Shown in pieces: positions 1-63,858 of a DNA stretch of 63,858 nt. The position numbers and the translations under genes are program-made. Under the pieces are notes generated by a model. The model saw only the letters and a list, made by a program, of their open reading frames with translations, was not told the DNA's origin and ran no database searches. Where the stretch lies: positions 1 through 63,858 of IMG/VR virus record IMGVR_UViG_3300045282_000203; one strand, 5' to 3'. Source of the stretch: a virus. Every line of letters starts with the position of its first letter. Positions within the stretch are counted from its first letter, which is position 1.

Positions 1-146
1 CGAGGTTCGTGTTCTTCACTGGCTTGCGCTCGTAGAACAGCCCCATCTTCTCGAGCTCCGCTCTCGCGAAGTCGTGGAAGTCGATCCAGGGCTCAGCGTT
101 GTAGCGCTCCATCAGCAGCCCGCCGTCGAAGTGGGCAAGGATCCTC
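1..146. repeat. Terminal redundancy, left copy (overlaps window end)
   Basis: These bases match 63713-63858 with one difference (t at 20, c at 63732). The repeat lies inside the DNA polymerase I gene. On the minus strand the mismatch changes CCA to CCG, both proline. The polymerase frame continues perfectly across the join. The repeat is therefore most simply the overlap of a circular or circularly permuted genome and not a functional terminal repeat. The identical run is 126 bp (21-146). Confidence 0.95.
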
Positions 147-1480
147 GGCTCCTGCTGACTGTAGTCTCGGTCGAGGAGCAGGTGGCCTTTCTCGTAGGGG
201 ATGATGTAGCCCCTCACGAGTGGCAGGGGTGGGAGAGTGAACGGTACCTTGGGTGCGGTCTTCAACTGCTTCTTAAGCTTGTCGAGCTCCTTCTTGTCCT
301 TGGCCTCCTTAATGAGAGCCTCGATCTCGTGCTTGAAGATGGGGTCGAACTCCTTGGGGATGTTCATGAACCAGGTAGCACTGAGTCGCCCGGTCTTCGT
401 CCCGCTGCTGCGCTTGCCGTCTGAGCTCCTCGTCTGATTCCAGCTGGTGTGGATGAGGCCACCAGTCTCGGTAGCCATCTCCTCCCACGAGGTCATGTAG
501 GTACCTACGCAGGTCTTCAGCTGGGAGTTGTACTGCAGCATGCCAGCGAGGACCTTGTCGGTGATGGCGACGGTGAGGGTGTCCATGTCCGACGCCCACT
601 GACCGGTCTTCGTTCGTTCGAGCTTGCTCTCGTCAACCTTCCTCACCTTGATGAGCGCTTCCACCAGAGTGTCACCATTGCTCAGCTTCACGTCGGTGCC
701 GACCTTCAACTGCTTGCGGAGCCAGGCGTCGAGCTGCTTGAGCACCCCGGAGTAGAGCTTGACGTCCGCCCGCAGCCGCTTCAGGTCCACCCGCAACCCA
801 CGTCGCTCCATGTCGAGGAGGATGGGCATGAGCTCACGCTCACGGTCATACGCTCCGAGCATCTTCCTCTTCTTGAGCGATGGGTAGAGATGCTTGAAGA
901 TCTTCTCGGTCCTCAGTGTGTCGCCGTTGGCGTACGCACCCACGAGATCTCCGGGGGCGAGACAGATGTAGGCGCCGTAGTTGGTCTTGGTGATCTTCTC
1001 GATGAAGTGGTTCTTGTCGTTCTTCTCACTGGAGAGGTAGCCCTTCTCACGGAGTGCCTCTTGATTCTTGAGGAGCCAGTCGCGTACAGCGTCCTGCTCA
1101 TCGGGCAGGAGGTTGAAGAGACGCTCTGCAGAAGGCTTCAGCTTGAAGTTCGGCGCGAGTGGAAAGTCGAGGAACAGCATGAACATGGTGTCGTGCAGCC
1201 TCTCCCACGGGAGTTCCGGCAGTCCGAGGTGGGTGGTGGCCACCTCGTAGTCAAACTTCGCGTGATGCATGATCAGTGGCAGTCCACTGGCCCAGGCCTT
1301 CTTCAGAGCCTTGATCGCGTCCTCACGCTTGCAGTTGTTGTTGACCTTGTGACCCCACGCGTAGTAGTTGCCCTTCTTCTCATGTGAATATTTCACGCTG
1401 ACACCCACCGGCTTGGGCGGGTAATAGGGGCGAGAACGGATGGCCTCTGTTTCAAAATCGATGACCACGTAATCTTTCAT
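1..1480 (-). CDS. polA: DNA polymerase I (family A), N-terminal part; continues at window end
   Basis: Replicative DNA polymerase, 5' part of a gene split by the circular permutation. It starts at ATG 1480 and runs off base 1; after removing the 146-bp overlap it continues into 63858-63165, for 675 codons plus stop. The N-terminus is a DnaQ-like 3'-5' exonuclease: exo I is DFETEA (residues about 8-13), exo II is HHAKFDYE, exo III is YANGD, so proofreading residues are present. Polymerase motif A is DYSQQEPR (around 150-180), with Gln-Gln where bacterial PolA has Gln-Ile. There is no 5'-nuclease domain, as usual for phage PolA. The gene lies just downstream of the putative ssDNA-binding protein gene in the leftward operon. 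Confidence 0.93.
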   Translation of the reverse strand, partial: MKDYVVIDFETEAIRSRPYYPPKPVGVSVKYSHEKKGNYYAWGHKVNNNCKREDAIKALKKAWASGLPLIMHHAKFDYEVATTHLGLPELPWERLHDTMFMLFLDFPLAPNFKLKPSAERLFNLLPDEQDAVRDWLLKNQEALREKGYLSSEKNDKNHFIEKITKTNYGAYICLAPGDLVGAYANGDTLRTEKIFKHLYPSLKKRKMLGAYDRERELMPILLDMERRGLRVDLKRLRADVKLYSGVLKQLDAWLRKQLKVGTDVKLSNGDTLVEALIKVRKVDESKLERTKTGQWASDMDTLTVAITDKVLAGMLQYNSQLKTCVGTYMTSWEEMATETGGLIHTSWNQTRSSDGKRSSGTKTGRLSATWFMNIPKEFDPIFKHEIEALIKEAKDKKELDKLKKQLKTAPKVPFTLPPLPLVRGYIIPYEKGHLLLDRDYSQQEPRILAHFDGGLLMERYNAEPWIDFHDFARAELEKMGLFYERKPVKNTNL

Positions 1481-1539
1481 GACGGGCTCCAAAGATGAGG
1501 GACTGAGGCACGAAGCCCCAGCCCCTCAGTCAGACCTGC

Positions 1540-2460
1540 TCAGTACCGCTTCGACTTCTGCACTCCCTTTGCCTTCTGGGCAGCAGTAGTAGGCTTGAAC
1601 CCGACACGTGACTTACCAGGCTTCTTGTCCTTCTTCGGTGAGTCATCAGAGAGCTGCGCGTAAGGAAACGCGATCGCAGCCACCGCTTCCTCGTGACGCT
1701 GCATGATCGTCTTCGAGAGACTGGCGGGGATGGAGTCCACGCACTCGAAGTTCACAGAGAACTGGTTGTCCCCGCCCTGGATGGTGAAGATGCGGGTGAA
1801 CACACCGTAGGGCGGGCGCTTGAGGCTTGTTGCCACCTGCTGGGTGTAGCCACCGAAGATCTTCGAAGAAGTCACCGGCGTCTTCAGGTAGGTGATCGGG
1901 GCTGTCATGTAGTGGTCGACGTCGGTGGTATCGATGGTGAACTGACCTTTCTTCGTGATGCCGAGAGCCAGGACCACACCGAGACGACGACGGTTCCCAC
2001 ACGCCTTGCCCCTGCCAGTCTTCGAGGTGCCGAACTGGTTCATGGGACACGTCTCGCAGTCGTGGTGCACGGGGTTGACCACCGACTTGTGAGGAGCCAT
2101 ACCTTCATCGGTAGCCGAGTCCATGTTGTCGATGCCGATGACCTTTTTGCTGCCGGCGTCGTAGCGACCATAAGCGAAGCACCGAGGTGCGCCCGGGTTG
2201 TCCTGATCGTAGTCATCTTCGTAGTAGACGTTCTCGAAGATGTTGTCCAGGATGACGCACCTGAACTCGTTGTTCGGGACAGGAGTACCGTTGATGGTGA
2301 TGACACCTGCCTTGAGGCCGATGAACTGACCCCCACCAGTAGAGGCCTCTTGCGCCGCAGCGATCTCGGCGTCAGCGAGCATCTGAGCTTCCCAACCCAC
2401 GACGCCACGCTTGCCACGGGTGACGACGCCAGTCTCTTCTTTTGCGCTCTTGCGAACCAT
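1540..2460 (-). CDS. Putative ssDNA-binding / replication accessory protein
   Basis: 306 residues, starting at ATG 2460 behind an AAGGAAC-type ribosome site. A possible zinc-binding centre is visible: CETCPMNQFG followed by GKACGNRRR (residues about 135-157). The C-terminal 45 residues are Lys/Gly-rich and disordered. The central part looks beta-rich, with QFSVNFECVDSIP. Phage proteins of this layout next to PolA are usually treated as single-strand DNA-binding or replication proteins. That role is inferred from position and layout; I see no canonical OB-fold motif. It follows a 156-residue helical protein in the same operon and precedes DNA polymerase. Confidence 0.6.
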   Translation of the reverse strand: MVRKSAKEETGVVTRGKRGVVGWEAQMLADAEIAAAQEASTGGGQFIGLKAGVITINGTPVPNNEFRCVILDNIFENVYYEDDYDQDNPGAPRCFAYGRYDAGSKKVIGIDNMDSATDEGMAPHKSVVNPVHHDCETCPMNQFGTSKTGRGKACGNRRRLGVVLALGITKKGQFTIDTTDVDHYMTAPITYLKTPVTSSKIFGGYTQQVATSLKRPPYGVFTRIFTIQGGDNQFSVNFECVDSIPASLSKTIMQRHEEAVAAIAFPYAQLSDDSPKKDKKPGKSRVGFKPTTAAQKAKGVQKSKRY

Positions 2461-2508
2461 GTGATGTTCCTTCTGTGATGAGTGGTTAAGGGTGTGAGGT
2501 GTGAGATG

Positions 2509-2979
2509 CTACTTGACTTTGTTCAGGTGGACCTTCACGACGTTGAAGGTGCCGACCCCGGGGACGGTCTTCTTGGCTGCCCAGCGGAGCTGCACCGCCT
2601 CCTTCGAGAGCTTTGGCTTCTGCAGCAGGTCGGTCTGGCCGGTCTTGGTGATGTAGGCCATCAGCTTCTTCTCGTCGAGGATGACGGCAACTGCTTCGAC
2701 CTCGATGGTGGCACGCGCGACTTCACCGGCGACACCGGTCATGTCTCCTTTCGGGAGCTTGTTGATGAGGATGTCCTCGCAGATCTTCTCGTTCTTCTTC
2801 ATCGCCTGGAGCTGGTGCTGCAGCTTGAGCCGCGTCTGGCGGATGGTGTAGAGAAGATCGGCGACGCCGGGGAGCTTCTTAGGAGGAACGAACTTCTCTT
2901 CTTTGGGCGGTTTCTCCTTTGCGACCTTCTTGGCCGCGGGCTTGGGTGGTTGAGTGATGGTCTTCTTCACGACGGCCAT
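2509..2979 (-). CDS. Conserved phage protein, Lys/Pro-rich N-terminus with helical core
   Basis: 156 residues, ATG 2979 behind GGAGCCACC. The first 35 residues are Lys/Pro/Ala-rich and probably unstructured. The centre is strongly helical (residues about 40-75, with charged heptads). The C-terminal half carries the pattern KTGQTDLLQKPKLSKEAVQ then GKxVPG-like VPGVGTFNVVKV. Position between the 336-residue Lys-rich protein and the SSB-like gene suggests a role in DNA replication or recombination. No enzyme motif is visible and the function is unknown. Confidence 0.7.
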   Translation of the reverse strand: MAVVKKTITQPPKPAAKKVAKEKPPKEEKFVPPKKLPGVADLLYTIRQTRLKLQHQLQAMKKNEKICEDILINKLPKGDMTGVAGEVARATIEVEAVAVILDEKKLMAYITKTGQTDLLQKPKLSKEAVQLRWAAKKTVPGVGTFNVVKVHLNKVK

Positions 2980-2987
2980 GGTGGCTC

Positions 2988-3998
2988 CTACGAGAGGGTG
3001 ATGAAGCCGAGCTCGGCAGCTTCCTTAACGTAGGAGAGCGGGACGTTGATGGGCTCACCATCGGAGGCGCGCTTCACGGTCTTCTTCAGTGCCTCGGCGA
3101 CCGTCGTGCACTTCATGACGATCTCGAACAGCTTGCGGCGGACGGTGCCCTCTCGGGTGATGCTGAGGTCTGCCTTGGGGTTGGCCTTGATCTTCTTGTT
3201 GACGATGTCCCCGCCCTTCGCAGGTGCGGTCTTGGTCTCGGCCTTCTTCTGGAAGGGCAGCGGGGTCTTCAGAGCAGCCTTGGTCTCGGTCTTAGCGGGC
3301 GGGGCTGTCTTCGTGGCGACCTTCTTCGTATCCTTCACGGTGGGCTTGGTGGTTGACTTCTTCGTGGGTTCCATGACTTCTCCTTTGACGATCGTGGGGT
3401 GGGTAGGTTCGCCTCCTTCAAGGGACTTCCCTACTTTGAGATTGGACTTCGACGGGGCACTGCAGACCATCGCGGTGGCGAACGGCAGTCCCTCGTCTGG
3501 CTCCTGCTCTTTGGTGGCTTCGGCCCTCGGCCTGCGGGTGAGCTGAACCGTGGGCTTCTTCGTCTCCTTCTCGGTTGACTTCTTTGTGACGGAGGGCGCG
3601 GGCTTCTTCGTCTCCTTCTCGGTTGCCTTCTTGGTAGGGGCGGGTGCTGGTTTCTTCATGTCTTTCTTCGCGGCCTGCTTGGTGGTAGGAGTGGGCCGGG
3701 CCACTGGTTCCTCCTCGGTGGGTTTGGGATTGGTGATGTCGGCGAACACGTGCCGCGCGGCTGGGGTGATGACCACCCCAAGGTTGACGAGATTCTGCCA
3801 CTTCTCGATGAGGTCGTGCACCGAGGTAGAGGTGGTCTCGTGATTGTAGGTGCTGTTGAACTTCGTGGTGATGAGCTGCTGGACGTCGACCTTGCGGGTG
3901 CCTCTGTCCTTCATCACTGACACGAAGATGGTGTGCTTCTCAGTCTCGGAGATCCTGAGGACGACATGACGCTGAGCATCGAAGCAGATGTCTGGCAT
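2988..3998 (-). CDS. Lys/Pro/Thr-rich repeat protein with folded ends
   Basis: 336 residues, ATG 3998 behind GAGGTGG. Residues 1-90 look folded, with predicted helices and strands. Residues about 95-255 are low complexity, dominated by Lys, Pro, Thr and Ala. They include tandem near-repeats of the form TKKxTEKETKKP, resembling histone H1-like or nucleoid-protein tails. The last 75 residues again look folded (RREG..RRKLFEIV...TVAEALKKTV). The basic tail suggests nucleic acid binding, but no family is recognised. The repeats could vary in number between relatives by slippage or recombination. Confidence 0.7.
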   Translation of the reverse strand: MPDICFDAQRHVVLRISETEKHTIFVSVMKDRGTRKVDVQQLITTKFNSTYNHETTSTSVHDLIEKWQNLVNLGVVITPAARHVFADITNPKPTEEEPVARPTPTTKQAAKKDMKKPAPAPTKKATEKETKKPAPSVTKKSTEKETKKPTVQLTRRPRAEATKEQEPDEGLPFATAMVCSAPSKSNLKVGKSLEGGEPTHPTIVKGEVMEPTKKSTTKPTVKDTKKVATKTAPPAKTETKAALKTPLPFQKKAETKTAPAKGGDIVNKKIKANPKADLSITREGTVRRKLFEIVMKCTTVAEALKKTVKRASDGEPINVPLSYVKEAAELGFITLS

Positions 3999-4006
3999 GG
4001 ACCACC

Positions 4007-4396
4007 TCAGTAGGAAGGAAAGATCTTGACTTCGTGGATGTCGGAGCCGAACAGTTCGTTGATCTGCTGCTTGAGGGCGGCTCGTTGATCATTCAGCTTG
4101 TAGATGCTGCGAGCGTGTTCGGTGAAGGCTATCCCGAAGAGCTGGTGAGCCTCACGCTCTCGTAGTATGTCCTCCACCACCCAGAGCTTCTCATTCACCC
4201 AGGCGAGCTGCTCTCGGAGACCGCGCAACCGGCTGTCATCGTTGAAGCTGAGGGTACGAAGCGCGCCGTGCAGCTCGGTCAGCTCCAAGCTGATCTGAGC
4301 ACGTTGCGCGGAATCCTGCACGCGGGCTTCCTTGAGGTGGAGGATGGTGATCTTGTCGATCAGCTCACCGAGCGAGACGGGGATGTAGACTCTCAT
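4007..4396 (-). CDS. DUF6165 family protein
   Basis: 129 residues. ATG 4396 is preferred over the adjacent GTG at 4399 because of the AGGAGAG ribosome site. The family pattern is clear: IPVSLGELIDKITILHLK at the N-terminus, then a long alpha-helical stretch with LWVVEDILREREA, and an end motif ARSIYKLNDQRAALKQQIN followed by GSDIHEVKIFPSY. DUF6165 proteins are small helical proteins of unknown function found in bacteria and phages, sometimes near glycan genes. Whether this relates to the phage glycosyltransferase at 57.6 kb is unknown. Confidence 0.85.
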   Translation of the reverse strand: MRVYIPVSLGELIDKITILHLKEARVQDSAQRAQISLELTELHGALRTLSFNDDSRLRGLREQLAWVNEKLWVVEDILREREAHQLFGIAFTEHARSIYKLNDQRAALKQQINELFGSDIHEVKIFPSY

Positions 4397-4485
4397 CACT
4401 TACTCTCCTTCCAGGTGGTGAGGCGCTCAATGAACTCATCGAACTCATCCACCACCACTACCGGGATCTCGTGGGTAGACAGTGA

Positions 4486-4896
4486 TCACTTCTTCAGCTC
4501 TTCGTTCAGGTAGTGCAGGAACAGGAAGGTGTCACCGTGTTGCCTGAGCACCCCACTCGTCAGTAGTGCGTAGCACGGAGCGCAGAGATCTCCGATGAAG
4601 GTCCCCTCGTGCTTGTGATTGGTGCAGCCATGCACCAGACACTTGTCTTCGAGATCAGCCTCGGTAGGAAGCGGCACGTTGCAGAGTCGCCGGACCCACT
4701 GCACCCCTAGCGGGGTGACGGTGCAAAGACTGTTGTCATCACCGGGGCGCTCTTGCACGAGAACACCGTGAGAGATCATCGTAGCGATGTCTTCCTTGAC
4801 GGCGGGCGCGTGTTGCCGTGGGTGGGGACCTGAGCAAACGAAGAAGTGAAGAAGGACGTCGATGAAGTTCGGGGTGTTGGGGACTATCGGTTTCAT
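4486..4896 (-). CDS. Hypothetical protein with winged-helix-like N-terminus and Cys/His pairs
   Basis: 136 residues, ATG 4896 behind GGAGCC. The N-terminal 70 residues have the flow of a winged-helix fold (helices, then LVQERPGDDNSLCTVTPLG as a possible wing). The C-terminal half has CLVHGCTNH and CAPCYALL, spaced like a treble-clef or zinc ribbon. A DNA-binding regulator is possible, but no family is recognised. About 90 bp separate it from the DUF6165 gene; I see no gene or clear signal there. Confidence 0.6.
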   Translation of the reverse strand: MKPIVPNTPNFIDVLLHFFVCSGPHPRQHAPAVKEDIATMISHGVLVQERPGDDNSLCTVTPLGVQWVRRLCNVPLPTEADLEDKCLVHGCTNHKHEGTFIGDLCAPCYALLTSGVLRQHGDTFLFLHYLNEELKK

Positions 4897-4928
4897 ATGA
4901 GGCTCCTTGTGTTGGCAGTTGTGGTGGT

Positions 4929-5030
4929 TTAATCGATGAAGTCAGCGATGAGGTCCCACACGACGGAGACCACCACCCCAATCAGTAGACCGCTGAGAAT
5001 CCAACCGAGAATGCTTAAGAGTGTGCTCAT
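4929..5030 (-). CDS. 33-residue single-pass membrane peptide
   Basis: A short frame starting at ATG 5030 and overlapping the upstream stop as ATGA (5027-5030), the same coupling used throughout this operon. It encodes one hydrophobic helix, ILSGLLIGVVVSVVWDL, with an acidic tail ending in IADFID. Function unknown. The overlap and clean membrane helix support it being real. Confidence 0.55.
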   Translation of the reverse strand: MSTLLSILGWILSGLLIGVVVSVVWDLIADFID

Positions 5031-5377
5031 GGGTTCAACCTCCTGTACTCCTCGTTGTTGGCCCTGATGGCCTGGTTGACCGGGAACTGCATCGCACCAA
5101 ACAGACTCTTGCGCTTGTCGAGTGGCATGTACCTATCACTCTCGAGGATCTTTGCGATGATCTGCAACTCGCCCTGGGTGAAGGGTCGAGACACCGTTCG
5201 CTTGCTGCGCCCGAGCATGTTCTTCAGCTCATTGAGGAAGGCGCCCGGTCCAGGCTTGGCCGCGTCCCGGCACCTCGCATCGTAGTGATCCAGAGCCAAC
5301 CAGATGAGATCGTGGACCTCCGCCTGGTTGAACTGCATGACGGTCTTGATCTCGTACTCGAAGCCGAGGGCTTTCAT
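5027..5377 (-). CDS. Hypothetical protein, 116 aa
   Basis: 116 residues, ATG 5377, overlapping the preceding gene as ATGA. Predicted to be mainly helical, with many charged residues and one short basic stretch, GRSKRTVSRPF. No motif or family is recognised. It is part of the run of small coupled genes between ligase and DUF6165. Confidence 0.65.
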   Translation of the reverse strand: MKALGFEYEIKTVMQFNQAEVHDLIWLALDHYDARCRDAAKPGPGAFLNELKNMLGRSKRTVSRPFTQGELQIIAKILESDRYMPLDKRKSLFGAMQFPVNQAIRANNEEYRRLNP

Positions 5378-5589
5378 CGGGCACCAACCTTGTTGACAGC
5401 ACTCTTGAGCTCAGCCCTCAGCTCCCGGGCTATCGACCTCACCTTATCAGCGCGACGCTTAGCCTCTGACAGCGTGATCTCAGCGTCAGCCGGACTGTAG
5501 TGCCCGGCTTGGCCCTGAGCGTGCTCTTCGATCAGGGCCGCGTGAGCGTTCAGGTACCGTACTATCGTGTTCATGATCTTGAGGTTCAT
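5374..5589 (-). CDS. Hypothetical small helical protein, 71 aa
   Basis: 71 residues from ATG 5589, overlapping both neighbours by four bases. Composition is Ala/Glu/Arg-rich and helical, with EAKRRADKVRSIARELRAEL likely forming an amphipathic helix. No family recognised. Confidence 0.6.
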   Translation of the reverse strand: MNLKIMNTIVRYLNAHAALIEEHAQGQAGHYSPADAEITLSEAKRRADKVRSIARELRAELKSAVNKVGAR

Positions 5590-5786
5590 GTCTTCTCCTT
5601 GTGGTAGTGGAGGTTGAAGTGCTTGCTGCCGTAGCGGACGAGTGCCTCGAACACGTGACGCTCGAGGTAGACAGTGTCGGTGGGGTGTTCAAGATCATTG
5701 GCTCGCAGCTCGATCTGCCCGTTCACGAAGACGGCGTAGAGGGCATTACCGAGGTACTCGGGGTGAGAGGACTCATTGACGCTCAT
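5586..5786 (-). CDS. Hypothetical small protein, 66 aa
   Basis: 66 residues. ATG 5786 is chosen because it forms TGATG with the upstream stop; the frame also has a GTG one codon earlier. The sequence looks like a small beta-rich fold (NALYAVFVNGQIELRA, DTVYLERHVFEALV). No family recognised. Confidence 0.6.
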   Translation of the reverse strand: MSVNESSHPEYLGNALYAVFVNGQIELRANDLEHPTDTVYLERHVFEALVRYGSKHFNLHYHKEKT

Positions 5787-5920
5787 CACTTCCTCCCTGA
5801 GTACATGCGCGTCTCAAAGAGACGATGATCGAGGGTGACGTTCACGATGTTTGGCATGTTCCTAAGGTGAAGCAACATCCCCATCGCAGATGGCCAGTTC
5901 CTGAACTCGCGTGTGATCAT
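5786..5920 (-). CDS. Hypothetical small protein, 44 aa
   Basis: 44 codons from ATG 5920, with ATGA overlap to the ligase stop upstream and TGATG overlap downstream. The product is basic and contains MGMLLHLRNMPNIVNVTLDH. No motif is recognised; the perfect coupling at both ends supports it. Confidence 0.5.
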   Translation of the reverse strand: MITREFRNWPSAMGMLLHLRNMPNIVNVTLDHRLFETRMYSGRK

Positions 5921-6795
5921 ACGTCCTCCCTGAAGCCCTTGAACACAGGGTGGCGGGGGCGGTCCTTCACACCTACGGGGAAGAAGCGGTAGGTGATCAC
6001 GCGATCGAGGAGTCGTTCCTCCCAGAGCTGCACTCGCTCGGCCTGCGTGAAGCCGGTGCCGACCTCGAACTCCACCCCGGTCTTGAGATCCCGCACGACG
6101 AGGGCGCCGAGGACACCGCCAGCAGACTTCCCAGCGGCGTGGTTCGTGCGCTTCCCGCTCGCGTCCTTCTCGTTGTGGTTGTGGCGAAGCTCAACCATGT
6201 CGATGATCACCGCTTCTGAGTCGTCGAACCGCTTCATCTTCAGCAGCCACCCCTCATTGAAGGTAGAGCGACCGTGCTTGTAGGGCCCGTGAGGGTGGCG
6301 GAGCATCACGCCCTCGTAGCCCTTCGTCACGCAGACCTCCTCGTAGCGGATGAGCTCTTCGTGGTTCTTCACGGTGATGTGCTGCACGAGCTTGATGTCT
6401 AACAAGCCGCGGACTGCTGCCCTCAGCTTCTGCAGACGCTCGGTGAAGCCCCGCTCATCGCCATCACCCCACCACCAATCGAAGACGTGAAAGGTGACAT
6501 CGGGTCTGCCATCACCCGACATCACTCCTCGTGTCGTGGTGTTGAAGCACTGTGAGTCGGTGGGCTCACCCACGATGAGCTCACCATCGAAGCCGATGAA
6601 GGCCTCATGACTAATGAGAGTCTGGGTGTGGCGGTTCCTGATGAGCTTGCCGTTGTAGCTGTAGAGCTTACCGTCGGGCTGGTTGAAAGCGCGGATGCCG
6701 TCGAGCTTCGGGCTGGCGAGCAGTGGGTACCGGAGCTGGTGGATGTTCTCAGTGGTGACCTTGTCACTCTTCATGAGCTTGATGAGGTTGGGCAT
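5917..6795 (-). CDS. ATP-dependent DNA ligase
   Basis: 292 residues, seals nicks during phage DNA replication and repair. The adenylation motif is LASPKLDGIR with nucleophile Lys30. Further nucleotidyltransferase motifs follow in order: FDGELI (motif III), TFHVFDWW (IIIa), YEGVMLRHP (IV) and WLLKMKRF (V). The C-terminal 90 residues form the OB domain, with GALVVRD and a final KGFREDV. Length fits compact phage ligases that lack extra DNA-binding domains. ATG 6795 follows a good ribosome site, and the stop overlaps the next start. Confidence 0.93.
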   Translation of the reverse strand: MPNLIKLMKSDKVTTENIHQLRYPLLASPKLDGIRAFNQPDGKLYSYNGKLIRNRHTQTLISHEAFIGFDGELIVGEPTDSQCFNTTTRGVMSGDGRPDVTFHVFDWWWGDGDERGFTERLQKLRAAVRGLLDIKLVQHITVKNHEELIRYEEVCVTKGYEGVMLRHPHGPYKHGRSTFNEGWLLKMKRFDDSEAVIIDMVELRHNHNEKDASGKRTNHAAGKSAGGVLGALVVRDLKTGVEFEVGTGFTQAERVQLWEERLLDRVITYRFFPVGVKDRPRHPVFKGFREDV

Positions 6796-6823
6796 GACTT
6801 CTCCTTGTGTTGGTGGAGGTGGG

Positions 6824-7000
6824 TTACTTGAGGATGGTGTTGATGAGGGTGGTCTTCCGCTCGGTGAGCTCGAGGAGGATGCTCTTGCGAGTGATCCTCA
6901 GCGAGCAGCCCGTCACGGTGAGAGGGCCGTACTGAGCGCGGTCGAGGAGCTCGATGAGGTCCTCGGTGGTAGACTCTTTGAGGAAGGCGGTGGGTGTCAT
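6824..7000 (-). CDS. Hypothetical small protein, 58 aa
   Basis: 58 residues from ATG 7000, just upstream of ligase. The sequence begins MTPTAFLKESTTEDLIELL and ends ERKTTLINTILK. It looks like a small mixed alpha/beta protein. No recognised family. Confidence 0.55.
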   Translation of the reverse strand: MTPTAFLKESTTEDLIELLDRAQYGPLTVTGCSLRITRKSILLELTERKTTLINTILK

Positions 7001-7003
7001 GAC

Positions 7004-7273
7004 TCAGTCCTCCAAGAAAGGAAGCGCGGTGAAGACGATGCGTTGCCACCCGCAGGAGCAGAGTGGGTAGGGATCATCGGTGAGGTTTCTTGAGCACTCA
7101 GGAGAGCAGTTACCGTGCTCCACCAGCTTCTTGATCACCTCTTGCTGCTCGTGGGCGAGACGAGCGTCGTGCTCCCACGCTCCTATCTGGTAATAGGCAC
7201 CTACTTCGAAGTTGGCATTGAGGTGCCCGGTGGGAGCGACGATGGTATGGAGCTTCTTAGACTTGACACTCAC
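7004..7273 (-). CDS. Hypothetical Cys-containing protein, 89 aa
   Basis: 89 residues. The start is GTG 7273, which overlaps the upstream stop as GTGA and has GAGGGAG in front. The frame could extend upstream but would then overlap the previous gene further. Cysteines in NCSPECSRNL and LCSCGWQ suggest a small metal site. Function unknown. Confidence 0.6.
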   Translation of the reverse strand: MSVKSKKLHTIVAPTGHLNANFEVGAYYQIGAWEHDARLAHEQQEVIKKLVEHGNCSPECSRNLTDDPYPLCSCGWQRIVFTALPFLED

Positions 7274-7509
7274 GGCTCCCTCCTCAGGATGATGTACTGG
7301 GTGAGGTAGTAGGCCTCGCACTCGGTGCTCTGGACCCGTGCCACCGTGTTCGAGTTGATGAGGTCCTGCAGGCAGTCACGGACCTGCAGCCACTTGCCTT
7401 TCCGGATCTGATGAACGCGAGCGATCTCGCGAGAGATCTCCTCCCAGTCGTGATTGATCCTCGGGTTAGACTCGAGCACCTTGATGATCGTCTCTTGGAT
7501 GGGCGTCAT
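7270..7509 (-). CDS. Hypothetical protein, possible winged helix, 79 aa
   Basis: 79 residues from ATG 7509 (MTPIQETIIKVLE). An upstream extension would overlap the preceding gene by about 40 bases and lacks a ribosome site. The layout resembles a winged-helix DNA-binding domain: helix, then EEISREIARVHQIRKGKWLQ, then LQDLINSNTVARV, then a short beta end. This is a fold impression only. Confidence 0.55.
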   Translation of the reverse strand: MTPIQETIIKVLESNPRINHDWEEISREIARVHQIRKGKWLQVRDCLQDLINSNTVARVQSTECEAYYLTQYIILRREP

Positions 7510-7517
7510 GACTTCAC

Positions 7518-7781
7518 CTACGCGATCCAGCTGAGTTCGGTGATCTCGCTCAGCGACCACTCTTCATTGATGGAGTGGGTGTACTCAGGATCGAGGAGGA
7601 GCTGCTTGACATCGTCAGCGCTCTCGGCAGCGATGAAGAAGATCTGCTCTTCACACCTCGTAGAGAAGAGCTTCAGTTCTTTCTTGCGGGCGAGGTAACC
7701 AAGCTCGATGAGGTCTGTCAGATCATCTACATCTAGATCGGTGATGTCGAAGGTATGAAGGATGGGGAGGTGCTTGGTCAT
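7518..7781 (-). CDS. Hypothetical acidic protein, 87 aa
   Basis: 87 residues, ATG 7781 behind GAGGAGC. Acidic, with Asp-rich DITDLDVDDLTDLIELG. Shares the pattern of an FIAAESADDVKQLL helix with the gene upstream (ITGA..DVKKFLPEAL), so the two may be distant relatives. Acidic small phage proteins sometimes mimic DNA, but nothing here proves that. Confidence 0.6.
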   Translation of the reverse strand: MTKHLPILHTFDITDLDVDDLTDLIELGYLARKKELKLFSTRCEEQIFFIAAESADDVKQLLLDPEYTHSINEEWSLSEITELSWIA

Positions 7782-7782
7782 C

Positions 7783-8085
7783 TCAGCTCCTCTTCTCGGT
7801 GGTGGTTCGCACAGGCTTCAGCAGCACCGTCTCGCAGTAGTCGAGAGCTTCGGGGAGGAACTTCTTCACGTCCTCGATGGAGCAGCAGGGCCAGGTGTAG
7901 AAGTCTTCTTGATCTGCGGCACCAGCAATGATGAGTGCTTGACCGCCGCCAAAGCTGATGCTGAGCTCCTTACTGATGACGAACTCGGGATCGGTGCAAT
8001 CATAGCGGTTTGCAGGTGTGTAGATGATAGGTGGCCCAACGGCGACGAGCAGGGTGAGCTGCAGGCTCTGCTTGTTGATCCTCAT
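7783..8085 (-). CDS. Hypothetical protein, 100 aa
   Basis: 100 residues from ATG 8085, in TGATG overlap with the upstream stop. Contains ALIIAGAADQEDFYTW and SIEDVKKFLPEAL, a beta-then-helix arrangement similar to its downstream neighbour at 7518. No family recognised. Confidence 0.6.
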   Translation of the reverse strand: MRINKQSLQLTLLVAVGPPIIYTPANRYDCTDPEFVISKELSISFGGGQALIIAGAADQEDFYTWPCCSIEDVKKFLPEALDYCETVLLKPVRTTTEKRS

Positions 8086-8309
8086 CACTGCACCTCCATC
8101 ATAGACTCGATGAGACGCTGACGGCGCTGGTACTCTTCCTGGAGTTCCTTGAAGGAGAAGGTGATGGAGAAGATTGACTTCTCACCGGCAATGAGAAGAA
8201 CTGCCTGTCCGCGCGTTTCTGCATGCTTCATCAGGCTGAAGAGGATGACCTCGGTGGTAGCCTGCAGCCGCTCTTCTCGGGTGGGGTAGACTTTCGTTGT
8301 TTCCTTCAT
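8085..8309 (-). CDS. Hypothetical protein, 74 aa, first gene after the leader
   Basis: 74 residues from ATG 8309 (MKETTKVYPTREER), behind GGAGAATCACC. The upstream in-frame extension to 8402 has no ribosome site. Contains a hydrophobic strand, AVLLIAGEKSIFSITFSF, and a charged C-terminal helix. First gene downstream of a 440-base untranslated stretch and a promoter candidate. Confidence 0.6.
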   Translation of the reverse strand: MKETTKVYPTREERLQATTEVILFSLMKHAETRGQAVLLIAGEKSIFSITFSFKELQEEYQRRQRLIESMMEVQ

Positions 8310-8750
8310 GGTGATTCTCCTTGTGGTGGTGGAGTGGAACGCGCTTGGCTCATCAGCACCGCGGAGCGCGTTGTTGGGTGCGGTGTACCTCTCCTGCCTC
8401 ACGACGGTAGAGGTTTCGCCTGTTCGTGGTAGCTTCGCCTCACGGCGTGCCGGTGATGTCGACTGTTCACGGGTGTGGGATATCTCGTCCCACTGTCGAG
8501 GTTCTTAGTTCAGCGGCCCGCCACCAGGTGTCCGCTTGAGATCTGCGAGTGAAGCGCGTAGGAGGTCACCATCACTCCCCATCGTCATCATCTCACATCT
8601 GATCACTTGTCAAAGTCCTGGTCGCTACCTTCGCTTGGCTCGCACGTCCGCGGGATCTCACCGCGATGCCCTCAAGCGTTGTCAGTATCTCCAAGATCCT
8701 GGGTGCCCTCGAGCCCGCCCAATCAAGCAGCCCACCGGCTACCATGGTCC
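8310..8750 (-). other. Long untranslated leader between promoter candidate and first gene
   Basis: About 440 bases without a convincing gene on either strand. It would be the 5' leader of transcripts starting at the promoter candidate near 8745. One clear hairpin is GTGGGA..TCCCAC at 8475-8493. Two plus-strand open frames (8536-8757 and 8666-8905) lack ribosome sites and run against all neighbours. No tRNA T-arm signature was found. Confidence 0.4.
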
Positions 8751-8780
8751 ATTATAATACTGTGCAAAGAAGAATAGCAA
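8751..8780 (-). promoter_or_regulatory. Candidate sigma70-type leftward promoter
   Basis: Reading the minus strand: TTGCTA (8780-8775) as -35, an 18-base spacer and TATAAT (8756-8751) as -10. It lies upstream of the leader and the coupled genes from 8309 down. The surrounding 70 bases are AT-rich in an otherwise GC-rich genome. A 9-bp-arm palindrome sits 15 bases upstream of the -35. Confidence 0.5.
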
Positions 8781-8794
8781 CTTTTGTTGAATAC

Positions 8795-8820
8795 CTAAGT
8801 GTTGAGGTTGTAACACTTAG
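8795..8820. promoter_or_regulatory. Perfect palindrome, operator-like
   Basis: Arms ctaagtgtt (8795-8803) and aacacttag (8812-8820) surround an 8-base centre. The same 9-base arm occurs at 21521-21529 in the main divergent control region. This fits a binding site for a dimeric regulator such as the phage Cro/CI-like protein (11703-12035), but that link is inferred. Confidence 0.45.
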
Positions 8821-8849
8821 CGTGATAGCCTACTCGCAACTGGCTCTAG

Positions 8850-8870
8850 AAGGCCTACTTACAGGGCCTT
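8850..8870. repeat. Hairpin element shared with the 21.85-kb control region
   Basis: Inverted repeat aaggcc / ggcctt around a 9-base loop. On the minus strand it reads cctgtaagtaggccttc. A near copy, cctgtaagtacaggccttc, lies on the plus strand from 21846. It overlaps the stop codon of the 43-aa gene (8859-8861). It could be a weak hairpin or a regulatory site; no U-tract follows. Confidence 0.4.
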
Positions 8871-8990
8871 GTCATCCTTGCCACACCGTGTGCAGGTCAT
8901 CGTGAAGGTGGGCGCCTGGTATGGGCTGATGTGCAGGTGCACTACGTAGTCCCAGCGATGTCCGAGGAAGAAGCAGATGATCCTCTTCAT
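8859..8990 (-). CDS. 43-aa zinc-knuckle protein, DUF1660-like
   Basis: 43 residues from ATG 8990, overlapping the upstream stop as ATGA. The pattern FLGHRWDY at the N-terminus and a terminal CTRCGKDD resembles small prophage DUF1660-type proteins (a conserved GH-W near the start and one CxxC pair). Probably binds a metal ion or acts as a small adaptor. Function unknown. Confidence 0.55.
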   Translation of the reverse strand: MKRIICFFLGHRWDYVVHLHISPYQAPTFTMTCTRCGKDDKAL

Positions 8991-9490
8991 AGGTCCGCCT
9001 GGGGAAGTCCTGGGAAGCCCTCGGTGATGTCCTGCACTGGGTGCGGGCCGGTGGGCGCATCATCTTGTGGGTGCTTCTCGATGATCTCGGGAGAGAGATC
9101 CTCAGCGCAAAGATCACTACCGTCTGACTGATCGGTGAGCAACTGCCACGCAACCTCAATATCGTGATCCTCGTAAACGAAGCATGCCATGAGGTGCTTT
9201 GCAGCCTCAGTCATCCGTCGCCGAAGCTCTGCCTCCGCATCACGCGAGGTGGTGAGTCGAGCCTTCAGGGAGCAGACACCGTTGTAGACTCCCACGGCGG
9301 TGATGCCAGCACTGTCTAGAGCAGCTCGGCACAGCTCTAGCTCTTGTGTAGCGCGCTGGTGGTTAGCGAGCTGAGTTCTCATCTCAGCGATGCGGGCGTG
9401 GCCTACGTCGTTGATGAAGCAGCGGAAGCGCTTCTCTGAGAAGCAGTAGCTCATCTCGATGCCGCAGTGTGGGCAGATGTTGTCGCTCAT
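8987..9490 (-). CDS. Hypothetical protein with N-terminal zinc ribbon and coiled coil, 167 aa
   Basis: 167 residues. ATG 9490 makes TGATG with the upstream stop. The N-terminus has CPHCGIEMSYC, a zinc-ribbon knuckle. It is followed by charged helices (ARIAEMRTQLANHQRATQEL and DAEAELRRRMTEAAKHL) and an acidic, Pro-rich tail. The layout is like phage Ea22-type accessory proteins of the neighbouring coiled-coil cluster. No enzyme motif. Confidence 0.6.
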   Translation of the reverse strand: MSDNICPHCGIEMSYCFSEKRFRCFINDVGHARIAEMRTQLANHQRATQELELCRAALDSAGITAVGVYNGVCSLKARLTTSRDAEAELRRRMTEAAKHLMACFVYEDHDIEVAWQLLTDQSDGSDLCAEDLSPEIIEKHPQDDAPTGPHPVQDITEGFPGLPQADL

Positions 9491-9690
9491 CATCTCTCCT
9501 TGTTAGATGCTGCGAACGCGAGGAGGGAGTTGCCAATCGCACACCCAAAGATAGTAAAGAGTAACGGCACACCACCCCACCACAGATCGCCTTTCGGTTG
9601 CAGGTGCTCAATCCAGGCCCAGAGCCACATGAGACCAAAGGCAACGACACCGGATAAAACCGAAAGTGTGATTAAGACTCGCTTAGTCAT
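9490..9690 (-). CDS. Two-helix membrane protein, 66 aa
   Basis: 66 residues from ATG 9690, with GGGGGAGG upstream. Two hydrophobic segments are visible: VLITLSVLSGVVAFGLMWLW and PLLFTIFGCAIGNSLLAFAA. It sits in the early accessory region, far from the lysis genes, so a role in envelope modification or superinfection exclusion is possible but unproven. Confidence 0.6.
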   Translation of the reverse strand: MTKRVLITLSVLSGVVAFGLMWLWAWIEHLQPKGDLWWGGVPLLFTIFGCAIGNSLLAFAASNKER

Positions 9691-9691
9691 G

Positions 9692-10420
9692 TCATTCCTC
9701 CCCCGCCACGCGGGCGGCGCGGTAGACCGCTTCTTCAATACGATGAAGCGTGGTTTGATTCACGACGATTGAAGGATCGGCGCAGAGCCTCTCCCATGCG
9801 GCCTCCCGTTCCTCCCACCTCACCCGTTCGTCGTGCTCGGCCAGCGCGGTGGTGGCAGACGCTAAAGCGTCGGGGGCTGGGGCGGAGAGGGCATTCTCCG
9901 CAATGGCCATCCACTCGCAGAGCTTACAGTCAATGTTGCATCCAGGCTCAGCGCCACAGACACGACAAGCACTCACCCGCTCGGCATCGAAGACAGGTTG
10001 CAGCGCCTCCCGCAGCCTCGCGGCGTAGGCTTGGGAGGCGATCAAGTCATCCTGGACGCAGCACGGGCAATCCAAAATCCGAGGGTTGTGCCCGTGGCGG
10101 TCACATACCGTCTGGTGTTCCAGCTCCCGGACCCGCGCTTCCAGCTGCTCGCAGCGTTCACGGAAATCGGTTGGATAACTAAATCGAAGCACCCAATACC
10201 CGTCCTCCCTTTGAACCCACTCTCCGAATCTAATCGAGCGTCCACTCTGCTCAACTTCCACAAAGCGCCATGACTCATGGCTAGGAGGCCCGTCAAACAC
10301 GATGTCGATAGAGCCCCCGAGGGTGGCTGCGAGATGGTTCTGGAGACGCGCAAACTCATCTGTGTAGCATTCGCTTGAGTCTGTCCAGATTGCAGACAGG
10401 GCATCAGATAAATCACTCAT
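9692..10420 (-). CDS. Coiled-coil and Cys-rich accessory protein, paralogue A (242 aa)
   Basis: 242 residues, ATG 10420. After an N-terminal beta-rich part comes ERCEQLEARVRELEHQ (coiled coil), then LDCPCC, then ASQAYAARLREALQ, then CRVCGAEPGC and CKLCEW (possible zinc site), and a helical tail. Two blocks are almost identical at the DNA level to the next gene (10000-10041 with 10745-10786; 10117-10161 with 11123-11167), so the genes arose by duplication. The layout resembles phage ead/Ea22-like accessory proteins. Function unknown. Confidence 0.65.
   Translation of the reverse strand: MSDLSDALSAIWTDSSECYTDEFARLQNHLAATLGGSIDIVFDGPPSHESWRFVEVEQSGRSIRFGEWVQREDGYWVLRFSYPTDFRERCEQLEARVRELEHQTVCDRHGHNPRILDCPCCVQDDLIASQAYAARLREALQPVFDAERVSACRVCGAEPGCNIDCKLCEWMAIAENALSAPAPDALASATTALAEHDERVRWEEREAAWERLCADPSIVVNQTTLHRIEEAVYRAARVAGEE
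10000..10041. repeat. 42-bp direct repeat, copy 1 (copy 2 at 10745-10786)
   Basis: Identical 42-base block in paralogues A and B, encoding the ASQAYAARLREAL helix in both. Exact identity at synonymous positions indicates recent duplication or gene conversion. Confidence 0.85.
10117..10161. repeat. 45-bp direct repeat, copy 1 (copy 2 at 11123-11167)
   Basis: Differs from the block at 11123-11167 by one base. Encodes the ERCEQxEARVREL coiled-coil start in both paralogues. A third 24-base match (10416-10439 with 11234-11257) covers the gene ends encoding AKKGAADE. Confidence 0.8.
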
Positions 10421-11171
10421 CGGCGGCTCCTTTCTTGGCGAATGCGATGTAAAGCTCGTTAACCAGATCAGCGCTCAACGTCACTGGCATACTGTGGTCT
10501 TCCAAGTATTGAAGAGTGAACGCGAGGTTCACTGGGGCCGCATTCTTAGAGAGCGCGGATTCTATCGGTTCCCCAAGCACCCTCCAGTTCCCCACCCTCT
10601 CCAGCGTAGCCTTCAGCTCCTGGTCCTTGGCGGCGAGGGCGGCTTCCACTTCTTCAAGAATGTCCTCTGCCGCTTGGGTGCCAGCCTTCAGGCCAGCAAC
10701 ATCGCACATTGTTCGGAGTACCTTCATCGCTGTGGCCACCTTGGGCAGCGCCTCCCGCAGCCTCGCGGCGTAGGCTTGGGAGGCGAGGGTTTCGTACTCA
10801 AGTGCTTCGGCATCACAATCAAGCTTTTCAACCTCGGCCTTCAAACCATCCCGTTCAGATTCTAGATCCTTGAGATAGGCGACCAGCCCATCAATGGAGC
10901 AATCCGTGCCGCACTCGATACAGCAACCATCTTCATCCATGGGCGCACAGTCAGCGATGTCCGATACAGCGTTACATCCTGGGCAGTGCAAGCAATAAAG
11001 CCGGTAAATGGATAACTCTCTGACGCGGATTTCTAACATGAGGAGAGATTCCTCAGCACTCCGGGCACGAGCCATCGCCTTGAAGGTTTCGTCCTGAGAT
11101 GAAGACAACCGATCCTTGTATGGTTCCAGCTCCCGGACCCGCGCTTCCATCTGCTCGCAGCGTTCACACAT
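10413..11171 (-). CDS. Coiled-coil and Cys-rich accessory protein, paralogue B (252 aa)
   Basis: 252 residues. ATG 11171 (MCERCEQMEARVREL) has a very strong AGAGGAGG site; a GTG at 11231 overlapping the previous stop is the alternative. Cys-rich LYCLHCPGC and CCIECGTDC lie between coiled-coil segments. ASQAYAARLREALP matches paralogue A. It ends in AKKGAADE, as does the upstream protein at 11228. Likely a duplicated accessory protein; no enzyme motif. Confidence 0.65.
   Translation of the reverse strand: MCERCEQMEARVRELEPYKDRLSSSQDETFKAMARARSAEESLLMLEIRVRELSIYRLYCLHCPGCNAVSDIADCAPMDEDGCCIECGTDCSIDGLVAYLKDLESERDGLKAEVEKLDCDAEALEYETLASQAYAARLREALPKVATAMKVLRTMCDVAGLKAGTQAAEDILEEVEAALAAKDQELKATLERVGNWRVLGEPIESALSKNAAPVNLAFTLQYLEDHSMPVTLSADLVNELYIAFAKKGAADE
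10745..10786. repeat. 42-bp direct repeat, copy 2 (copy 1 at 10000-10041)
   Basis: Second identical copy, inside paralogue B, in the same orientation and reading frame as copy 1. Confidence 0.85.
11123..11167. repeat. 45-bp direct repeat, copy 2 (copy 1 at 10117-10161)
   Basis: Second copy, at the 5' end of paralogue B, with one mismatch to copy 1. It encodes the same coiled-coil start. Confidence 0.8.
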
Positions 11172-11227
11172 TGGAATCCTCCTCTTCTTCAGGTGCGAAT
11201 CGTGTGCAGGAAGAGCGCCCGCAAATC

Positions 11228-11713
11228 TCACAGCTCATCGGCGGCTCCTTTCTTGGCTAGTAGGGTAGAGGCGATATTGTAGGCCGCGTTGATCTCACCC
11301 TGGCGTTTGACTTCACGCAAACCACCCTTCAACTCCACCACCCTCTCCAGCGCAGCGGACAGCTTCCGTTCACATGCAGTCAGATCGGCTTGCAAGGCAT
11401 CGCGGTCCTCTTCGAGCGCGTCAAGGTGGCGATTAGCTTTCTCTAGCTCCTGGGACTTGGCGAAGTGGGCGGATTGAGCTCGACCCGCAGCATCTCGGAA
11501 CATCGAGCCCTCGTCAATAGCATCGTCTAGGCATTTATGTAACCGTGCCACCTCAGCCTCCAGCGCATCGGCTCTGGCGATGAGGCTATCCCGCTCGGCT
11601 TCGAGGGCGGCGACATCAGGGTCTGTGCAGAATAGGTGGGAGCCTGAGGATAGCTCATCGCAAGTGGCGCTGTACCGCTTCAGCCTCGGGCGTGGGGTGG
11701 GGTCAGTCGGCAT
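11228..11713 (-). CDS. Coiled-coil accessory protein (161 aa), related to paralogue B end
   Basis: 161 residues from ATG 11713 (MPTDPTPRPRLKRY), with TGAGGAG in front. After a short N-terminus containing CDELSSGSHLFC, nearly the whole protein is a coiled coil (ALEAERDSLIARADALEAEV, LEKANRHLDALEEDRDAL). It ends in LLAKKGAADEL, with DNA almost identical to the end of the next gene. No catalytic motif. Overlaps the regulator gene by about 11 bases. Confidence 0.65.
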   Translation of the reverse strand: MPTDPTPRPRLKRYSATCDELSSGSHLFCTDPDVAALEAERDSLIARADALEAEVARLHKCLDDAIDEGSMFRDAAGRAQSAHFAKSQELEKANRHLDALEEDRDALQADLTACERKLSAALERVVELKGGLREVKRQGEINAAYNIASTLLAKKGAADEL

Positions 11714-12035
11714 GGGGAGACTCCTCAAGGGTCATCACAGCGATGATTACTTTCACGAGAAGCGGTTGTTTTCGGAGGAACCGGATCACAGATGCCGGGA
11801 CCCGCGCATCAAACCGCTTGAGATAGTCGACCGGGACGCCAAGGGCTTCCGCAATCTTGTCCAGCTTGTCCGTGTTTCGGCGGTCGTGCTCCAGGTCGCT
11901 CAGGAAGGGAGCAGAGACCGCCACCTTCTCAGCTAGACGCCGAAGCGTCATGCCCTTGAACTCCCGGAGCCTCCGTACGGCTTCGCCCAAGGTTTCGCAG
12001 CATAGAACAATGTCCGCTTCGGTTGGCCCGCTCAT
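11703..12035 (-). CDS. Cro/CI-type helix-turn-helix regulator
   Basis: 110 residues from ATG 12035, in TGATG overlap with the upstream stop. A complete XRE helix-turn-helix covers residues about 15-72: LGEAVRRLREFKGMTLRRLA, then EKVAVSAPFLSDLEHDRR, then LDKIAEALGVPVDYL. The C-terminal helix has a hydrophobic run, PLLVKVIIAVMTLE. There is no Ser-Lys autoprotease domain, so it is a small dimeric regulator. The palindrome at 8795-8820 and the half site at 21521 are candidate targets. A lysogeny role is unlikely without an integrase. Confidence 0.85.
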   Translation of the reverse strand: MSGPTEADIVLCCETLGEAVRRLREFKGMTLRRLAEKVAVSAPFLSDLEHDRRNTDKLDKIAEALGVPVDYLKRFDARVPASVIRFLRKQPLLVKVIIAVMTLEESPHAD

Positions 12036-12460
12036 CACGCCCCCTTCCGCTTCTGGTCACTCAGCGGTGCTTCGTTCCCCGTCGCTCCGTTCCGTCGCTT
12101 CTGCTGCACGGCCTTAACGAGGTCCATCACATAGTCGGGGATGGACGCACAGGTTCGGACTTTCCGTAGAACCTCATCCAATTCCGCCAGCTCCCGCTCC
12201 CGTTCCGCCAGCACAGCCTCAAGCTGTTCGGTGTGCTCCTGCTCTGCGATCAGCGCGGCCTTGGTTTCGCGGAGCTGGGCCTCATAGGCATCAAGCAAAC
12301 CCTTTGCAGATGCCGCACCCCTTTCAGAGCATTCACGTTCTTCACGGAGTTGGGCAGCTAGTAGAGTTCCCGCCGCTCGCATGGAGTGCGGGAAGTCGGT
12401 GTCTTTTACACGCTGCTCCCAGGTGTCTTCATCTACGATGGTGATTATAGTCTCTTTCAT
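12035..12460 (-). CDS. Coiled-coil accessory protein (141 aa)
   Basis: 141 residues from ATG 12460, in TGATG overlap with the 37-aa gene upstream. A small N-terminal domain is followed by one long coiled coil, with ALIAEQEHTEQLEAVLAERE and ERELAELDEVLRKV. Similar in style to the other proteins of this cluster but without the repeated DNA blocks. Function unknown. Confidence 0.6.
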   Translation of the reverse strand: MKETIITIVDEDTWEQRVKDTDFPHSMRAAGTLLAAQLREERECSERGAASAKGLLDAYEAQLRETKAALIAEQEHTEQLEAVLAERERELAELDEVLRKVRTCASIPDYVMDLVKAVQQKRRNGATGNEAPLSDQKRKGA

Positions 12461-12573
12461 CACTCACTCCAGAAAGGTTCGTTGCGGTAGATTTTCACCG
12501 CGTACGTGAACATCATCAGCGCAGCACCGAGCAGTAGCGCCAGCACCAAGAAGCGTAGATCACTCTTGCTCAC
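12460..12573 (-). CDS. 37-aa single-pass membrane peptide
   Basis: 37 codons from GTG 12573, with a near-perfect TGAGGAGG site. One membrane helix (FLVLALLLGAALMMFTYAV) is followed by a charged tail. Its stop overlaps the next ATG as TGATG. Function unknown. Confidence 0.55.
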   Translation of the reverse strand: MSKSDLRFLVLALLLGAALMMFTYAVKIYRNEPFWSE

Positions 12574-12582
12574 GCGTCCTCC

Positions 12583-12867
12583 TCAGTTCGGGTAGCCGGA
12601 GCCACCACAGTCCGGGCAGGGCTGCTCAGTGAGCTTCCACCCCAGCTGCACCGAGATCTTGCCCCTCCCACCGCAGTTCTCACAGGGTCGCTCCTCAGCC
12701 TCAGCGAGAGCCTCCTGGTAGGCGGCGTGCAGCAGCCGGAACCGCTCAGGGTCAACACCGGGGACGGCGTCGGGGTGGTGGAGCAGCGAGAGCTGACGGA
12801 AGGCAGTCTTCACCTCTTCCACCGTGGGTGCAGGACCGAGACCGAGGAGTGCGGTGGCTTTGCTCAC
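12583..12867 (-). CDS. Mini DnaJ: J domain fused to a DnaJ-type zinc knuckle
   Basis: 94 residues, ATG 12867. Residues about 5-57 are a J domain with the essential HPD at 31-33. They are followed directly by two zinc-binding repeats, CENCGGRG (62-69) and CPDCGGSG (84-91), the CxxCxGxG type. This is a shortened DnaJ without the Gly/Phe linker or substrate-binding C-terminus. A J domain normally stimulates host DnaK ATPase, so the phage may redirect the host chaperone during replication or assembly. That role is inferred. Confidence 0.85.
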   Translation of the reverse strand: MSKATALLGLGPAPTVEEVKTAFRQLSLLHHPDAVPGVDPERFRLLHAAYQEALAEAEERPCENCGGRGKISVQLGWKLTEQPCPDCGGSGYPN

Positions 12868-13355
12868 AGGGGCACCTTTGGTAGGTAAAGAACGGGCTCA
12901 AGGTCCGAGCGTAGATAGAGCGGGTGGCATGGGAAGTCATCCTTCGTCGTGCCGAGGCAGTGCACATCCTTGTGGACGCCGAGAAGGAGCAGCTCGTCCG
13001 CGTTCCGGTGAGAGCCGTGAACACCCCAGGCAGCCACGATCAGGCCCGCCTCGCGGCAGACGTTGAGGGTGACCTGTGCGTGGTCTCGGCCGAAGGGATC
13101 ACTCACCTTCTTCATCTCGGCGGGGTTGGTGGCTCGGTAGCCGAAGAGGTTCACCACGCATACCGCTCCGTAACCCCACCGCTTGGCAAACCCCACGCAG
13201 CGACGGATCGTTGGATCATCTTTCGTCTCGTCCGCGGTCGAGGGGTTGAGGCCGATGAAGACGACGTAGGGCAGCGTCTCGTCCCACGTCCGCCACAGTG
13301 AGTAGCGGTACTTCCGATCGGGCGAGAAGATGGTCTCTCTATCTCTGTGACGCAT
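12864..13355 (-). CDS. DUF1643 family protein
   Basis: 163 residues, ATG 13355 chosen because it starts the conserved domain (MRHRDRETIFSPDRKYRYSL). Family signatures: VVFIGLNPSTADETKDDPT, then RCVGFAKRWGYGAVCVVNLF and RATNPAEM, and a late VAAWGVHG. DUF1643 proteins are common in bacteria and phages and biochemically uncharacterised. Overlaps the mini-DnaJ gene as ATGA and the next gene by 17 bases. Confidence 0.85.
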   Translation of the reverse strand: MRHRDRETIFSPDRKYRYSLWRTWDETLPYVVFIGLNPSTADETKDDPTIRRCVGFAKRWGYGAVCVVNLFGYRATNPAEMKKVSDPFGRDHAQVTLNVCREAGLIVAAWGVHGSHRNADELLLLGVHKDVHCLGTTKDDFPCHPLYLRSDLEPVLYLPKVPL

Positions 13356-13560
13356 ACCAGGCCTCCATCTCTTCGGTGGCTGGTGAGAGGACGTGCTGAA
13401 CCACCCTCCACTCACCGCGCTCAAGCACCTCGAGCACCCAGCCGTTGCGCGGCTCCTCGATCTCAGGGTGCTCCTTCGGCACCCAGTACTTCACACCGGC
13501 TTCACGGATGTCGGTGATAGGGTGGCAACACCATCGTACGTTCTCAGCGAGCTTGAGCAT
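13339..13560 (-). CDS. Hypothetical protein, 73 aa
   Basis: 73 residues (an additional ATG lies one codon earlier). Trp-rich, with NVRWCCHPITDIREAGVKYW and GEWRVVQHV, probably a small beta-sheet fold. Overlaps both neighbours by about 20 bases. No family recognised. Confidence 0.55.
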   Translation of the reverse strand: MLKLAENVRWCCHPITDIREAGVKYWVPKEHPEIEEPRNGWVLEVLERGEWRVVQHVLSPATEEMEAWYASQR

Positions 13561-13918
13561 CATTGACTCCCTTCACCCTCTCACCGTGACGAGCGATGAG
13601 CAGCAACATCCGGTCGGTCCTCTCCTTCAGCGTCTCAGAGTTCTTTTCTTGATCATCATAGAGGAAGCACTGCCACCGGGGAAGGTTCTCGACGAGCTCA
13701 TCACCCTCACCGAACACCACCTTCAGGCACCGGACGTGCGGGTTGAGGTTGAAGATCTTTTTCACGTCGTGGTAGAAGCAGGATCGTGCGGTCTTCGAGA
13801 GTGACCATCGCTCGATGGTGGGCAGCTGCAGGTTCACGTGATAGATGTCACCGAGCTTCTTCCTGGCCTCGGGCAGCAGTGGGTCGCGGTGGTAGGGAAC
13901 GAGCCAGAAGATCTTCAT
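13544..13918 (-). CDS. Hypothetical protein, 124 aa
   Basis: 124 residues, ATG 13918 in ATGA overlap. Begins MKIFWLVPYHRDP and contains RCLKVVFGEGDELVENLP; seems to be an alpha/beta protein. No recognised motif. Confidence 0.6.
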   Translation of the reverse strand: MKIFWLVPYHRDPLLPEARKKLGDIYHVNLQLPTIERWSLSKTARSCFYHDVKKIFNLNPHVRCLKVVFGEGDELVENLPRWQCFLYDDQEKNSETLKERTDRMLLLIARHGERVKGVNDAQAR

Positions 13919-14304
13919 GTGAGCAGCTCTCCTATCTTCTTCATCTCCTCAAGCACATCCTCTCTCGTGAGAGTACTGCCATCGGCATGATGAGGACCCA
14001 TGCTCATGAAGAGATCAAGCATCTCTTTTCGCACGGTGTTGTCGAACACCAGAAAGGCCTCGGCTGGACCGATCAAGCGCACGTGAGTGGTTGACGGGTC
14101 ACAGAGGGTGCCGGTGGCTTTGAGAACGAGATGCACATCACCTCGCGTGTCGGTGTCGAACCTCAGCACGCGCTCTTGGAGTTGAAGCTGGTCAATCTCA
14201 AAGTCCTGTGGTCGTGCACTAGCGATCGCCTCCCTTATGTCACGGTTGGTGTCGCAGAGCGCACACTCGTTCTCCTGGTTGCCGTGCCGGCAGCGTGGGC
14301 TCAT
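13915..14304 (-). CDS. Hypothetical protein with N-terminal Cys/His knuckle, 129 aa
   Basis: 129 residues, ATG 14304. Starts MSPRCRHGNQENECALCD, a likely zinc knuckle. Beta-rich centre (LRFDTDTRGDVHLVLKATG, THVRLIGPAEAFLVFDN) and a helical, acidic C-terminus. Coupled to both neighbours by ATGA overlaps. Function unknown. Confidence 0.6.
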   Translation of the reverse strand: MSPRCRHGNQENECALCDTNRDIREAIASARPQDFEIDQLQLQERVLRFDTDTRGDVHLVLKATGTLCDPSTTHVRLIGPAEAFLVFDNTVRKEMLDLFMSMGPHHADGSTLTREDVLEEMKKIGELLT

Positions 14305-14477
14305 GGTGTCTCCTTGTCTTTGAGAAGTGCGAAGCAGGTGGCTCGACCGAGGGAGAATGGGAGGACGGTCGGTCCGACGATGAGAGCCGCACAGAGCGCG
14401 AATATGTCACTACCGAAGATCTGATACACGAACCCCACCGAGAAGAGGTAGTAGGTGATGATCAGCAGCTCACTCAT
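14301..14477 (-). CDS. Two-helix membrane protein, 58 aa
   Basis: 58 residues from ATG 14477; its stop overlaps the next start as ATGA. Mostly hydrophobic: LLIITYYLFSVGFVYQIFG and IFALCAALIVGPTVLPF. No family recognised. Another of the small membrane proteins scattered through the leftward operon. Confidence 0.6.
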   Translation of the reverse strand: MSELLIITYYLFSVGFVYQIFGSDIFALCAALIVGPTVLPFSLGRATCFALLKDKETP

Positions 14478-15382
14478 AGCAACACCTCCTTCATCTGATC
14501 TTGCTGAAGCTTAACAGCCACACCATCAACCACAACCGTTCGCAGGACTCGGGGATCCGCACGGCACTCGTTCTGGTAGGTCTTCCGGAGCTGGACCCAG
14601 CCACGCAGGTTGCCCTGGAGCTGAGGGAGCGTGATGATGTCCTCTGCGGTCGGTACCTTGGCGATGTGCTCGAAGGCGCTCCAGTGCCCAGAGTCACGCA
14701 AGCGGTCGTGGAGCTGAAGGTCCTTCTCTAGGCTCGGAGGTCCATCGAAGCTCTCGTAGGAGAGCCGGGCAGCGCGGGCCACCGCCACGCGAATCTTAAC
14801 GTCTTCAGGCCACGCAGGATCCATCGAGTTGCCGAAGGGGACGTGCCACTCACCGGGCTGGAGCACCTGCGGCAGGCTCTCGTTGTAGAGTGACAGCATC
14901 AGGCTCGCCAGGGCGCTGAAGGTGGGATCCGCGTCAGGGTGGGCGCGCAGGGCGAAGAAGTTGTGGTGCCCACTCTCTACCATGGTAAAGAGCACGGTGA
15001 TGTGAGACCAGGGCTCAGTGATGCGGTTGATCACCTGCTTGTGGGCGCCAAGAGCGATCATCTGCTCAGCGATGTTGACGATCTTGTTTCCCGCGCTGTG
15101 CCAGAGATTCTCCACTCGCTCTTGGATGGCGGGACTCAGCTCTTCCTCAGCCTGCATCCCCGGCTGGTTCTTCCCCCAGTGGGTGGGCGCGGCCGGGTTG
15201 TCTAAGATAGCCTGGACCCGCTTCTTCGAGGGGATCGCTCGGCTGCTGGAGGCGTTCCGGCTGGCCTGCCGGTGAGTCATGAGCTCGGAGTGGATGAACC
15301 GTGGGTAGGTCAGGAGCCACGTAGTCAGGCGGTGGTCTCCGCTGGCTTGCACGGAGTCGAGGAGGACCTTGGCCTCGATCAT
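14474..15382 (-). CDS. thyX: Flavin-dependent thymidylate synthase ThyX
   Basis: 302 residues; makes dTMP from dUMP using methylene-tetrahydrofolate, FAD and NADPH. The ThyX signature is at residues 37-48 (HRQASRNASSSR; the usual leading Arg is Thr here). A second half contains SALASLMLSLYNESLPQVL, then RVAVARAARLSYES, HDRLRDSGHWSAFEH and GNLRGWVQLRKTYQNE, matching the substrate-binding C-terminal part. It is longer than typical 220-250-residue ThyX. ATG 15382 overlaps the upstream stop as ATGA. A ThyX frees the ThyA-type enzyme at 55109-55951 for another reaction. Confidence 0.92.
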   Translation of the reverse strand: MIEAKVLLDSVQASGDHRLTTWLLTYPRFIHSELMTHRQASRNASSSRAIPSKKRVQAILDNPAAPTHWGKNQPGMQAEEELSPAIQERVENLWHSAGNKIVNIAEQMIALGAHKQVINRITEPWSHITVLFTMVESGHHNFFALRAHPDADPTFSALASLMLSLYNESLPQVLQPGEWHVPFGNSMDPAWPEDVKIRVAVARAARLSYESFDGPPSLEKDLQLHDRLRDSGHWSAFEHIAKVPTAEDIITLPQLQGNLRGWVQLRKTYQNECRADPRVLRTVVVDGVAVKLQQDQMKEVLL

Positions 15383-15597
15383 AGCACCTCCTTCACGTAG
15401 CCCTGCTGCATGAGAGCGAAGCGCAAGAACCCATCGGTGGAGCAGTGCACGGTGGCGCAGCCCTTCTCGTCGAAGGCCACCTGACCGTCCTCACCTCTCA
15501 CCAGCCACGCGCTCCCGGCGAGTTGACGGATGGTGACGTCGGTGGCCTCGGCCGCATGCTGCTCGTTGCTGTGCAGCCTGACCTTGAAGGACTTCAT
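15379..15597 (-). CDS. Hypothetical small protein, 72 aa
   Basis: 72 residues from ATG 15597, coupled to thyX by ATGA overlap. Beta-rich sequence with VRLHSNEQHAAEATDVTIRQ and AWLVRGEDGQVAF. No family recognised. Confidence 0.6.
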   Translation of the reverse strand: MKSFKVRLHSNEQHAAEATDVTIRQLAGSAWLVRGEDGQVAFDEKGCATVHCSTDGFLRFALMQQGYVKEVL

Positions 15598-15806
15598 CGC
15601 GCCACCTTCTCTTCTATCTGTTCACGTACTCGTGCTGCCACCGCCTTGATGTGGTGGGCCACCGCGTAGCAGAGCTCTCGCTCGGCGGGAGTGGCGATCC
15701 GGATGGCGGGGCGGATGAGGTGCTCTTCCTCGTTGAAGCCGACCGGTCGCTTGGTGATCCACCACCTGACCGCTGCCTCCACGATCTCTTTCTCTGTCGG
15801 GTGCAC
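15594..15806 (-). CDS. Hypothetical small protein, 70 aa, after terminator
   Basis: 70 residues from GTG 15806 (product begins MHPTEKEIVEAAVRWW), with AGAGGAGG upstream. In-frame codons further upstream cross the terminator hairpin, so the later start is preferred. Helical and charged. First gene after the hairpin at 15834-15864. Function unknown. Confidence 0.6.
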   Translation of the reverse strand: MHPTEKEIVEAAVRWWITKRPVGFNEEEHLIRPAIRIATPAERELCYAVAHHIKAVAARVREQIEEKVAR

Positions 15807-15817
15807 GTGACCTCCTC

Positions 15818-15864
15818 TGAGTTTAAACAACACCACCGAGCCCCTCACCATGAGAGGCCCGGTG
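15818..15864 (-). terminator. Intrinsic terminator-like hairpin in the leftward operon
   Basis: Arms 15834-15846 and 15852-15864 pair over 13 bases (two G-U pairs) around a 5-base loop. On the minus strand a GTTGTTT tract follows. It sits directly after the DUF3310 gene, so it probably ends or attenuates transcription from the 21.3-kb promoter before thyX. Confidence 0.7.
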
Positions 15865-15871
15865 GATGTGG

Positions 15872-16450
15872 TTACTTCGTGTCGTGCTTCTCGAGTGTGG
15901 CCACCAGACGATCGATGTACCACTTTGCCTTCTTCGAGTCCTTGAGCGCCTCGCCCTTGAAGGGCAACCGCCAGAGGTAGCCGATGATCGTGGCGCGGAG
16001 GTGGCTCACGAAGCCGTCATGACCAAGGGCGGCCTCTTGCGCGTCGATGCACTCGATCTCACCCCGGGTGTAGTGGGACGGGTGGTTGATCAAGTCCTCT
16101 TTGGCCTCGGCCGCTCTGCGACTCGCCCAACCGATGAAGTCGCCCTCATCGTGATCCATGCACTCAGGTTTTCGATCGAACTTAGGACTCGCTTGAAACT
16201 GAGGCGCGGCGCATCCACGAGTGAGAGAGGCATCGATCTTCGCACCCTCTTCAGCGAGTCTGTCCACGTAAGCGTCAGAGGCAAGCTTCGGGAGGATCAC
16301 CACCTCTGTGCCCTTGAGCGGACCCTCAAGCACGGTGAACTTGCGGTGATCATCAGGGTTGACTCTGATCCTCGGCGAGAGCGCCTTCTGCCGCTCGCTG
16401 CGAGACGGTTTCATCGGTGCTCGAGGGTTCTTCTTGACGGCGCTGGCCAT
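15872..16450 (-). CDS. DUF3310 family protein
   Basis: 192 residues; ATG 16450 preferred over GTG 16453. The first 110 residues are basic and then mixed. The C-terminal 75 residues are a DUF3310 domain: HPSHYTRGEIECIDAQEAAL, then FVSHLRATIIGYLWRLPFKG, then DSKKAKWYIDRLVATLE. DUF3310 is widespread in phages, sometimes annotated as a nucleotide-kinase-like or SaV protein, with unproven function. Ends just before the terminator. Confidence 0.85.
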   Translation of the reverse strand: MASAVKKNPRAPMKPSRSERQKALSPRIRVNPDDHRKFTVLEGPLKGTEVVILPKLASDAYVDRLAEEGAKIDASLTRGCAAPQFQASPKFDRKPECMDHDEGDFIGWASRRAAEAKEDLINHPSHYTRGEIECIDAQEAALGHDGFVSHLRATIIGYLWRLPFKGEALKDSKKAKWYIDRLVATLEKHDTK

Positions 16451-16453
16451 CAC

Positions 16454-16888
16454 TCACCGCCCTTTCTTCTTCGCGGGCTTCTTCACGGGAGCCTTCTTGG
16501 CAGTTGCCTTCTTCGTCGGCGGGGCCGCCTTCTTGGCAGGGGGAGGAGCGGGCTTCTTCACCGCCTTTGCGACGGCATTGTCCTTCTCCTTCTTAGGGTC
16601 AGGTTTGGGCTTCTGCTTGGCCGCCTTCTCAGCCTTCTTTGCCTCCTTATCGATGATCGTGAGGCCCTCAGGCATCTCGAAGTCTTCCTTGTTGTCCACA
16701 GCCTCGAGGAGACCGTTGAGGAAGGCGAGGAGGACGGGCTTCGCTGACTTCAGCTCCACCGGGTCGATCTCCACGTCCTTCTTCTTGACATCCCTCTCCT
16801 CGACCATGGCCTGGCGGAAGGCCCTTGCTTCCCCACCCGTGCTAGCGAGACGGACGCAGCCGGTGGTCTTCACCATGTACATGCGCAT
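16454..16888 (-). CDS. Histone-H1-like lysine/alanine-rich protein
   Basis: 144 residues, ATG 16888 behind CAGGAG. Residues 1-80 appear folded; residues 80-144 are almost only Lys, Ala and Pro (KKPAPPPAKKAAPPTKKATA, then KKAPVKKPAKKKGR). This is a typical disordered DNA-binding tail, like bacterial H1-like proteins. Suggests binding to phage or host DNA; function inferred from composition only. Confidence 0.65.
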   Translation of the reverse strand: MRMYMVKTTGCVRLASTGGEARAFRQAMVEERDVKKKDVEIDPVELKSAKPVLLAFLNGLLEAVDNKEDFEMPEGLTIIDKEAKKAEKAAKQKPKPDPKKEKDNAVAKAVKKPAPPPAKKAAPPTKKATAKKAPVKKPAKKKGR

Positions 16889-16892
16889 GTGG

Positions 16893-17087
16893 CTACTCCT
16901 GACCAGCGGGAGCGAGCTTGGCCTCGAACTTCTCGATCTGCTTGTCCAGCTTCTCGATCGTCTTGCCGCTCGCAGCCGAGGCCTTCTCGTACTGCTTGGT
17001 GAGGGAGGCGAACTCCTTCTCAGCCGCCTTCTTCTCGCCCTGGAGCTGCTTGAGCGAGGCCTTCAGTTCCTTCGTGTTCTGAGCCAT
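16893..17087 (-). CDS. Small coiled-coil protein, 64 aa
   Basis: 64 residues from ATG 17087, almost entirely a Lys/Glu coiled coil (LKASLKQLQGEKKAAEKEFA, then ASGKTIEKLDKQIEKFEAKL). Five bases separate it from the H1-like gene, so the two may work together. Function unknown. Confidence 0.6.
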   Translation of the reverse strand: MAQNTKELKASLKQLQGEKKAAEKEFASLTKQYEKASAASGKTIEKLDKQIEKFEAKLAPAGQE

Positions 17088-17140
17088 GAGAGGCTCCTTC
17101 GTAGAGTGGCTCGGCGCACGGGCCGGAGCCGGGTTAAGAC

Positions 17141-17413
17141 TTAATCGAGCACATCAGTTAGCTTTTTCCAACCGTTCTCTTTTGCCCATTCGATGAGATC
17201 ACTGGTAGAACACTCATCAGGCTTTGGTTGGGCGCGCACGTCAGGTAACCTCTTCACAGAGTCGTGGATGATGTTGATGAGGTACTCACGACACTTGATG
17301 CAGAGATCGACGGTGGCGTCGTGCTGAGCCACCGAGGACTCGGGGCAGGTGAGCAGGATACGGAGCTGAAGCTCACGGGTGACGGGACGAGAGCAGCGAT
17401 CACAGCTGAACAT
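17141..17413 (-). CDS. Zinc-ribbon protein, 90 aa
   Basis: 90 residues, ATG 17413 behind GGAGGCC. Two Cys pairs, CDRCSRP at the N-terminus and LCIKCREYL at about 37-43, suggest one zinc ribbon. The rest is helical, ending DLIEWAKENGWKKLTDVLD. No family recognised. Confidence 0.65.
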   Translation of the reverse strand: MFSCDRCSRPVTRELQLRILLTCPESSVAQHDATVDLCIKCREYLINIIHDSVKRLPDVRAQPKPDECSTSDLIEWAKENGWKKLTDVLD

Positions 17414-17466
17414 AGTGGCCTCCTTACGGGTTCAGGTTCATACGAGGGGTACCCTGACGCGTCATC

Positions 17467-18027
17467 TTAGTTCTCATCAGTCTGTGGACTCGCGCCGTGA
17501 CTCAGTGCTTGATCGCCCTCACAGAGGACCCGTGCCTGGTGCACGGCGTTGTGCAGCGCGTTGTGGTGGGTGCCCTCACGGGCCACGTCTACCAGAGGGA
17601 GAAAGGCCTTCAGCGTGCGGTAGCACCGATTGTTGTAGAACTTCCACGGCGCCTCGAGACCGAGGCTCTTGTAGGCGCTCGCGAGGATCACGTTGTCGAA
17701 GTCCGAGCCGTTGCCCCAGACCCGCACGTCACCGGAGAACTCTCGGTTGATGAAGCTGTGAAAAGCGTGCAGCGCCTCTCGCAGAGAGACCCGCCTCAGC
17801 TCATCGGTGAGCTCGGCGCGAGCGGCGTCGGACTGCTTCAACCACCACAGCACCGTGCTCATGTCCACGACACCACCCGCAGCGACGCTGCTCTCAAGGC
17901 TGATAGCATGGTAGAACGTGTCGCCGAGCTGGCCGGTCTCCGTGTCGAAGAACACCGCACCAAGCGCAACGATGGCTGCAGTAGGGCTCGTGCCCATGGT
18001 CTCGAGGTCGATCATCAGGTCACGCAT
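17467..18027 (-). CDS. DnaQ-fold 3'-5' exonuclease
   Basis: 186 residues, ATG 18027 behind GAGGAG. DEDD-type exonuclease: MIDLETMGT gives Asp7 and Glu9. VWGNGSDFDNVIL gives the third acidic residue. The last motif, THHNALHNAVHQARVLC, has the His in place but Asn-Ala where Asp-Ala is common. It resembles RNase AS / Rv2179c-like phage exonucleases. Probable roles are nucleic acid trimming in replication or host RNA turnover. The polymerase already has its own exonuclease, so this is a second one. Confidence 0.85.
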   Translation of the reverse strand: MRDLMIDLETMGTSPTAAIVALGAVFFDTETGQLGDTFYHAISLESSVAAGGVVDMSTVLWWLKQSDAARAELTDELRRVSLREALHAFHSFINREFSGDVRVWGNGSDFDNVILASAYKSLGLEAPWKFYNNRCYRTLKAFLPLVDVAREGTHHNALHNAVHQARVLCEGDQALSHGASPQTDEN

Positions 18028-18208
18028 GAGGGTTCTCCTCTTCGAGCTTGTTAAAACCTACACAGTCGGCGATGCCGCGTTGACTGGATTCGTTACAGGT
18101 ATGGGCCGCGAGCATCCTCTCATACCCGCTCTCTTTCATGAGGTCAAACTCACCAACAGAAAACAACTGATCACACCGTCGGCACCTGTAGACCCTGATC
18201 GCTCTCAT
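18020..18208 (-). CDS. Small zinc-ribbon protein, paralogue of the 26.36-kb protein
   Basis: 62 residues, ATG 18208 in ATGA overlap. Begins with VYRCRRCDQLFS, has a later HTC and a tail CVGFNKLEEE. The protein at 26363-26554 has the same plan (LYKCRRCGQAY, then HEC, then MIGFNETNEE), so they are likely paralogues in opposite transcription blocks. Probably one zinc ion held by CxxC and HxC. Function unknown. Confidence 0.65.
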   Translation of the reverse strand: MRAIRVYRCRRCDQLFSVGEFDLMKESGYERMLAAHTCNESSQRGIADCVGFNKLEEENPHA

Positions 18209-18441
18209 GCGTCACCCTGCTCCTTAAGAAGGTCGCGGTGAGGTTCCTGGAAGCCAGTGGGTTTCTTCCCGTCTCGGAGGACGAGCTTGGGCGCCTCCAC
18301 GAAGTCGCGGAGCTTCTCGTCGATGAAGCGCTGGGCCACCTCGTTCGGCGTGGCACCGTAGATCCCCTGCGCCGAGAGCGAAGTGAGGAGTCGCAGCGAC
18401 TCATGGGAGAGGGCGAGCTTGAGCTCCTTAAGGCTAGGCAT
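18205..18441 (-). CDS. Small protein, possible ribbon-helix-helix, 78 aa
   Basis: 78 residues, ATG 18441. The stretch GIYGATPNEVAQRFIDEKLR resembles the helix pair of phage ribbon-helix-helix (Arc/CopG) proteins. The C-terminus is charged. DNA-binding is plausible but not proven. Confidence 0.55.
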   Translation of the reverse strand: MPSLKELKLALSHESLRLLTSLSAQGIYGATPNEVAQRFIDEKLRDFVEAPKLVLRDGKKPTGFQEPHRDLLKEQGDA

Positions 18442-18703
18442 CGGTGGCCTCCTTGGGCGGGGCCTTCGGGGAGAAGGTCAGGGTGAAGGGGTGGGTGGTG
18501 TAGCTCACGGCACCGAGCGCGTCGGTGAACCTCAGCATGCGTGAGCGCTCGTAGAGGCAGACGTCACTGACACCCACGAGCACGTGCACCTCACCACTGG
18601 GGAGGTACAGGCAGAGCTTGTCGGGTCGCTGCTGGAAGGTAGAGACGTGGTCCTCAGCGACGTGGTGGATGCTGTGCTTCAGGAGCTCATCAACTTCTCT
18701 CAC
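18434..18703 (-). CDS. Hypothetical protein, 89 aa
   Basis: 89 residues from GTG 18703. Beta-rich centre (KLCLYLPSGEVHVLVGVSDV) and Pro-rich C-terminus. No family recognised. Confidence 0.55.
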   Translation of the reverse strand: MREVDELLKHSIHHVAEDHVSTFQQRPDKLCLYLPSGEVHVLVGVSDVCLYERSRMLRFTDALGAVSYTTHPFTLTFSPKAPPKEATDA

Positions 18704-18711
18704 GGCAGCTC

Positions 18712-18897
18712 CTAGTCTCGCACGAAGTCGAGGACCTCACCCGTGGAGAGCATCCCCTCGTAGAGGACAGCGCTCGTGGGTGTGATCATGACAGCGACGT
18801 GAGGGTGGTACTCCTCACAGAGGTGCTGCAGGAGTGGGCGGACGAGCTCCTGGAACCGCTGCTGACGGGCCTCGTGGACTGAGTGTGGTGTGGGCAT
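18712..18897 (-). CDS. Hypothetical protein, 61 aa
   Basis: 61 residues from ATG 18897 (MPTPHSVHEARQQRF), with GGAGGCGC upstream; frame extension would run into the primase gene. Helix then strand pattern ending MLSTGEVLDFVRD. Function unknown. Confidence 0.55.
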   Translation of the reverse strand: MPTPHSVHEARQQRFQELVRPLLQHLCEEYHPHVAVMITPTSAVLYEGMLSTGEVLDFVRD

Positions 18898-18908
18898 GAG
18901 CGCCTCCT

Positions 18909-20951
18909 TTAGGTGATCGAGTCGATGTGCTTCGTGGCCTGGGCAGGTGTGGCTCTTGCCCACCTCCCTTCGTTGCGCACGACGAAGTAGCGGTGGACGC
19001 CCCTCTTGGTACGGAGGGTGATCCCATCTCTGAACAGTGGCACCCCACTGCGACGGAGCTCACGGCCGAGACCGTTCGCCGTGGCCGTCCTCCCGCCCGT
19101 GGGGTCGTAGTACCTCAGCAGCTCGTGCGCGGTGAAGAGATCGCCCACCACCGGCACCTTCCCCACCCTCAGCACGCTGCTGGGGTCAGACCGCAGCTGG
19201 GCAACCCACGCACCGAGGTCGGACTTCACGTCACTGATCATGTTCTCCTTCGCCATCGTGGTCAGCGCCTTCGCGTTCGGGTTGAAGTCACCCAGGGGTA
19301 GGCCGAGGAGGTAGTGGAACACCGCGCGAGCGAGCGCCTTCTCCTTGTCGTGCTTCAGAGCCCAGTCATAGCGCTGGTAGAACGCATCGGGGAGTGGGTC
19401 GACCATCACCTCCCAGATGAAAGAGCGCCGGTCATTGTTCTCAATGAAGAAGGCGTCGGGCTGGTTAGAGGTGAAGAGGTAGTTGATGCAGTCTGGGATC
19501 TTGAACTCGGGAACGTACTTGATGTTAATCTTCATCTCAAGCTGGGTAGTCAGCGTCTTGAGGATGTCAGCGTGCTTCCTGCTGTCGCTGCCCGTGATGT
19601 CGTCAGCGAGGATGAACTGCTTGTTCTCGCCCCACGCGGTGAACGAGTTCTCCAGGTCCGTCTGCTTGATCTCGTTGAAGTTCTGCCCATAGATCTGACC
19701 CACCGTGTACCCGATGAGTGACTTGCCGGTGCCCTGCTTGATCCCGTGCAGGAGAACGTTCGTGAACAGCTTCTTCCCCGGGTGCTGGAGTGGGTAGGCC
19801 AACCACCTCAAGAACCACATCTTCTCCGCCGGCGACGTTCCCATGAACACGTGGTCGATCAGCTGGGTGAAGAGGCTGATGTCACCCTTCTTCGGCTCGA
19901 CACCCCACCCCGGCCACGTGTTGAAGGCGCGGGTCTCCGGGATGATCTGGGGTGAACCAGGCACGTAGGTCAACCGGGAGGCCTCGGCCCTGAGTGGCCA
20001 CGCCATCCACCTGCTCGCCACCGGCATCAGCTTCAGGGACACGCTCCCATCGGCCCGGACCTCGCGCTCTGCCGCTGCTATGTTCGAGAAGGCGTGGGAC
20101 GTGAAGTTGTTCGGTGAGACCTTCTGGCTGGTGTCCCGGAGCAGGACGAGCCCCGGGTCGCGGATGTAGAGAGCCCGCTGGTTCATCTCCCAGAGCGGCT
20201 TAGCCAGCGTCAGCGCCTCCGCGTTGTCGTTGATCAGGTCCTTAAGCGCGTCCTTCTTCTTGCTCCGGATGAAGAAGTCGTCGAGCCCGGTCTTCCCACC
20301 GTCAGGGGTGAGGTCAGGGAGCGGCACGAAGTGGGGCTCGGCGCCGCGCTGGTAGAGCTGCTCAGCGAGGGCGTTCATCGCCATGCAGATGTGCTCGTTG
20401 GTCCTGAAGTCAGAGTCATAGATGATGAACACCGAGCGCTTGGTCCACACCACCTCCTCGAGCTCAGGGAGGAAGAGGGTGTTCAGCCGCGTGCTCATGA
20501 AGCTGCGCACACCACCGAGGCCGATGGTGGGGTAGCCCTCCTTGCATGCCTTCGCCGCCTTGAGCTCACCCTCGGTGATGATCAGAGGCTGGGTAGGGTC
20601 ACTCAGCAGCTTGGTCCAGTCGAGGTTCGTGGGGAAGTAGGCGCACACCCCAGAGTCAGGTGGTTGGATGTAGCGGAGTGGCTTCTTCCCACCGGGGACG
20701 GCCTCGCCTCCCTTGAGGTAGCGGAGGCGGTAGAAGGCAGGCCACTTCGGGCGGGGTGTGAGCGGCTTACCCGTGAGTGGATGGAAGTAGTTGATACGGA
20801 GGGAGGGGAGCGCCTTGAAGCAGTCCTCCAGCTTTGCGACCGCTGGTCCCTCTAAGACGTCGAGCCTCAAGATCTTGAGGTCAGCCTCAGCGAGCCCTGA
20901 TGAACGGAGCTTCGCCAGCGCCAGACCACGTGCCTCAGATGAGGTGGCCAT
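18909..20951 (-). CDS. Bifunctional primase-helicase (DUF3854 + SF3-type ATPase)
   Basis: 680 residues, ATG 20951 behind GGAG. The N-terminal DUF3854/toprim-like region has Glu128 (LIITEGELKAAK), GLGGV and DSD at 179-181, followed by GGKTGLDDF. The C-terminal half is a superfamily-3/D5-like helicase: Walker A GIKQGTGKS (403-411), Walker B FILADD (447-452), and NYLFTSNQPDAF followed by NNDRRSF. It should unwind the replication fork and make primers. No separate DnaB-like helicase or DnaG-type primase is seen, so this protein probably does both jobs with the PolA at the window ends. The short C-terminal region contains a winged-helix-like TANGLGRELRRSGV. Confidence 0.88.
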   Translation of the reverse strand: MATSSEARGLALAKLRSSGLAEADLKILRLDVLEGPAVAKLEDCFKALPSLRINYFHPLTGKPLTPRPKWPAFYRLRYLKGGEAVPGGKKPLRYIQPPDSGVCAYFPTNLDWTKLLSDPTQPLIITEGELKAAKACKEGYPTIGLGGVRSFMSTRLNTLFLPELEEVVWTKRSVFIIYDSDFRTNEHICMAMNALAEQLYQRGAEPHFVPLPDLTPDGGKTGLDDFFIRSKKKDALKDLINDNAEALTLAKPLWEMNQRALYIRDPGLVLLRDTSQKVSPNNFTSHAFSNIAAAEREVRADGSVSLKLMPVASRWMAWPLRAEASRLTYVPGSPQIIPETRAFNTWPGWGVEPKKGDISLFTQLIDHVFMGTSPAEKMWFLRWLAYPLQHPGKKLFTNVLLHGIKQGTGKSLIGYTVGQIYGQNFNEIKQTDLENSFTAWGENKQFILADDITGSDSRKHADILKTLTTQLEMKINIKYVPEFKIPDCINYLFTSNQPDAFFIENNDRRSFIWEVMVDPLPDAFYQRYDWALKHDKEKALARAVFHYLLGLPLGDFNPNAKALTTMAKENMISDVKSDLGAWVAQLRSDPSSVLRVGKVPVVGDLFTAHELLRYYDPTGGRTATANGLGRELRRSGVPLFRDGITLRTKRGVHRYFVVRNEGRWARATPAQATKHIDSIT

Positions 20952-20954
20952 TGG

Positions 20955-21338
20955 TTACTCCGCGAGCTTGAGCCGTTTAACCGAGATGAGCTCGACGACG
21001 CCTTCGTTCTCGCGCTCGAGGTTGATGGTCCCCTTCATCGAGAGCTGAGAGCGGAGGGTGGAGACCTTCCAACCCAGCTCCTTGGCCATCGCCTCGATGG
21101 TGCGGACGGTGTAGGGCTCGCCGCCTCGCACTGTGACCTCGAAGAGCTGGCTCTCCCTGAACTTCTTCCAGTGGGCACCCCGGTAGTCACGGAAGCGCTC
21201 GGCGTAGAGAGCGGTGAGTGATGCGATCTCATCGAGCAGCTTCTTGTCCTTGAGCGAAGGACACTGATCGACGAGCTTCAGCATCACCGTCTGGTAGCGC
21301 CTGACGAGAGCGTTCTGCTGGGCCCTGTAACCTGCCAT
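20955..21338 (-). CDS. Hypothetical HTH-like protein, first gene of leftward block
   Basis: 127 residues, ATG 21338. Helical N-terminal two thirds, then YTVRTIEAMAKELGWKVSTL, which looks like a helix-turn-helix. Only 3 bases from the primase-helicase gene, so it may be a replication partner or an early regulator. No family recognised. Confidence 0.6.
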   Translation of the reverse strand: MAGYRAQQNALVRRYQTVMLKLVDQCPSLKDKKLLDEIASLTALYAERFRDYRGAHWKKFRESQLFEVTVRGGEPYTVRTIEAMAKELGWKVSTLRSQLSMKGTINLERENEGVVELISVKRLKLAE

Positions 21339-21520
21339 GGAGACACCTCAGTGGGGTGGGTTGAGAGGAGGGTGCCGGGTGCGCGATGAGTGATGGAGGT
21401 CAGGACGAGGGTCAGACTACCATCAATAAAGTCACCTGTACAACTTTATTTGCCAGAGTGGCACAGCGAGTGGAGGAGGCTGGTGGAGGGGTGGAGAAAG
21501 GCGAGGGAGAGGAGAGGTGC

Positions 21521-21529
21521 CTAAGTGTT
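21521..21529. promoter_or_regulatory. CTAAGTGTT half-site matching the 8.8-kb palindrome
   Basis: Nine bases identical to each arm of the palindrome at 8795-8820. The opposite arm is not found nearby. Candidate single operator half-site upstream of the leftward genes. Confidence 0.35.
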
Positions 21530-21845
21530 AGACTGGTCTTTTTTGAGGAGTGATGATGGAGAAGAGAAGAGAGGGGTGATGGGTAATGAGGGTGTCTCAC
21601 GAGGTCGCGAAAGAGATACGGGATACCAACGTGGAGATGATGAAGATGATGAAGCCCTGGTGGTGGGCCTGGCCGTGATGACTTTGCACTCTGCGACCCT
21701 GTAACTATGTACTCTGTATCTGCGTGGTGAACTATATATACTAATCATCCCTTTTACATAATACACCTCTCTATCTATTTTTTTCCTTTCTTTTCCTAAA
21801 TATTTATAGAATAAATAAATACAAAGATACAAATATGATTGAGCA

Positions 21846-21859
21846 CCTGTAAGTACAGG
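21846..21859. promoter_or_regulatory. Palindrome cctgta-ag-tacagg
   Basis: Six-base arms around two bases. Followed by ccttc, the stretch closely matches the element at 8850-8870 in reverse orientation. Both copies lie at the front of transcription units, suggesting a shared regulatory role. Confidence 0.45.
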
Positions 21860-22074
21860 CCTTCGGTCAGTATCCGATCGTCGAAAACGATGAGATACAT
21901 GAGATACAACCCGCTGCCCAAAGGTGACCGGAGCCCGATGGGTGCTAGACTTCTCACGTATCTCTTTGTGAGATCAGTTGTTCTAGCGGAGATGGAAGCG
22001 TTCCTCCCAGAGGCCCATATCAGATATACGATTCAACCTAGCGCGACCATCCCCCGTTTACATTGGTGCTCTCC

Positions 22075-22878
22075 GTGGCTCAGAACAGCGAAAATAAACC
22101 TAAGCCCAAGGCCAGAGTAGTTGGCCCTGTGGTGAAGCGCGCGAAGAAGCGAAAGAAGAAGCCCGCTGTGAACCTTCGCCACGTCAAGGAGCTCCCGAAG
22201 GACGGCGAGCCTTACGAGTCCAAGCTGAAGCTCAAGCGCAAGCCGGGTCGCCCGAAGAGCACGAAGCCCAAGAAGGCCGGTCCCGGTCGCCCGAAGAAGC
22301 TGATCACGTTGGAAGAGGCGAAGGCGAAGCTCAAGCCGAAGAAGGCACCCTTCGACGCGGAGAAGGCGTTCCAGGAGAACCAGAGGCGCCACGAGTCTCG
22401 GATGAGCCCGCACCCGTCTCAAGAGCGCACCGGTGGTGTGAACAACTCGCGGCCTACGAAAGCGCAGTACGAGAAGTTCTTCAAGGTGCTCGGTGAGTGC
22501 GCCAACGTCTCGCGCGCGTGTGAGCAAGCTTGCATCTCACGTGACCACGTCTACGATGTGAAGCGAGCGGACAAGGAGTTCTCGAAGCGGTGGGATGACG
22601 CCTACGAGCAGGGCTTCTACAAGTTTGAGGAAGAGGCGGCCCGCCGTGCCTTTGAGGGCTATGAGAAGCCGGTCTACCGCAACGGTGTCGTGGTGGACTA
22701 CGTGAAGGAGTACAGCGACACGCTGGTGAACCTCATGCTCAAGGGCCGCATGCGGAAGATCTACGGTGACCGCCAGGAGATCAAGATCGACCGCTCTGGT
22801 GATGCTCCTTACGCGAAGCTCAGCGATGAGCAGCTCGATGACCTCATCAAGAAGCAGCTCGGGGAGGACGACGAGTGA
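22075..22878 (+). CDS. Terminase small subunit (probable)
   Basis: 267 residues if GTG 22075 is used (MAQNSENKPKPK); GTG 22066 and TTG 22063 are alternatives, and no clear ribosome site decides. The first 110 residues are very Lys/Pro-rich with AT-hook-like GRPKSTKPKKAGPGRPKK. A helix-turn-helix follows (FFKVLGECANVSRACEQACI, then SRDHVYDVKRADKEF). The remainder is a conserved helical region with EEEAARRAFEGYEKPVYRNG. It should recognise packaging sites and load the large subunit. The stop overlaps the large-subunit start as GTGA. Confidence 0.8.
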   Translation: MAQNSENKPKPKARVVGPVVKRAKKRKKKPAVNLRHVKELPKDGEPYESKLKLKRKPGRPKSTKPKKAGPGRPKKLITLEEAKAKLKPKKAPFDAEKAFQENQRRHESRMSPHPSQERTGGVNNSRPTKAQYEKFFKVLGECANVSRACEQACISRDHVYDVKRADKEFSKRWDDAYEQGFYKFEEEAARRAFEGYEKPVYRNGVVVDYVKEYSDTLVNLMLKGRMRKIYGDRQEIKIDRSGDAPYAKLSDEQLDDLIKKQLGEDDE

Positions 22879-24428
22879 CCACCGCTCTCATCTCCACGCT
22901 CTCCTACACGGAGAAGGTCGCCCTGATGAAGGTGATCGAGGAGAAGGCGCGGCGGAGCCTCATCGCCTTCACGAAGTACACGAAGCCTGACTACAAGATG
23001 GGGTGGTTCAACAAGCGGCTCGCTCATGAGATGGACCACTTCCTCGATGACGTGGTGCACGAGCGATCACCTCGGCTGATCATTGAGGCCCCGCCCCGCC
23101 ACGGGAAGAGTGAGCTGGTGTCCAGGCGCTTCCCCGCCTACGCGCTGGGCCGCTACCCTGATCTCTCCTTCATCGGCACGTCGTATGCCAGTGACCTCGC
23201 CTCTCAGATGAACCGCGACGTGCAGCGCGTCATCGACTCCCCGGAGTATGGAGTCCTCTTCCCAGACACGCGGCTGTGGGGCAGCAACATCAGGACGGTG
23301 GCTGATGGCTCTTACCTGCGGAACTCGGACGTCTTCGAGATCGTGGGCCACGCTGGCGTGTACAAGTCAGCGGGCGTCGGCGCTGGCATCACCGGTCGAG
23401 GTGGCCGCGTGCTCCTCATCGACGACCCAGTCAAGGACGCAGCAGAGGCGCACTCTGAGACCGTGCGAAAGGGCATCTGGGAGTGGTTCAGCACCACGCT
23501 CTACACACGCTGCGAGCCCGGTGGTGGTATCGCGGTGATCATGACCCGCTGGCACCTCGATGACCTCGTGGGCAAGCTCCGTGAGAACATGAAGAAGGGC
23601 GGAGAGCAGTGGCGCATCGTGCGGTTCCCCGCTATCGCTGAGGAAGACGAGTTCGATGAGGACGGCACGCTGTACCGCCATGCTGGTGAGTGCTTGCACC
23701 GGGCGCGGTTCGATGAGGCTGCCCTGAAGCGCATCGAGGTGGGCACGGCGGATGAGGTGGGCGTGGGCTCACGCACGTGGGCAGCGCTCTACCAGCAGCG
23801 TCCCGCCGCAGCCGAGGGCAACATCTTCAAGCGCGAGAACTGGCAGTTCATCAAGCCACCCCGCGACCTTGAGCTGATGAGCCACAGCGAACGCGCCGCC
23901 TACTTCCTTCAGCTCGGCATCAGGTACGTGGTGCAGGGGTGGGACACCGCGCTCGGTGGGAAGAAGAAGAATGACTTCACCGCGTGCACCACGCTCGGTG
24001 TGGCGAGGAACCGCTACTACATCATCGACGTGTGGCGGGGCCGTCTCCAGTTCCCCGACGTGCTCAAGCAGGTGGAGCTGCAGTTCGACAAGTGGCGGCC
24101 TACTAGGGTCGTCGTAGAGGGTGGTGGCTCAGCGAGTGGCAAGGCCACGGTGCAGCTGCTCACGCGTCAGACCCGCATCCCCTTCAAGGAGGTGCCCACG
24201 GTGATGGACAAGGTCTTCCGCGCTGACCAGATCAGCCCCACGCAGGAGGCGAAGCTGATCACGATCATCCAGGGCGGCCAGTGGCCGTCGGGGTTCGTCG
24301 ATCAGTGCGCCAACTTCCCAAGCATCAAGATCGACGATGACGTAGACTCCTGGATGATCGCGATGGAAGATGCGATGAAGAGCAGCAAGCGTGAGATCAC
24401 CGACGAACTTCTCGACAGGATAGGGTGA
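22875..24428 (+). CDS. terL: Terminase large subunit
   Basis: 517 residues, GTG 22875. ATPase half: Walker A APPRHGKSE with Lys78, Walker B RVLLIDDPVKD, and a coupling motif IAVIMTRWHLDDLVG. Nuclease half (RNase H fold, Terminase_6C type): VQGWDTALGGKKKNDF, then VVVEGGGSASGKA, and a late Asp in SIKIDDDVDSW. It cuts concatemers and drives DNA into the prohead. Length is normal for the family. Confidence 0.95.
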   Translation: MTTALISTLSYTEKVALMKVIEEKARRSLIAFTKYTKPDYKMGWFNKRLAHEMDHFLDDVVHERSPRLIIEAPPRHGKSELVSRRFPAYALGRYPDLSFIGTSYASDLASQMNRDVQRVIDSPEYGVLFPDTRLWGSNIRTVADGSYLRNSDVFEIVGHAGVYKSAGVGAGITGRGGRVLLIDDPVKDAAEAHSETVRKGIWEWFSTTLYTRCEPGGGIAVIMTRWHLDDLVGKLRENMKKGGEQWRIVRFPAIAEEDEFDEDGTLYRHAGECLHRARFDEAALKRIEVGTADEVGVGSRTWAALYQQRPAAAEGNIFKRENWQFIKPPRDLELMSHSERAAYFLQLGIRYVVQGWDTALGGKKKNDFTACTTLGVARNRYYIIDVWRGRLQFPDVLKQVELQFDKWRPTRVVVEGGGSASGKATVQLLTRQTRIPFKEVPTVMDKVFRADQISPTQEAKLITIIQGGQWPSGFVDQCANFPSIKIDDDVDSWMIAMEDAMKSSKREITDELLDRIG

Positions 24429-24431
24429 CGC

Positions 24432-26366
24432 ATGACTCACATGTTTGACTTCATCCGCTCTCGCTTCTGGCCAGTAAAGACGCCTGCGCCTCACGTGAAG
24501 ACGCCTGAGGAGCTCGTGCAGGAGAAGCGTGAGGCGTTCAGGGACAACGTGCGTCGCGCCGTGGAGGTCTACCACACCGAGCTCGGTGCTGGTGGTCTGG
24601 TCTTCCCGCGTTTCCCGTTTGAGCCCTACACCCCGCCCAAGGGCGTAGCCCCGGCTGGCAGTGTCCTAGCGCTGGACGTGGCGTGGCAGAACTTAGCGAG
24701 TGACGCCAACGTGAGCTTCAGCTCGGTGCTCACCACGATGAACGGGATCACCTCTTCCGTGCTCGACGGCATGGGCTTCCCAGGCTTCCCCTTCCTCACC
24801 GAGCTCACGCAGCTGACTGAGTACAGGGACATGTCAGAGCGCACCGCGGCTGAGATGACCCGCAAGTGGATCGAGCTGCGCAGCATCTCCCAGGACGACA
24901 ACAAGGAAGACATCATCGAGATGCTGGAGGGTGAGCTCAAGCGCCACGGCATCCGTCACCTCTTCCGTCAGGCCGCGGTGCTCGATGGCTTCATGGGCCG
25001 CTGCCAGCTGTTCATCAACCTCGGTGAGGTGGCTGGCCAGGAGCTCGAGACGCCTCTGATGCTCAACCCCTTCAAGGTGAAGAAGGGCTCGTTGCGTGGG
25101 TTCAAGCTCGTTGAGCCCATCACCACGTACCCCGCTGAGTACAACTCTAGCAACCCACTCGCCTCCAACTACTACAAGCCGAGCGCGTGGTTCGTGTACG
25201 GGCAGAAAGTGCACGACACGCGACTGCTCAGCTTCGTGTCGAGGCCGCTCCCCGACCTCCTCAAGCCGGTGTACAACTTCTCTGGCATGTCACTCAGCCA
25301 GCTCGCGCAGCCCTACGTGGACTACTGGTTCGGCACGCGGGACAGCGTGGGCAAGCTGCTGAGGAACTTCTCCGTCACCGTGCTGAACACGGACCTCGAC
25401 ATCCTCCTCGCGCCTTCCGGTGATGAGCTGTTGCGTCGCACGAAGATGTTCACCCGGATGAGGGACAACCAGGGCGTGTTCCTGCTGAACAAGCAGACGG
25501 AGAGCCTGGAGCAGCTGAACGTGCCGCTGTCAGGGCTCGCTGACCTGCAGGCCCAGGCCCAGGAGCACATGGCTGCAGTGGCCAAGACACCCTTGGTCAT
25601 CCTGCTCGGCATCACGCCTAAGGGCCTGAACGCCAGCGCTGAGGGCGACATCCGGATCTACTACGACTACGTCGCTGACCAGCAGGACAAGCTCTTCCGG
25701 CAGAACCTGGAGGTGGTGCTTAAGGTCATCATGCTCGACAAGCTCGGTTACGTCGACGAGGACATCACGTTCGACTTCGTGAACCTCTACGAGATGACCG
25801 GCAAGGAGCTCGCGATGATCAGGAAGAGCGACTCTGAGGTCGACGCCACCTACATCGACAAGGGCGTGATCGCGCGTGAGGAGGTCAGGGCCAAGGTCGC
25901 CACCGATCCTCAGTCGGGGTACGACAACCTCGACGTCGATGAGGTGCCACCTGAGCCCGTGGTAGCTGCTCCTGAGAAGGGGAAGAAGCCGGGTGAGACC
26001 GACTCGGTGACCGCTGAGGAGAACAACCCAGGAGCTGCGGACGTAGCCCTGGACGTGATGGCCCACGCAAAGAGACTCGCTCAGGACGGCGGCTTCCGGG
26101 GGAACCAGTTCCTCGGTGGCTACCCCGACAGCGAGTACCCATCCTCGGTGGCGATGCGACTCAGTGGCGCGGCCACAGCCGCCTCTCGCAGCGCGAGGAA
26201 GCTAGGGACAGGGCGCGCGCACGCAGCGGCTCGGTCCGCGCACAGCCGAGCCCTGAAGGCTCACCAACGCGCCCTGTCCCTAGCGCCTGACTCTGACAAG
26301 CATGTGCACGAGGGCTACATCCAGGCTCACAACGTCGCGTGCTTAGCCCACGGAGGTGTGGTGTGA
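24432..26366 (+). CDS. Portal protein (DUF1073-type) with C-terminal accessory module
   Basis: 644 residues. Residues about 60-500 match portal proteins of the DUF1073 / HI1409 type: long helices, LLDGMGFPGFPFLTELTQ-like region, LASNYYKPSAWFVYGQKVHD, and TPLVILLGITPKGLNASAEG before the terminal stem. Residues about 530-644 are an added Ala/His-rich helical segment (NNPGAADVALDVMAHAKRLA, GGFRGNQFLGG, ARSAHSRALKAHQRAL), similar to the N-P-E-G module proteins downstream. The portal forms the dodecameric DNA gate at the capsid vertex. The stop overlaps the next GTG. Confidence 0.9.
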   Translation: MTHMFDFIRSRFWPVKTPAPHVKTPEELVQEKREAFRDNVRRAVEVYHTELGAGGLVFPRFPFEPYTPPKGVAPAGSVLALDVAWQNLASDANVSFSSVLTTMNGITSSVLDGMGFPGFPFLTELTQLTEYRDMSERTAAEMTRKWIELRSISQDDNKEDIIEMLEGELKRHGIRHLFRQAAVLDGFMGRCQLFINLGEVAGQELETPLMLNPFKVKKGSLRGFKLVEPITTYPAEYNSSNPLASNYYKPSAWFVYGQKVHDTRLLSFVSRPLPDLLKPVYNFSGMSLSQLAQPYVDYWFGTRDSVGKLLRNFSVTVLNTDLDILLAPSGDELLRRTKMFTRMRDNQGVFLLNKQTESLEQLNVPLSGLADLQAQAQEHMAAVAKTPLVILLGITPKGLNASAEGDIRIYYDYVADQQDKLFRQNLEVVLKVIMLDKLGYVDEDITFDFVNLYEMTGKELAMIRKSDSEVDATYIDKGVIAREEVRAKVATDPQSGYDNLDVDEVPPEPVVAAPEKGKKPGETDSVTAEENNPGAADVALDVMAHAKRLAQDGGFRGNQFLGGYPDSEYPSSVAMRLSGAATAASRSARKLGTGRAHAAARSAHSRALKAHQRALSLAPDSDKHVHEGYIQAHNVACLAHGGVV

Positions 26367-26554
26367 TCATCAGCTTCCTCTACAAGTGCCGGCGCTGTGG
26401 ACAGGCCTATCACCGGGTACTGCCCGAGGGCACTGAGCCACTTCTTGCCCAGATCTCCATTCACGAGTGCGGAGACACCACCGCTGATGGCCACCTCGTT
26501 CGCGGCATGAGCGAGATGATCGGGTTCAACGAGACCAACGAGGAGGACGCATGA
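26363..26554 (+). CDS. Small zinc-ribbon protein, paralogue of the 18.02-kb protein
   Basis: 63 residues from GTG 26363, overlapping the portal stop. FLYKCRRCGQAYHRV, then SIHECGD, and end MIGFNETNEEDA. Same plan as 18020-18208 in the early operon. Location between portal and MuF gene is unusual for a zinc ribbon. Function unknown. Confidence 0.65.
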   Translation: MIISFLYKCRRCGQAYHRVLPEGTEPLLAQISIHECGDTTADGHLVRGMSEMIGFNETNEEDA

Positions 26555-26841
26555 AGAGCGTTACGCGAGAAGATCTTGTTGTGCATGACTCCAACCCTGA
26601 GGGCGTCAACCAGTACACCGGTGCCGCGAGTTCAGCTAAAGAGGCGTCTAATAAGGCCGCTCAAGCAAACAGACTTGGAACAAAGGGTTCGAATCAACGA
26701 GCTGCATCAGCTCACACCAAAGCATATCAAGCACATCAAAAGGCGGGAGATTTAGCTCGAACTGATGCCCAATCAGAAAAACATGATGCCGCATCTAGAA
26801 ATCACATGAGTGCTTGGCGCGATCATGATGAGAGAAGCTAA
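26551..26841 (+). CDS. Stand-alone N-P-E-G-x-N-Q-Y-T-G module protein, 96 aa
   Basis: 96 residues, ATGA-coupled to the preceding gene. Starts with [20 protein letters not shown], followed by an Ala/His-rich helical hairpin (ASSAKEASNKAAQANRLG, ASAHTKAYQAHQKAG). The same module occurs twice in the DUF2213 protein (29816-31309) and in a weaker form at the portal end. The gene is noticeably more AT-rich than its neighbours, which suggests separate acquisition. Possibly a capsid-associated or scaffold-binding peptide; function unknown. Confidence 0.65.
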   Translation: MKSVTREDLVVHDSNPEGVNQYTGAASSAKEASNKAAQANRLGTKGSNQRAASAHTKAYQAHQKAGDLARTDAQSEKHDAASRNHMSAWRDHDERS

Positions 26842-26842
26842 G

Positions 26843-27682
26843 ATGAAACTCCGCGCCCAGGGCACCCAGCCCATCCTGCTCACCGCCGTTCGCCCGAACG
26901 TGGGAGAGGCCGTGGCCTACCGGCACGCGCTGGAGCGGTTGATCGACGCGATGCACGCCAGCGTCTACTACTGGGTGCAGAGCGCGTGGCAGCGGAGCGG
27001 CCTGGCCCAGGACGCGCAGAGCCCGCGGGCTCAGCTCTCGGAGCAGATGGCCAAGCTCGCCCAGCAGTGGCAGAGCAGCTTCGACGAGCAGTCAGCGCTC
27101 ATCGCCCGTCGCTTCGCGAAGAACAGCAAGCGGCAGCACGACGTCTCCTTCAGCTCCTCGCTCAAGGAGGCAGGGTTCGCGGTCTCCGTGCAGAGCCTCC
27201 CTGAGATCGACTCCGTGCTCGAGGGCGTGGTGGTTGAGAACGTGGACCTGATCAAGAGCATCCCCGCCGAGTACTTCGAGGACGTCACGGCCCACATCAT
27301 GGAGAGCGTGGAGAAGGGGCGCGCGATGAAGGAGGTGACCCACTACCTGCAGGACCGCTACGGGATCACGCGTCGCAGGGCTGCGCTCATCGCCCGAGAC
27401 CAGAACAACAAGGCCTCTGCGCTCATCCACCGCGTGAGGCAGAAGCAGGTCGGCATCACTGAGGCGGTCTGGGTCCACACCACCGCGAGCAAGACGCCTC
27501 GTGAGGAGCACGAGGGGTGGGGTGATGAGGGCACGCGGTACAACATCGACGAGGGGATGTGGTCAGAGGAAGACGAGGAGTTCGTCTGGCCGGGTACCCC
27601 GGTGAACTGCGGGTGCACGTGCCTCTCGGTCGTGCCCGGGTCTGAGGAAGAGAGTGAAGGAGACGATGATGAAGTCGCTTAG
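26843..27682 (+). CDS. MuF-like head morphogenesis protein
   Basis: 279 residues; ATG 26843 (MKLRAQGTQPILL) is the first start after the upstream stop with a GAGAG site. The C-terminal MuF domain is clear: RRRAALIARDQNNKASALIH, then VWVHTTASKTPREEHEGW, then GTPVNCGCTCLSVVP with the conserved His and Cys-x-Cys. MuF-type proteins are minor head proteins associated with the portal and capsid assembly. The N-terminal half is helical (residues 20-150). Confidence 0.88.
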   Translation: MKLRAQGTQPILLTAVRPNVGEAVAYRHALERLIDAMHASVYYWVQSAWQRSGLAQDAQSPRAQLSEQMAKLAQQWQSSFDEQSALIARRFAKNSKRQHDVSFSSSLKEAGFAVSVQSLPEIDSVLEGVVVENVDLIKSIPAEYFEDVTAHIMESVEKGRAMKEVTHYLQDRYGITRRRAALIARDQNNKASALIHRVRQKQVGITEAVWVHTTASKTPREEHEGWGDEGTRYNIDEGMWSEEDEEFVWPGTPVNCGCTCLSVVPGSEEESEGDDDEVA

Positions 27683-27706
27683 TCCCACCAACCGAGGAGC
27701 TTGACC

Positions 27707-28927
27707 GTGCCCAAGCACCCGCTCATCCTAGCAGAAACGATCTCAGGTGTCTTTCAACTTCCAGATGACGGAGTTCCCGTGAAGCACCCACCTTTCTTAG
27801 CCCTCACTATCTCCGGCCTCTACCAGCTACCTGACAGCTACGGCACCGGTCCCTACCCCGTCGTCACGCTGGACACGATCACCGGTGCCAACTTCGGCCA
27901 GCTGCGTACGACGATGGATGGCGCACCTGTTCTCACCGCCACCCTCTCTGCCAACGATCAGGATGTCGCTGGCACCTACACGCTCAGGGCACGTGGCGCT
28001 CTGGTAGGCGGGGCCGGGGTCCCTGACGATGACCTCCTGCTCAAGTGGGCTGGGCAGACTCTCGGGGTGGCTGAGAGCTCTGAGCTCGTCCTCGCCTCTT
28101 CCTCAGACGTGGTATCTACCACGTTGCAGCTTGGCCTGACGCCTCCCGCCACCGATGCCACCAGCTCCACCGGGGTCGTGATCTTCGATCTCTACACCGA
28201 CGGTGTTCTCACCCAGGAGAACGCGGCATCGCTGGTGGTCAGCTTCACATCGGCGGTGTCAGGGGTGTTCGACTCGCCCGCACCCGCGTACATCTGGGAG
28301 AACCTCGTTCTCGTCCAGGGGTACAGTGCGGCTGTGGCCGCTGGCTACTCACAGGACTCGACACTGAGTGTGCAGAACCTGCAGGGGTGCACCTTCACCG
28401 GCACCTTCACCCCTCAACCGGCGCCTACCACCGGAGACATCACACAGAGCCGCTACCTCACCGGGTTCTCCGTCTCCTACACCTTCACCGCCTGCCCGCA
28501 GCACTTCACCTACGCGGGACTGAACTACCCAGGCCTCGGTGGCTTCATCGTTGATGGGGCTGCGGCCTTCGTCGCTGGTGGGGTGCTCAACTCGGTCACG
28601 CCACACCGGGTGGTGAGTCTCGTTACCACAGGGGCACACCTCACTCACACCTTCAGCTCCGCTGACCCTACCATCGAGGATGCGGGTCTGATCGCCAGGC
28701 CCTACCGCGCGTTCAGGATCGTAGCCACGCCTGGGCAGGTGCTCACCGCTGTCAACACACTGGGTGCTGATGTGGTGATGGAGGTCCTGAGCCCCTATGC
28801 GATCGTGACCGAGAGCCCCGCCAGCACCTGGACGCTCACCGATGGTGGTGAGTACCTGATCCGCTACATGCAGACCACCGGCATGCCGGTCTACGAAGCC
28901 TACGATAGCACTCTCACCCTCACCTAA
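27707..28927 (+). CDS. Putative beta-rich virion structural protein, 406 aa
   Basis: 406 residues; GTG 27707 preferred over TTG 27701 because GAGGAG is then 7 bases away. Starts with two similar repeats, HPLILAETISGVFQLPD and HPPFLALTISGLYQLPD, plus a third YPVVTLDTITGANFGQLR. The rest is Thr/Ser/Gly-rich and beta-stranded. Likely a head decoration or fibre protein because it sits in the head cluster. No family recognised. Confidence 0.65.
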   Translation: MPKHPLILAETISGVFQLPDDGVPVKHPPFLALTISGLYQLPDSYGTGPYPVVTLDTITGANFGQLRTTMDGAPVLTATLSANDQDVAGTYTLRARGALVGGAGVPDDDLLLKWAGQTLGVAESSELVLASSSDVVSTTLQLGLTPPATDATSSTGVVIFDLYTDGVLTQENAASLVVSFTSAVSGVFDSPAPAYIWENLVLVQGYSAAVAAGYSQDSTLSVQNLQGCTFTGTFTPQPAPTTGDITQSRYLTGFSVSYTFTACPQHFTYAGLNYPGLGGFIVDGAAAFVAGGVLNSVTPHRVVSLVTTGAHLTHTFSSADPTIEDAGLIARPYRAFRIVATPGQVLTAVNTLGADVVMEVLSPYAIVTESPASTWTLTDGGEYLIRYMQTTGMPVYEAYDSTLTLT

Positions 28928-28937
28928 GGAGATCACC

Positions 28938-29180
28938 ATGCACTACCGCAACGGACGTGAAGCTCAGAATGGCGATAAGATCGTGAAGCTGGAAGGTGGC
29001 AAGGTCGTGGCCTTCGGCACCCTGCAAGACGCCGTCCCCGGCAACGACTTCTGCAACGGCACCATCGTCATCGAGCAGCCCGCGAACGATTACGCTTGCC
29101 TCTGTGACTGCCTGCACGTCGATGATGTGGCTCAGCTCCTCACCGATGCCAACCTCAATCACCGTCCTGACGGCAAGTAG
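28938..29180 (+). CDS. Conserved small phage protein, 80 aa
   Basis: 80 residues, ATG behind AAGGAGATC. MHYRNGREAQNGDKIVKLEG starts a small SH3-like beta barrel; then PGNDFCNGTIV and CLCDCLHVDDVAQLL. Proteins of this type occur in phage head clusters with unknown role. Confidence 0.65.
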   Translation: MHYRNGREAQNGDKIVKLEGGKVVAFGTLQDAVPGNDFCNGTIVIEQPANDYACLCDCLHVDDVAQLLTDANLNHRPDGK

Positions 29181-29201
29181 CTCTCACCAAGGAGAATCAG
29201 C

Positions 29202-29807
29202 ATGTCACTCTCGGTGGTCCGCACTTCCAACCCCGCCTTCTTCAACCTCGTTGATGGCAGCAACCCCGTGGGCACCGTCTCGGGAGTGATGGTCCTTGAC
29301 GGAGTGACCGGCAACCCGACGACACTGCCCACCGCGACGCGCACCTTCGTCAACACCGCTTACCGCTGCGTGTCAGCCTTCACGGGCGCGAGCGTCGGCG
29401 ACCTCATCTTCCAGTCTGATGAGTACGACCTCACCACCTCGCCGGCGACACTCGTCGGCACCGTCTGGCGCAACGCGACGCTCAGCACCGTGATCTCAGC
29501 CCCGGCTGCGACGAAGATCGTGCCCATCAGCCTGCCCACGGGGTACTCCTACACCAACGTGAACGCGAGTGGGAACACCACTATCGCCGCGGGTACGCTC
29601 AAGAGCCTGACCATCAACCGCAAGGGCACGGTGGCCTCCACCATCACCGTGTACGATGGCACCGACAACACCGGTCCAGTGGTCGCCATCCTCGACTCCC
29701 TGAACCTCTCCGGCACCTTCGAGCTCGGTCCGATCACCCTGGTCACCGGGCTCTTCATCGTGGCCACCGGCACCGTGGGCCCGAACTACACCGTCGCCTA
29801 CAAGTAG
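29202..29807 (+). CDS. Putative virion structural protein, 201 aa
   Basis: 201 residues, ATG behind AAGGAGAATC. Thr/Ser/Gly/Val-rich beta protein. The second half looks like a beta sandwich, with [20 protein letters not shown] and [20 protein letters not shown]. Probably a decoration or capsid accessory protein; no family recognised. Confidence 0.65.
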
Positions 29808-29815
29808 GAGCTGCC

Positions 29816-31309
29816 ATGACCACCACGCTCACCCGCCCACCTCGCCAGGACGTCGTCCTCACCGACAAGCAGTCCGCCCGTCGCATCGACGAGCAGGGCT
29901 TCCTGCACGTGGATGGCTGCAATATCTCCAAGGCCTGCGTGAACCCCTACCGTGGCTCTGAGATCCCGAACTACCAAGCACTGGGTCTTGACCCGGTTAA
30001 GGTGTACCGGCTCTTCCGTGACCCTGAGGAGCTGGAGAAGGCGGCCGACACCTTCAACAACCTGCCGCTGATGGACAACCACATCGAGGTCTCGGCGTTC
30101 GACCTGGAGGACCCCGAGATCAAGAAGCACTGGGTGGGGAGCATCGGCAATGACGTCCGCTTCAAGGCCCCGTACCTCGTAGGTGGGTTGGTGGTGAACA
30201 CCGCTGGCGCGATCATGGGTGAGCAGAGCAAGGAGCAGACCGAGCTCTCCTGCGCCTATCGCTACGAGCTGGACATGACACCTGGTGTCTTTGATGGCCA
30301 GGCTTACGACGGCCGCATGACCAACATCCGCGGCAACCACGTGGCTCTGGTCGATGAGGGACGCGCTGGGCACGATGTCACGGTGAAGGACTCTGCGAGC
30401 AAGCTCATCACCGAGGTGAGGTTAGACATCACCGACCTGAGGAAGATCGTCGATGAGAGTCTCCGTCCCATCCGCAGGATGCTCGGCCTGGAGAAGACGG
30501 GTGGTGTCACCGCTGATGAGAACCCTGAGGGCATCAACCAGTACACAGGCAATCAGCTCTCAGAGAAGGCTGGTTCTGCGAGTGAGAAGGCAGAGAAAGC
30601 GAGTCAGGGTGCTGGCACGAAGGCATCGTTGCAGAAGGCTGCGAACCTCCAGCGTCAGGCTGCCCAAGCTCACAAGGATGCTGCCCTGACTCACAAGGCT
30701 GAGGGAAATATGCAGCGGGCTGAGTATCATGCTGGCAAGGTCCGCGAGCACGGTGCCGCGCTTCAGCAGCACAACCAGGAGCTCTCAACGATGCACGACT
30801 CCGTCACTGCTGACGCCACACCCGACCTCGCCCTCGACATCATCAAGCACGTGAAGGGCCACAAGGACTCAGCTGGCAAGTCTGCTCCCTGGGTCATCGT
30901 CTCCGAGAAGACGGGCAAGGTCATCTGGAGCGGAGGCTCCAAGGAGGCAGCGGTGAAGCAGCTGAGGAACGTGGAAGGCCACAAGGCCGATGACAAGAAG
31001 ATGCCGGTGCGCTCGAAGGGCGTGACGGTCGAGGATGACAACCCTGAGGGTGTGAATCAGTACACTGGTGGCAGCGGGAACGCCAAGGGCGGAGCAGCTT
31101 ACACCAAAGCTTCGAACGAGGCCTCACGGCTCTCACGTCAAGCGAATCGCAGTGGTAAGAGTTCTCATCATATCGCCGCTGCCCAGGCTCATGAGAATGC
31201 CGCAAGAGTTTCTCTCAATCGAGAGAGCAAGGCTCGTCATGAGTCCCAGGCTCGCAACTACCGCACCTTCGCCGCTGGAGCTCACGATTCAATCACCATC
31301 GACACCTAA
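29816..31309 (+). CDS. DUF2213 protein (prohead protease-like) with two N-P-E-G modules
   Basis: 497 residues, ATG behind TAGGAG. Residues about 20-190 are DUF2213: [60 protein letters not shown] and [14 protein letters not shown]; the family is linked to capsid maturation. Two copies of the module follow ([11 protein letters not shown] at about 232 and [11 protein letters not shown] at about 406), each with an Ala/His-rich helical hairpin. Between them is [20 protein letters not shown], a short beta unit. The modules may be released peptides or docking elements; this is inferred. Confidence 0.8.
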
Positions 31310-31423
31310 CACCTATCAGAGGAGGCCAAGACGACGATCACGCATGATGATCACCCACAACACAACGTAAGACCGGCCAGCGAGCCGAGAGCAGGTAACC
31401 CAACCAACCCAAGGAGGCCCACC

Positions 31424-32329
31424 ATGGCCCGAAAGATCACCAAGCTGGGGCACACCGTCAAGGGTGCTCTCGGTGCGTACATCCGCCCGCGTCTTGCGGC
31501 TGATGCCGCGTTCAAGCCCGGTGAGCTGGATCAGCTGCTGAAGGAAGTGCCCGTTGCATCCTTCAAGGAGCAGATCCCTCTCATCACTAAGTCCGTCAAG
31601 ACCACCTTCAAGGACCGCTTCGCGGCCGACTCCAAGCTCGACGATCTCGAGGAGATGCTCGAAGAGCTGCAGGAAGGAGACGATCCCGATGACCTCGAGG
31701 AGGGAGAGGACAAGAAGGCCAAGGACAAGAAGGGCGGCGCCACCGACGAGGACGACATGGGCGAAGACGCTGAGGAGAACCCCGGCGAGAAGCTCATGAA
31801 GATGCTCGGCACCTACGACATCCCCGATGATGACCTCGAGACCCTCAACGGCCTCATCAGCTCCATGTCCAAGGCTGGTGGAAAGGACAAGAAGGCCAAG
31901 GACGAGAAGAAGGACTCCAAGATGAAGGACGAGAAGAAGGATGGTAAGAAAGACGACAAGAACGATGCACCCATGAAGGAGGTTCCCGTGACCAAGCCCG
32001 CGATGGATGCCGCGATCAAGCTCGCGTCCGACACCGCCGCCAAGGAGACGCGCAAGCAGCTCGCCGAGCTCTATGACGCCGCCGCGAAGGTGAAGCCCTA
32101 CGTGGGTGATATCAACGTGCTCGCCTTCGACTCCGCCAGCTCCATCTTCAAGATGGCTCTCGACGCGCACGAGGTCGAGACCAAGGACGTCCACCCCAGC
32201 GCCTACAGCTCGCTGCTTCAGCTGATCGACGCCAAGACGACCAGGGCCTCCAGCCCCGCCCTGGCCACCGACGCCGCTTCTCAGGCTGACTTCGAGAAGC
32301 GCTACACCCACATCCCCGCCCGGGCTTAG
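31424..32329 (+). CDS. Scaffold-like protein, 301 aa
   Basis: 301 residues, ATG behind CCAAGGAGG. Highly charged, with long Lys/Asp/Glu runs at about 85-185 (KDKKAKDEKKDSKMKDEKK), flanked by helical segments. The C-terminal part, AAKVKPYVGDINVLAFDSAS and SAYSSLLQLID, resembles the C-terminal half of many DUF2213 fusion proteins. Position just before cement and capsid genes, composition and lack of Cys fit an internal scaffold. 114 bases upstream hold no recognisable gene. Confidence 0.7.
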   Translation: MARKITKLGHTVKGALGAYIRPRLAADAAFKPGELDQLLKEVPVASFKEQIPLITKSVKTTFKDRFAADSKLDDLEEMLEELQEGDDPDDLEEGEDKKAKDKKGGATDEDDMGEDAEENPGEKLMKMLGTYDIPDDDLETLNGLISSMSKAGGKDKKAKDEKKDSKMKDEKKDGKKDDKNDAPMKEVPVTKPAMDAAIKLASDTAAKETRKQLAELYDAAAKVKPYVGDINVLAFDSASSIFKMALDAHEVETKDVHPSAYSSLLQLIDAKTTRASSPALATDAASQADFEKRYTHIPARA

Positions 32330-32341
32330 GAGGATACAACC

Positions 32342-33316
32342 ATGGGTTTCCAGAATCAAGTCAACCTTCAGCCCGCGCCTGGGGTAGTGGGCGCCATCGC
32401 GTCCATGAACCCTCTCGCCACCGTCGATGCTGGTCCTGGCGGTCTCACCGCTGGTGCCAACGGGGTCGCGGTCGGTCGCTTTGCGTGGAACACCTACGCC
32501 GTTGCCGGTGGCCCCGGTGTCGCCAACAACACTGCTGGCGGTGTGCCTCGCAAGCCGGACGGCTTCATCTCCAACCAGCAGCAGGGTCTCATCACTACGT
32601 ACCTCGCCGAGAGTGGCCTGCTCATCCCCAAGGGCAAGGAGGTCACCGAGCATCAGCGTGGTGACTTCTGGGTTTCCAGCACCCTGTCCGAGGCGGTCCT
32701 TGGCTACAAGGCCTTCGCCAATCTCTTCAGCGGCCAGGTTCTCATCGCCGCCGCTGGCGCCTTCCCGGTGAACGTGGTCGGGGCCGCTGCTAGTGTCACC
32801 GCGAGCACCGTCGCTGGTTCCTACACGATGACCATCTCCGCTACCGGCACCGCCGGTGTCAAGGTGGGTCAGCTCGTCATCGGCCTCGGTGTTCCTCCGA
32901 GCACCTACGTCGAGTCCATCGGCACCTACAACGGCACGTCTGGTACGATCTTCCTGTCCCAGGCTGCCACGCTCACCGAGACCGCGAAGACCTACACCAC
33001 CGCTCTCCCTGAGGCCACCGGTGGCTGGTCCGCCTCAGACGTCGACCTACTCACCACGAACATGTTCGTCGAGACGCTCACCAACGGCGTCATCGTCCCC
33101 GGGCAGATCGTTTCCGGTACCGGCATCCCCGCTGGCACCTACATCGTCGCACAGGTGGATGGCACCCCCGGCGCTGGTGGCAACTACACGCTCTCCGCAA
33201 GCTGCACCACGGAAACTGCGGAAGCCGTCACCGGCTCCGCGTGGATCGAGACGGACTGGTACTGCAACAGCGCCGGCAACGTCATGGACCTCGTCAAAAT
33301 CGGCGTGCGGAACTAG
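32342..33316 (+). CDS. Structural cement protein (Gp24-like) with beta-module inserts
   Basis: 324 residues, ATG behind TAGGAGG. The N-terminal 140 residues match Gp24-type cement proteins: ANGVAVGRFAWNTYAV, PDGFISNQQQGLITTY and GKEVTEHQRGDFWV. After this come two Gly/Thr-rich beta modules, with GVKVGQLVIGLGVPPSTYV and GVIVPGQIVSGTGIPAGTYI. A similar unit is inserted in the sheath protein. Cement proteins stabilise the expanded capsid at inter-capsomer sites. The inserts may project from the capsid surface. Confidence 0.8.
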   Translation: MGFQNQVNLQPAPGVVGAIASMNPLATVDAGPGGLTAGANGVAVGRFAWNTYAVAGGPGVANNTAGGVPRKPDGFISNQQQGLITTYLAESGLLIPKGKEVTEHQRGDFWVSSTLSEAVLGYKAFANLFSGQVLIAAAGAFPVNVVGAAASVTASTVAGSYTMTISATGTAGVKVGQLVIGLGVPPSTYVESIGTYNGTSGTIFLSQAATLTETAKTYTTALPEATGGWSASDVDLLTTNMFVETLTNGVIVPGQIVSGTGIPAGTYIVAQVDGTPGAGGNYTLSASCTTETAEAVTGSAWIETDWYCNSAGNVMDLVKIGVRN

Positions 33317-33328
33317 GAGGCCGCCCAC

Positions 33329-34378
33329 ATGCGACAGAACCCTCACATCTCTCTCCTGGCTGACCGCTTCGGCATCGTCTTCCCAGGCGCGACCGACTAC
33401 CGCGACTCCCAAACCGGCCGCATCGCCGCTGATCGCCTCATGGCGTTCGATGCCGCCCCCACCAACGCTCTTCAGGCCCAGATGGTCACCGCCCCTAACT
33501 CGGGCGTGCCCTTCTACCTCACCAACTTCCTTGACCCTGAGCTCACCCGGGTGCTGACCGCACCTCTAGAAGCTGTGGAGATCTTCGGAGAAGCCAAGAA
33601 GGGCGACTGGACTACCGACACCGCCACCTTCCCCATCATCGAGTCCACCGGTGAAACGTCCACCTACGGCGACCTGAACAACAACGGTCTGTCCGGCGCG
33701 AACGCCAACTTCGAACCTCGTCAGTCGTACCACTACCAGACCTTCACCCGGTGGGGCGACCGCGAGCTTGACAAGATGGGCACCGCCAAGATTGACTGGG
33801 CGGCCGAGCAGAACGTGGCCAGCGCCCTGACGCTGAACACCTTCCAGAACAACAGCTACTTCTTCGGCGTGCAGAACCTGGACAACTTCGGTCTGCTCAA
33901 TGACCCCACGTTGCCCGCGCCGATCGTCCCTCTCGCCTCTGCCTGGTCAGCCTCCACCGGCTTGCAGATCTGGGCCGATATCCAGAACCTCTATAAGCAG
34001 CTCTCCCGCCAGACCTTCGGACTCGTCAAGATGACCGATCCTCTGGTGATGGTCATGGATCCCTTCACCGTGGCCTACCTCCTCACCCCGATGCAGAACG
34101 TCTACGGCAATGCCACCGTCGCCCAGATGATCAAGGAGAGCTTCCCGAAGCTGGTGGTCAAGACCGCTCCGCAGTACGTGACGGCCGCTGGCAACCTCGT
34201 GCAGCTGTTCGCTCCTACCATCAAGGCTCAGAAGGTCGGCTTCAACTCCTTCACTGAGAAGATGCGCGCTCACGCCATCGTGCGCGACACCTCCTCGACC
34301 TACCAGAAGAAGTCTGGTGGCACGTGGGGCGCGATCGTGAAGGTCCCCGCCGGCATCGCTCAGCTCTTGGGCGTGTAA
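33329..34378 (+). CDS. Major capsid protein (DUF2184-type)
   Basis: 349 residues, ATG behind TAGGAGG. Has the features of DUF2184-type HK97-fold capsid proteins: VPFYLTNFLDPELTRVLTAP, GDWTTDTATFPIIESTGETS, YHYQTFTRWGDRELDKMG and a C-terminal AHAIVRDTSSTYQKKSGGTW. No N-terminal delta domain is apparent; scaffolding is probably supplied by the separate gene upstream. A hairpin follows the stop codon, typical of very highly expressed genes. Confidence 0.9.
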   Translation: MRQNPHISLLADRFGIVFPGATDYRDSQTGRIAADRLMAFDAAPTNALQAQMVTAPNSGVPFYLTNFLDPELTRVLTAPLEAVEIFGEAKKGDWTTDTATFPIIESTGETSTYGDLNNNGLSGANANFEPRQSYHYQTFTRWGDRELDKMGTAKIDWAAEQNVASALTLNTFQNNSYFFGVQNLDNFGLLNDPTLPAPIVPLASAWSASTGLQIWADIQNLYKQLSRQTFGLVKMTDPLVMVMDPFTVAYLLTPMQNVYGNATVAQMIKESFPKLVVKTAPQYVTAAGNLVQLFAPTIKAQKVGFNSFTEKMRAHAIVRDTSSTYQKKSGGTWGAIVKVPAGIAQLLGV

Positions 34379-34387
34379 TCAAACAAC

Positions 34388-34416
34388 GAGAGCCGAGGCA
34401 GCGTGCTTCGGCTCTC
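34388..34416 (+). terminator. Hairpin after the major capsid gene
   Basis: Perfect 9-base arms gagagccga (34388-34396) and tcggctctc (34408-34416), with an 11-base loop. A T-tract is lacking (actctgat follows), so it may stabilise capsid mRNA or attenuate instead of fully terminating. Confidence 0.55.
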
Positions 34417-34453
34417 ACTCTGATCCAAACAACCATACACCACGGTGAAAAAC

Positions 34454-34864
34454 ATGGCTGAAGAAAAGAACTCCGGAATGGTCCTCGTCGGCTGCAAGCT
34501 GCCGCACGGTCTCAACCTCGACCTCTATGACGCTGGCAACAACCTCAAGCATCGTCAGAAGCTCCGCGGGATCATGGGGTTTCACATCCCCAACCCAGAT
34601 CGGAAGTTCGTGAATCCCGAGACCAGTTTTGGGCACACCATCACGCCCGTGCCCAGGGCTCACTGGGACGCGTGGCTCGAGAAGAACAAGAATCATCCTG
34701 CGATCGTCAACGGCTTCATCTACGTCGCGAAGAGCCAGAGTGACGCGGTGGCGATTGCCAAGGAGCACGAGAACGAGCTCACCGGAGCTGAGCAGCTGGA
34801 CCCCAAGAAGCAGGGTGACGTCGTGAAGCTAGACGAAGACCCCCGACCCCTCGAAGCCCGCTAG
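34454..34864 (+). CDS. Head-associated hypothetical protein, 136 aa
   Basis: 136 residues; ATG 34454 has GGTGA upstream, while GTG 34445 would lie on the ribosome site. Contains VLVGCKLPHGLNLDLYD, then KLRGIMGFHIPNP, then ITPVPRAHWDAWLEKNKNHP, a pattern seen in small proteins following capsid genes in related phages. Function unknown. Confidence 0.7.
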   Translation: MAEEKNSGMVLVGCKLPHGLNLDLYDAGNNLKHRQKLRGIMGFHIPNPDRKFVNPETSFGHTITPVPRAHWDAWLEKNKNHPAIVNGFIYVAKSQSDAVAIAKEHENELTGAEQLDPKKQGDVVKLDEDPRPLEAR

Positions 34865-34875
34865 CGGAGGATGAC

Positions 34876-35313
34876 ATGGCTGTAGTCAAGTTTGATGAGG
34901 CTGATTTCCTCAATGAGTACCCGGAGTTCACTGCCACCGTTGCCCTCTACCCCAGCAACAACATCGCGCAGCGTTGCTTCAACCAGGCGACACTCTACCT
35001 CGACAACCGTGACTGCAGCCGTGTTCCCATCCCGCCTCGCAAAGATCTTCTCAACATGCTCACCGCTCACATCCTGTGCATCCGCTTCGGCGTTCGTGGC
35101 AAGCCGCCCTCCGGGGCGGTAGGCCGCGTCGCCTCAGCTGGTCAGGGTTCGGTGAACGTGTCGTTGGAGATGGGGCCTGCCACCGATCAGAAGGCCTGGT
35201 ACGAGCAGACACCCTACGGCGCTGCCTACTGGCGAGCCTCTATGGCTTACCGGTCAGCGATGTACGTGCCGCCCTGCCAGGAGCCCGTTGAGATCTTCCT
35301 GAGGGAGGGCTGA
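34876..35313 (+). CDS. Head-tail connector, DUF4054
   Basis: 145 residues, ATG behind GCGGAGG. DUF4054 pattern: FLNEYPEFTATVALYPS, NQATLYLDNRDCSRVP, RKDLLNMLTAHILCIRF, then SVNVSLEMGP and TPYGAAYWRASMAYR. Such proteins form the adaptor ring below the portal. Confidence 0.88.
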   Translation: MAVVKFDEADFLNEYPEFTATVALYPSNNIAQRCFNQATLYLDNRDCSRVPIPPRKDLLNMLTAHILCIRFGVRGKPPSGAVGRVASAGQGSVNVSLEMGPATDQKAWYEQTPYGAAYWRASMAYRSAMYVPPCQEPVEIFLREG

Positions 35314-35314
35314 C

Positions 35315-35812
35315 ATGGGACTCAGTGGTGGCGCTAAGCTCAAGGCCTTTCTCGACAAGCTCACGAAGTCTGTCGGTGAGGGTCAGAAGGTGGTGAGGGT
35401 CGGTTTCCTCGAGAACAGCACGGCTGGCATCAACAACGACGCCTCAGCACCTGAGGTCGCCTTCATCCTCGACCGAGGGGCTCCGGCAGCGAACATCCCT
35501 CCTCGTCCCTTCTTCCGTCAGTTCATCGAGAAGCGTCACGTGAGCTGGGGTGGAACTCTTGAGGCCTTCCTGAAGAAGAATCACTACAACGCGAGGCTGG
35601 CGCTCCTCGGCACCGGTCTCGTCATGGGGGAGCAGCTGCAGCTCGAGATCACCGAGCTCACCGAACCCCGCAACAAAGACTGGGCCGTCAAGGCGAAGGG
35701 CCACACCAAGCCTCTCGAGTGGTCCAAGAACATGAAGCGTGCGGTGGCAGCTGAGATCGACGATGAACGTGTGCCCGTCGACTCCTCATCTGACTCTGCC
35801 GGGAGCAAGTGA
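35315..35812 (+). CDS. Neck / minor tail protein (HK97 gp10-like)
   Basis: 165 residues, ATG one base after the previous stop. Contains VVRVGFLENSTAGINND, PEVAFILDRGAPAANIPPRP and FRQFIEKRH, the typical sequence of phage neck proteins with the IPPRPF turn. Fits the position between the adaptor and the terminator. Ser/Asp-rich C-terminus. Confidence 0.78.
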   Translation: MGLSGGAKLKAFLDKLTKSVGEGQKVVRVGFLENSTAGINNDASAPEVAFILDRGAPAANIPPRPFFRQFIEKRHVSWGGTLEAFLKKNHYNARLALLGTGLVMGEQLQLEITELTEPRNKDWAVKAKGHTKPLEWSKNMKRAVAAEIDDERVPVDSSSDSAGSK

Positions 35813-36180
35813 TGGACCTCAACTTCCTCGCCAACTCTGCTATCACCAGCGTCAACCCGAACATCACCGCTACCCTCAAGCAGAGCACCGGCTACACCAC
35901 CTCTTCAAGTGGCAAGCGCACACCCGCCTACGCGACTACCACCGGCGACATCCAGGTCCAGGGCATGTCCGCCCAGGACCTCAAGCACACTGATGGCCTC
36001 AACCTCTCAGGGGTCCTCCGTCATGTCTGGTTCGAGGGAGACTGGGAGAGCGTCGTCAGGAAAGGAGCGAAGGGCGGTGATCTCATGATCTTTGATGGTG
36101 ACACCTGGTTGGTGGTTCACGTCATGGAGACGTGGGCTGACTGGTCATCCGTCATTATCCAGCTGCAGGTGGACGCATGA
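35812..36180 (+). CDS. Neck-region structural protein, 122 aa
   Basis: 122 residues from ATG 35812, in TGATG overlap. Beta-rich with GDIQVQGMSAQDLKHTDGLN and DLMIFDGDTWLVVHVMETW. Similar in plan to head-completion or tail-joining proteins of related phages; no precise family seen. Confidence 0.7.
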   Translation: MDLNFLANSAITSVNPNITATLKQSTGYTTSSSGKRTPAYATTTGDIQVQGMSAQDLKHTDGLNLSGVLRHVWFEGDWESVVRKGAKGGDLMIFDGDTWLVVHVMETWADWSSVIIQLQVDA

Positions 36181-36698
36181 GCAAGCCTGGTGTTGACATC
36201 ACCGAAGAGCAGATCTTAGATGCTCTGCGAGCATGGTTGATCCAGTATCTGGACTGCGAGATCGTCCAGGCCCAGGACAACCGCGTAGCACAACCAGTTG
36301 GTCCATTTGTCACCATGACCGCCTTGAACAAGCCTCGGCTCTCGACCAACACTGAGACCTGGGACAGTGACGACAATCTTGTGAAGGATGAAGCTTCTCT
36401 CAAGCAAGGTATCCAGCTCGACATCTACGGTCCGCTGAGCGGTGACTGGGCCGCTACCATCTCCCAGATGTTTCGCTCGCAGCGCGCCTGCGAGTTCTTT
36501 GAGGCCTATAGCGCAACACCTCTCTACAATGACGACCCTCACCAAGCACCTCTCATCGATGGTGAGGAGCAGTACGAACAGCGGTGGACGATCGACGTCT
36601 ACCTGCAGTACAACCCCACAGTGTCTTCGCCGCAGGACTTCGCCGACAACGTTGTCGTCGACATCCACGAAGTAGACGCCACCTACCCGCCCTCATAG
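36177..36698 (+). CDS. Neck terminator protein (LIC_12616 type)
   Basis: 173 residues, ATGA-coupled. The pattern RVAQPVGPFVTMTALNKPR, then GIQLDIYGPLSGDWAATISQ, then ACEFFEA and ERQRWTIDVYLQYNP-like QYEQRWTIDVYLQYNP, fits tail-terminator proteins. These cap the tail tube and join it to the head. Confidence 0.8.
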   Translation: MSKPGVDITEEQILDALRAWLIQYLDCEIVQAQDNRVAQPVGPFVTMTALNKPRLSTNTETWDSDDNLVKDEASLKQGIQLDIYGPLSGDWAATISQMFRSQRACEFFEAYSATPLYNDDPHQAPLIDGEEQYEQRWTIDVYLQYNPTVSSPQDFADNVVVDIHEVDATYPPS

Positions 36699-36707
36699 GA
36701 GGCTCTC

Positions 36708-38399
36708 GTGATCCCAGCCAGTGATATCGTCAGCGTTGTCCCGAGCGTCCTCGCTGCGGGCGGCAACCCCTTGGCCCTGATCGGTCTCATCCTCAGTCAG
36801 TACAGCTCGCTTCCCGCCGGCCCGCCTCTGCCCTTCCCAGATGCGCCGTCAGTCGAAGCCTACTTCGGGCCCACCAGCCAGGAAGCGGTGATGGCCGACG
36901 TCTACTTCAAGGGCTATGACGGTGCGACTACTCGGCCCAACCAGCTCCTCTTCAAGCGCTTCGCCAGCGATCCCACCTCAGCCTTCCTGCGTGGGGCCGG
37001 CACCTCGCTCACCCTCGCTCAGGTCCAGGCCATCAAGAACGCAGTCAGCACCAGCAGTGCCTCCATCGCGGCCACAACCCTAACCATCGGTGGCATCTCG
37101 TCAGGCTCGTTCGTGGCTGGGATGCTGCTCACCGGTTCTGGCGTCACAGCTGGTACTCGCATCGTCTCACAGCTCACCGGCGCGACAGGTGGCATTGGCA
37201 CCTATCGGATCGACACCTCTCAGACGGTCGCTGGTCCCATCGTGATCACCGGTGCCTACGATCTTACCGTCACGATTGATGGGTCACCCGAGACCTTCGA
37301 CACCATCGACCTCTCTGGCGCTACCAGCCTCTCCGATGCGGCGAGTGAGATCGAGTCTGCCCTCGGTCTCGCCTCTGGTCAGGTTCAGTACAGCTCGACC
37401 TTCAGTGCTTTCGTGATCAACTCCGCCACCACCGGCGTCAGTTCCATTATCGGCTTCGGTTCTGAGCTGCTCGCTACCACCCTGAAGCTCACCGCCGCAC
37501 TCGGCGCCGTGACCAGTCAGGGCACCGCCACCAACGACCCCGTCACCGTCATGGATGATGTGATCGCTGTCACTCAGAACTGGGTCACCTTCGGGCACGC
37601 CTTCGACGCCACCATGGATCAGAAGAAGGGCTTCGCCACCTGGACCAATGCTCAGGATGGTCGTTACGCCTACGTGCCGTTTGAGACTGACGTCACCGCA
37701 GCTACCAGCACTTACTCCGGCTTCATGGCCTGGGTCAAGACAAACAACATCGCTGGTGTCGCTGATGTCTACTTCAGCAAGGACAAGGCCGCCTTCATCA
37801 TGGGTGCCATCGCCAGCATCGACTTCAGCCGCCCCGGTGGTCAGATCACCTTGAAGTTCAAGAGCCAGACCGGCCTTGCCGCCGACGTCAACGACTCCGT
37901 CTCAGCTGCAAACCTCACCGCCAATGGCCTGAACTACTACGGTGCATGGGCCACCGCTAACGACAGCTTCACCTTCCTCGCTGAGGGCATCATCTCCGGC
38001 CCGTTCAAGTGGATCAACTCCTACATCGGTGAGATCTGGTTGAACAACGAGGTCCAGCTCGCCTTCATGGTCCTCCTCACTACGCTCGGAAAGATCCCCT
38101 ACAATGCAGCCGGTAAGGCCGCTATCCGTGCCACGCTCGGCGGCCCTGTCGCTGCTGGTCTTCTCAATGGTGTCATCGAGCCTGGTGTCATTCTCTCTCC
38201 ATCGCAGATCCTCGACATCAATATCGCTACCGGTGTCCCCACCGCCGCGGACTCCGTCTCACGAGATGGGTACTACGTCTTCGTGGGTGACACCTCTCCG
38301 GAGCAACGAGCTCTCCGTAACTCCCCGCCTGTCTCCCTCTTCTACACGGATGGCGGTGCCGTTCATCGCATCAACGTCGCGTCTACCGACGTCCAATAA
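36708..38399 (+). CDS. Contractile tail sheath protein (DUF3383)
   Basis: 563 residues from GTG 36708 behind AGGAGGC. DUF3383 features: NPLALIGLILSQYSSLP, SVEAYFGPTSQEAVMADVYF, then late AWATANDSFTFLAEGIISGP, INSYIGEIWLNNEVQLAFM and a C-terminal VSRDGYYVFVGDTSPEQRAL. A Gly/Thr-rich beta insert at about residues 110-185 (SFVAGMLLTGSGVTAGTRIV) matches the cement-protein module. Sheath plus tube and J-type baseplate identify a myovirus. Confidence 0.9.
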   Translation: MIPASDIVSVVPSVLAAGGNPLALIGLILSQYSSLPAGPPLPFPDAPSVEAYFGPTSQEAVMADVYFKGYDGATTRPNQLLFKRFASDPTSAFLRGAGTSLTLAQVQAIKNAVSTSSASIAATTLTIGGISSGSFVAGMLLTGSGVTAGTRIVSQLTGATGGIGTYRIDTSQTVAGPIVITGAYDLTVTIDGSPETFDTIDLSGATSLSDAASEIESALGLASGQVQYSSTFSAFVINSATTGVSSIIGFGSELLATTLKLTAALGAVTSQGTATNDPVTVMDDVIAVTQNWVTFGHAFDATMDQKKGFATWTNAQDGRYAYVPFETDVTAATSTYSGFMAWVKTNNIAGVADVYFSKDKAAFIMGAIASIDFSRPGGQITLKFKSQTGLAADVNDSVSAANLTANGLNYYGAWATANDSFTFLAEGIISGPFKWINSYIGEIWLNNEVQLAFMVLLTTLGKIPYNAAGKAAIRATLGGPVAAGLLNGVIEPGVILSPSQILDINIATGVPTAADSVSRDGYYVFVGDTSPEQRALRNSPPVSLFYTDGGAVHRINVASTDVQ

Positions 38400-38412
38400 G
38401 GAGCCGTGAGCC

Positions 38413-38850
38413 ATGGCCAACCGACGTACGATCACCTCAAGCAACATCATCTTCTTCCTTTTGGTAGAGGACCTGCTCTCAAACACGCAGATCCAGGGGT
38501 ACGCCCCAGACGAGATCTTTGACTTCGGTGACATCCCACCGAACGAGGCCCTGATGGGCGCTGATGGTCTGCTCGCCGCTGGCAAGATCTTCACCGCCGT
38601 CAAGCAGAAGATCTCCTTGCAGGCTAACTCTCTGAGTGTGGACTTCTTCGATGTCTGGAAGCGTGGTGAGGACGAGTCAGGTGACAGCTTCCTTGCCACC
38701 GGCTACATCACCATCCCCAGCCTCGGCATGTCTTACACCTGCACAGGCGGGGTCCTAACTATGTACAAGCCGGTACCGGCCGCTAAGAAGGTCCTTCAAC
38801 CATCCCAGTTCGAGATTACCTGGGAAAAAGTCGTCCCCTCAAAGGTGTAA
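38413..38850 (+). CDS. Tail tube protein (DUF3277)
   Basis: 145 residues, ATG behind AAGGAGCC. DUF3277 pattern: RRTITSSNIIFFLLVED, GYAPDEIFDFGDIPPNEALM, VKQKISLQANSLSVDFFDVW. Forms the inner tube under the sheath. Correct length and position directly after the sheath gene. Confidence 0.88.
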   Translation: MANRRTITSSNIIFFLLVEDLLSNTQIQGYAPDEIFDFGDIPPNEALMGADGLLAAGKIFTAVKQKISLQANSLSVDFFDVWKRGEDESGDSFLATGYITIPSLGMSYTCTGGVLTMYKPVPAAKKVLQPSQFEITWEKVVPSKV

Positions 38851-38853
38851 CCG

Positions 38854-39363
38854 ATGATCAAGACCAAGCTCATTTCAATCCCACCCGATCCTACCGGCGA
38901 GAACCGTGATGCTGTGGCGGGGCGCATCTATCTCCTCACTGAGATGCCGGCATCTCAGGCTGAGATCTGGGCCTTCCGGATGCTGAACCTTCTGGCTGCC
39001 TCAGGCCTCACCATCCCCGACGAGATGCTCAACGCTGGCCTCGCCGGCCTAGCGGTCACCTTCTCTGGTGGTGACGTCTCTAAGATGTTCGCCAACTTCT
39101 CAGGTCTCGCCATCCCGGAGTTCGTGTCTCTCATGAACGAGATGTTCCAGTGCGTCCAGATCCAGTACGGTCACGCTGGTGCCCCACCCCTCTACCGACG
39201 CATCGTCGAAGAGGACATTGAAGAGGTCAGCACTCGCCTCAAGCTTCGGGGGGAGCTGTTCAAGATGCACATGGGTTTTTTGAAGGGCGCAAGGTCCCTC
39301 ACCTCGGCGCCCCCAGCGGAGACGAGTCTCCCTTCGAGTACGCAAACATCCCAGTCCTCATAG
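38854..39363 (+). CDS. Tail assembly chaperone, zero-frame product (169 aa)
   Basis: 169 residues, starting at ATG 38854 close to the tube stop, with weak ribosome signal. N-terminal MIKTKLISIPPDPTGENRDA and AEIWAFRMLNLLAASGLTIP. Tail chaperones bind the tape measure and come in two forms made by ribosomal frameshifting. Here the zero-frame protein ends soon after the slippery sequence GGGTTTTTTG (39273-39282). Confidence 0.85.
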   Translation: MIKTKLISIPPDPTGENRDAVAGRIYLLTEMPASQAEIWAFRMLNLLAASGLTIPDEMLNAGLAGLAVTFSGGDVSKMFANFSGLAIPEFVSLMNEMFQCVQIQYGHAGAPPLYRRIVEEDIEEVSTRLKLRGELFKMHMGFLKGARSLTSAPPAETSLPSSTQTSQSS

Positions 39364-39497
39364 GCATCATCATCTCCCGACGCCTGGCAACACTCCACGA
39401 GCTCCAAACGATCTACAGCGCTGAGGATGCCTACAACATGTTCGAGATCATCGCAGTCAATGACGCCAACGAACGTGCGGTTAAGGCGAAGGAGTAG
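38854..39497 (+). CDS. Tail assembly chaperone, -1 frameshift product (about 214 aa)
   Basis: Frameshifted form of the same gene. Zero frame reads ATG GGT TTT TTG at 39271-39282; slipping back one base on six T residues (39276-39281) gives TTT TTT GAA and continues in the -1 frame to TAG 39495-39497. The extension is a well-composed 71-residue domain: FEGRKVPHLGAPSGDESPFE, then VLIGIIISRRLATLHELQ, then YNMFEIIAVNDANERAVKAK. It has no start of its own, overlaps the zero-frame end and stops just before the tape-measure ATG, as in classic gpG/gpGT pairs. Confidence 0.85.
39271..39282 (+). promoter_or_regulatory. Programmed -1 frameshift slippery site
   Basis: T TTT TTG in the zero frame (GGT TTT TTG), positioned 26 codons before the zero-frame stop. 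Both tRNAs can re-pair after a one-base slip. A GC-rich stretch follows. Confidence 0.82.
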
Positions 39498-39499
39498 TC

Positions 39500-41131
39500 A
39501 TGGCTTCCATCATCGACGCATTCCTCGTAACACTGGGGATGGACACCACAGGCCTAAAGAAGGGCGTTCACGAGGCCGTGGAAGATCAGGTTCGGCTCCG
39601 TGAAGAGGCCTCGAAGACCGCTGACCACATGAAGCACAGTGGTGGTGAAGCTTCGGAGTTCTTCACGGAGCTCATCGGGAAGGCATCAGAGCTCTTCGCC
39701 ATCTTCACCGGTGGCATGGAGCTGAAGGAGTTCATCCAGCACGAGAACGAGGCCGAGGTCTCCGCTGCTCGTTTCTCGCAGGTGCTCAAGGTGAACGTTG
39801 AGGACCTCGAGGCGCTGCAGGGGGTTGTTAAGCGCTTCGGTGGCAGCAAGGAGGGCTTCAACTCCACCCTCGGTTCCATCAACAAGAACCTGGCCCTGGC
39901 TCAGTCGGGTGGGAAGCTCGCCGCTCGCGCTATGCATCGCTTCGCTCTCTTCGGTATCGGGGCCGCTGATCTCAAGGGGAAGGACGCCATCAGCACCCTC
40001 GGTCTTCTCAGTGAGAAGCTGCAGAAGATGGACATCGGCAAAGCGGTCGGACTTGGCGCCCGGATGGGTCTGGATCAGTCGATGGTCCTGATGTACCGTG
40101 AGAGCGCTGGGCACATCGCTGAGATGGTCGCCCATCAGAAAGAGCTAGGTGTCGCCACGAAGGAGGAGACTGAGGATGCTCTGAAGCTGGAGGAGGCCCA
40201 GCTTGACTGGGAGGACTCGACCAACTCACTCGGTCGGACGATCAAGGGTCTTCTGATGCCGGTCATCAAGGGAGCCCTTGAGATCATGAACAAGATCGCG
40301 AAGTGGGCCCACGAGCATCCCGACGAGATCAAGGCTGCCTTCATCGGTATCGCTGCCGCGATCGGCGTGGTTGCGATCGCTCTCGTCCCCGTGGTGATCG
40401 AGCTCCTGCCCATCGAGCTCACCGTCCTCGCGATCGCCATCGCGGTCGGGCTCCTTACCTACGGCATCGTTCGTCTTACCCAGGAGTGGAAGAAGTGGGC
40501 TGCCGGTGGCAAGACCGAACTCGCTGGCTTCTTTGAGATCGCCACAAAGATCTGGAAGGCACTGAGTAACACGGTGCTCACTGAGCTGCGTACGATCTGG
40601 GACCTGGTGACCACCTACCTCTCGATCATCGGTGATGAGTTCAGTCTCTTCTTTGCTCTTCTCTCTGGGGATGACAAGAAGATCGAGGAGGCCTGGAGCA
40701 AGCTCTGGCACGATGTGCTCGATCTCTTCATCCTGATCAGGAACAAGCTGTACTACGAGTGGCTCGTGCTGAAGAACGCACTCGGTAGCATCTGGAAGGC
40801 GTGGTGGCAGCAGCAGAAGCAAGACGCTGCAAACGTGCTCGACTGGTTGGACATGCGTTTAAAGAAGCTCGGCCCCGTAGGCAAACTGATCGCTTTCACG
40901 AGTGGCACGGATGCCGTCGTCCCCTTCCTCGCTGGCAAGGCTCATCAAGCTCTCGAGCCCTCTCACCGTTCTTCAGGCGGGGCCTCGGGGGACTGGGGCA
41001 CCAAGAAGGTAGAGACCCACATCGAGAACATCAACATCAACGCGCCCAACGCGACTGATGCCGCTGGCATCGGGCGTGCGATCGCTCCCACCTTCCGTAA
41101 GCTCGCGCTTGACGCTGACGCGGGGTTCTGA
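39500..41131 (+). CDS. Tail tape measure protein
   Basis: 543 residues, ATG behind GAAGGAG. Long helical protein with charged coiled coils at both ends and a hydrophobic centre at about 270-325 (AAFIGIAAAIGVVAIALVPV, IELTVLAIAIAVGLLTYGIV). The length implies a rather short tail, of the order of 80 nm using the usual 0.15 nm per residue. The C-terminus, THIENININAPNATDAAGIG, resembles ends of other tape measures. It sets tail length and helps DNA delivery across the inner membrane. Confidence 0.85.
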   Translation: MASIIDAFLVTLGMDTTGLKKGVHEAVEDQVRLREEASKTADHMKHSGGEASEFFTELIGKASELFAIFTGGMELKEFIQHENEAEVSAARFSQVLKVNVEDLEALQGVVKRFGGSKEGFNSTLGSINKNLALAQSGGKLAARAMHRFALFGIGAADLKGKDAISTLGLLSEKLQKMDIGKAVGLGARMGLDQSMVLMYRESAGHIAEMVAHQKELGVATKEETEDALKLEEAQLDWEDSTNSLGRTIKGLLMPVIKGALEIMNKIAKWAHEHPDEIKAAFIGIAAAIGVVAIALVPVVIELLPIELTVLAIAIAVGLLTYGIVRLTQEWKKWAAGGKTELAGFFEIATKIWKALSNTVLTELRTIWDLVTTYLSIIGDEFSLFFALLSGDDKKIEEAWSKLWHDVLDLFILIRNKLYYEWLVLKNALGSIWKAWWQQQKQDAANVLDWLDMRLKKLGPVGKLIAFTSGTDAVVPFLAGKAHQALEPSHRSSGGASGDWGTKKVETHIENININAPNATDAAGIGRAIAPTFRKLALDADAGF

Positions 41132-41724
41132 TGGCCGCCGTAGACACCACAGGGTTCGTTCCCGAGGTCTTCGACAACACCTGGGGCGTCTTCGACTCTG
41201 CCAATCTCCCCGTGTTCGACGTGGACACGTGCGTTGAAGTAGGGCTGGATGACTCGTCCAAGGTCTCTGACTTCCCGGTGGAGCAGGGTGGCTTCGTTGA
41301 CTACAACAAGGTCGTCCAGCCACAGCACTTCAAGCTTCGGCTCGCTGTGGGTGGTCGCACTCGCTGTGCGCTCTTCCTTGAGGCGCTGAGGGCAGAGAAG
41401 AACGGAGTTTTTCTTCGCAACATCGTCCTTCCTGAGATCTCCTACCTCAATGTGACGCTTGAGAAGTATGACTGGAAGCGCACTGCCAGCAGTGGTCAGA
41501 ACATGATCATCGCAGAGACGAGCTGGAAGGAGATCCGTGAGGTCACCCCTCAGTACGCCACCGTCGCGTTGCCTGCGGCCAAGGTGAAGAACCCAGCCTC
41601 AGCCTCAAAGCCGGACACTGGCAAGCAACAAGAGCAGGACCCCGATGGGGTGAGCCACAGTCTCAAGGGTCTCACACTGAAGCAGGTCGAGGCGCAGTTC
41701 AACAAAGAGCGCGGACTGGAGTGA
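41131..41724 (+). CDS. Baseplate / Dit-like tail protein, 197 aa
   Basis: 197 residues, TGATG-coupled to the tape measure. N-terminus PEVFDNTWGVFDSANLPVF with SSKVSDFPVEQGGFVDYNKV, then RLAVGGRTRCALFLEALRAE; this resembles Dit-like N-terminal domains at the tail tip of myoviruses. C-terminal 45 residues Lys/Pro/Gln-rich, ending with a helix. Likely connects tube and hub. Confidence 0.75.
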   Translation: MAAVDTTGFVPEVFDNTWGVFDSANLPVFDVDTCVEVGLDDSSKVSDFPVEQGGFVDYNKVVQPQHFKLRLAVGGRTRCALFLEALRAEKNGVFLRNIVLPEISYLNVTLEKYDWKRTASSGQNMIIAETSWKEIREVTPQYATVALPAAKVKNPASASKPDTGKQQEQDPDGVSHSLKGLTLKQVEAQFNKERGLE

Positions 41725-41728
41725 TCAG

Positions 41729-42091
41729 ATGATCTACTGCGATCTCACCGTCAATGGCCAGCCAGTCTGGTTCGGCGTGCCTTGCCTCGGTGGTGTGTCA
41801 CTGAAGTCCGAAGCCTACCTCGGCTTCATCGGTGATCTGATCTTCACTGATCTCCAGGGCACCGGTGATCCCACCTTCGACGGTCTGGGTTCCCGCTTCC
41901 CACTTCTCTACTACGGTGACCAGGCGTTGTCACCAGTGATCGTCCCCCTGCAGGCTGTCCCAGCCCAGCAGTTCAGCATCGTTCTCAACGGACAGAACTG
42001 CATCCTGAGCTTCTACTACAAGACGACACCCTGCTTCAGGGTCGTCTACGCCAACAACTACGCCCGTGGTTACTACCAAGGAGCCTGCTGA
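41729..42091 (+). CDS. Baseplate plug-like protein, 120 aa
   Basis: 120 residues. LTVNGQPVWFGVPCLGGVSL, then GFIGDLIFTDLQGTGDPTF, then FSIVLNGQNCILSFYYKTTP, all beta-rich and typical of small baseplate plug proteins following the Dit-like gene. Position between tape measure and hub supports this. Confidence 0.78.
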   Translation: MIYCDLTVNGQPVWFGVPCLGGVSLKSEAYLGFIGDLIFTDLQGTGDPTFDGLGSRFPLLYYGDQALSPVIVPLQAVPAQQFSIVLNGQNCILSFYYKTTPCFRVVYANNYARGYYQGAC

Positions 42092-42996
42092 TGCCTCGCA
42101 CATTCAGTCCTCTACTTCGCTCAGCCTTCCCGCCTGGTGAGGCAGGTGAGCTCTCCGCTGATCAGGTTGATTCGAACATGACCGGGGTGGTCGGCGTCGC
42201 CAACGCTGCCGCGAAGGTCGTCTACGCCGCGGATCAAACGGCGATGCTCGCACTCGACACTGCGGTTCAGGTGGGCGACCTCTGTCGTCGCGGTGATGTC
42301 CCCGGCTCACTCTTTGAGCTCACGGCACTGCCCGCCGCCACCCTCGGGAACTGGGACCAGATCGGGGGAGGCGGCGGGGGCGGCACTACGCCCCCTTGGA
42401 TCACCCCTAACCCACTGACTCCCCCGCAACCGGCGGATTTCACCGAGGGGCAGAACCACGGCACCAGCGTGGATCTTCCGCTTGGGACGGGCGGGCAAGG
42501 TATCGTCGTGCTCGGCTCTGGTGTGACGCTCGACGTGGGGTGGGAGACGCTTGTGCAAACGTGGGCCAACGTGAATGGGTCTGTTGCCCACGCTTGCTTT
42601 CAGGCGCTTCTCGTGGGGCCTGACGCTTACGTGGGGCTTGTGCTGGCTGCGTCTGGCACAGGCAAGTTCGTGTTCTTCGGGTTGTACTGGGATGGTGTCG
42701 GGGCCCCTGTCCTTCGCGCCGAGAAGTTCAACGCTGATGGGACTTCTGCGGGAACCCTGGGGGCGGATGTCTCCGTGCTCCTGAGCGGAGAGCAGATGTT
42801 TGAGCTGAGCGTGACCTGCAACAACCCCAGTAATAGCTACACGCTCGCGCTTGGCAATGGCGGCGTCCCCCAGGCCGTAGGTATAAGCATTGACCCCTCG
42901 GCGCACCTTACGCCCGACCAAGTGGGGGTTGGTTGCACCAACGCGCAGAATGGAAGCTACACGGCCATGAACTTCGTCCACTGGAGCAATGCCTGA
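42091..42996 (+). CDS. Adhesin-like tail protein inserted in the baseplate operon
   Basis: 301 residues, TGATG-coupled. N-terminal 90 residues resemble a tail-fibre module (VVYAADQTAMLALDTAVQVG, then LFELTALPAATLGNWDQI). A Gly-rich linker, GGGGGGGTTPPW, follows. The C-terminal 190 residues look like a beta-sandwich (lectin/jelly-roll flow: FVFFGLYWDGVGAPVLRAEK, SYTAMNFVHWSNA). Sits between plug and hub genes, where related phages often have none. Probably a receptor-binding decoration; function inferred. Confidence 0.65.
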   Translation: MPRTFSPLLRSAFPPGEAGELSADQVDSNMTGVVGVANAAAKVVYAADQTAMLALDTAVQVGDLCRRGDVPGSLFELTALPAATLGNWDQIGGGGGGGTTPPWITPNPLTPPQPADFTEGQNHGTSVDLPLGTGGQGIVVLGSGVTLDVGWETLVQTWANVNGSVAHACFQALLVGPDAYVGLVLAASGTGKFVFFGLYWDGVGAPVLRAEKFNADGTSAGTLGADVSVLLSGEQMFELSVTCNNPSNSYTLALGNGGVPQAVGISIDPSAHLTPDQVGVGCTNAQNGSYTAMNFVHWSNA

Positions 42997-43862
42997 TGTC
43001 CTCCTTCACCAAAAAAGTCCTCCAAGCCTGGGTCACCCTCGGCGAGGGGGATTTTGGTGCGGACACTGGGAACACTGTGATCTTCTCCGGCCTGCGCATG
43101 AGTGCGGAGATCGAGAAGGGTGGGCACCCGTCAAAGAACAAGGCCAAGATCAAGATCTACGGTGCGTTGCGTAGTCAGATGAACGCGGTGATGCCGAAGA
43201 CCCACAAGCCTCTAGCTATCCGGAAGAACCTCCTTGCTATCTTCGCCGGTGATGAGGGTGCGAAGCCTGATCTGGTCTTCAGGGGTGAGATCACGAACTC
43301 ACATCAGAGCTACCAGAGCCCGCCCAATCTCGACTTTGTGATCGAGGCCGCGAGTGGGTACTATCACGCGATCGCTCCCGCCACCCCAAAGAGCTACCAG
43401 GGCTCAACCAGTGTGGCTGAGATGCTGGGCACTCTCGCTCACGACATGGGGCTCACACTCGAGAACATGAACGTGGACGTCCACCTCGCTAGTCCTTACC
43501 TCAGTGGGAGCGCCTATCAGCAGGCGGCCCAGGTCGCTGACGCCGCCGACATCGAGTTCGGGGTGGATGATGGCGTCATGTTCATCACACCACGTGGTCA
43601 GGTGCGTAGTGGGACCGTCCCACTCATCTCCAAGGACACCGGCATGAAGGAGTACCCGATCTATGACTCCAAGGGTCTCAAGCTCCTGACGCTCTTCAAT
43701 CCCGCTATCCAGCTTGGTGGTGCGATCAAGGTGGTGTCCCAGGTCGAGAACGCGACGGGTGTGTGGCGAGTGCACGGCCTCAAGCACCATCTCGAGTGTG
43801 AGCACCCGGGTGGTGCGTGGTTGTCAAACGTGCAGGCTTCTTATATTGGAGACCCATCATGA
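42996..43862 (+). CDS. Baseplate hub protein (T4 gp27 / Mu gp44-like)
   Basis: 288 residues from ATG 42996, in TGATG overlap. Contains GNTVIFSGLRMSAEIEKGG, LVFRGEITNSHQSYQSPPN, STSVAEMLGTLAHDMGL, and QVADAADIEFGVDDGVMFIT, the pattern of phage hub proteins. Forms the trimeric base carrying the spike. Confidence 0.85.
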   Translation: MSSFTKKVLQAWVTLGEGDFGADTGNTVIFSGLRMSAEIEKGGHPSKNKAKIKIYGALRSQMNAVMPKTHKPLAIRKNLLAIFAGDEGAKPDLVFRGEITNSHQSYQSPPNLDFVIEAASGYYHAIAPATPKSYQGSTSVAEMLGTLAHDMGLTLENMNVDVHLASPYLSGSAYQQAAQVADAADIEFGVDDGVMFITPRGQVRSGTVPLISKDTGMKEYPIYDSKGLKLLTLFNPAIQLGGAIKVVSQVENATGVWRVHGLKHHLECEHPGGAWLSNVQASYIGDPS

Positions 43863-44521
43863 GCCAAGCGCGGCAGGATGGTGTCTTCCCTCAGCAACAG
43901 CTGGCGACTGACAACACCGACTTCAACGTTCTCTCCTTTGTCATCCAGCAGCTGCTGGGTCGAGTCAACGTGGCTACTCTGGTGCGGGTGGAGGCGGTGC
44001 ACACCACGGGGCGTGTCGGTCCAGTCGGCTTTGTGGACGTGACACCTCTCGTGAACCAGCTCGATGGTGCCGGGCAGGCTGTGTCCCACACCACCGTGTA
44101 CGGGCTGCCCTACCTGCGGAGCCAGGGCGGTGCGAACGCCGTGATCGTTGATCCGAAGGTGGGTGACATCGGCATCTGCGTCTTTGCCGACCGAGACATC
44201 TCGTCAGCGAAAGCGGCGGGTGCCCAAGCCACTCCCGGCAGTTTGCGTCGCTTCGACTTCGCTGACGGCGTCTACCTCCCCGGTTGGAACCATGCGACAG
44301 CTCCCGAGCGCTACATCGTTGTTGATGATGACGGCATCAAGATTGAAGCCGGTCCTCTTCTCGATGAGAACGCGGATGACATCCAGATCACCGCACGAGT
44401 CTCCTGCACCGTTACCGCCCCGGAGGTCACCGTAAACGCTACCGCGACAGCAACCGTCACCTCACCTCTCACCACCGTGAATGGCCCTGTGGTCATCAAC
44501 GGATCTCTGAGTATCATCTGA
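43859..44521 (+). CDS. Membrane-puncturing spike (Gp138 / gpV-like)
   Basis: 220 residues from ATG 43859, overlapping the hub stop. N-terminal OB domain: LVRVEAVHTTGRVGPVGFVD and VGDIGICVFADRDISSAK, as in Gp138-type spike proteins. The C-terminus is a short triple beta-helix of alternating Thr/Val residues (TVTAPEVTVNATATATVTSP). It punctures the outer membrane on sheath contraction. Confidence 0.82.
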   Translation: MSQARQDGVFPQQQLATDNTDFNVLSFVIQQLLGRVNVATLVRVEAVHTTGRVGPVGFVDVTPLVNQLDGAGQAVSHTTVYGLPYLRSQGGANAVIVDPKVGDIGICVFADRDISSAKAAGAQATPGSLRRFDFADGVYLPGWNHATAPERYIVVDDDGIKIEAGPLLDENADDIQITARVSCTVTAPEVTVNATATATVTSPLTTVNGPVVINGSLSII

Positions 44522-45033
44522 TGCCTAACAACGCAACCGCCACCGGCACCTTCAATGGGATGAAGGCTCCGTCTGATGCGTTGCCGTACCCTCAGGGTAC
44601 GGCAGACCCAGGCATCAGCTCTTACGTCTCGCGAGCTGATCACGTCCACCCAGCTGGTGCGCCTGGACCCGTGTCACCAGTGCTGGTCATCGTTGGCGAT
44701 GATGCGCTCGCAGCCCATCAGCCCTACAGACTGGTACTTGGTGTTGCCACGATCGTAACCAGTCAGGACGTGGCTGTACCCTTCGTTGACGGAGTCACAC
44801 TCGAGAGCGGGGGCAGTGATGACACCGTCAAGGCGGGTAACCTCGGCCAAGCCGTCTATCTCACCGCAGGTACACTGCCTAGTGGAGATGTCTACTATCT
44901 CGGACAAGACGGCAAACTTACATCAACCGTTCCTTCCGCACTCGCTGGTGATCTCTGGCAAGTAGCGGTGGCTCGTAAGATCGACTCGACTCATCTCGTC
45001 TTCACCCCTCAAGAACCGATCGCCCTTTCTTAG
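44521..45033 (+). CDS. Tail spike/fibre-associated protein, 170 aa
   Basis: 170 residues, overlapping the previous stop by one base. Contains ISSYVSRADHVHP, a motif frequent in phage fibre and collagen-like proteins. The rest is a beta module related in plan to the next gene (GNLGQAVYLTAG here, DVGKQVFLDPTTGG there). Probably a fibre or cap protein. Confidence 0.65.
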   Translation: MPNNATATGTFNGMKAPSDALPYPQGTADPGISSYVSRADHVHPAGAPGPVSPVLVIVGDDALAAHQPYRLVLGVATIVTSQDVAVPFVDGVTLESGGSDDTVKAGNLGQAVYLTAGTLPSGDVYYLGQDGKLTSTVPSALAGDLWQVAVARKIDSTHLVFTPQEPIALS

Positions 45034-45042
45034 GAGCCAGTC

Positions 45043-45582
45043 GTGAGCACGAAGAAACCTATCATCTTGGTGTCTGGTCAACCAACCCAGTACACCCCGC
45101 CGACAACCTCTGCTGGGTCTGGCAACGCTGGTGACATCCCTGGTCTGGATAGCAGTGGTCGCCTTGATACTACCTTCATGCCGGTGGGCGTCGGACCGGA
45201 CACCATCACCGCCACCGCCTCACAGACCCTCACCGCCGGTATGTTCGTCAACGTCTATGACAACGCCGGGACCAAGTCGGTGCGGAAGGCGGTGGCCACC
45301 GACGCGACAAAGCCCGCCAACGGGTACGTCCTGGCCGGGTACGCCATCAGCGACCCTGCGACGGTCTACATGGGCAGCGGTCAGAACACCCTGGTGCCTG
45401 TCGGCTCCTTCGTGGCCGCGGACGTCGGAAAGCAGGTCTTCCTTGACCCGACGACCGGGGGATCGTGCACCCTGACGCCACCTAGCACCGCAGGACAGCT
45501 GCAGCAGCTCCTTGGTACTGTCTCAGATGTTGGTGCGACTGCCAGCGTCCAGTTCGACTTCTGCCAGGGTTACGTGATGTAG
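45043..45582 (+). CDS. Fibre-like protein, 179 aa, shares N-terminus with main fibre
   Basis: 179 residues from GTG 45043. Starts with TKKPIILVSGQPTQYTPP; the big fibre downstream starts with the comparable ARKFVSLTSGQPTQYQ, so both may attach to the same baseplate site. The C-terminal part is a beta module (TLTAGMFVNVYDNAGTKSV, DVGKQVFLDPTTGGSC). Function: tail fibre or adaptor. Confidence 0.65.
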   Translation: MSTKKPIILVSGQPTQYTPPTTSAGSGNAGDIPGLDSSGRLDTTFMPVGVGPDTITATASQTLTAGMFVNVYDNAGTKSVRKAVATDATKPANGYVLAGYAISDPATVYMGSGQNTLVPVGSFVAADVGKQVFLDPTTGGSCTLTPPSTAGQLQQLLGTVSDVGATASVQFDFCQGYVM

Positions 45583-45592
45583 AGGGGTCGTC

Positions 45593-48028
45593 ATGACCGC
45601 AAGGAAGTTCGTATCGCTCACCAGTGGCCAGCCTACGCAATATCAGGTCCAGTTCCACGACCTGATCGGCGTGGGCGAGGTGGCGCCGTCGAACCCCGCC
45701 TTTGGGTATCAGATCTCCTGGGTCGACAGCACCAGCGGGGTGCTCAGTATCAAGGACAGCTCTGGCACCACCTGGACGCCCATCCTTCAGGGGCAGAGCG
45801 GATCCGCGCACCAGTTCGCCATCGGCACCGCGACCACGGGTGGCGCCCTGCTCTTCGCGCAGCCCGACTTCACGGATCTAACTGGGGCGGCGACAGCTGG
45901 ACAGTTGCCAGCACTCAATGCCATCACCGCGCCAACGGCAGATCTAAGCCTCAACGGTCACAAGATCACGAGCCTTGCTGATCCAATCGGCAACCAGGAT
46001 GCCGTCAATCTTCAAACCCTGATCTCCTATCTGAACGATCAGGACAGTAAGGCTGAATGCGCCTATGCGACGGCGGCAGCCCTTGCGGCCAACTCGTACG
46101 CGAACGGTTCTAGTGGTGTAGGCGCTACGCTCACCGCTTCCGCAAATGGTCCACTCATCATCGACGGGATCACCACGGTTCTCGCGGCAGCGGGTCTGCG
46201 TGTGATCGTTAACAACGAGACTGGCTCTCACAACGGCATCTACACGATCACGCAGCAAGGCATCATCGCCGTGCAGCCGTGGATCCTCACTAGGGCTACG
46301 GACTTCGACCAGCCTGCTGAGATCAATCCTGGCGACATCATCCCGGTCAAAGCTCCGAGTGGGTTATCGGCGGGACTCACGAATGATGGCAAGGTCTTCA
46401 TCACGGTAGCACCTAACCCATTCACGGTTGGCACCGACACGGTAAGTTTCTCGATCACCGGCAACACCTATTCTGCTGGCACCGGACTAACACTGACGGG
46501 CACGTCCTTCTCCGTGAACTACGGCACAACCGCCGGGACATCCTGTGCTGGAAACGATTCCCGACTTGGCGATGCCCGGACCCCCGTTGGGACCGCACTC
46601 CTGTCCGCCAAGTTCTGGGTGGGCAACGGGTCAGATGTCGCGGCGGCCGTCAGCCCGACCGGGGACGTGACCTTCGATAACGCCGGCGTCTTCAGCATCG
46701 GCGCCAACAAGGTGGTGACGGCGAAGATCGCCGACTCCAACGTCACCTTGGCGAAGATCGCCAACATCGGTGATCAGACCCTCCTGGGCAACAACACCGG
46801 TGGTGCCGCTGCCCCAGTCGCCCTCACGGCAACCCAGGCGACGGCCGTGCTGAACGCCATGATCGGGGACGCGGGGTTAGGTGGGACCAAGGGCCTCGTG
46901 CCTGCCCCCGCCGCCGGCGACGCCGCCAAGGTGCTCTCGGGCGCGGGGACCTGGATCGCCAACGGCGGTGGGTCCGGGACCGTCACCAGCGTGGCTATGT
47001 CCGTCCCCAGCTTCCTCAGCGTCAGCGGCAGCCCCATCACGGCCTCCGGCACCCTGGTGGTGACCCTGGCCAACGCCAACGCGAACACTGCCCTCTACGG
47101 GCCGGCTTCTGGAAGTCCCGCTGCACCAACGATCCGAACCATGGTGGGTGCTGATCTGGTGGACCCCTTGGCAACCCAGAATCACAACTCTTCCGACCCA
47201 TCGACACCTGCCGCTGGCTGGGCATCGATCTACTCTCGGCGCATGGCTGGTCTGACGATGTTGCGGATCAGGGGTGAAGACGGACAGGCCTACAACTGCC
47301 AACCCAGCCTTCATGACCTGTTCCAGTTCAACGGCGTCTTCTACAATGGAGCGGCGACAACCACCAACTTAGGTCTCGTTGCTACGGCCACGGGGACGGT
47401 AGCAGCTATCAGCCCTGGGACGGGTTCCTATTCAGGGTCGTGGCAGAGACTGAAGACCACGGCCACAGCGACTTCTAGCAACCTCAGTTCCGGTTACGTC
47501 TTCCCGGTCAACGCCAATCAGCCCGGCCCTTTCTGGGCTGCCACTGGGTCGAACACCGGTTCAGGGTTCTACGTCTCCATGGACTGGTGCCTCGTCACAA
47601 GTACCAGCAACTCCTCGGGGTTCTGTGGGCTCTTTGCGGCCGCAACGCTCATTGGCGCCAACGATCCTGATACCAGAACCAACATCTTCGGACTCGGGTT
47701 CAGACAGGGTGACGCCCCCGGTAACTGGGGGATCGTCAGGAACGACAATGGCACAGCCTCGTTCACGGATCTGGGCAGCAGCGCTCCACGCAATACATCA
47801 ACGGTCCTGTCCTTCCATATCGGCGTCACTCCCGACGTGGGCGGGACCTACTACGCCCGGGTCGTGAATAAATCGACCAATACTCTTGTCCTGGACACCA
47901 GCTACACCTCGTCAATCCCCAGTGCCAGCACGATGATGTCGGCCCAGATGAGCGTGAACAATCGTGCCTCTGGCACCGCTCAGTCCATCTCGTTCGGGAC
48001 TAAGCTCGTTCTCGGCTACACCCTCTAG
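45593..48028 (+). CDS. Long tail fibre protein, 811 aa
   Basis: 811 residues. N-terminal attachment segment with SGQPTQYQVQFHDLIGVGEV. The middle has typical fibre repeats: KITSLADPIGNQDAVNLQTL, FSVNYGTTAGTSCAGNDSRL, NVTLAKIANIGDQTLLGNNT. The C-terminal 250 residues are a large Gly/Ser/Thr-rich beta domain that probably binds the host receptor. Largest fibre of the genome and main candidate for host range. It interrupts the usual spike-to-gp25 gene order. Confidence 0.8.
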   Translation: MTARKFVSLTSGQPTQYQVQFHDLIGVGEVAPSNPAFGYQISWVDSTSGVLSIKDSSGTTWTPILQGQSGSAHQFAIGTATTGGALLFAQPDFTDLTGAATAGQLPALNAITAPTADLSLNGHKITSLADPIGNQDAVNLQTLISYLNDQDSKAECAYATAAALAANSYANGSSGVGATLTASANGPLIIDGITTVLAAAGLRVIVNNETGSHNGIYTITQQGIIAVQPWILTRATDFDQPAEINPGDIIPVKAPSGLSAGLTNDGKVFITVAPNPFTVGTDTVSFSITGNTYSAGTGLTLTGTSFSVNYGTTAGTSCAGNDSRLGDARTPVGTALLSAKFWVGNGSDVAAAVSPTGDVTFDNAGVFSIGANKVVTAKIADSNVTLAKIANIGDQTLLGNNTGGAAAPVALTATQATAVLNAMIGDAGLGGTKGLVPAPAAGDAAKVLSGAGTWIANGGGSGTVTSVAMSVPSFLSVSGSPITASGTLVVTLANANANTALYGPASGSPAAPTIRTMVGADLVDPLATQNHNSSDPSTPAAGWASIYSRRMAGLTMLRIRGEDGQAYNCQPSLHDLFQFNGVFYNGAATTTNLGLVATATGTVAAISPGTGSYSGSWQRLKTTATATSSNLSSGYVFPVNANQPGPFWAATGSNTGSGFYVSMDWCLVTSTSNSSGFCGLFAAATLIGANDPDTRTNIFGLGFRQGDAPGNWGIVRNDNGTASFTDLGSSAPRNTSTVLSFHIGVTPDVGGTYYARVVNKSTNTLVLDTSYTSSIPSASTMMSAQMSVNNRASGTAQSISFGTKLVLGYTL

Positions 48029-48037
48029 GAGCCCACC

Positions 48038-48400
48038 ATGGCCAATAAACCTGACCTCTCCTTGCTGCTCGTCGCACTCAACCGTGCCCGCATCCCCTTC
48101 CAGATCGTTTCCCTGGACGACGGAGATATCCACTTCCGCGTTCGCATCACCAACTCTGACGGTCTTATGCAGGAAGGGACCATCGGCGACGTCTACCTCG
48201 CTGGATCCTGGCTCTACACTGAAGCGGTGAAGGGCTGGCCAGATAAGGTGCTCGACTTCAGCCCTATCAGGTCTGAGCTAGTTCAATCAACTCCTGGTGA
48301 TGAGATGTGGCAGCAGGCCCCCGTGCTAGGAACACAGAATGACGGTTCTCCGGCTCTCACCACTACCCGCGTGGCACCTGATGCCGAGGTGCAACCGTGA
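48038..48400 (+). CDS. Hypothetical protein after the fibre, 120 aa
   Basis: 120 residues, ATG behind TAGGAGCCC. Begins MANKPDLSLLLVALNRARI, contains GDIHFRVRITNSDGLMQEG. Could be a fibre chaperone or assembly factor because of its position directly after the fibre gene; no family recognised. Confidence 0.6.
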   Translation: MANKPDLSLLLVALNRARIPFQIVSLDDGDIHFRVRITNSDGLMQEGTIGDVYLAGSWLYTEAVKGWPDKVLDFSPIRSELVQSTPGDEMWQQAPVLGTQNDGSPALTTTRVAPDAEVQP

Positions 48401-48750
48401 AGTCCTTAGCTCTCAGCCCTCAACCAGTCTGGGATCTCACTGTCGATGCCATCGGAAACATCGCCACCGTTGATGGACCTGCCGCCATGGAGCAGAACGT
48501 CGCCTGCGCCGCGAAGACCTTCCTCGGCGAGCTCTACTACAACACCAGCGCTGGTGTTCCCTACTTCCGTGACGTTCTCGGTCGACGCTACAACCCCACC
48601 CTCCTCCAGGCCTACCTGAACAAAGCCGCGCTGACGGTGACGGGTGTCGTTAAGGCCAGGACCATCATCACCGGCTTTGTTGATCGCACCATCACCGGGC
48701 GGATCGAGTTCATCGACACCGACGGTCAGTCCCGTGGCGTAAACTTCTAA
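48397..48750 (+). CDS. Baseplate wedge protein, T4 gp25-like
   Basis: 117 residues from GTG 48397, GTGA-coupled. Pattern of gp25-type wedge proteins: WDLTVDAIGNIATVDG, AMEQNVACAAKTFLGELYYN, GVPYFRDVLG, and a final IEFIDTDGQSRGVNF. Part of the baseplate wedge together with the J protein. Confidence 0.83.
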   Translation: MKSLALSPQPVWDLTVDAIGNIATVDGPAAMEQNVACAAKTFLGELYYNTSAGVPYFRDVLGRRYNPTLLQAYLNKAALTVTGVVKARTIITGFVDRTITGRIEFIDTDGQSRGVNF

Positions 48751-48760
48751 CGAGGCTCTC

Positions 48761-49987
48761 ATGTCTACCGTCCCACAACCAGTCCTCGGTCCAGCAGGTT
48801 TCGTCGCCCCTGACGAAGCCACCATCCTCTCAGCGGTCCAGGCCGACATCGACACCGCCTTCGGTGGTGGGCTAGACCCAGGTCCGAGCACACCTCAGGG
48901 TCAGTTGGCGACCAGCGAGACGGCGATCATCGCTGAGAAGGACTCGATGTTCCTCTACTACGTCTCGCAGACCGATCCGCGCTACGCCCAGGGTCGGATG
49001 CAGGACGCTCTCGGCTACATCTACTTCATGGACCGAGACCCGGCTGAGCCCACCGTTGTCACCTGCACCTGCACCGGGCTCTCTGGGACGGTAATCCCAA
49101 CGAACGCTCAGGCCACTGATGCCTCAGGAAACATCTACTTCTGTCTCGCTGGCGCTACCATCCCTGGTGGTGGTTCTATCAGCCTCCAGTTCGCCAACGT
49201 GAAGACCGGCCCTATCCCATGTCTCGCTGGCACTCTCAACCGGATCTACGTCGCCATCCCGGGGTGGGACACGATCACGAACGCTGCAGATGGCATCCTC
49301 GGTCGTAATGTGGAGACCGCTCAGGCCTTTGAGTTTCGCAGGAAGAACAGTGTGGCCCTGAACGCCATCGGTAGTCTCCCTTCCGTCTACGCTGCGGTGT
49401 TCTCAGCTGGCACCGTTCCACCCTCGGATGTGTACGCGACTGAGAACACCACCAGTGTGCCCATCGTGGTAGGTGGTGTCACCCTCGCCGCGCACTCGCT
49501 CTACATCGCCGCTGTAGGTGGTGACAACCAGTCCATCGGTGAGGCGATGTGGAAGAAGAAGGCAGTGGGCTGTGACTACAACGGGAACACCACCGTCACC
49601 GTCACTGATTCTGGTAGCGCGACCAACCCATACGCAACGCCTCTACCGACCTACACGGTGAAGTTCGAGCGCCCGGCTTCTCATACCATCTACTTCAAGG
49701 TGAGCATCGTCAATGACCCAGCTCTGCCTGGTAACATCGCGGATCTGATCAAGGCTGCGGTGGTCGCGACCTTCACGGGCACCGACGGCAGTGCCCCTGA
49801 GCGAATCGGCTCGACGGTCTACGCCAGCAAGTTCTACGCAGCTGTTCTGAGCACCGACCCATCGGTGCAGATCATCTCGATCTTCGTAGGCACCGCACCC
49901 AGTCCTTCCTCAGGGCTTAGTGTTTCCAATCGCATCGACCAGTACCCAGTAACTGCTCTTGGTGATATCGTCGTGGTGCTCGTGTGA
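48761..49987 (+). CDS. Baseplate J-like protein (Mu gp47-like)
   Basis: 408 residues, ATG behind ACGAGGC. N-terminal PAGFVAPDEATILSAVQADI and STPQGQLATSETAIIAEKDS are typical of J-type wedge proteins; QAFEFRRKNSVALNAIGSLP, VYATENTTSVPIVVGGV and the final SNRIDQYPVTALGDIVVV follow. Forms the wedge ring that triggers contraction. Confidence 0.88.
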   Translation: MSTVPQPVLGPAGFVAPDEATILSAVQADIDTAFGGGLDPGPSTPQGQLATSETAIIAEKDSMFLYYVSQTDPRYAQGRMQDALGYIYFMDRDPAEPTVVTCTCTGLSGTVIPTNAQATDASGNIYFCLAGATIPGGGSISLQFANVKTGPIPCLAGTLNRIYVAIPGWDTITNAADGILGRNVETAQAFEFRRKNSVALNAIGSLPSVYAAVFSAGTVPPSDVYATENTTSVPIVVGGVTLAAHSLYIAAVGGDNQSIGEAMWKKKAVGCDYNGNTTVTVTDSGSATNPYATPLPTYTVKFERPASHTIYFKVSIVNDPALPGNIADLIKAAVVATFTGTDGSAPERIGSTVYASKFYAAVLSTDPSVQIISIFVGTAPSPSSGLSVSNRIDQYPVTALGDIVVVLV

Positions 49988-50547
49988 TCAACCTTGAGTC
50001 TACCATCCTCAGCCAGTTCGCCACCAGCCCAGTGCTGATGCAGCTGATCTCAGACTTCAACGTCAACGTGGACCCCACCGCGAACTTTAATGAGTTCTTC
50101 AACAAGGTCTGGAACATCAAGACGGCGGAGACCTACGGTCTTGACAACTGGGGACGGATCGTCGGGGTGCGTCGCACCTTCTCCTACCTCGGGGCCTCCT
50201 ACACCCTCGATGATGAGTCCTTCCTCACCCTGATCCTCGTGAAGGCGTTGGCCAACATCACCAACTGCTCTGCCCCCGTGTTCAACCAGCTCATCAGCCA
50301 ACTCTTTGCCGCTGATGGACGTTGCTACGTCACCGATCCTGGTGGTATGACGATGATCTATGCCTTTGAGTTCATCATCAGTAGCATCGATGAAGCCATC
50401 CTCGCAGGTTCAGGCGCTCTCCCCCACCCCACGGGAGTCAAGACGATCCTTCTCTCACTCATCATCGCCGACACCTTCGGGTTCAAGGACAGCGGCTTCC
50501 AGCCGTTCAACCAGGGAACCTTCGCCAAGCAGATCCACGTCGCCTAG
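49984..50547 (+). CDS. Baseplate/tail protein DUF2612
   Basis: 187 residues from GTG 49984, GTGA-coupled. DUF2612 pattern: FATSPVLMQLISDFNVNVDP, FFNKVWNIKTAETYGLDNWG, then YTLDDESFLTLILVKALANI and FNQLISQLFA. Links J protein to the fibre in related phages. Confidence 0.85.
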   Translation: MINLESTILSQFATSPVLMQLISDFNVNVDPTANFNEFFNKVWNIKTAETYGLDNWGRIVGVRRTFSYLGASYTLDDESFLTLILVKALANITNCSAPVFNQLISQLFAADGRCYVTDPGGMTMIYAFEFIISSIDEAILAGSGALPHPTGVKTILLSLIIADTFGFKDSGFQPFNQGTFAKQIHVA

Positions 50548-50555
50548 GAGCCACC

Positions 50556-51662
50556 ATGCCCCTCACCCCACCACCCCTCCTCCCTGAGCCCTTCGCGAGC
50601 GCGGGCGACAGGAACTCCATCCCTACCAGCCCCGCCAGCCCGGCAGCGAGCCTTCACCAGGGCTGGCCACCGGTGACGAGTGACCCACTCAATGCGGGTG
50701 GCGTGCCGCCTGATAGGCTGGACTTCAACGGCATCTTCTACTGGCTCTCTCAGATCAATCAGTGGCAGCAGGCTGGTGGTCCGGTGACCTGGGACTCCAC
50801 CTTCGAGACCGCCATCGGTGGCTACCCTCAGGGCTCAGTGGTGATGCTGGATGACTTCAGCGCCGTCTACGTGGCACTGCTGGATCCTACCACCACCGAC
50901 CCGAATGACGTGGCGACGCACGGCGTATCTTGGGCCCTGTGGGCTGGTGAACCTACGACAGGCCTCGCACGACTGGCTGCGGTGAGCGGGACGGCGGATG
51001 CCATCATCCTTACCTCAGCGATCGCTCCTGTAGGCGTTGGAGTCAACGTCCTCTTCTTCGTGGTTGCTTCGAACAACACGACGGCGGTGACCCTTACCGT
51101 GGACGGTGCGAGCCCAGTGGCGCTCAGTAGAGATGACGGATCACCCCTCAGCGCGGATGACCTGGTGGCTGGGACAACCTACCAGGCCCTGTACAACGGC
51201 ACTGACTGGCGGTTGTTGAACGAGGTCCCCTCTCAGGCCCCGCCTCCTGTGTACGCTGCGAATGAGGCCGTTGATCAGGCACCCGCGAACACGAGCTCTG
51301 GCACCGCTAAGATGCAGGGGATCGGGGCGCTGATCACTCCGTCGAGCACCGGAAGAGTACTGGTCATCATCTCCGGAGTGATGGGGAACGCTACCGCCAA
51401 CGCTGGTGGTATCACCAACCTGCGCACCGGTACTGGTACGCCGCCTGCTAACGGTGACGCCGTGACCGGTACTCTGCTAGCCGGCACCATGCGGGAGGGT
51501 GTCTACCCAGGCGCGTCTGAGGTGACACCGTTCTCATCTCAGCGAGTTCTCGATGGGCTGACGGTCGGGACGCCTTACTGGTTCGATGCCGATCTCGCTA
51601 CCACCGGTGCTGGAACAGCTTATCTCACTGCCACGACCATCAGTCTCGTAGAGCTTCCGTAG
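50556..51662 (+). CDS. Tail fibre / receptor-binding protein, 368 aa
   Basis: 368 residues, ATG behind TAGGAGCC. N-terminal attachment domain common to fibres after DUF2612: PFASAGDRNSIPTSPASP, FPPRDFNGIFYWLSQINQW-like RLDFNGIFYWLSQINQWQQ, and AIGGYPQGSVVMLDDFSAVY. The C-terminal half is beta-rich. Probably a second receptor-binding protein of the short fibre type. Confidence 0.78.
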   Translation: MPLTPPPLLPEPFASAGDRNSIPTSPASPAASLHQGWPPVTSDPLNAGGVPPDRLDFNGIFYWLSQINQWQQAGGPVTWDSTFETAIGGYPQGSVVMLDDFSAVYVALLDPTTTDPNDVATHGVSWALWAGEPTTGLARLAAVSGTADAIILTSAIAPVGVGVNVLFFVVASNNTTAVTLTVDGASPVALSRDDGSPLSADDLVAGTTYQALYNGTDWRLLNEVPSQAPPPVYAANEAVDQAPANTSSGTAKMQGIGALITPSSTGRVLVIISGVMGNATANAGGITNLRTGTGTPPANGDAVTGTLLAGTMREGVYPGASEVTPFSSQRVLDGLTVGTPYWFDADLATTGAGTAYLTATTISLVELP

Positions 51663-51688
51663 CTTAATACTCATCTGTGGAGACTAAG

Positions 51689-52069
51689 ATGGGACCGCTT
51701 CTCAAAGATTTCCCACCGTCATTGCTGGTAGCGATCATCATCCTCATGGGCGGAGCGCTGAGCCTCGTTGGTGGGATGCTCTACATCGCCGTTCGGATGA
51801 TCACAAATGGCTTCAAAGAGGCCATCGACAAGATGGACAAGCGGTTGCTAGAGCGTGAACACGACTCTGATCTGATCTGGAAAGATCTAGCCAACGTACG
51901 ACTCGAACGTGAGACGGTCCGAAGGCAACACCCAACGTTTGAGGAACTGCGTGAGCGATTGAAGCCGATGAACCTCCGACTCACCTACCTCGAGACCGCC
52001 AGCAACCCGAACGCGCCACGTCGGCGACTAGATGATCCCGACTCCGGCCCCAATCAAGGAGTGAAGTGA
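51689..52069 (+). CDS. Membrane-anchored coiled-coil protein, lysis cassette
   Basis: 126 residues; ATG 51689 preferred over GTG 51677 because GGAG lies just before it. One membrane helix (LLVAIIILMGGALSLVGGML, residues about 9-30), then a charged coiled coil (KEAIDKMDKRLLEREHDSDL, KDLANVRLERETVRRQ). Position immediately before the endolysin suggests a holin-related or lysis-timing role; not proven. Confidence 0.6.
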   Translation: MGPLLKDFPPSLLVAIIILMGGALSLVGGMLYIAVRMITNGFKEAIDKMDKRLLEREHDSDLIWKDLANVRLERETVRRQHPTFEELRERLKPMNLRLTYLETASNPNAPRRRLDDPDSGPNQGVK

Positions 52070-52641
52070 TGAGTGTTCAACTCACCGAAGACGTCCTGCT
52101 CAGCGTCATGCCTCACGCGCATCAACGCGCTGAGCTCTTTCTCAAGCCGCTTCAGGATGCGGTGGATCGCTACTTCATCAGCGACTCACATACCCGCATC
52201 GCGATGTTCCTCGCCTCCATCGCTGAGGAGAGTGGTGAGCTGCGCTACACGGCGGAGATCGCCTCTGGCTCAGCGTACGAGGGGCGGGCTGACCTGGGCA
52301 ACACCGAGCCGGGAGATGGGGTGAAGTTCAAGGGGCGCGGTCTCATCCAGATCACGGGGAAGGCGAACTACACCAAGATGTCACAAGATCTCTATGGTGA
52401 TGATCGCCTCGTGCAGGACCCCACCCCCATTGAGGAACCTGAGCTTGCGGCGCTCTCAGCGGCGTGGTTCTGGGACTCTCGGAGCCTGAACTTCATCGCC
52501 GATGGTGGGATGGAGCACGCCTTCCTGCGTGTCTCCGAACGAATCAACGGGATCAACCACCTCACTGGCCTGCCCAATCACTGGGCCGAGCGCTGCTTCT
52601 ACTGGGACGCTGCGAAGAAGGCGCTCGAGGTGACGACGTGA
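52069..52641 (+). CDS. Endolysin, glycoside hydrolase family 19-like
   Basis: 190 residues from ATG 52069 (TGATG). The chitinase/lysozyme core is clear: MFLASIAEESGELRYTAEIA with the catalytic Glu, SAYEGRADLGNTEPGDGVKF, KGRGLIQITGKANYTKMSQD, then AALSAAWFWDSRSLNFIADG and RINGINHLTGLPNHW. GH19 endolysins cleave the glycan of Gram-negative peptidoglycan. No signal sequence, so it needs a holin. Confidence 0.92.
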   Translation: MSVQLTEDVLLSVMPHAHQRAELFLKPLQDAVDRYFISDSHTRIAMFLASIAEESGELRYTAEIASGSAYEGRADLGNTEPGDGVKFKGRGLIQITGKANYTKMSQDLYGDDRLVQDPTPIEEPELAALSAAWFWDSRSLNFIADGGMEHAFLRVSERINGINHLTGLPNHWAERCFYWDAAKKALEVTT

Positions 52642-53039
52642 CTATCTCTGTGGAGCAGATCAAGAGCATGCTTCCTGAGTCAGGGCTGCTCAAGCTGGCC
52701 GTCTTCCAGACGGGTGGCGAGGGCCCCAGCTCTACGAAGATCGTTTACCTTAACGTAGGACTGATAGCCATCTACGGGTGGCTTCTCATGGTGATCACCT
52801 TCTGCGCCGTCTACGCTTGCAGCGGTGAGGCAGATGGTGTTTTCGCGGGCGTTATCGGATCAGTGCTGCTCGCTATCGTTGGCTTCGCCACCAACGCGCA
52901 AAACACCAAGAACAAAGCGACGGCCGATGCTAGCAAGGTCGTCTCAACTTCGGTGCGGGAAAGCACACCACCGCCCCCGTCAGGAAGCACAACGAAAGTC
53001 ACTGATATCGTAAGTCAACCTGCAGGAGGCACACCATGA
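52638..53039 (+). CDS. Putative holin, two membrane helices, 133 aa
   Basis: 133 residues from GTG 52638, GTGA-coupled to the endolysin. Two hydrophobic helices at about 34-56 and 64-85 (LNVGLIAIYGWLLMVITFCA and GVFAGVIGSVLLAIVGFATN), then a charged/Ser-Pro-rich tail. Two-helix protein beside endolysin is the expected holin arrangement. Confidence 0.65.
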   Translation: MTISVEQIKSMLPESGLLKLAVFQTGGEGPSSTKIVYLNVGLIAIYGWLLMVITFCAVYACSGEADGVFAGVIGSVLLAIVGFATNAQNTKNKATADASKVVSTSVRESTPPPPSGSTTKVTDIVSQPAGGTP

Positions 53040-53203
53040 TCGCAATCATCTGGCCGCTCTTCATCGCCGTCATCGGCCTCGTCATGTACTTGATCTCTAC
53101 CAACCCGAAAGTCGCCGAGCTCGGAAAGATACTCTTTCAGGTAGGTGCGCTCTGGACTACCTATGCACTGCTCGGTGCGTCCTTCACCATCGGGAAAGGG
53201 TAG
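53036..53203 (+). CDS. Small membrane protein, 55 aa, possible second holin
   Basis: 55 residues from ATG 53036, behind TGCAGGAGG; overlaps the previous stop as ATGA. Two short hydrophobic stretches (IAIIWPLFIAVIGLVMYLIS and LFQVGALWTTYALLGASF). Could be a second holin or antiholin. No family recognised. Confidence 0.6.
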   Translation: MIAIIWPLFIAVIGLVMYLISTNPKVAELGKILFQVGALWTTYALLGASFTIGKG

Positions 53204-53206
53204 CTC

Positions 53207-53851
53207 ATGTGGCCAGCGATCAGCGTCTCAGACCAGTTCCTGCAGAGATTCAAGATCGCCGTGCTCTGGTTCGTCGGTGTCGTGGTGGTGATCTCAGGCA
53301 TCTTCGGTCTGGGCTACTGGGTGGCTCTCGGTCATGTGGCCAAGACCGTTACCCAGCAGACGGAGGCTGCCAAGCACTTCGACACCGCGGCTAAGCAGGC
53401 CGATGCCGCAGCCCAGCTCACGGCGAAGCAGGCCCAGACTGAACACGAGTTAGGAGACAGGGTCACCCCTCAGTTGGCGGCTGACACAAAGAGGCTAGCT
53501 CAGACGAGGGCGAGAGTGGGCGCGCTGAAGCCACCGGTGAACCTCCCACTGACCGCCGAGACACCACTCATTGTCGCACTGCAGGAGGAGAACCAAGCAC
53601 ATGAGGCGGTCGAGGCAGACCTGCGCAAGAAGCTCACTCTGAAGACCCTGGAGGCGGATGACTGGCACCGGTCTCGTGATCAGGAGCACGAGGCCTTCGT
53701 GCAGGAGCGGTTGCACAGCCTGGCCCTTGATGGGGTGATCGCTGCTAACGCTGCCCAGGAGAAGAAGGATATCTTCAAGGCTGAGCTCAAGGGCGGCACC
53801 ATCGGCATCGGTATTGGTCTGCTCGGTGGGGCCATCCTCTTCAAGAAGTAG
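53207..53851 (+). CDS. Spanin-like membrane protein, 214 aa
   Basis: 214 residues. One N-terminal membrane helix (IAVLWFVGVVVVISGIFGLG), long periplasmic coiled coil (AAKQADAAAQLTAKQAQTEH, ALQEENQAHEAVEADLRKKL) and a C-terminal Gly-rich hydrophobic end (GGTIGIGIGLLGGAILFKK). Resembles an inner-membrane or unimolecular spanin, which fuses membranes in Gram-negative lysis. No lipobox. Last gene of the rightward block. Confidence 0.6.
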   Translation: MWPAISVSDQFLQRFKIAVLWFVGVVVVISGIFGLGYWVALGHVAKTVTQQTEAAKHFDTAAKQADAAAQLTAKQAQTEHELGDRVTPQLAADTKRLAQTRARVGALKPPVNLPLTAETPLIVALQEENQAHEAVEADLRKKLTLKTLEADDWHRSRDQEHEAFVQERLHSLALDGVIAANAAQEKKDIFKAELKGGTIGIGIGLLGGAILFKK

Positions 53852-53858
53852 ACGCAGC

Positions 53859-53899
53859 AAGAGCCCCGGTGGCCTCTGTGGAAGAGGATCGGGGCTCTT
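53859..53899. terminator. Bidirectional terminator between converging blocks
   Basis: Perfect 9-base arms aagagcccc (53859-53867) and ggggctctt (53891-53899), with an inner cctct/agagg stem. Lies between the last rightward gene (ends 53851) and the last leftward gene (ends 53903), so it can stop both. T-rich tail on the plus side is short. Confidence 0.82.
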
Positions 53900-53902
53900 G
53901 GT

Positions 53903-54103
53903 CTACTTCGATGAGGTTGTGAGATCTTCAGGCGGGGTGGTGTCTGATCGTTGTAGATCAACAGAGAGAAGCTTCTTAACCACGTCGCGAAGCTTGCTGT
54001 AGCGCTCTTGCTCCGCCTTGATCACCGCATCACGGTAGGACTCCTCCATACTGAGGATGTCTTGGGTTATGGCCTGTCGCCTCTCAGCGGGAATGAGACT
54101 CAT
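53903..54103 (-). CDS. Hypothetical helical protein, 66 aa
   Basis: 66 residues from ATG 54103 (MSLIPAERRQAIT), with GGAGC upstream. Charged helix with MEESYRDAVIKAEQERYSKL. Last leftward gene. Function unknown. Confidence 0.55.
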   Translation of the reverse strand: MSLIPAERRQAITQDILSMEESYRDAVIKAEQERYSKLRDVVKKLLSVDLQRSDTTPPEDLTTSSK

Positions 54104-54302
54104 GGGTGCTCCGAGCACGGTGGTTGAGGTGGGTGACGGTGACGAGCAGACTGATCAGTAGCAGTCCGATGAGGAGATAGATCATCAGCACCTCGAGGTG
54201 AGGACGTGGGCTGTGTGGTCGCCACGGTTGTGGTTGTGGCAACTTCGGGCGGTTGTATCCAAGCTGCTTGCGGTGTCGCCAGGTCTTAAAGCGCTGCAAC
54301 AT
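54084..54302 (-). CDS. Small membrane protein with basic N-terminus, 72 aa
   Basis: 72 residues from ATG 54302, behind GGAGGTTGTG. Basic, Pro-rich N-terminal 38 residues, then one membrane helix (IYLLIGLLLISLLVTVTHL) and short tail. Overlaps both neighbours by about 20 bases. Function unknown. Confidence 0.5.
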   Translation of the reverse strand: MLQRFKTWRHRKQLGYNRPKLPQPQPWRPHSPRPHLEVLMIYLLIGLLLISLLVTVTHLNHRARSTHESHSR

Positions 54303-54630
54303 CACAACCTCCTTCGATGATCTTCAGGCTAAGGAACTGACCGAGCAGCACCTCCTTGCGTGAGCCCTTGCTACCCTCCCACCCCGGCGAGAGCACCACG
54401 ACGTCGCGATCCTTGTCGAGACCCCTGATGACGTGAGTACAGTAGTCGAGCGCCTCGTCCCAGCTGAGGTGGTGGGTGTGCATCATGTGGGGTAGCACCG
54501 GCAGGTAGCCTCGCTGAGCTGCCCAGATGGCGGTGATGGCCGCCCGCTTTACGTTCTCGAGGATGACGAGCGGGTCGTCATTGGAGTAGGGTCCGACGAT
54601 GTAGGCCCGCGGGAGAGGTGGTAGGCTCAT
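54286..54630 (-). CDS. DUF4406-like protein (nucleoside 2-deoxyribosyltransferase fold)
   Basis: 114 residues from ATG 54630, ATGA-coupled to dCMP deaminase. RAYIVGPYSNDDPLVILENV and RDVVVLSPGWEGSKGSRKEV match DUF4406-type proteins, whose fold is that of nucleoside 2-deoxyribosyltransferases. HMMHTHHLSWDEALDYC lies between. It may handle nucleosides or nucleotides for the modification genes, but DUF4406 activity is not established. Confidence 0.75.
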   Translation of the reverse strand: MSLPPLPRAYIVGPYSNDDPLVILENVKRAAITAIWAAQRGYLPVLPHMMHTHHLSWDEALDYCTHVIRGLDKDRDVVVLSPGWEGSKGSRKEVLLGQFLSLKIIEGGCDVAAL

Positions 54631-55112
54631 CGTAGCTGCTCCCAGAGACGGCCTGCTGAGACCCACATCTCTTTCGCGTGGGGCTGGGGGTACTCCTCGT
54701 CGAACACGATGCGCTGACAGCTGGTGTTGAGCAGGAGCTTCACGCACGTGATGCAGGGGCTTGTCGTGCAGTAGCACGTGTGCAGTTGGTAGACGTCTCT
54801 GATCTGCAAAAGCGCGTTTTGCTCGGCGTGGATGGCCTCGCACCCATCGAGGTTGGTGCCGCTCGGGCTGCACGCGCCCGGGCAGGCGTGTGGGAACTCG
54901 GGTACATTTCGACCGAGCTTGCGGTTGATGGTAGGTATGGGATCACGCTCGTTGCAGTGAGGCAGCCCTGCCGCGACACCGTTGTACCCGGTTGAAAGCA
55001 CGTGGCCTCGCTCACTCAGTAGCACACAACCCACCGCTCGGCGGAGACAGGTGGAGCGCTTGGCCGTGACCCTGGCGACTTCCATCGCCCAGCTATCTCG
55101 TGAGGACCTCAT
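54627..55112 (-). CDS. dCMP deaminase
   Basis: 161 residues from ATG 55112, ATGA-coupled to the thymidylate-synthase homologue; an earlier ATG lies at 55121. Zinc-site signature HAEQNALLQ (His95, Glu97) and TTSPCITC (Cys120, Cys123). Extra Cys/His in CNERDPIP and HACPGACSPSG suggest a second zinc, as in T4 dCMP deaminase. Converts dCMP to dUMP, feeding ThyX. Together with its neighbour at 55109 it would divide the dCMP pool between dUMP and modified dCMP. Confidence 0.93.
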   Translation of the reverse strand: MRSSRDSWAMEVARVTAKRSTCLRRAVGCVLLSERGHVLSTGYNGVAAGLPHCNERDPIPTINRKLGRNVPEFPHACPGACSPSGTNLDGCEAIHAEQNALLQIRDVYQLHTCYCTTSPCITCVKLLLNTSCQRIVFDEEYPQPHAKEMWVSAGRLWEQLR

Positions 55113-55951
55113 AACCACCACCTCTTCTCCTTGCTCTCACGCAGCTCCTTGAGCAGCTCGATGAGGGCGTCGGGGTCCTGGGCCAGCTCGGGCGGTACCG
55201 GCTGCTGAGGCACGTGCGGGCACCTCTGCTGAGCGTACCCATCATTGAACTTCTTCAGGTCACTCATGATCGCGGTAGCGGCCTCAGCGTTGGTGTCGTA
55301 GAGGTGGCTGCTCACCGTGGTGAGGGCGAGGTGCCCCAGCTTGACTGGCGGGAGCTGGATCACCTGGCTAACACGCTCCTGGTTCACCCGCCCGGCGACG
55401 AGCCAGGCCAGCATGCTGAAGCTGAAGACGTCGTAGGGCAGACCCAACCACACATCAGATGAGCGCATGAACACGTGCACGTTGAGCTCATCCTCTCGGA
55501 TGCTGAACCAGATCGCTACCGTGCAGGGGATGTCACGGGAGGGTGTCGGCATGTCCTTCCAGATGACGAGCCCGGCCTGCCTCGTGCTGGGATCGATGAG
55601 GAGCTTGTCGACGACCCAGGCCAGCTGACTCTTGATCCGGGGGCCGTAGGCGCCGGTGAACTTCGTTCCGTCGTCACTGAACTGGGCGATGTGGGAGTTG
55701 TACGGGGCGATGCCCGCGACGGTGTCGTCCCCCGTGAGGATCCAGAACGCTTCCGCGGCCATGAACGCGTAATTCAGCTTGCGCTGAGGGACGCGGACCA
55801 CCGGCTTGTTCAGGTCGATGAAGAAGGTCTGGTGCAGCAGCTCCTTCGTGCCGAGGTTGCGTGGTGCCGAGCGGGCCCCGGTGTAGAAGATGTTGGCGAG
55901 AGCTCTGAGCCACTCCATGGTGGCATCTTGAGAGATGATGGGTGGGTTCAT
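55109..55951 (-). CDS. Thymidylate-synthase homologue, predicted dCMP hydroxymethylase (or methylase)
   Basis: 280 residues, ATG 55951. ThyA fold with catalytic Cys143 in DIPCTVAIWFSIRED and phosphate-binding RSSD (163-166). Asp174, in VWLGLPYDVFSF, stands where thymidylate synthases have the Asn that selects dUMP. T4 gp42 dCMP hydroxymethylase also has Asp there. The residue after the Cys is Thr, as in gp42, where ThyA has His. The phage has a separate ThyX, so dTMP supply does not need this enzyme. Predicted to make 5-hydroxymethyl-dCMP (or 5-methyl-dCMP). A dUMP activity is less likely because of Asp174. Confidence 0.82.
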   Translation of the reverse strand: MNPPIISQDATMEWLRALANIFYTGARSAPRNLGTKELLHQTFFIDLNKPVVRVPQRKLNYAFMAAEAFWILTGDDTVAGIAPYNSHIAQFSDDGTKFTGAYGPRIKSQLAWVVDKLLIDPSTRQAGLVIWKDMPTPSRDIPCTVAIWFSIREDELNVHVFMRSSDVWLGLPYDVFSFSMLAWLVAGRVNQERVSQVIQLPPVKLGHLALTTVSSHLYDTNAEAATAIMSDLKKFNDGYAQQRCPHVPQQPVPPELAQDPDALIELLKELRESKEKRWWL

Positions 55952-56898
55952 GCGTTCTCCTTCATGCGGGCCTGCTGGATGAGACCGATGAGCGGGTAGG
56001 GCTCGTGGTGATGGAAGCGCTTCGCGTGCTGAGGGTGGTCCACGGTGACGTGGTGGATGTCGAGGGCTGTGAGTCGCTCGTGGGCCTTCTGCCCGAGAGC
56101 GAAGACATGAGGATAGTGGAGACGATCGTCGTTGTCGATCACGAGATCTTCATTGAAGGCCTCAAGCTCATCAGAGTTCACCCAGAGGAGCTCACTCTCT
56201 GGGATGTCTGCCTCAACCAGCTGATCGGTGAGCCACGTGCTGCAGCCCAGCCGAGTCAACGCGGCGAATGGCCACTGGTAGAGAGTGTCACCGTCCTGCC
56301 TCTCTCCGAACTCATCGCCCACGAGAACGATCCTCGCAAGGAGGTTCCCCGCTCCGTGGTGGCTCGTGGACAGGGTGACACCACTCAGAGTTCCACGTCG
56401 CACAAGATCGATCACGGCATCTTTGGTGTAGTCGAACCTGAGCACCTCGAGATCGGTCTGAGACTCGAGACGGTTGTACAGCTCGTAGACCTCGGTGAGC
56501 TGCTTCTCGTTGTCGAGGAGCTCGAGCTGCCTCCGTTCCCTGTAGGTCCGCAGCACCACCTCAAGGGGCGGGAGGCAGAGCACCACGGTGGGGTCGCAGC
56601 GCAGCGCGAGACGCTCGAGGTGACGACGGTAGGTCACGCCCAGGCGGTTCTCCCCACCGCGGAAGACCTTCCCGTAGATGGGCTCGCTGAGCCAGCTGCG
56701 ATCGAGAACCGTGGTGGTGAAGCCGAGGACCGCGGGCAGCATCGACTCGACGTAGAGCCGAGCGAGGCCGCCGCTCACGTTCTTGTAGGGGCCGTGGTGG
56801 ACCACATGTGTGTTGATGCCGGTGACGAGCTTCTTGATCGTGGTTGTCTTCCCACCGCCATCAGGGCCCTCGAAGATGATCAGCTTCTCACTGTCCAC
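55948..56898 (-). CDS. P-loop nucleotide kinase fused to a UDG-fold-like domain
   Basis: 316 residues from GTG 56898 behind GGAGGTGC. Residues 1-175: thymidylate-kinase-like P-loop domain with Walker A EGPDGGGKTT (10-19) and LDRSWLSEPIYG (65-76). Residues about 186-310 look like the uracil-DNA-glycosylase superfamily: IVLVGDEFGERQDG (190-203), WPFAALTRLG, LLWVNSDE (238-245), VFALGQKAHERL (265-276) and VDHPQHAKR (287-295). The kinase could phosphorylate modified dNMPs. The second domain could recognise or process bases. The fusion and its pathway role are inferred; both ends are coupled to neighbours. Confidence 0.72.
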   Translation of the reverse strand: MDSEKLIIFEGPDGGGKTTTIKKLVTGINTHVVHHGPYKNVSGGLARLYVESMLPAVLGFTTTVLDRSWLSEPIYGKVFRGGENRLGVTYRRHLERLALRCDPTVVLCLPPLEVVLRTYRERRQLELLDNEKQLTEVYELYNRLESQTDLEVLRFDYTKDAVIDLVRRGTLSGVTLSTSHHGAGNLLARIVLVGDEFGERQDGDTLYQWPFAALTRLGCSTWLTDQLVEADIPESELLWVNSDELEAFNEDLVIDNDDRLHYPHVFALGQKAHERLTALDIHHVTVDHPQHAKRFHHHEPYPLIGLIQQARMKENA

Positions 56899-57424
56899 CG
56901 TGCACCTCCGTGTGATACACCGCATCATCCGAGCAGAGCGCGTCGTGCACCTCTCCGTTCACCTCGAAGTCGAAGCGTCGGTAGCCCGCGTGCCTCAGCA
57001 ATGCCTCATGACGAGGTGGCACCCAGCCAGCTGGCTTCACCACGTCTACCTGATGACCGCGCTTCCCGATACCGTTGACCTTGCTCATGTTCGCCCGCTG
57101 CACCTCGTCCCAGCCGTCTGACCACATCGCTCGGAGGCCGAGCATCTGTGCGGTGCCCTTGGCGAAGTAGACGAGATCAAGAAGAGCGTCGAACTGGCCC
57201 ACGAGGTCCTGTGAGTCGACGGCGTCCTCGAACTCGTTCAGCTCCTCACGAAGGCAAGCGAGCCGCTCACGGAGCTTGCGGCGGGTGAGGTGCGTGGGTT
57301 CATCATTGAGAAGATGATCGAACTTCTTCTGGAACCGGCGCACGTCCTCCATCTCTGGATCGAGGTGGCCGATGAAGAAGAGCTGGTCCAGCCAGCTGCA
57401 GAGGTTTTCCCAGAGGCTTTTCAT
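56888..57424 (-). CDS. MazG-like nucleotide pyrophosphohydrolase, candidate dCTPase
   Basis: 178 residues from ATG 57424 behind AAAGGAAAG. All-alpha NTP pyrophosphatase core: REELNEFEDAV gives the ExxE pair and QFDALLDLVYFAKGTAQ the DxxD pair, followed by EVQRANMSKV. MazG/HisE-like enzymes split NTPs to NMP and pyrophosphate. In this cluster a dCTP/dCDP-hydrolysing role, as T4 gp56 has, would give dCMP and keep plain cytosine out of DNA; substrate is inferred. The C-terminal 60 residues contain PAGWVPPRHEALL, common in phage members. Confidence 0.82.
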   Translation of the reverse strand: MKSLWENLCSWLDQLFFIGHLDPEMEDVRRFQKKFDHLLNDEPTHLTRRKLRERLACLREELNEFEDAVDSQDLVGQFDALLDLVYFAKGTAQMLGLRAMWSDGWDEVQRANMSKVNGIGKRGHQVDVVKPAGWVPPRHEALLRHAGYRRFDFEVNGEVHDALCSDDAVYHTEVHGGQ

Positions 57425-57468
57425 AAGTTCTTTCCTTTCAGCAAATATAACATTAAACATGTGTTCAG

Positions 57469-57555
57469 TTAGAGGAGATCAGGATGACCCAGGTGGTGGC
57501 CAGGGTCTCTAGCTGCTGACCCACGAACGAGGATCTCGCGATCATCTGGGGTCAT
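57469..57555 (-). CDS. Possible 28-aa mini gene in a short gap
   Basis: The 127-base gap 57425-57551 has a frame starting at ATG 57555, overlapping the glycosyltransferase stop as ATGA and encoding 28 residues (MTPDDREILVRGSAARDP...). A second frame would give a 26-residue hydrophobic peptide. Neither can be confirmed. The rest is AT-rich and supplies the ribosome site for the MazG-like gene. Confidence 0.3.
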   Translation of the reverse strand: MTPDDREILVRGSAARDPGHHLGHPDLL

Positions 57556-58523
57556 CTGGCACCCACCGTCAACCGCTTGTCCCAGGCCTTGAGGACCTCC
57601 TTTCTCAGCAGCTGGTGGTAGCTCTGGTGCCAGGCCTGCTGGGCCTGGAAGATCTTCGAGCGGCGCTTGAGGAAGTACTCGATCTGGTCGACGTCCTCAA
57701 GGACGTAGGGCCTGATGTCGATGCCCACTGCCTCGAACCGCGGCACCGCCTCCTCCTGGAACACCATCGGCAGCCCAGCACCCAGCATCTCGTAGAAGCG
57801 TGCCGCTGGGTTGACGAAGAACCTGACCTCGTCCTGGAGGTAGAGTCCCAGTGAGTAGGCGCCGATCGCGTCAGCGAGCTGATGATGGGGCACAGGTGGC
57901 GCGAGCTGCAGATGCGGGTAGCGCTCCAGCCAGCGCTCATTCTGAGTGGTGTTGGTCATCACCGTCACGTCGGGGCTTTCAGCAGAGAAGAAGCGATCAA
58001 ACGTCTTCACCCGCCCGGTGCGCATGGCCCCGTAGTAGAGGAGGTTGCGGACCTTGGGGCGCTGCGGGGTGATCCTGTTGTAGAACAGGTAGTCCCAGTG
58101 GATCAGCTTGCTGAACTCCGAGCGCTCCGTGTAGTGGGGCACCGTCGTCCAGAAGTCGAGGTTGAGACCGCGGTCGAGTGCCTCCCTGATGGCGACGAGG
58201 ACAGGGCTGGCTGAGGACTTCGTGTTGTGGCTCGGCTTCTCCAGGTGGTAGTCGTTCACCACCCAGATGACCTGCTTCGCCTTGCGGATGACGGCGGCGA
58301 GTTCCTGCTGGGCGTGACAGTGATGCATGAGCCCGTTGATGACGAAGAGGGTGTCTGGCTGGTAGGCCAGGAGCTCTTCACCTCCTCGCCTCCCGGTAGC
58401 CTTGTTCTTGCTGTCACCCCAGACGGGGATCTTCAGGGTCTCGCTGAGGAACAGCGCGAGGAGGCTGTTGCAGTTGATCGCGCCCTCATTGAGGGCTGTC
58501 AGGTTGAAGACTGCGACTTTCAT
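57552..58523 (-). CDS. Glycosyltransferase, GT-B-like, candidate DNA-base glycosylation enzyme
   Basis: 323 residues, ATG 58523 in ATGA overlap with the methyltransferase gene. N-terminal Rossmann-like half (VFNLTALNEGAINCNSLLAL, DTLFVINGLMHHCHAQ, QVIWVVNDYHLEKPS). The C-terminal half has the GT-B donor-site pattern: GAYSLGLYLQ, then NPAARFYEMLGAGLPMVFQ with a conserved Glu. Phage enzymes of this fold include T4 glucosyltransferases that modify hydroxymethylcytosine. The gene sits between C5 methyltransferase and MazG/kinase/hydroxymethylase-like genes, so DNA is a likely acceptor. The sugar donor is unknown; a protein or glycan acceptor cannot be excluded. Confidence 0.72.
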   Translation of the reverse strand: MKVAVFNLTALNEGAINCNSLLALFLSETLKIPVWGDSKNKATGRRGGEELLAYQPDTLFVINGLMHHCHAQQELAAVIRKAKQVIWVVNDYHLEKPSHNTKSSASPVLVAIREALDRGLNLDFWTTVPHYTERSEFSKLIHWDYLFYNRITPQRPKVRNLLYYGAMRTGRVKTFDRFFSAESPDVTVMTNTTQNERWLERYPHLQLAPPVPHHQLADAIGAYSLGLYLQDEVRFFVNPAARFYEMLGAGLPMVFQEEAVPRFEAVGIDIRPYVLEDVDQIEYFLKRRSKIFQAQQAWHQSYHQLLRKEVLKAWDKRLTVGAR

Positions 58524-59551
58524 AGGTCCTCCTCTTCGATGGTGGGTGACAAGATCTTCACGAGACGGTACTTGGGATCACCTCGCAGAGGTGGCTTGAT
58601 GAGACCGCCCTTGACGGCATTGGCCAACCACTCACCCGCGGGGGCGAGGACAGTACGCGAGAGCAGCCCACTGATCGCGCCCAGCTTGTCAGATTCGATC
58701 TTCCAGGTCTTCGGCAGGCCGCTAATCGCGAGCATCTCCTTGTACGAGAGACGACGTGGTTCGTCGTAGTGACGGCAGGAGCCTGGGAAGAACACCCCGC
58801 AGATCTCGTCGGGTCTGAAGCGCTTGGCCAGCCAGTTCGGTTTGCAGGTGATTTTCTTCTGCTGGGCGGCGGGGAGACTGCGATACGCCTCTGAGTACTT
58901 GTAGTGGTGCTTGGGGCAGATCTTCCAGAGGAAGATGTCACCGTCCGTCTCCGACCACTTCTCTGCTGGCTTCACCTTGATGCTCTTCAGCAGGCTCCCC
59001 ACCGTCGGGTGCTTGGTCACCACCTTGGGCCACACGAGTGGGTGCTGGTGGGCGATGAAGAACATGCGCTTGCGATGCTGAGGCGCACCGAGGTAGAGGT
59101 TGTTCTGGATGAGCACCGTGACGTGGTAGCCGCGATCCATCCACAGCTTGGCCTTCTTGTCGACGAAGTTCCTGCCCTTTCCCCACGCCTGGGTGACGGA
59201 CTCCCAGACGAAGGTCTTGGTCTTCATCCTGAGGCCGGCATCCATGAGGCTCTCCACGCAGTCGAGGCGAGGATCAACGTCCCACGTGTGGGCTCGGCCG
59301 GCTGAGAGGGTGGACCAGGGCGCGCAGGGCGGGTTGCTGTAGAGAAGATCGACCTTGCCGAAACTGTCGGCAGCCCAGTTCTCCTTCCCGATGCGGATGT
59401 CGAGGTGTGGGAAGTTGAGCTTCGCTGTCTTCACCCCGTACGCCACGTGCTCGAGGTGCACATCGACCTCGAACCCCGCCTTCATGACGCCGTGGGTGAA
59501 GGCGCCGGCGAAGCAGTCACCGCCGACTGCAACGAACCTTGATCTGACCAT
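58520..59551 (-). CDS. C5-cytosine DNA methyltransferase
   Basis: 343 residues, ATG 59551 behind AAGGAGAC. Motifs in canonical order: I (GGDCFAGAFTHGVMKAGFEV), IV (SNPPCAPWS, catalytic Cys76), VI (FVWESVTQ, with Ser where ENV is usual), VIII (GAPQHRKRMFFIA) and late X (LANAVKGG). It transfers a methyl group to cytosine C5 at an unknown target. If phage DNA already carries hydroxymethylcytosine, this enzyme would lack substrate there, so it may act on a subset of sites or have changed chemistry. Coupled to the glycosyltransferase. Confidence 0.88.
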   Translation of the reverse strand: MVRSRFVAVGGDCFAGAFTHGVMKAGFEVDVHLEHVAYGVKTAKLNFPHLDIRIGKENWAADSFGKVDLLYSNPPCAPWSTLSAGRAHTWDVDPRLDCVESLMDAGLRMKTKTFVWESVTQAWGKGRNFVDKKAKLWMDRGYHVTVLIQNNLYLGAPQHRKRMFFIAHQHPLVWPKVVTKHPTVGSLLKSIKVKPAEKWSETDGDIFLWKICPKHHYKYSEAYRSLPAAQQKKITCKPNWLAKRFRPDEICGVFFPGSCRHYDEPRRLSYKEMLAISGLPKTWKIESDKLGAISGLLSRTVLAPAGEWLANAVKGGLIKPPLRGDPKYRLVKILSPTIEEEDL

Positions 59552-59576
59552 GTGAGTCTCCTTGATGGGCGATTAT

Positions 59577-61058
59577 TCAGGCTGCGCGCCTACGGTGCTT
59601 GGCGAGGTTGAGAAGTGCGGTGAAGAGCTTCTGCTGACCACCTTCTTTCTCAGTGAGCGTAGGCATCATCACAAGATCTTCGACGGTGTCACGCATGAGG
59701 AGACGGTGGATCATCGTGTGCTTCCTGGTATTGCCGGAGCGGATGACCCGGCTGTTGAACTGATCGTAGAGGTCCTGGTCCCACGTGGGTGTGTGCCAGC
59801 AGAGATCAGCCTCGCACCCCTGGAGGTTGAGACCGGTGCCGATGGACTGGGGATGACCGAACATCACTGGGACGTCGCCGGCGTTCCACTTGTCTTCTAC
59901 CTTGGTGTAGTCCTTGTCCTTTACGTCACTGATGAACACCGCCTTCGGGAACCTCTTCTTGAGACGATCGACGTCGTGGTGGAAGTCGTAAGCGACGAGA
60001 AGTGGGCGGTGCTGCATCTCATCAATGAGGTCCTCCAGGGCGTCGGTCTTCTGATCGTGGATGTTGATCCACTCTCGCTTCCGCATCTTCAGGTTGATGC
60101 TCAGAGTCTTCACCACCTCGGGGTCGAGGTAGATCCCACCTGAGCAGATCTGACGACACTTCACACTCTTGGCGCCAGCTGTCCCAGCCTTCACGAGATT
60201 GCCGTTGATCTCAGCGATCATGAGAGCTTCCATCTCCTCATAGATGCGACGGTAATCTTCATCGAAGTCGATGAGGATGTCGTTCTCGACCCGCTCGGGG
60301 AGGTCGATCTCTGAGCTCGGGACGTGCATCATGAGGTGGGAGAGCTTCTCATAGATGCGCTCCTCAGCGTCGAGCTTAGGCACGAGCTCGTAGGGCCCCA
60401 CCTGATCAAAGAACTCTCTCCGGAAGTACGTGATGTACTGGCCGAGAGCGTTACCCATGTCGAGGACGTAGGTCTCTCCGAAGAGATCTTCGAGACCGTT
60501 CGACCCCGCGCTGCCGGTGAGACCCCATCGTCGCCCGAAGGTGTGGAGGATCGTCTTGAGGGTCTTGAAGCGGAGTGAGGTAGTGTGCTTGAACTTCTGC
60601 AGCTCATCCACGACGAGAAGATCGAAGCCGAGCTTCTTGAAGGCGCGGACATCGACATCGACGTAGGACTTGTTCTTCGCATCCTTGGTGACGGTGGGAC
60701 CAAGAAGCCACTGCAGCCCCTCAGGGGTGATCGTGTAGATGTCCGCGTCGCGGCGCAATGCCTTCTCACGGTCCTTGCCGTGGAGGATCTCAACCTTGAG
60801 ATGCTTGAAGTCCTCCCACTTCGCCACCTCGCCCGGCCAGACCGCGTAGCACGGCCGCTTCGGAGCGATGACGAGGACCTTGTGAACGAGGCCCTGCTTC
60901 TTGAGGAGACTGATGGCGGCGAGGGTCGTGCTGGTCTTGCGGAGTCCCGGCTTGAACAGGAGTCCAGCGCAAGCGTGTGATAGGAGGAACTTCATTCCTC
61001 TCTTCTGGAACTTCGCGGGCTTCCACTTCTGGGGTGGCTTCTTGATCAGGTCATTCAT
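59577..61058 (-). CDS. SNF2-like DEAD/DEAH-type helicase
   Basis: 493 residues from ATG 61058 (MNDLIKKPPQKWKPA), behind GGAGATTTC. Motif I is FKPGLRKTSTTLA, with Arg in place of Gly before Lys-Thr. Motif Ia is VLVIAPKRP, motif II VVDELQKFK (DELQ), motif III LTGSAGSNGLEDLFG. C-terminal RecA domain: PLLVAYDFHHDVDRLKKRFP, SIGTGLNLQGCEADLCWH, and NSRVIRSGNTRKHTMIH (motif VI). Likely remodels DNA or drives branch migration in replication or recombination. Confidence 0.88.
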   Translation of the reverse strand: MNDLIKKPPQKWKPAKFQKRGMKFLLSHACAGLLFKPGLRKTSTTLAAISLLKKQGLVHKVLVIAPKRPCYAVWPGEVAKWEDFKHLKVEILHGKDREKALRRDADIYTITPEGLQWLLGPTVTKDAKNKSYVDVDVRAFKKLGFDLLVVDELQKFKHTTSLRFKTLKTILHTFGRRWGLTGSAGSNGLEDLFGETYVLDMGNALGQYITYFRREFFDQVGPYELVPKLDAEERIYEKLSHLMMHVPSSEIDLPERVENDILIDFDEDYRRIYEEMEALMIAEINGNLVKAGTAGAKSVKCRQICSGGIYLDPEVVKTLSINLKMRKREWINIHDQKTDALEDLIDEMQHRPLLVAYDFHHDVDRLKKRFPKAVFISDVKDKDYTKVEDKWNAGDVPVMFGHPQSIGTGLNLQGCEADLCWHTPTWDQDLYDQFNSRVIRSGNTRKHTMIHRLLMRDTVEDLVMMPTLTEKEGGQQKLFTALLNLAKHRRRAA

Positions 61059-61536
61059 GAAATCTCCATCGACGTTTTGCAGATTCACTCATCTTTCTTT
61101 TTGTTGCATCAGAATGTTTCCGTCCCAGTCCAGCATTTCTCACCTTCTCCCGTGTTTCTAAGGAGAGTGTTGTCCCTAATCTAGCATTTCGGATTTTCTT
61201 CTTAGACTCTGTTGAATGTTTTCTTCCAAGCCACGTTTGTCTTATCTTCTCTCGCCCCTCTTTTGACAATCTCGATTTTAGTCGTCCCTTCTCTGAAGCA
61301 TCCCACATGTTATCTTTGCAAGTGCCGAGAAAGTGATGCTCATCTCTGATGCACCGTGGGTTATCACATGTATGACAGACGAAGATCTTACTTGAGGCAA
61401 TAGGTCCGTGACGCATCTGATAAAGACGACGCGAAACCCCATTTGCAGTTGTATCACATTGAGCCGGACGGACTAAGCATTTGCCCTCCCAATGAGATTC
61501 ATTTTCGTAATCCTGAATTGTTTTTCTTCGTCCCAT
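61051..61536 (-). CDS. HNH homing-type endonuclease with NUMOD3 repeats
   Basis: 161 residues from ATG 61536, behind GGAGGAGGC. HNH core (about 54-76): CHTCDNPRCIRDEHHFLGT and CKDNMWD. The C-terminal third has repeated NUMOD3-type DNA-contact units (SKEGREKIRQTWLGRKHS, SLETREKVRNAGLGRKHS). Free-standing homing endonucleases spread into related phage genomes. AT content is clearly higher than in neighbours, supporting recent acquisition together with the VRR-NUC gene. It overlaps the VRR-NUC stop by 38 bases. Confidence 0.88.
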   Translation of the reverse strand: MGRRKTIQDYENESHWEGKCLVRPAQCDTTANGVSRRLYQMRHGPIASSKIFVCHTCDNPRCIRDEHHFLGTCKDNMWDASEKGRLKSRLSKEGREKIRQTWLGRKHSTESKKKIRNARLGTTLSLETREKVRNAGLGRKHSDATKRKMSESAKRRWRFHE

Positions 61537-61843
61537 TTGCCTCCTCCCATTTTTGCTTAATCAGTTGTTTACCAATCAACGTGTCATTGATGACATGCAC
61601 ATCATATCCAAGAGATTTTAATTGATCATGAGTTGCTGCTTGAAGCGCAGAAAGTTTTCCAATCTCGCTCTTAAACTCAATGAGAAGTGGTAAGCCGCCG
61701 GGGATCCAAATAATAAAATCTGGGAGGCCCGATACTTGGAAAACTGAGCCCGAACTAAGTTTATCGCATCGTATTCCTTGCTTCTTCGCCCACCCGATGA
61801 CCGAGGACTGGATGCTCTTCTCGAGGTTCCTGGATACTCTCAT
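61499..61843 (-). CDS. VRR-NUC nuclease
   Basis: 114 residues from ATG 61843 (MRVSRNLEKSIQSSV), ATGA-coupled upstream. VRR-NUC core: SVFQVSGLPDFIIWIPGG (Pro-Asp at 41-42), LLIEFKSEIGKLSALQ (Glu57, Lys59, Gln68). Stand-alone VRR-NUC proteins cut structured DNA such as junctions. Possible Holliday-junction resolvase of the phage. Base composition is AT-richer than that of the main genome. Confidence 0.87.
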   Translation of the reverse strand: MRVSRNLEKSIQSSVIGWAKKQGIRCDKLSSGSVFQVSGLPDFIIWIPGGLPLLIEFKSEIGKLSALQAATHDQLKSLGYDVHVINDTLIGKQLIKQKWEEANGTKKNNSGLRK

Positions 61844-62157
61844 GCCACCCTCCACCAACGATGATGAGTGGCGTCATCTGAGAGACGAGATACAAACCTC
61901 CACTCTTTCATGATTGAGTGATTGCGTTGCCAGTTGCGCAGAGCGGTAAAGACTCGATCACGGCTTATTATGTGAGTACTGCTGCACGGGTCGAGTGTTG
62001 GGACAGCAAAACTGTCGCCAACCTCCATCAGGATGAAAGGATACTTTAACTCTCGTGATTCATGATTATGAACCGTTTTCACTCTGGCCCAGACAGAGAT
62101 GTTCTTCTCGATCTTGTAGACGAAATCTTCCTTGGTCATCTTATCTACATCATACAT
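61840..62157 (-). CDS. Hypothetical protein, 105 aa
   Basis: 105 residues; ATG 62157 (MYDVDKMTKEDF) chosen because GAGGAG lies at the right distance. Beta-alpha pattern with SVWARVKTVHNHESRELKYP and ILMEVGDSFAVPTLD. C-terminal Trp-rich. Also AT-richer than average. No family recognised. Confidence 0.6.
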   Translation of the reverse strand: MYDVDKMTKEDFVYKIEKNISVWARVKTVHNHESRELKYPFILMEVGDSFAVPTLDPCSSTHIISRDRVFTALRNWQRNHSIMKEWRFVSRLSDDATHHRWWRVA

Positions 62158-62171
62158 GATCATCTCCTCAG

Positions 62172-62909
62172 TCAGTACTGACATGGTCCAGAGTTGTCTT
62201 TCCTAAAGTGGCAGTTCTTGCAGTAGGCCCCCGGGCGAGGTGCGAACCGCGTGTCGCGGAGCATGGGGCTGGTGCGCTTGTGCCACGCCAGCTTCAGGCC
62301 CTTCAGGTCCTTGTGGGTGTACCTGATCTCGCCGGAGGTCTTCGGGTAGAAGAAGTTGTGGTCGGTGTAGACGAGTTGGGGCCAGACCTCGTCCACGTCG
62401 GGGTAGATGAGCAGCCCAGCAAGAGCGTAGAGGTCCAGCTGCTCGAGGTACTCCTCGTTCTTCTGCTCCCTGAACTTCCCGGTCTTCCAGTCGGTGATGA
62501 TGAGCACCTTCTTCGGCTTCTTCCCCGGGATCACCTCCACGTGGGCGAAATCGAGCTTGATGCGCACGACGCACCTAGCCCAGTCATCCCACACGGTCTT
62601 CTGCCAGTCGTGGGTGAAGGCCCAGGTGTCCTCACACACGGCGTCGGCTTCGTTCTTCTTTTTCTTGAAGAAGTCTCGGCAGGTCTTCAGGAACTCACCG
62701 ACCTTCACAAGGTCCTTAGGGACGACGCGCTTCTTCCCTTTGATGAAGTCCTCAGCCTGCTGGTGGATCTCAGTGCCACGGTCCATGTACTTGTTGCCCG
62801 GCTCCTTGAGCTTATCGATGAACTTGAGTTTCGCGCGATAAGGGCACTCGCGATAGGTGGTGTAGCGGCTGAAGGACCAGCTCGTGATCCGCTTCGTGCC
62901 GGAGCTCAC
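62172..62909 (-). CDS. PD-(D/E)XK exonuclease (RecB/Cas4-like)
   Basis: 245 residues from GTG 62909, GTGA-coupled. SFSRYTTYRECPYRAKLKFI has the first Cys and the RecB-family start. KYMDRGTEIHQQAEDF gives the His motif. VLIITDWKTGK carries the catalytic Asp-x-Lys, and EQLDLYALAGLLIYP the Q-x-x-x-Y motif. The C-terminal YCKNCHFRKDNSGPC supplies three Cys, consistent with a Cas4/AddB-type iron-sulphur cluster. Likely a recombination exonuclease producing single strands. Confidence 0.85.
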   Translation of the reverse strand: MSSGTKRITSWSFSRYTTYRECPYRAKLKFIDKLKEPGNKYMDRGTEIHQQAEDFIKGKKRVVPKDLVKVGEFLKTCRDFFKKKKNEADAVCEDTWAFTHDWQKTVWDDWARCVVRIKLDFAHVEVIPGKKPKKVLIITDWKTGKFREQKNEEYLEQLDLYALAGLLIYPDVDEVWPQLVYTDHNFFYPKTSGEIRYTHKDLKGLKLAWHKRTSPMLRDTRFAPRPGAYCKNCHFRKDNSGPCQY

Positions 62910-63163
62910 TTGGACACCCGCGTCTTCCGGTGAAGGCGTACCACATCAGTTCGTTGCCACCGAGACTCGAAGCGCCTCTCACTCATCCGTTCCCACGCAC
63001 CGGTGGGGCCAACACGGTAGGCCGCCCCATCAGAGTGGTGATGAACGAGACCAGGCTGGTGGTTGCACCGGCTCTGAGTGATCCTGCGTTGAATCTCCGC
63101 GGCGCGCTGATCTTTTTCGTGCTGAGTGTCCGCCCTCTTCTTGCTTGTCGATTTCTCCTTCAT
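62906..63163 (-). CDS. Basic hypothetical protein, 85 aa
   Basis: 85 residues, ATG 63163. Very Arg/Lys/His-rich, with KSTSKKRADTQHEKDQRAAE and YRVGPTGAWERMSERRFES. Possibly nucleic acid binding. Located between DNA polymerase and the PD-(D/E)XK nuclease; function unknown. Confidence 0.55.
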   Translation of the reverse strand: MKEKSTSKKRADTQHEKDQRAAEIQRRITQSRCNHQPGLVHHHSDGAAYRVGPTGAWERMSERRFESRWQRTDVVRLHRKTRVSK

Positions 63164-63164
63164 C

Positions 63165-63858
63165 TCATCTCCTCTTCGTCTTGTAGACGAGCTGGCCCTT
63201 CTTGTCGTAGTCCGTCATCGCCGCCCAGTTGAGCTTTGACACGGTGCCCTCGGTGAGCATAGGTACTTCAAACGGCACGGACTCCATAGCTATTCTTAGC
63301 ATTTCCATTGCCTCTGGTGCTTCACTCTTGGGGGCGGAGATGAGGAGCTCATCGTGAATCTGGCTGAGGATGAGCCATCTCCCTTTCTTCTTGCGACGGA
63401 TGATCTCCTTCGTGGCGTTGATGACGGCCTGCTTGGTGCAGTCGGCGGCGGAGCCCTGAACAAGAACGTTTACCATTTTGTAGTCATACGTCTGCATGCG
63501 GTTGTTGATGACCTTGGCCGGTTCGCAGTAGTATTCCCGTCCACCCCACGTGCGGAGTGGTTCGTTGTTCTTCGCTCTCTGCTTCATGTCCTCGTAGATC
63601 GCCTTGAGGCCTGGGTAGAGAGTCAGGATCGCCTTCTTCAGCTGGCTGGCCTCGTTGACGGTCATGCCGTTCTGCGCCGCGAGCTTGCCGTTCCCCATGC
63701 CATAGATGAGGCCGAGGTTCGTGTTCTTCACCGGCTTGCGCTCGTAGAACAGCCCCATCTTCTCGAGCTCCGCTCTCGCGAAGTCGTGGAAGTCGATCCA
63801 GGGCTCAGCGTTGTAGCGCTCCATCAGCAGCCCGCCGTCGAAGTGGGCAAGGATCCTC
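63165..63858 (-). CDS. polA: DNA polymerase I (family A), C-terminal part; continues from window start
   Basis: 3' part of the gene that begins at 1480 and crosses the window join; full product 675 residues. Palm/fingers motifs: motif B RKPVKNTNLGLIYGMG with the conserved Lys, Tyr and Gly; the residue equivalent to E. coli Phe762 is Leu. VLVQGSAADCTKQAVI follows and motif C is LSQIHDELLIS (catalytic His-Asp-Glu). Ends KGQLVYKTKRR with TGA at 63165-63167. With its intact exonuclease it is the replicative polymerase. Confidence 0.94.
   Translation of the reverse strand, partial: RILAHFDGGLLMERYNAEPWIDFHDFARAELEKMGLFYERKPVKNTNLGLIYGMGNGKLAAQNGMTVNEASQLKKAILTLYPGLKAIYEDMKQRAKNNEPLRTWGGREYYCEPAKVINNRMQTYDYKMVNVLVQGSAADCTKQAVINATKEIIRRKKKGRWLILSQIHDELLISAPKSEAPEAMEMLRIAMESVPFEVPMLTEGTVSKLNWAAMTDYDKKGQLVYKTKRR
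63713..63858. repeat. Terminal redundancy, right copy (overlaps window start)
   Basis: Same 146 bases as 1-146 except c at 63732 (t at 20). Marks the circular closure inside polA. Confidence 0.95.

Follow-up and report, generated by a model that had tools for sequence, protein, structure and literature searches.

The window, meaning the whole 63,858-nucleotide stretch that was analyzed (IMG/VR record IMGVR_UViG_3300045282_000203), belongs to an environmental bacterial virus and carries seven genes, all on the - strand, spanning positions 54286-59551. These genes, the helicase gene directly upstream, and a separate thymidylate synthase gene elsewhere in the record were as follows.

59577..61088, - strand: SNF2-type helicase, directly upstream of the cassette (PF00176, 3.9e-18)
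58520..59551, - strand: C5-cytosine-methyltransferase-fold protein, 343 aa (Pfam PF00145, DNA_methylase, 1.6e-18)
57552..58523, - strand: GT-B glycosyltransferase (GT), 323 aa (AlphaFold model and fold search)
56888..57460, - strand: MazG-like/PRA-PH nucleotide pyrophosphohydrolase (PF01503, PRA-PH, 3.9e-13)
55948..56928, - strand: TMPK-like P-loop kinase with an extra C-terminal domain (Thymidylate_kin, 1.4e-4, weak; fold search)
55109..55951, - strand: ThyA homologue, predicted dCMP 5-hydroxymethylase (PF00303, Thymidylat_synt, 4e-18)
54627..55121, - strand: dCMP deaminase (PF00383, dCMP_cyt_deam_1, 9.6e-19; phrog_174, 2.4e-35)
54286..54630, - strand: DUF4406/nucleoside 2-deoxyribosyltransferase-like protein, 114 aa (PF14359, 9.3e-6; phrog_355, 2.4e-11), with a likely start at 54630, not 54873
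14474..15382, - strand: ThyX, flavin-dependent thymidylate synthase (PF02511, 3.1e-11, above the cut-off)

The genes named in the initial annotation were recovered at this locus and on this strand by Pfam, with the kinase and the GT settled by AlphaFold modeling and fold searches. Its description of nearly all genes overlapping by a few bases held for most of them (C5-methyltransferase-like gene/GT, 4 bp; MazG/kinase, 41 bp; kinase/ThyA, 4 bp; ThyA/deaminase, 13 bp) but not for the GT and MazG genes, which are separated by a 91-bp gap. Matches in the record to DUF3383 (3.7e-109), a tail sheath in some myoviruses, and Baseplate_J (1.1e-5) agreed with its assignment to a myovirus. Stenotrophomonas phage AXL_3 and many IMG/VR contigs also carry MazG, kinase, ThyA, and dCMP deaminase genes in this order, so the operon arrangement, as judged from gene order, is not due to chance.

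The ThyA homologue has the ThyA fold with the catalytic Cys present at 146, and its best PDB match was the CMP 5-hydroxymethylase MilA (7.8e-18). The Asp of the T4 gp42 type reported in the initial annotation proved to be real: it lies in a PYD motif at the position of E. coli Asn177 and is associated with cytosine recognition. The protein also has Cys-Thr, with Thr replacing His147, and Met at 165, and lacks Trp80; Cys-Thr, Met165, and Asp177 are shared with T4 gp42, and Asp combined with Cys-Thr/Met is the signature of T4 gp42 and MilA. The loss of Trp80 was rejected as a universal hydroxymethylase mark, since T4 gp42 keeps Trp at 80, and was retained as supporting evidence only. The marks of hmdUMP synthases were absent as well: the ThyA homologues of SPO1, M6, phiW-14, and IME392 have Cys-Asn and Asn177, and the window protein fell outside the SPO1 and M6 type in the tree, which contained a clade of 19 cassette ThyA proteins (support, 98/97). 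This suggests that the phage genes of this clade encode dCMP hydroxymethylases despite being labeled "thymidylate synthase." Published AXL3 annotations instead correspond to an ordinary thymidylate synthesis operon, in which ThyA would form dTMP, the kinase dTDP, and the methyltransferase would protect DNA, with the deaminase supplying dUMP. We regard this as highly improbable, given that the thymidylate synthase marks Asn177, His147, and Trp80 are all absent from the window protein, that ThyX already provides a separate dTMP route for which the ThyA homologue is not needed, and that the restriction resistance of AXL3 would be left unexplained.

From these residues and the phylogeny, we strongly infer that the ThyA homologue is a dCMP 5-hydroxymethylase, although it may instead be a dCMP methylase. 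In 1992, Liu and Santi reportedly obtained a dCMP methylase from thymidylate synthase by placing Asp at the Asn177 position. With such an enzyme, the phage DNA would carry 5-methylcytosine (5mC) as in Xanthomonas phage Xp12, whose DNA is 100% 5mC, a scenario that we consider rather improbable. DLP4, of the same genus and used for this comparison instead of Xp12 itself (MT664984), has an Asp177 ThyA next to a dCMP deaminase, and AXL1 also has a pyrophosphohydrolase at that locus. However, the DLP4 ThyA keeps Trp (PLWDKF), carries Cys-Pro and Leu165, and is accompanied by a genomic DHFR, all of which are absent from the window, so that the window ThyA is unlike this Xp12-genus enzyme; no DHFR was detected in the record by a search in which T4 and DLP4 were positive. 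Furthermore, 5mC offers no hydroxyl for the GT to use. Among 37 restriction enzymes, 35 fail on DNA of the cultured relative AXL3, every one with G/C in its site, while TasI and Tru1I, with A/T-only sites, cut it. KpnI and Eam1105I, which are among the enzymes that fail, partly cut AXL1 (Xp12 genus), and Xp12 DNA is cut by KpnI and AhdI; by this analogy, AXL3 DNA is probably not 5mC, with the caveat that the digests show resistance and not base identity. The missing Trp80, the missing DHFR, and the AXL3 digestion pattern are indirect pointers to the predicted hydroxymethyl product.

The GT gave a sub-threshold Pfam match to Glyco_trans_1_2 (PF13524, 0.0066) and none to PF09198 (BGT) or PF11440 (AGT). 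Its AlphaFold model (pLDDT, 91.7) matched T4 BGT first among PDB entries (Z, 19.8; rmsd, 3.6; 302 residues) and T4 AGT second, with other GT-B enzymes such as PimA and SenB ranking lower (Z, 16-17). In hhalign (2.6e-6 against BGT), R168, R171, R242, and E245 of the GT aligned with R191, R195, R269, and E272 of BGT, which we take to be its UDP-site Arg/Glu residues, and the four were invariant in a 48-sequence alignment. The model therefore suggests an enzyme working like BGT, though filed neither as GT72 nor as GT63; it belongs to an undescribed family of phage proteins and probably glycosylates hydroxymethylpyrimidine in DNA. A ThyA gene lay within 5 kb in 16 of the 17 well-flanked loci of the main GT clade, HMUDK (5-hmdU kinase) genes were also neighbors, and relatives sit in hydroxymethyluracil (hmU) clusters; the window GT was the sole member found in a 5-hydroxymethylcytosine (hmC) cassette. 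The family is probably a third phage GT-B family of DNA glycosyltransferases, mostly of hmU systems and with one hmC member, and one short pattern and one tblastn search found none in bacterial genomes or plasmids. The branch leading to the window GT is long (2.11), and the enzyme may have lost or altered its specificity. As a side observation, c9 (phrog_14998), with a weak hhalign match to BGT, is a mere lead as a further GT. That hmC is made while the GT acts elsewhere, on the cell surface or a virion protein, seems unlikely: GT-B enzymes are versatile, PimA and SenB are the next matches, and an "orphan" clade of GT relatives lacks ThyA, but BGT and AGT outrank all other fold matches, the GT gene overlaps the C5-methyltransferase-like gene, and the family is linked to hydroxymethylase and 5-hmdU kinase genes.

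The remaining enzymes could complete a pathway leading to modified cytosine. The MazG-like protein, assigned to the all-alpha NTP-PPase family by PF01503 and a conserved cassette member, is proposed to substitute for a dCTPase and would hydrolyze dCTP to dCMP, which the ThyA homologue would convert with methylene-THF to hydroxymethyl-dCMP. The TMPK-like kinase is a proposed hm-dCMP kinase, with residues 13-184 of its AlphaFold model matching YorR/TMPK (Z, 14.5); it would yield hm-dCDP, from which the host would make hm-dCTP for incorporation by the phage PolA. Its C-terminal domain is conserved within the cassette, and all matches in the whole-model search were taken by the kinase domain. A relationship of this domain to uracil-DNA glycosylases was rejected as motif resemblance, with an hhalign E of 0.57 against a separate UDG-like phage gene and nothing in Pfam. 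The dCMP deaminase probably converts dCMP to dUMP, feeding ThyX, and the two would supply dTMP. Finally, the GT, whose fold and UDP-site residues resemble those of BGT, would use a host UDP-sugar to glycosylate the hydroxymethyl group in DNA; no sugar-nucleotide gene was recognized among the annotated window proteins, a subset of the ORFs. Either way, pathway steps could be covered by host kinases or DHFR. Overall, we consider it likely that the operon makes, incorporates, and tailors hmC, with the GT adding a sugar in DNA, and that the phage belongs to an AXL3-like hmC group in which a GT from an otherwise hmU-phage family occupies the place of the class-I SAM methyltransferase that its relatives typically carry. 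The hydroxymethylated and glycosylated cytosine predicted in the initial annotation was accordingly favored by the ThyA signature and phylogeny, ThyX, the lack of DHFR, AXL3 restriction, and the GT match to T4 BGT/AGT. The SNF2-type helicase, upstream of the cassette also in relatives, grouped with hmC-cassette phages (support, 100/99), and the closest PolA and PD-DExK matches were also in hmC phages. Since these place the phage with hmC phages, the sequence comparisons are better explained by an hmC phage having acquired the GT than by a cassette swap at the helicase locus, with hmC replacing hmU, which was rejected.

The C5-methyltransferase-like protein, with M.HaeIII as its nearest PDB entry (6.7e-6), keeps the PPC nucleophile motif and QxRxR but has ESV, not ENV, in motif VI. 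Its clade shows ESV almost throughout (75 of 76 readable members) and was tied to ThyA at 44 of 45 well-flanked loci, whereas a control clade had ENV in 80/80 and ThyA at 0/25; we found no description of the ESV clade in the literature searched. It is puzzling that many hmC-making phages retain such a protein, as C5 of hmC is already occupied. The protein probably acts on the same DNA. Tentatively, the clade might not methylate cytosine but act on hmC in DNA by the covalent Cys-C6 chemistry that C5-methyltransferases show in vitro. The hydroxymethyl group might then be added to or exchanged, as a step toward a hypermodified cytosine built jointly with the GT. The hmC cassette may account for the near-complete resistance of AXL3 DNA to restriction enzymes, and the GT family could provide tools for labeling modified DNA.

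The T4 glucosyl-hmC pathway (gp56, gp42, gp1, and beta-GT/alpha-GT) shares with the predicted window pathway a dCMP hydroxymethylase, a nucleotide pyrophosphatase, a monophosphate kinase, a dCMP deaminase, and a GT-B DNA glycosyltransferase. The window differs in using the MazG family for gp56, a TMPK-like kinase with an extra domain for gp1, and a GT outside the T4 Pfam families, in its compact overlapping operon, and in the added C5-methyltransferase-fold protein. T4 BGT (GT72) and AGT (GT63) have the GT-B fold in common with the window GT, and the UDP-site residues align with BGT, but identity to BGT is 12-13% and the relatives lie in hmU clusters. The T4-equivalent set from other families that had been proposed was supported, with MazG and the kinase as putative substitutes for gp56 and gp1, but it leaves the C5-methyltransferase-like gene, which has no T4 counterpart, unaccounted for and is not unique, the core cassette being already known from AXL3 and MetaGPA contigs. 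AXL_3 and Pseudoxanthomonas phage PW916 have the same MazG-kinase-ThyA-deaminase order, a separate ThyX, and, in AXL3, the upstream helicase, but a class-I SAM methyltransferase lies at the site of the window's C5-methyltransferase-like protein and GT, and AXL3 lacks the GT. In MetaGPA (eLife 2021, PMC8670742), PF00303, PF01503, and PF00383 co-occur on cytosine-modified contigs, and carbamoyl-hmC contigs share these core domains but are tailored by a carbamoyltransferase, not a GT; sequence comparison indicates that the tailoring modules are interchangeable. The C5-methyltransferases of Flavobacterium FPSV-type phages are alike in PF00145 fold, PPC, and QxRxR but have ENV (80/80) and no ThyA nearby, in contrast to the ESV and hmC cassette of the window clade. 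Beyond the initial annotation, the analysis adds the GT family, the interchangeable tailoring modules, and the ESV clade tied to ThyA cassettes.

The cassette genes lie on the minus strand where the initial annotation placed them, in the following order, and the list ends with a probable homing endonuclease elsewhere in the window:
58520-59551, minus strand, C5-methyltransferase-like protein
57552-58523, minus strand, GT-B glycosyltransferase (GT)
56888-57460, minus strand, MazG
55948-56928, minus strand, kinase
55109-55951, minus strand, ThyA homologue
54627-55121, minus strand, dCMP deaminase
54286-54630, minus strand, DUF4406 protein
61051-61536, HNH/NUMOD3 gene between VRR-NUC and helicase
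As also proposed, neighboring cassette genes overlap (adjacent pairs share 4, 41, 4, and 13 bp), with a single 91-bp gap preceding MazG, and a contractile tail, as expected of the suggested myovirus, was supported by DUF3383 and Baseplate_J. The C-terminal domain of the kinase (55951-56370), which carries an HPQ..KRF motif, is kept in most 5-hydroxymethylcytosine (hmC) cassettes. Because the terminal 100 bp of the record is repeated at 47-146 and the PolA reading frame runs into this repeat, the record appears to represent a complete genome of about 63.7 kb, and absences from it therefore carry meaning.

Compared with E. coli ThyA, the window ThyA retains the catalytic Cys, Arg166, Ser167, Asp169, His207, and Tyr209, with substitutions of His147 to Thr, Gln165 to Met, and Asn177 to Asp, the last being the T4 gp42-type residue noted initially. 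Thr, Met, and Asp are shared with T4 gp42 and with the nearest solved protein, the CMP 5-hydroxymethylase MilA, in contrast to the Cys-Asn and Asn177 of the homologues from SPO1, M6, phiW-14, and IME392. In a 53-protein tree, in which T4 gp42 and E. coli form long branches of unsure placement, the window ThyA grouped with other phage proteins that carry Cys-Thr and Asp, in a clade of 19 members (support 98/97). The homologues of Stenotrophomonas phage AXL3 (7983-8792) and Pseudoxanthomonas phage PW916 (3280-4098) are annotated as thymidylate synthase/deoxyuridylate hydroxymethyltransferase, and their residues point to putative dCMP hydroxymethylases. ThyX is also encoded by the window and by 7 of 17 relatives (AXL3, PW916, and five IMG/VR relatives).

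The strongest alternative would make the ThyA homologue a dCMP methylase, on the model of Xp12, whose DNA contains 100% 5mC (PMC7653180). The ThyA of DLP4, from the same genus as Xp12, likewise carries the Asp; however, it keeps the TS Trp (PLWDKF vs TIWDEW) and has Cys-Pro and Leu165, all of which are absent from the window ThyA. The Trp alone is not decisive, since T4 gp42 itself retains one. DHFR is needed with a methylase but not with a hydroxymethylase; DLP4 encodes it, whereas none was found in the window record by a search in which T4 and DLP4 scored positive.

The GT had no match above threshold in Pfam and PHROGs, and a profile search returned 64 loci. Its AlphaFold model (48 sequences; pLDDT, 91.7) best matched T4 beta-glucosyltransferase (BGT; Foldseek, 3.8e-10; Z, 19.8; rmsd, 3.6; 302 residues; hhalign, 2.6e-6), followed by the alpha-glucosyltransferase (Z, 17.6), with other GT-Bs ranking lower. 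R168, R171, R242, and E245, invariant across the family alignment, pair in hhalign with BGT R191, R195, R269, and E272, which we take to be UDP-site residues. Among the 17 main-clade loci flanked by 5 kb in each direction, 16 have ThyA within 5 kb of the GT, compared with none of six in a distant clade, whose role likely differs; this ThyA-less clade (a subset of L070-L095) lies near a ParB-like gene. The window is the sole ThyA-bearing GT locus whose ThyA is not of the Asn177, or 5-hydroxymethyluracil (hmU), type, and 5-hmdU kinase genes (HMUDK; PF18723, PF18748) often adjoin GT and hmU-type ThyA. The window GT is nested, on a long branch, among GTs of hmU loci (set of five, 95/84); in contrast, the helicase groups with hmC-cassette phages, which also supply the best matches of PolA and PD-DExK proteins. 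The simplest account is that the GT moved from an hmU lineage into an hmC phage, where hmC is now its target. E. coli phages IME392 (8001-11933) and EP_H11, which carry a GT family member with HMUDK_hel and hmU-type ThyA, are cultured. A UDG-motif-like protein (phrog_12275) occurs in hmU clusters (L028:10867-11406) and is in some cases fused to the hmU synthase, as with the ThyA of L047.

A scan seeded with three cassette members returned 77 loci encoding the C5-methyltransferase-like protein, with an invariant PPC motif and motif VI reading ESV in 75/76 readable sequences and ECV in one (DSL-LC01). A same-strand ThyA lies within 6 kb in 44/45 loci with 4.5 kb available on each side; the Asp type accounts for nearly all ThyAs detected across these 77 loci, that of DSL-LC01 among them. 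In contrast, a control clade, for which the Flavobacterium FPSV enzyme served as the seed, reads ENV in 80/80, with ThyA in 0/25 well-flanked loci (Fisher's test, 4e-18, with non-independent relatives and a scan seeded from cassette members). As C5 of hmC is already occupied, the ESV protein is unlikely to methylate the modified base of the phage in the usual way; a duller alternative is that it may methylate residual or host cytosine. In vitro, C5-methyltransferases attach thiols to 5hmC (PMC7176277) and probably also dehydroxymethylate it (PMC11347137), chemistry that makes a natural reaction of the ESV protein on 5hmC conceivable.

The cassette looks like a fixed core with swappable finishing enzymes. 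A class-I SAM methyltransferase is present in 15 of 23 compared loci (the window and 22 relatives) and absent from the window; L019-L021 have SGNH-like and PLP-enzyme-like genes in its place, with an unclassified 380-aa protein between the SGNH-like and PALP-like genes of L019 and L020 (about 3742-6802), possibly for further cytosine hypermodification. Across a larger locus set, phrog_14998, located between MazG and kinase of ESV cassettes (L144:4860-5882 and 45 others), occurs in 46 loci and the class-I methyltransferase in 6, never together; phrog_14998 may be another GT. UDP-glucose dehydrogenase is nearby in 20 loci of this set and an epimerase in 14; both lie near some phrog_14998 genes. 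DSL-LC01 combines GT, UDP-galactopyranose mutase, MazG, class-I methyltransferase, and the ECV protein in one block (L182, 893-7227), a candidate for galactofuranosyl modification.

AXL3 shares the MazG-kinase-ThyA-deaminase block with the window. Its DNA was digested by only 2 of 37 restriction enzymes, TasI and Tru1I, whose sites consist solely of A and T; its authors took the genes as dTMP synthesis and gave no explanation for the resistance (PMC7504290). AXL3 DNA is refractory to KpnI and Eam1105I, both of which partly digest that of AXL1, a phage from the genus of Xp12 (PMC9206674); as KpnI and AhdI also cleave Xp12 DNA (PMC7653180), 5mC in AXL3 is unlikely. Hydroxymethylated and glycosylated cytosine, as first inferred for the window, stands as the best explanation. 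Further attention is best given to the GT family and to the ESV protein; the cassette core is already known, given the AXL3 block and the co-occurrence of PF00303, PF01503, and PF00383 on MetaGPA contigs with modified cytosine (PMC8670742).

Follow-up and report, generated by a model that had tools for sequence, protein, structure and literature searches.

Fusion of a thymidylate-kinase-fold domain to a domain of the uracil-DNA glycosylase superfamily

In a stretch of viral DNA of 63,858 nucleotides (positions 1 to 63,858 of IMG/VR record IMGVR_UViG_3300045282_000203, henceforth the window) we have identified a single gene that encodes a thymidylate-kinase-fold domain followed by a domain of the uracil-DNA glycosylase (UDG) superfamily. 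This kinase-UDG fusion is real, recurs in phage cytosine-modification operons and is apparently undescribed, no such fusion having been found in the open-access literature. It is not categorically new, since both folds and the pathway are already known; what is new is the combination of domains within known superfamilies. As far as architecture and fold alone are concerned, the assignment of the two domains is practically certain.

The gene (55948..56898, minus strand) is one uninterrupted in-frame ORF that encodes 316 amino acids from a GTG at 56898, a start that agrees with the residue numbering of an earlier note on this DNA; starting instead at the ATG further upstream (56928) would lengthen the protein by 10 residues, to 326 amino acids. 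The ORF and all motifs quoted in that note were recovered in frame and in place. AlphaFold2, run with a 61-sequence alignment, modelled the whole protein with a mean pLDDT of 93.0 and a pTM of 0.92.

The N-terminal half (residues about 1–170, 56389..56898, minus strand) has the fold of thymidylate kinases (TMK), with a P-loop and a DR motif, as seen with VIA, Foldseek and phrog_761 (E 2e-15). It was closest in VIA to YorR of SPbeta (3kb2, Z 14.4) and to TMK (4s35, Z 13.9), with rmsd values of 3.2–3.3 Å over 163 residues, and Foldseek matched TMK at E 2e-7. The key residues of the P-loop GPDGGGKT (residues 11–18, 56845..56868, minus strand) are invariant or nearly so among 84 aligned sequences, in which K17, D66 and R67 never vary. 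Nevertheless, the window protein scores below the curated dTMP-kinase cut-offs (22.1 versus 27 bits for PF02223, 28.1 versus 83.25 bits for TIGR00041).

Searches of Pfam, PHROGs, NCBIfam and PDB sequences with the single window protein matched only this kinase half, and kinases also filled the fold search with the whole model, so the C-terminal half (residues about 184–316, 55951..56349, minus strand) was modelled alone (pLDDT 81.7, pTM 0.77). All 34 PDB chains that Foldseek returned for it at E<=0.001 were type-4 UDGs or UdgX. Type-4 UDGs also came top in VIA (4zbx, Z 11.1, 131 aligned residues, rmsd 3.6), followed by UdgX (Z about 10), 9qhs (9.0), SMUG2 (9.0), and SMUG1 and vaccinia UDG (7–8); nearly all of the top 50 rows were UDG-superfamily entries. 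The earlier note had proposed the pairing of a kinase with a UDG-like domain, a proposal that would have fallen had the predicted C-terminal structure departed from the UDG fold; the predicted structure matched that fold in Foldseek and VIA alike. The 9qhs entry is a chain of a phage family-A polymerase, and UDG-like folds seem to occur inside other phage family-A DNA polymerases as well (A0A6J5MU99 and A0A127AW86 in BFVD, the latter the polymerase of SP-15, a phage with hypermodified DNA).

Pfam UDG (PF03167) did not match the window protein, so that an ordinary family search with this protein alone would miss its second half. Among 40 relatives, 11 matched PF03167 weakly, the best of the matches listed reaching 21.2 bits for a cut-off of 24.3. 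A profile built from 40 of the C-terminal domains had type-4 UDGs or UdgX as its top 25 PDB matches, though at E values of only 0.016–0.08. With a small profile the top PDB match was a designed TIM barrel, which we took as an artefact, the match consisting of weak stretches of one repeated unit. The UDG half is thus detectable only through a profile, through structure or through the relative in phage G described below, given that single-sequence searches saw the kinase half alone. The four cysteines of the type-4 Fe-S site were not found: the window domain has one Cys, and 33 of 35 sequences of its group (group A, see below) have three or fewer. Likewise, the segment that would correspond to the UdgX KRRIH loop with its nucleophilic His is absent from the alignment between N241 and the ALG motif. 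The second domain is therefore a member of the UDG superfamily that belongs to neither type 4 nor UdgX.

Relatives in phages and the gp315 protein of Bacillus phage G

A scan of IMG/VR with the single protein found nothing, whereas an alignment and profile scan returned at least 308 relatives, of which 80 were kept. Full-length homologues are present in phages AXL3, PW916 and ctUtU524, and a diverged one in DSL-LC01. Altogether, 84 loci with the fusion were fetched, 34 of them window-like (group A, with HPQxxKRF) and 50 of a second type (group B, with LPPPLxHMQ); clustering at 90% identity leaves 32 and 28 clusters respectively. The alignment used for counting also has 84 rows, namely the window plus 34 group A sequences (together the 35 of group A) and 49 of group B, and locus L032 was counted as group B-like. 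One scan of bacterial genomes gave no convincing homologue, only four weak matches to the kinase half among the matches listed. The fusion gene is left without annotation in ctUtU524 (MW202621.1; about 7992–8909 of locus L002) and PW916 (OL960029.1; L003:2319–3299). Just before the fusion in two group B loci (L034:7111–8001 and L032:2794–3693) we noticed a similar ORF of about 300 amino acids beginning M(K/N)ILITGVTETH; on visual inspection it looks similar to ORFs of L027 and L039, and it had no convincing Pfam match.

The decisive sequence link between the fusion family and the UDG superfamily is gp315 of Bacillus phage G, which was reached both through a BFVD fold match and through its neighbour gp319. 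This protein of 331 amino acids has the kinase and then the UDG domain, as in the window, and passes both Pfam cut-offs (Thymidylate_kin 28.9 bits for a cut-off of 27; UDG 48.2 bits, E 1.5e-12, for a cut-off of 24.3); phmmer matched it to Thermotoga maritima UDG at E 8e-5. It aligns lengthwise with the window family, sharing HPxYxKRF, and pairwise similarity is detectable to the family member of DSL-LC01. The pairing that the earlier note had put forward is thereby borne out by sequence as well as by the fold of the isolated domain. The annotation of gp315 is thymidylate kinase, with no mention of the UDG domain. Around it, phage G carries a dCMP deaminase, a thymidylate synthase (TS)-family gene with the same Asp as in the window (see below) and a DNA alpha-glucosyltransferase, gp313 (PF11440, E 3e-9).

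Pocket residues and decay of the second domain

In the alignment to type-4 UDGs and UdgX, D195 falls on UdgX E52, F211 on the base-stacking Phe, N241 on the base-edge-reading Asn, H288 on the His of the HPS motif and R294, six residues further on, on UdgX R184. The acid, His and Arg have established roles in UDG pockets, and usual forms of UDG motif 1 carry a Pro (GExPG). The roles of the stacking Phe and the base-edge Asn are described in PMC11078745. In the window the motif 1 position reads GDEFGE (residues 194–199, 56302..56319, minus strand), in which the acid is kept and Phe replaces the Pro, a substitution shared by 27 of the 35 group A sequences, so that GxxP(G) is absent. The stacking Phe lies in a PF pair (210–211, 56266..56271, minus strand) and the base-edge Asn in VNSD (240–243, 56170..56181, minus strand); FALGQKA follows at residues 266–272. 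Lastly, HPQHAKRF (288–295, 56014..56037, minus strand) provides the His of the UDG HPS..R motif and, at +6, its Arg, as indicated by conservation and by a weak segment of alignment with HPSYLLR of T. maritima UDG.

These motif columns are conserved among relatives that average 43% identity which, together with the UDG fold of the isolated model and the phage G fusion above the Pfam UDG cut-off, places the motifs beyond chance. The whole set (acid 195, Phe 211, Asn 241, His 288, Arg 294) is complete in 27 of the 35 group A sequences, with F211, N241 and H288 individually present in 33, 34 and 33. Group B retains the acid, Phe and Asn in all 49 sequences, bringing Asn at the base-edge position to 83 of 84, but His 288 is replaced there by Pro and Arg 294 by Gln, which makes ordinary base excision unlikely in these proteins. 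Activity cannot be assumed for the family at large, with motif 1 lacking its usual Pro and one large clade lacking the His. In a tree of the kinase half, group B forms one branch adjoined by two HPQ-bearing sequences, and the loss of the His therefore looks derived, tentatively so in view of rooting and long branches.

Identity to the window also differs between the two halves. In two group B proteins it amounts to 43–45% for the kinase half and 16–22% for the UDG half, and the DSL-LC01 protein shows the reverse (23% and 31%). In the jumbo contig L096 the UDG half is truncated, with a deaminase and a TS-family gene alongside, and the kinases of ct3Et533 and Pelagibacter phage HTVC200P (187 and 157 amino acids) have no UDG half at all, though they adjoin a TS-family gene with the same Asp. 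To judge from these sequences, the UDG domain looks intact in the group of the window, altered in phage G and degenerate in a large aquatic-type clade and in one jumbo phage; it is absent from two kinases of equivalent operons. Since some relatives lack the second domain or carry it in decayed form, it is apparently accessory and not needed everywhere, albeit conserved in those proteins of group A and of the phage G type that retain it. The idea that its integrity tracks the presence of dCMP deaminase fits groups A and B (a contrast that amounts to one split in the tree), phage G, L095 and HTVC200P; ct3Et533 and L096 contradict it, and it was rejected. The dCMP deaminase ORF of L096 (L096:5693–6649, a 504-kb phage contig) has an apparent intein-like insert (CLTGDNYV ... 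VHNC).

A probable hydroxymethylcytosine operon

The fusion gene adjoins a TS-family gene (55109..55951, minus strand), predicted to encode a dCMP hydroxymethylase, which is followed by a dCMP deaminase gene (54627..55121, minus strand; PF00383 E 1e-18, phrog_174 E 2e-35). On its other side lies a MazG-like/PRA-PH NTP pyrophosphohydrolase (56888..57460, minus strand; PF01503 E 4e-13), a candidate for the removal of dCTP. A change from Asn to Asp at the position of Escherichia coli ThyA N177 is the mark of dCMP hydroxymethylases. TS-family genes were found in 83 of the 84 fusion loci, mostly directly after the fusion gene, and their products have this Asp in all 81 scorable cases, and the catalytic Cys (C146) in every scorable sequence; the TS-family protein of PaMx11, by contrast, has Asn. 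The best PDB match of the window's TS-family protein, which has this Asp, was the CMP hydroxymethylase MilA. Group A loci commonly also have the dCMP deaminase (30 of 34), the MazG-like NTPase (29 of 34) and a small methyltransferase (27 of 34), and group B loci, within the DNA fetched, have MazG in about half of the cases and no deaminase. For AXL3, whose genome encodes a separate ThyX-type enzyme, 35 of 37 restriction enzymes failed to cut the phage DNA, and the two that cut it have A/T-only sites (PMC7504290). A hydroxymethylcytosine setting for the fusion is thus highly probable, and the cytosine-modification context suggested in the earlier note is upheld by the TS-family Asp, the MilA match and the glucosyltransferase cluster of phage G.

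Just upstream of the MazG gene (57552–59551) are genes for a weakly glycosyltransferase-like protein (57552..58523, minus strand; PF13524 E 0.0066, below the cut-off), a candidate for modifying the hydroxymethyl group, and for a C5-cytosine methyltransferase-family protein (58520..59551, minus strand; PF00145 E 2e-18). Their place is taken by the small SAM methyltransferase in the 27 relatives mentioned above; homologues of the C5 enzyme are present in five other group A loci. A C5 methyltransferase is odd in a hydroxymethylcytosine phage. Near the helicase gene of the window, the ORF at 61051–61536 combines an HNH-like motif with short repeats in its C-terminal part and looks like a homing endonuclease gene.

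Possible roles of the fusion

From the neighbouring hydroxymethylase-like gene we infer, with good reason, that the kinase half acts on hydroxymethyl-dCMP. In the pathway that we propose, the MazG-like enzyme would remove dCTP, the TS-family enzyme would convert dCMP to hydroxymethyl-dCMP, the N-terminal domain of the fusion would phosphorylate this to hydroxymethyl-dCDP and the host NDK would complete the triphosphate, a sugar or other group being presumably added later. The reduced UDG domain would most likely flip uracil-type bases out of DNA and excise them, close to the site where the modified nucleotide is used; its targets might be uracil, or hydroxymethyluracil arising by deamination or by promiscuous phosphorylation of dUMP or hydroxymethyl-dUMP. 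Taken as a whole, this chain, a hydroxymethylcytosine-pathway kinase with an accessory module for DNA-directed recognition or removal of uracil-type bases, is put forward tentatively, at somewhat less than an even chance.

The uracil-type preference is suggested by the Asn at the reading position, as opposed to the acidic pocket residues of Brig1 and Brig3, two UDG-superfamily enzymes that act on modified phage DNA; Brig1 has Glu (E147) at the base-edge position (PMC11078745) and Brig3 an essential D127 (PMC13160076). Against such a preference, it is not obvious why a hydroxymethylcytosine phage should need uracil recognition in particular. Removal of mis-inserted bases by the UDG half, which the earlier note had raised, is possible with most UDG pocket residues kept; its suggestion of base transfer in DNA found no support.

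Alternatively, the UDG-fold domain may lack glycosylase activity and work purely in DNA scanning or docking, thereby coupling nucleotide synthesis to the replisome. This is rather unlikely, albeit a serious competitor. In its favour, the Pro is gone from motif 1 in most members and the His and Arg from all of group B, the D4 UDG of vaccinia plays a part in the polymerase holoenzyme and in replication that does not depend on catalysis (PMC1936997), and the domain model is also matched, at the level of whole chains, by 9qhs and by predicted phage polymerases. Yet docking would not need the full pocket that most of group A retains, nor the HP, Arg and Asn that gp315 has kept. A purely DNA-binding role is nearly as likely as removal of uracil or hydroxymethyluracil in cis. 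The latter would make sense because a TMK-type enzyme could phosphorylate dUMP or hydroxymethyl-dUMP, and in its fuller form, a self-correcting kinase whose editing domain clears the wrong pyrimidine (uracil or hydroxymethyluracil) from the pool of nucleotides or from DNA at the replication fork, it has an unlikely but appreciable chance of being right; if true, it would mean that cytosine replacement is kept faithful.

Editing restricted to free nucleotides, with the domain binding or hydrolysing dUMP, hydroxymethyl-dUMP or their diphosphates, is improbable. The fusion to a nucleotide kinase, the crystal structure of UdgX with dUMP (6ajp) and an adjoining deaminase able to create dUMP or hydroxymethyl-dUMP are in its favour, but HPQxxKRF maps to the loop that UDGs insert into DNA, the deaminase and an intact UDG half do not go together in ct3Et533 or L096, and hydrolysis of free nucleotides is not known to us from any UDG. 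Still less probable is an attack on cytosine or modified cytosine in host or rival-phage DNA, for which Brig1 and Brig3 set a precedent in host defence by excising glucosyl-hydroxymethylcytosine and hydroxymethylcytosine (PMC11078745, PMC13160076): their pocket residues are acidic where nearly all of our sequences have Asn, and excision of hydroxymethylcytosine would hit the phage's own DNA. That the TS-family neighbour makes hydroxymethyl-dUMP, so that thymine rather than cytosine is modified, is very improbable, since a PW916 gene annotated as deoxyuridylate hydroxymethyltransferase is set against the Asp in every scorable relative, the Asn of PaMx11 and the cutting of AXL3 DNA solely at A/T-only sites (PMC7504290).

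Under the reading that we prefer, the recurrence of the fusion beside a predicted hydroxymethylcytosine gene suggests a modified-DNA pathway with an attached base-sensing or base-removing domain. More than 80 phage contigs, and the classic jumbo phage G besides, carry the fusion, which has been annotated solely as thymidylate kinase; by its sequence it marks probable hydroxymethylcytosine phages, and it connects the synthesis of modified nucleotides with a fold known from DNA repair. Should the domain be active, cytosine-replacing phages carry a dedicated base-quality step; if inactive, it would be a further case, after the poxviruses, of a UDG turned replication factor.

Comparison with known systems

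Among the nearest described relatives are the full-length homologues of the Stenotrophomonas and Pseudoxanthomonas phages AXL3 (gp29) and PW916, about 42% identical and in the same operon, in which a small SAM methyltransferase stands where the window has its glycosyltransferase-like and C5-methyltransferase genes. The gp315 protein of phage G is far diverged and nearer to ordinary UDGs (NPG in motif 1, TNLVP, HPAYVKRF), without the PF pair. In T4, hydroxymethylcytosine is made by the gp56 dCTPase, the gp42 hydroxymethylase, the gp1 kinase and a dCMP deaminase; the same set of reactions is predicted here from a different set of genes, and the T4 kinase has no UDG domain.

Type-4 UDGs (Sulfolobus tokodaii 4zbx, Thermus thermophilus 1ui0, T. 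maritima 1vk2) share the fold (Z 10.5–11.1) and the Phe, Asn, HP and Arg positions with the window domain, which differs in its size (about 130 versus about 190 residues), in having neither the four-cysteine Fe-S site nor the Pro of motif 1, and in its fusion to a kinase. UdgX of Mycobacterium smegmatis has the same fold, with the acid at E52 and the Arg at R184, but its KRRIH-type loop with His109 is missing from the window domain. Brig1 and Brig3 combine the UDG superfamily with a modified-cytosine setting, as the window does, but they are host defence proteins without a kinase half, and their acidic pocket residue corresponds to Asn in the window, an equivalence drawn through the type-4 UDG alignment rather than a direct alignment to the Brig proteins.
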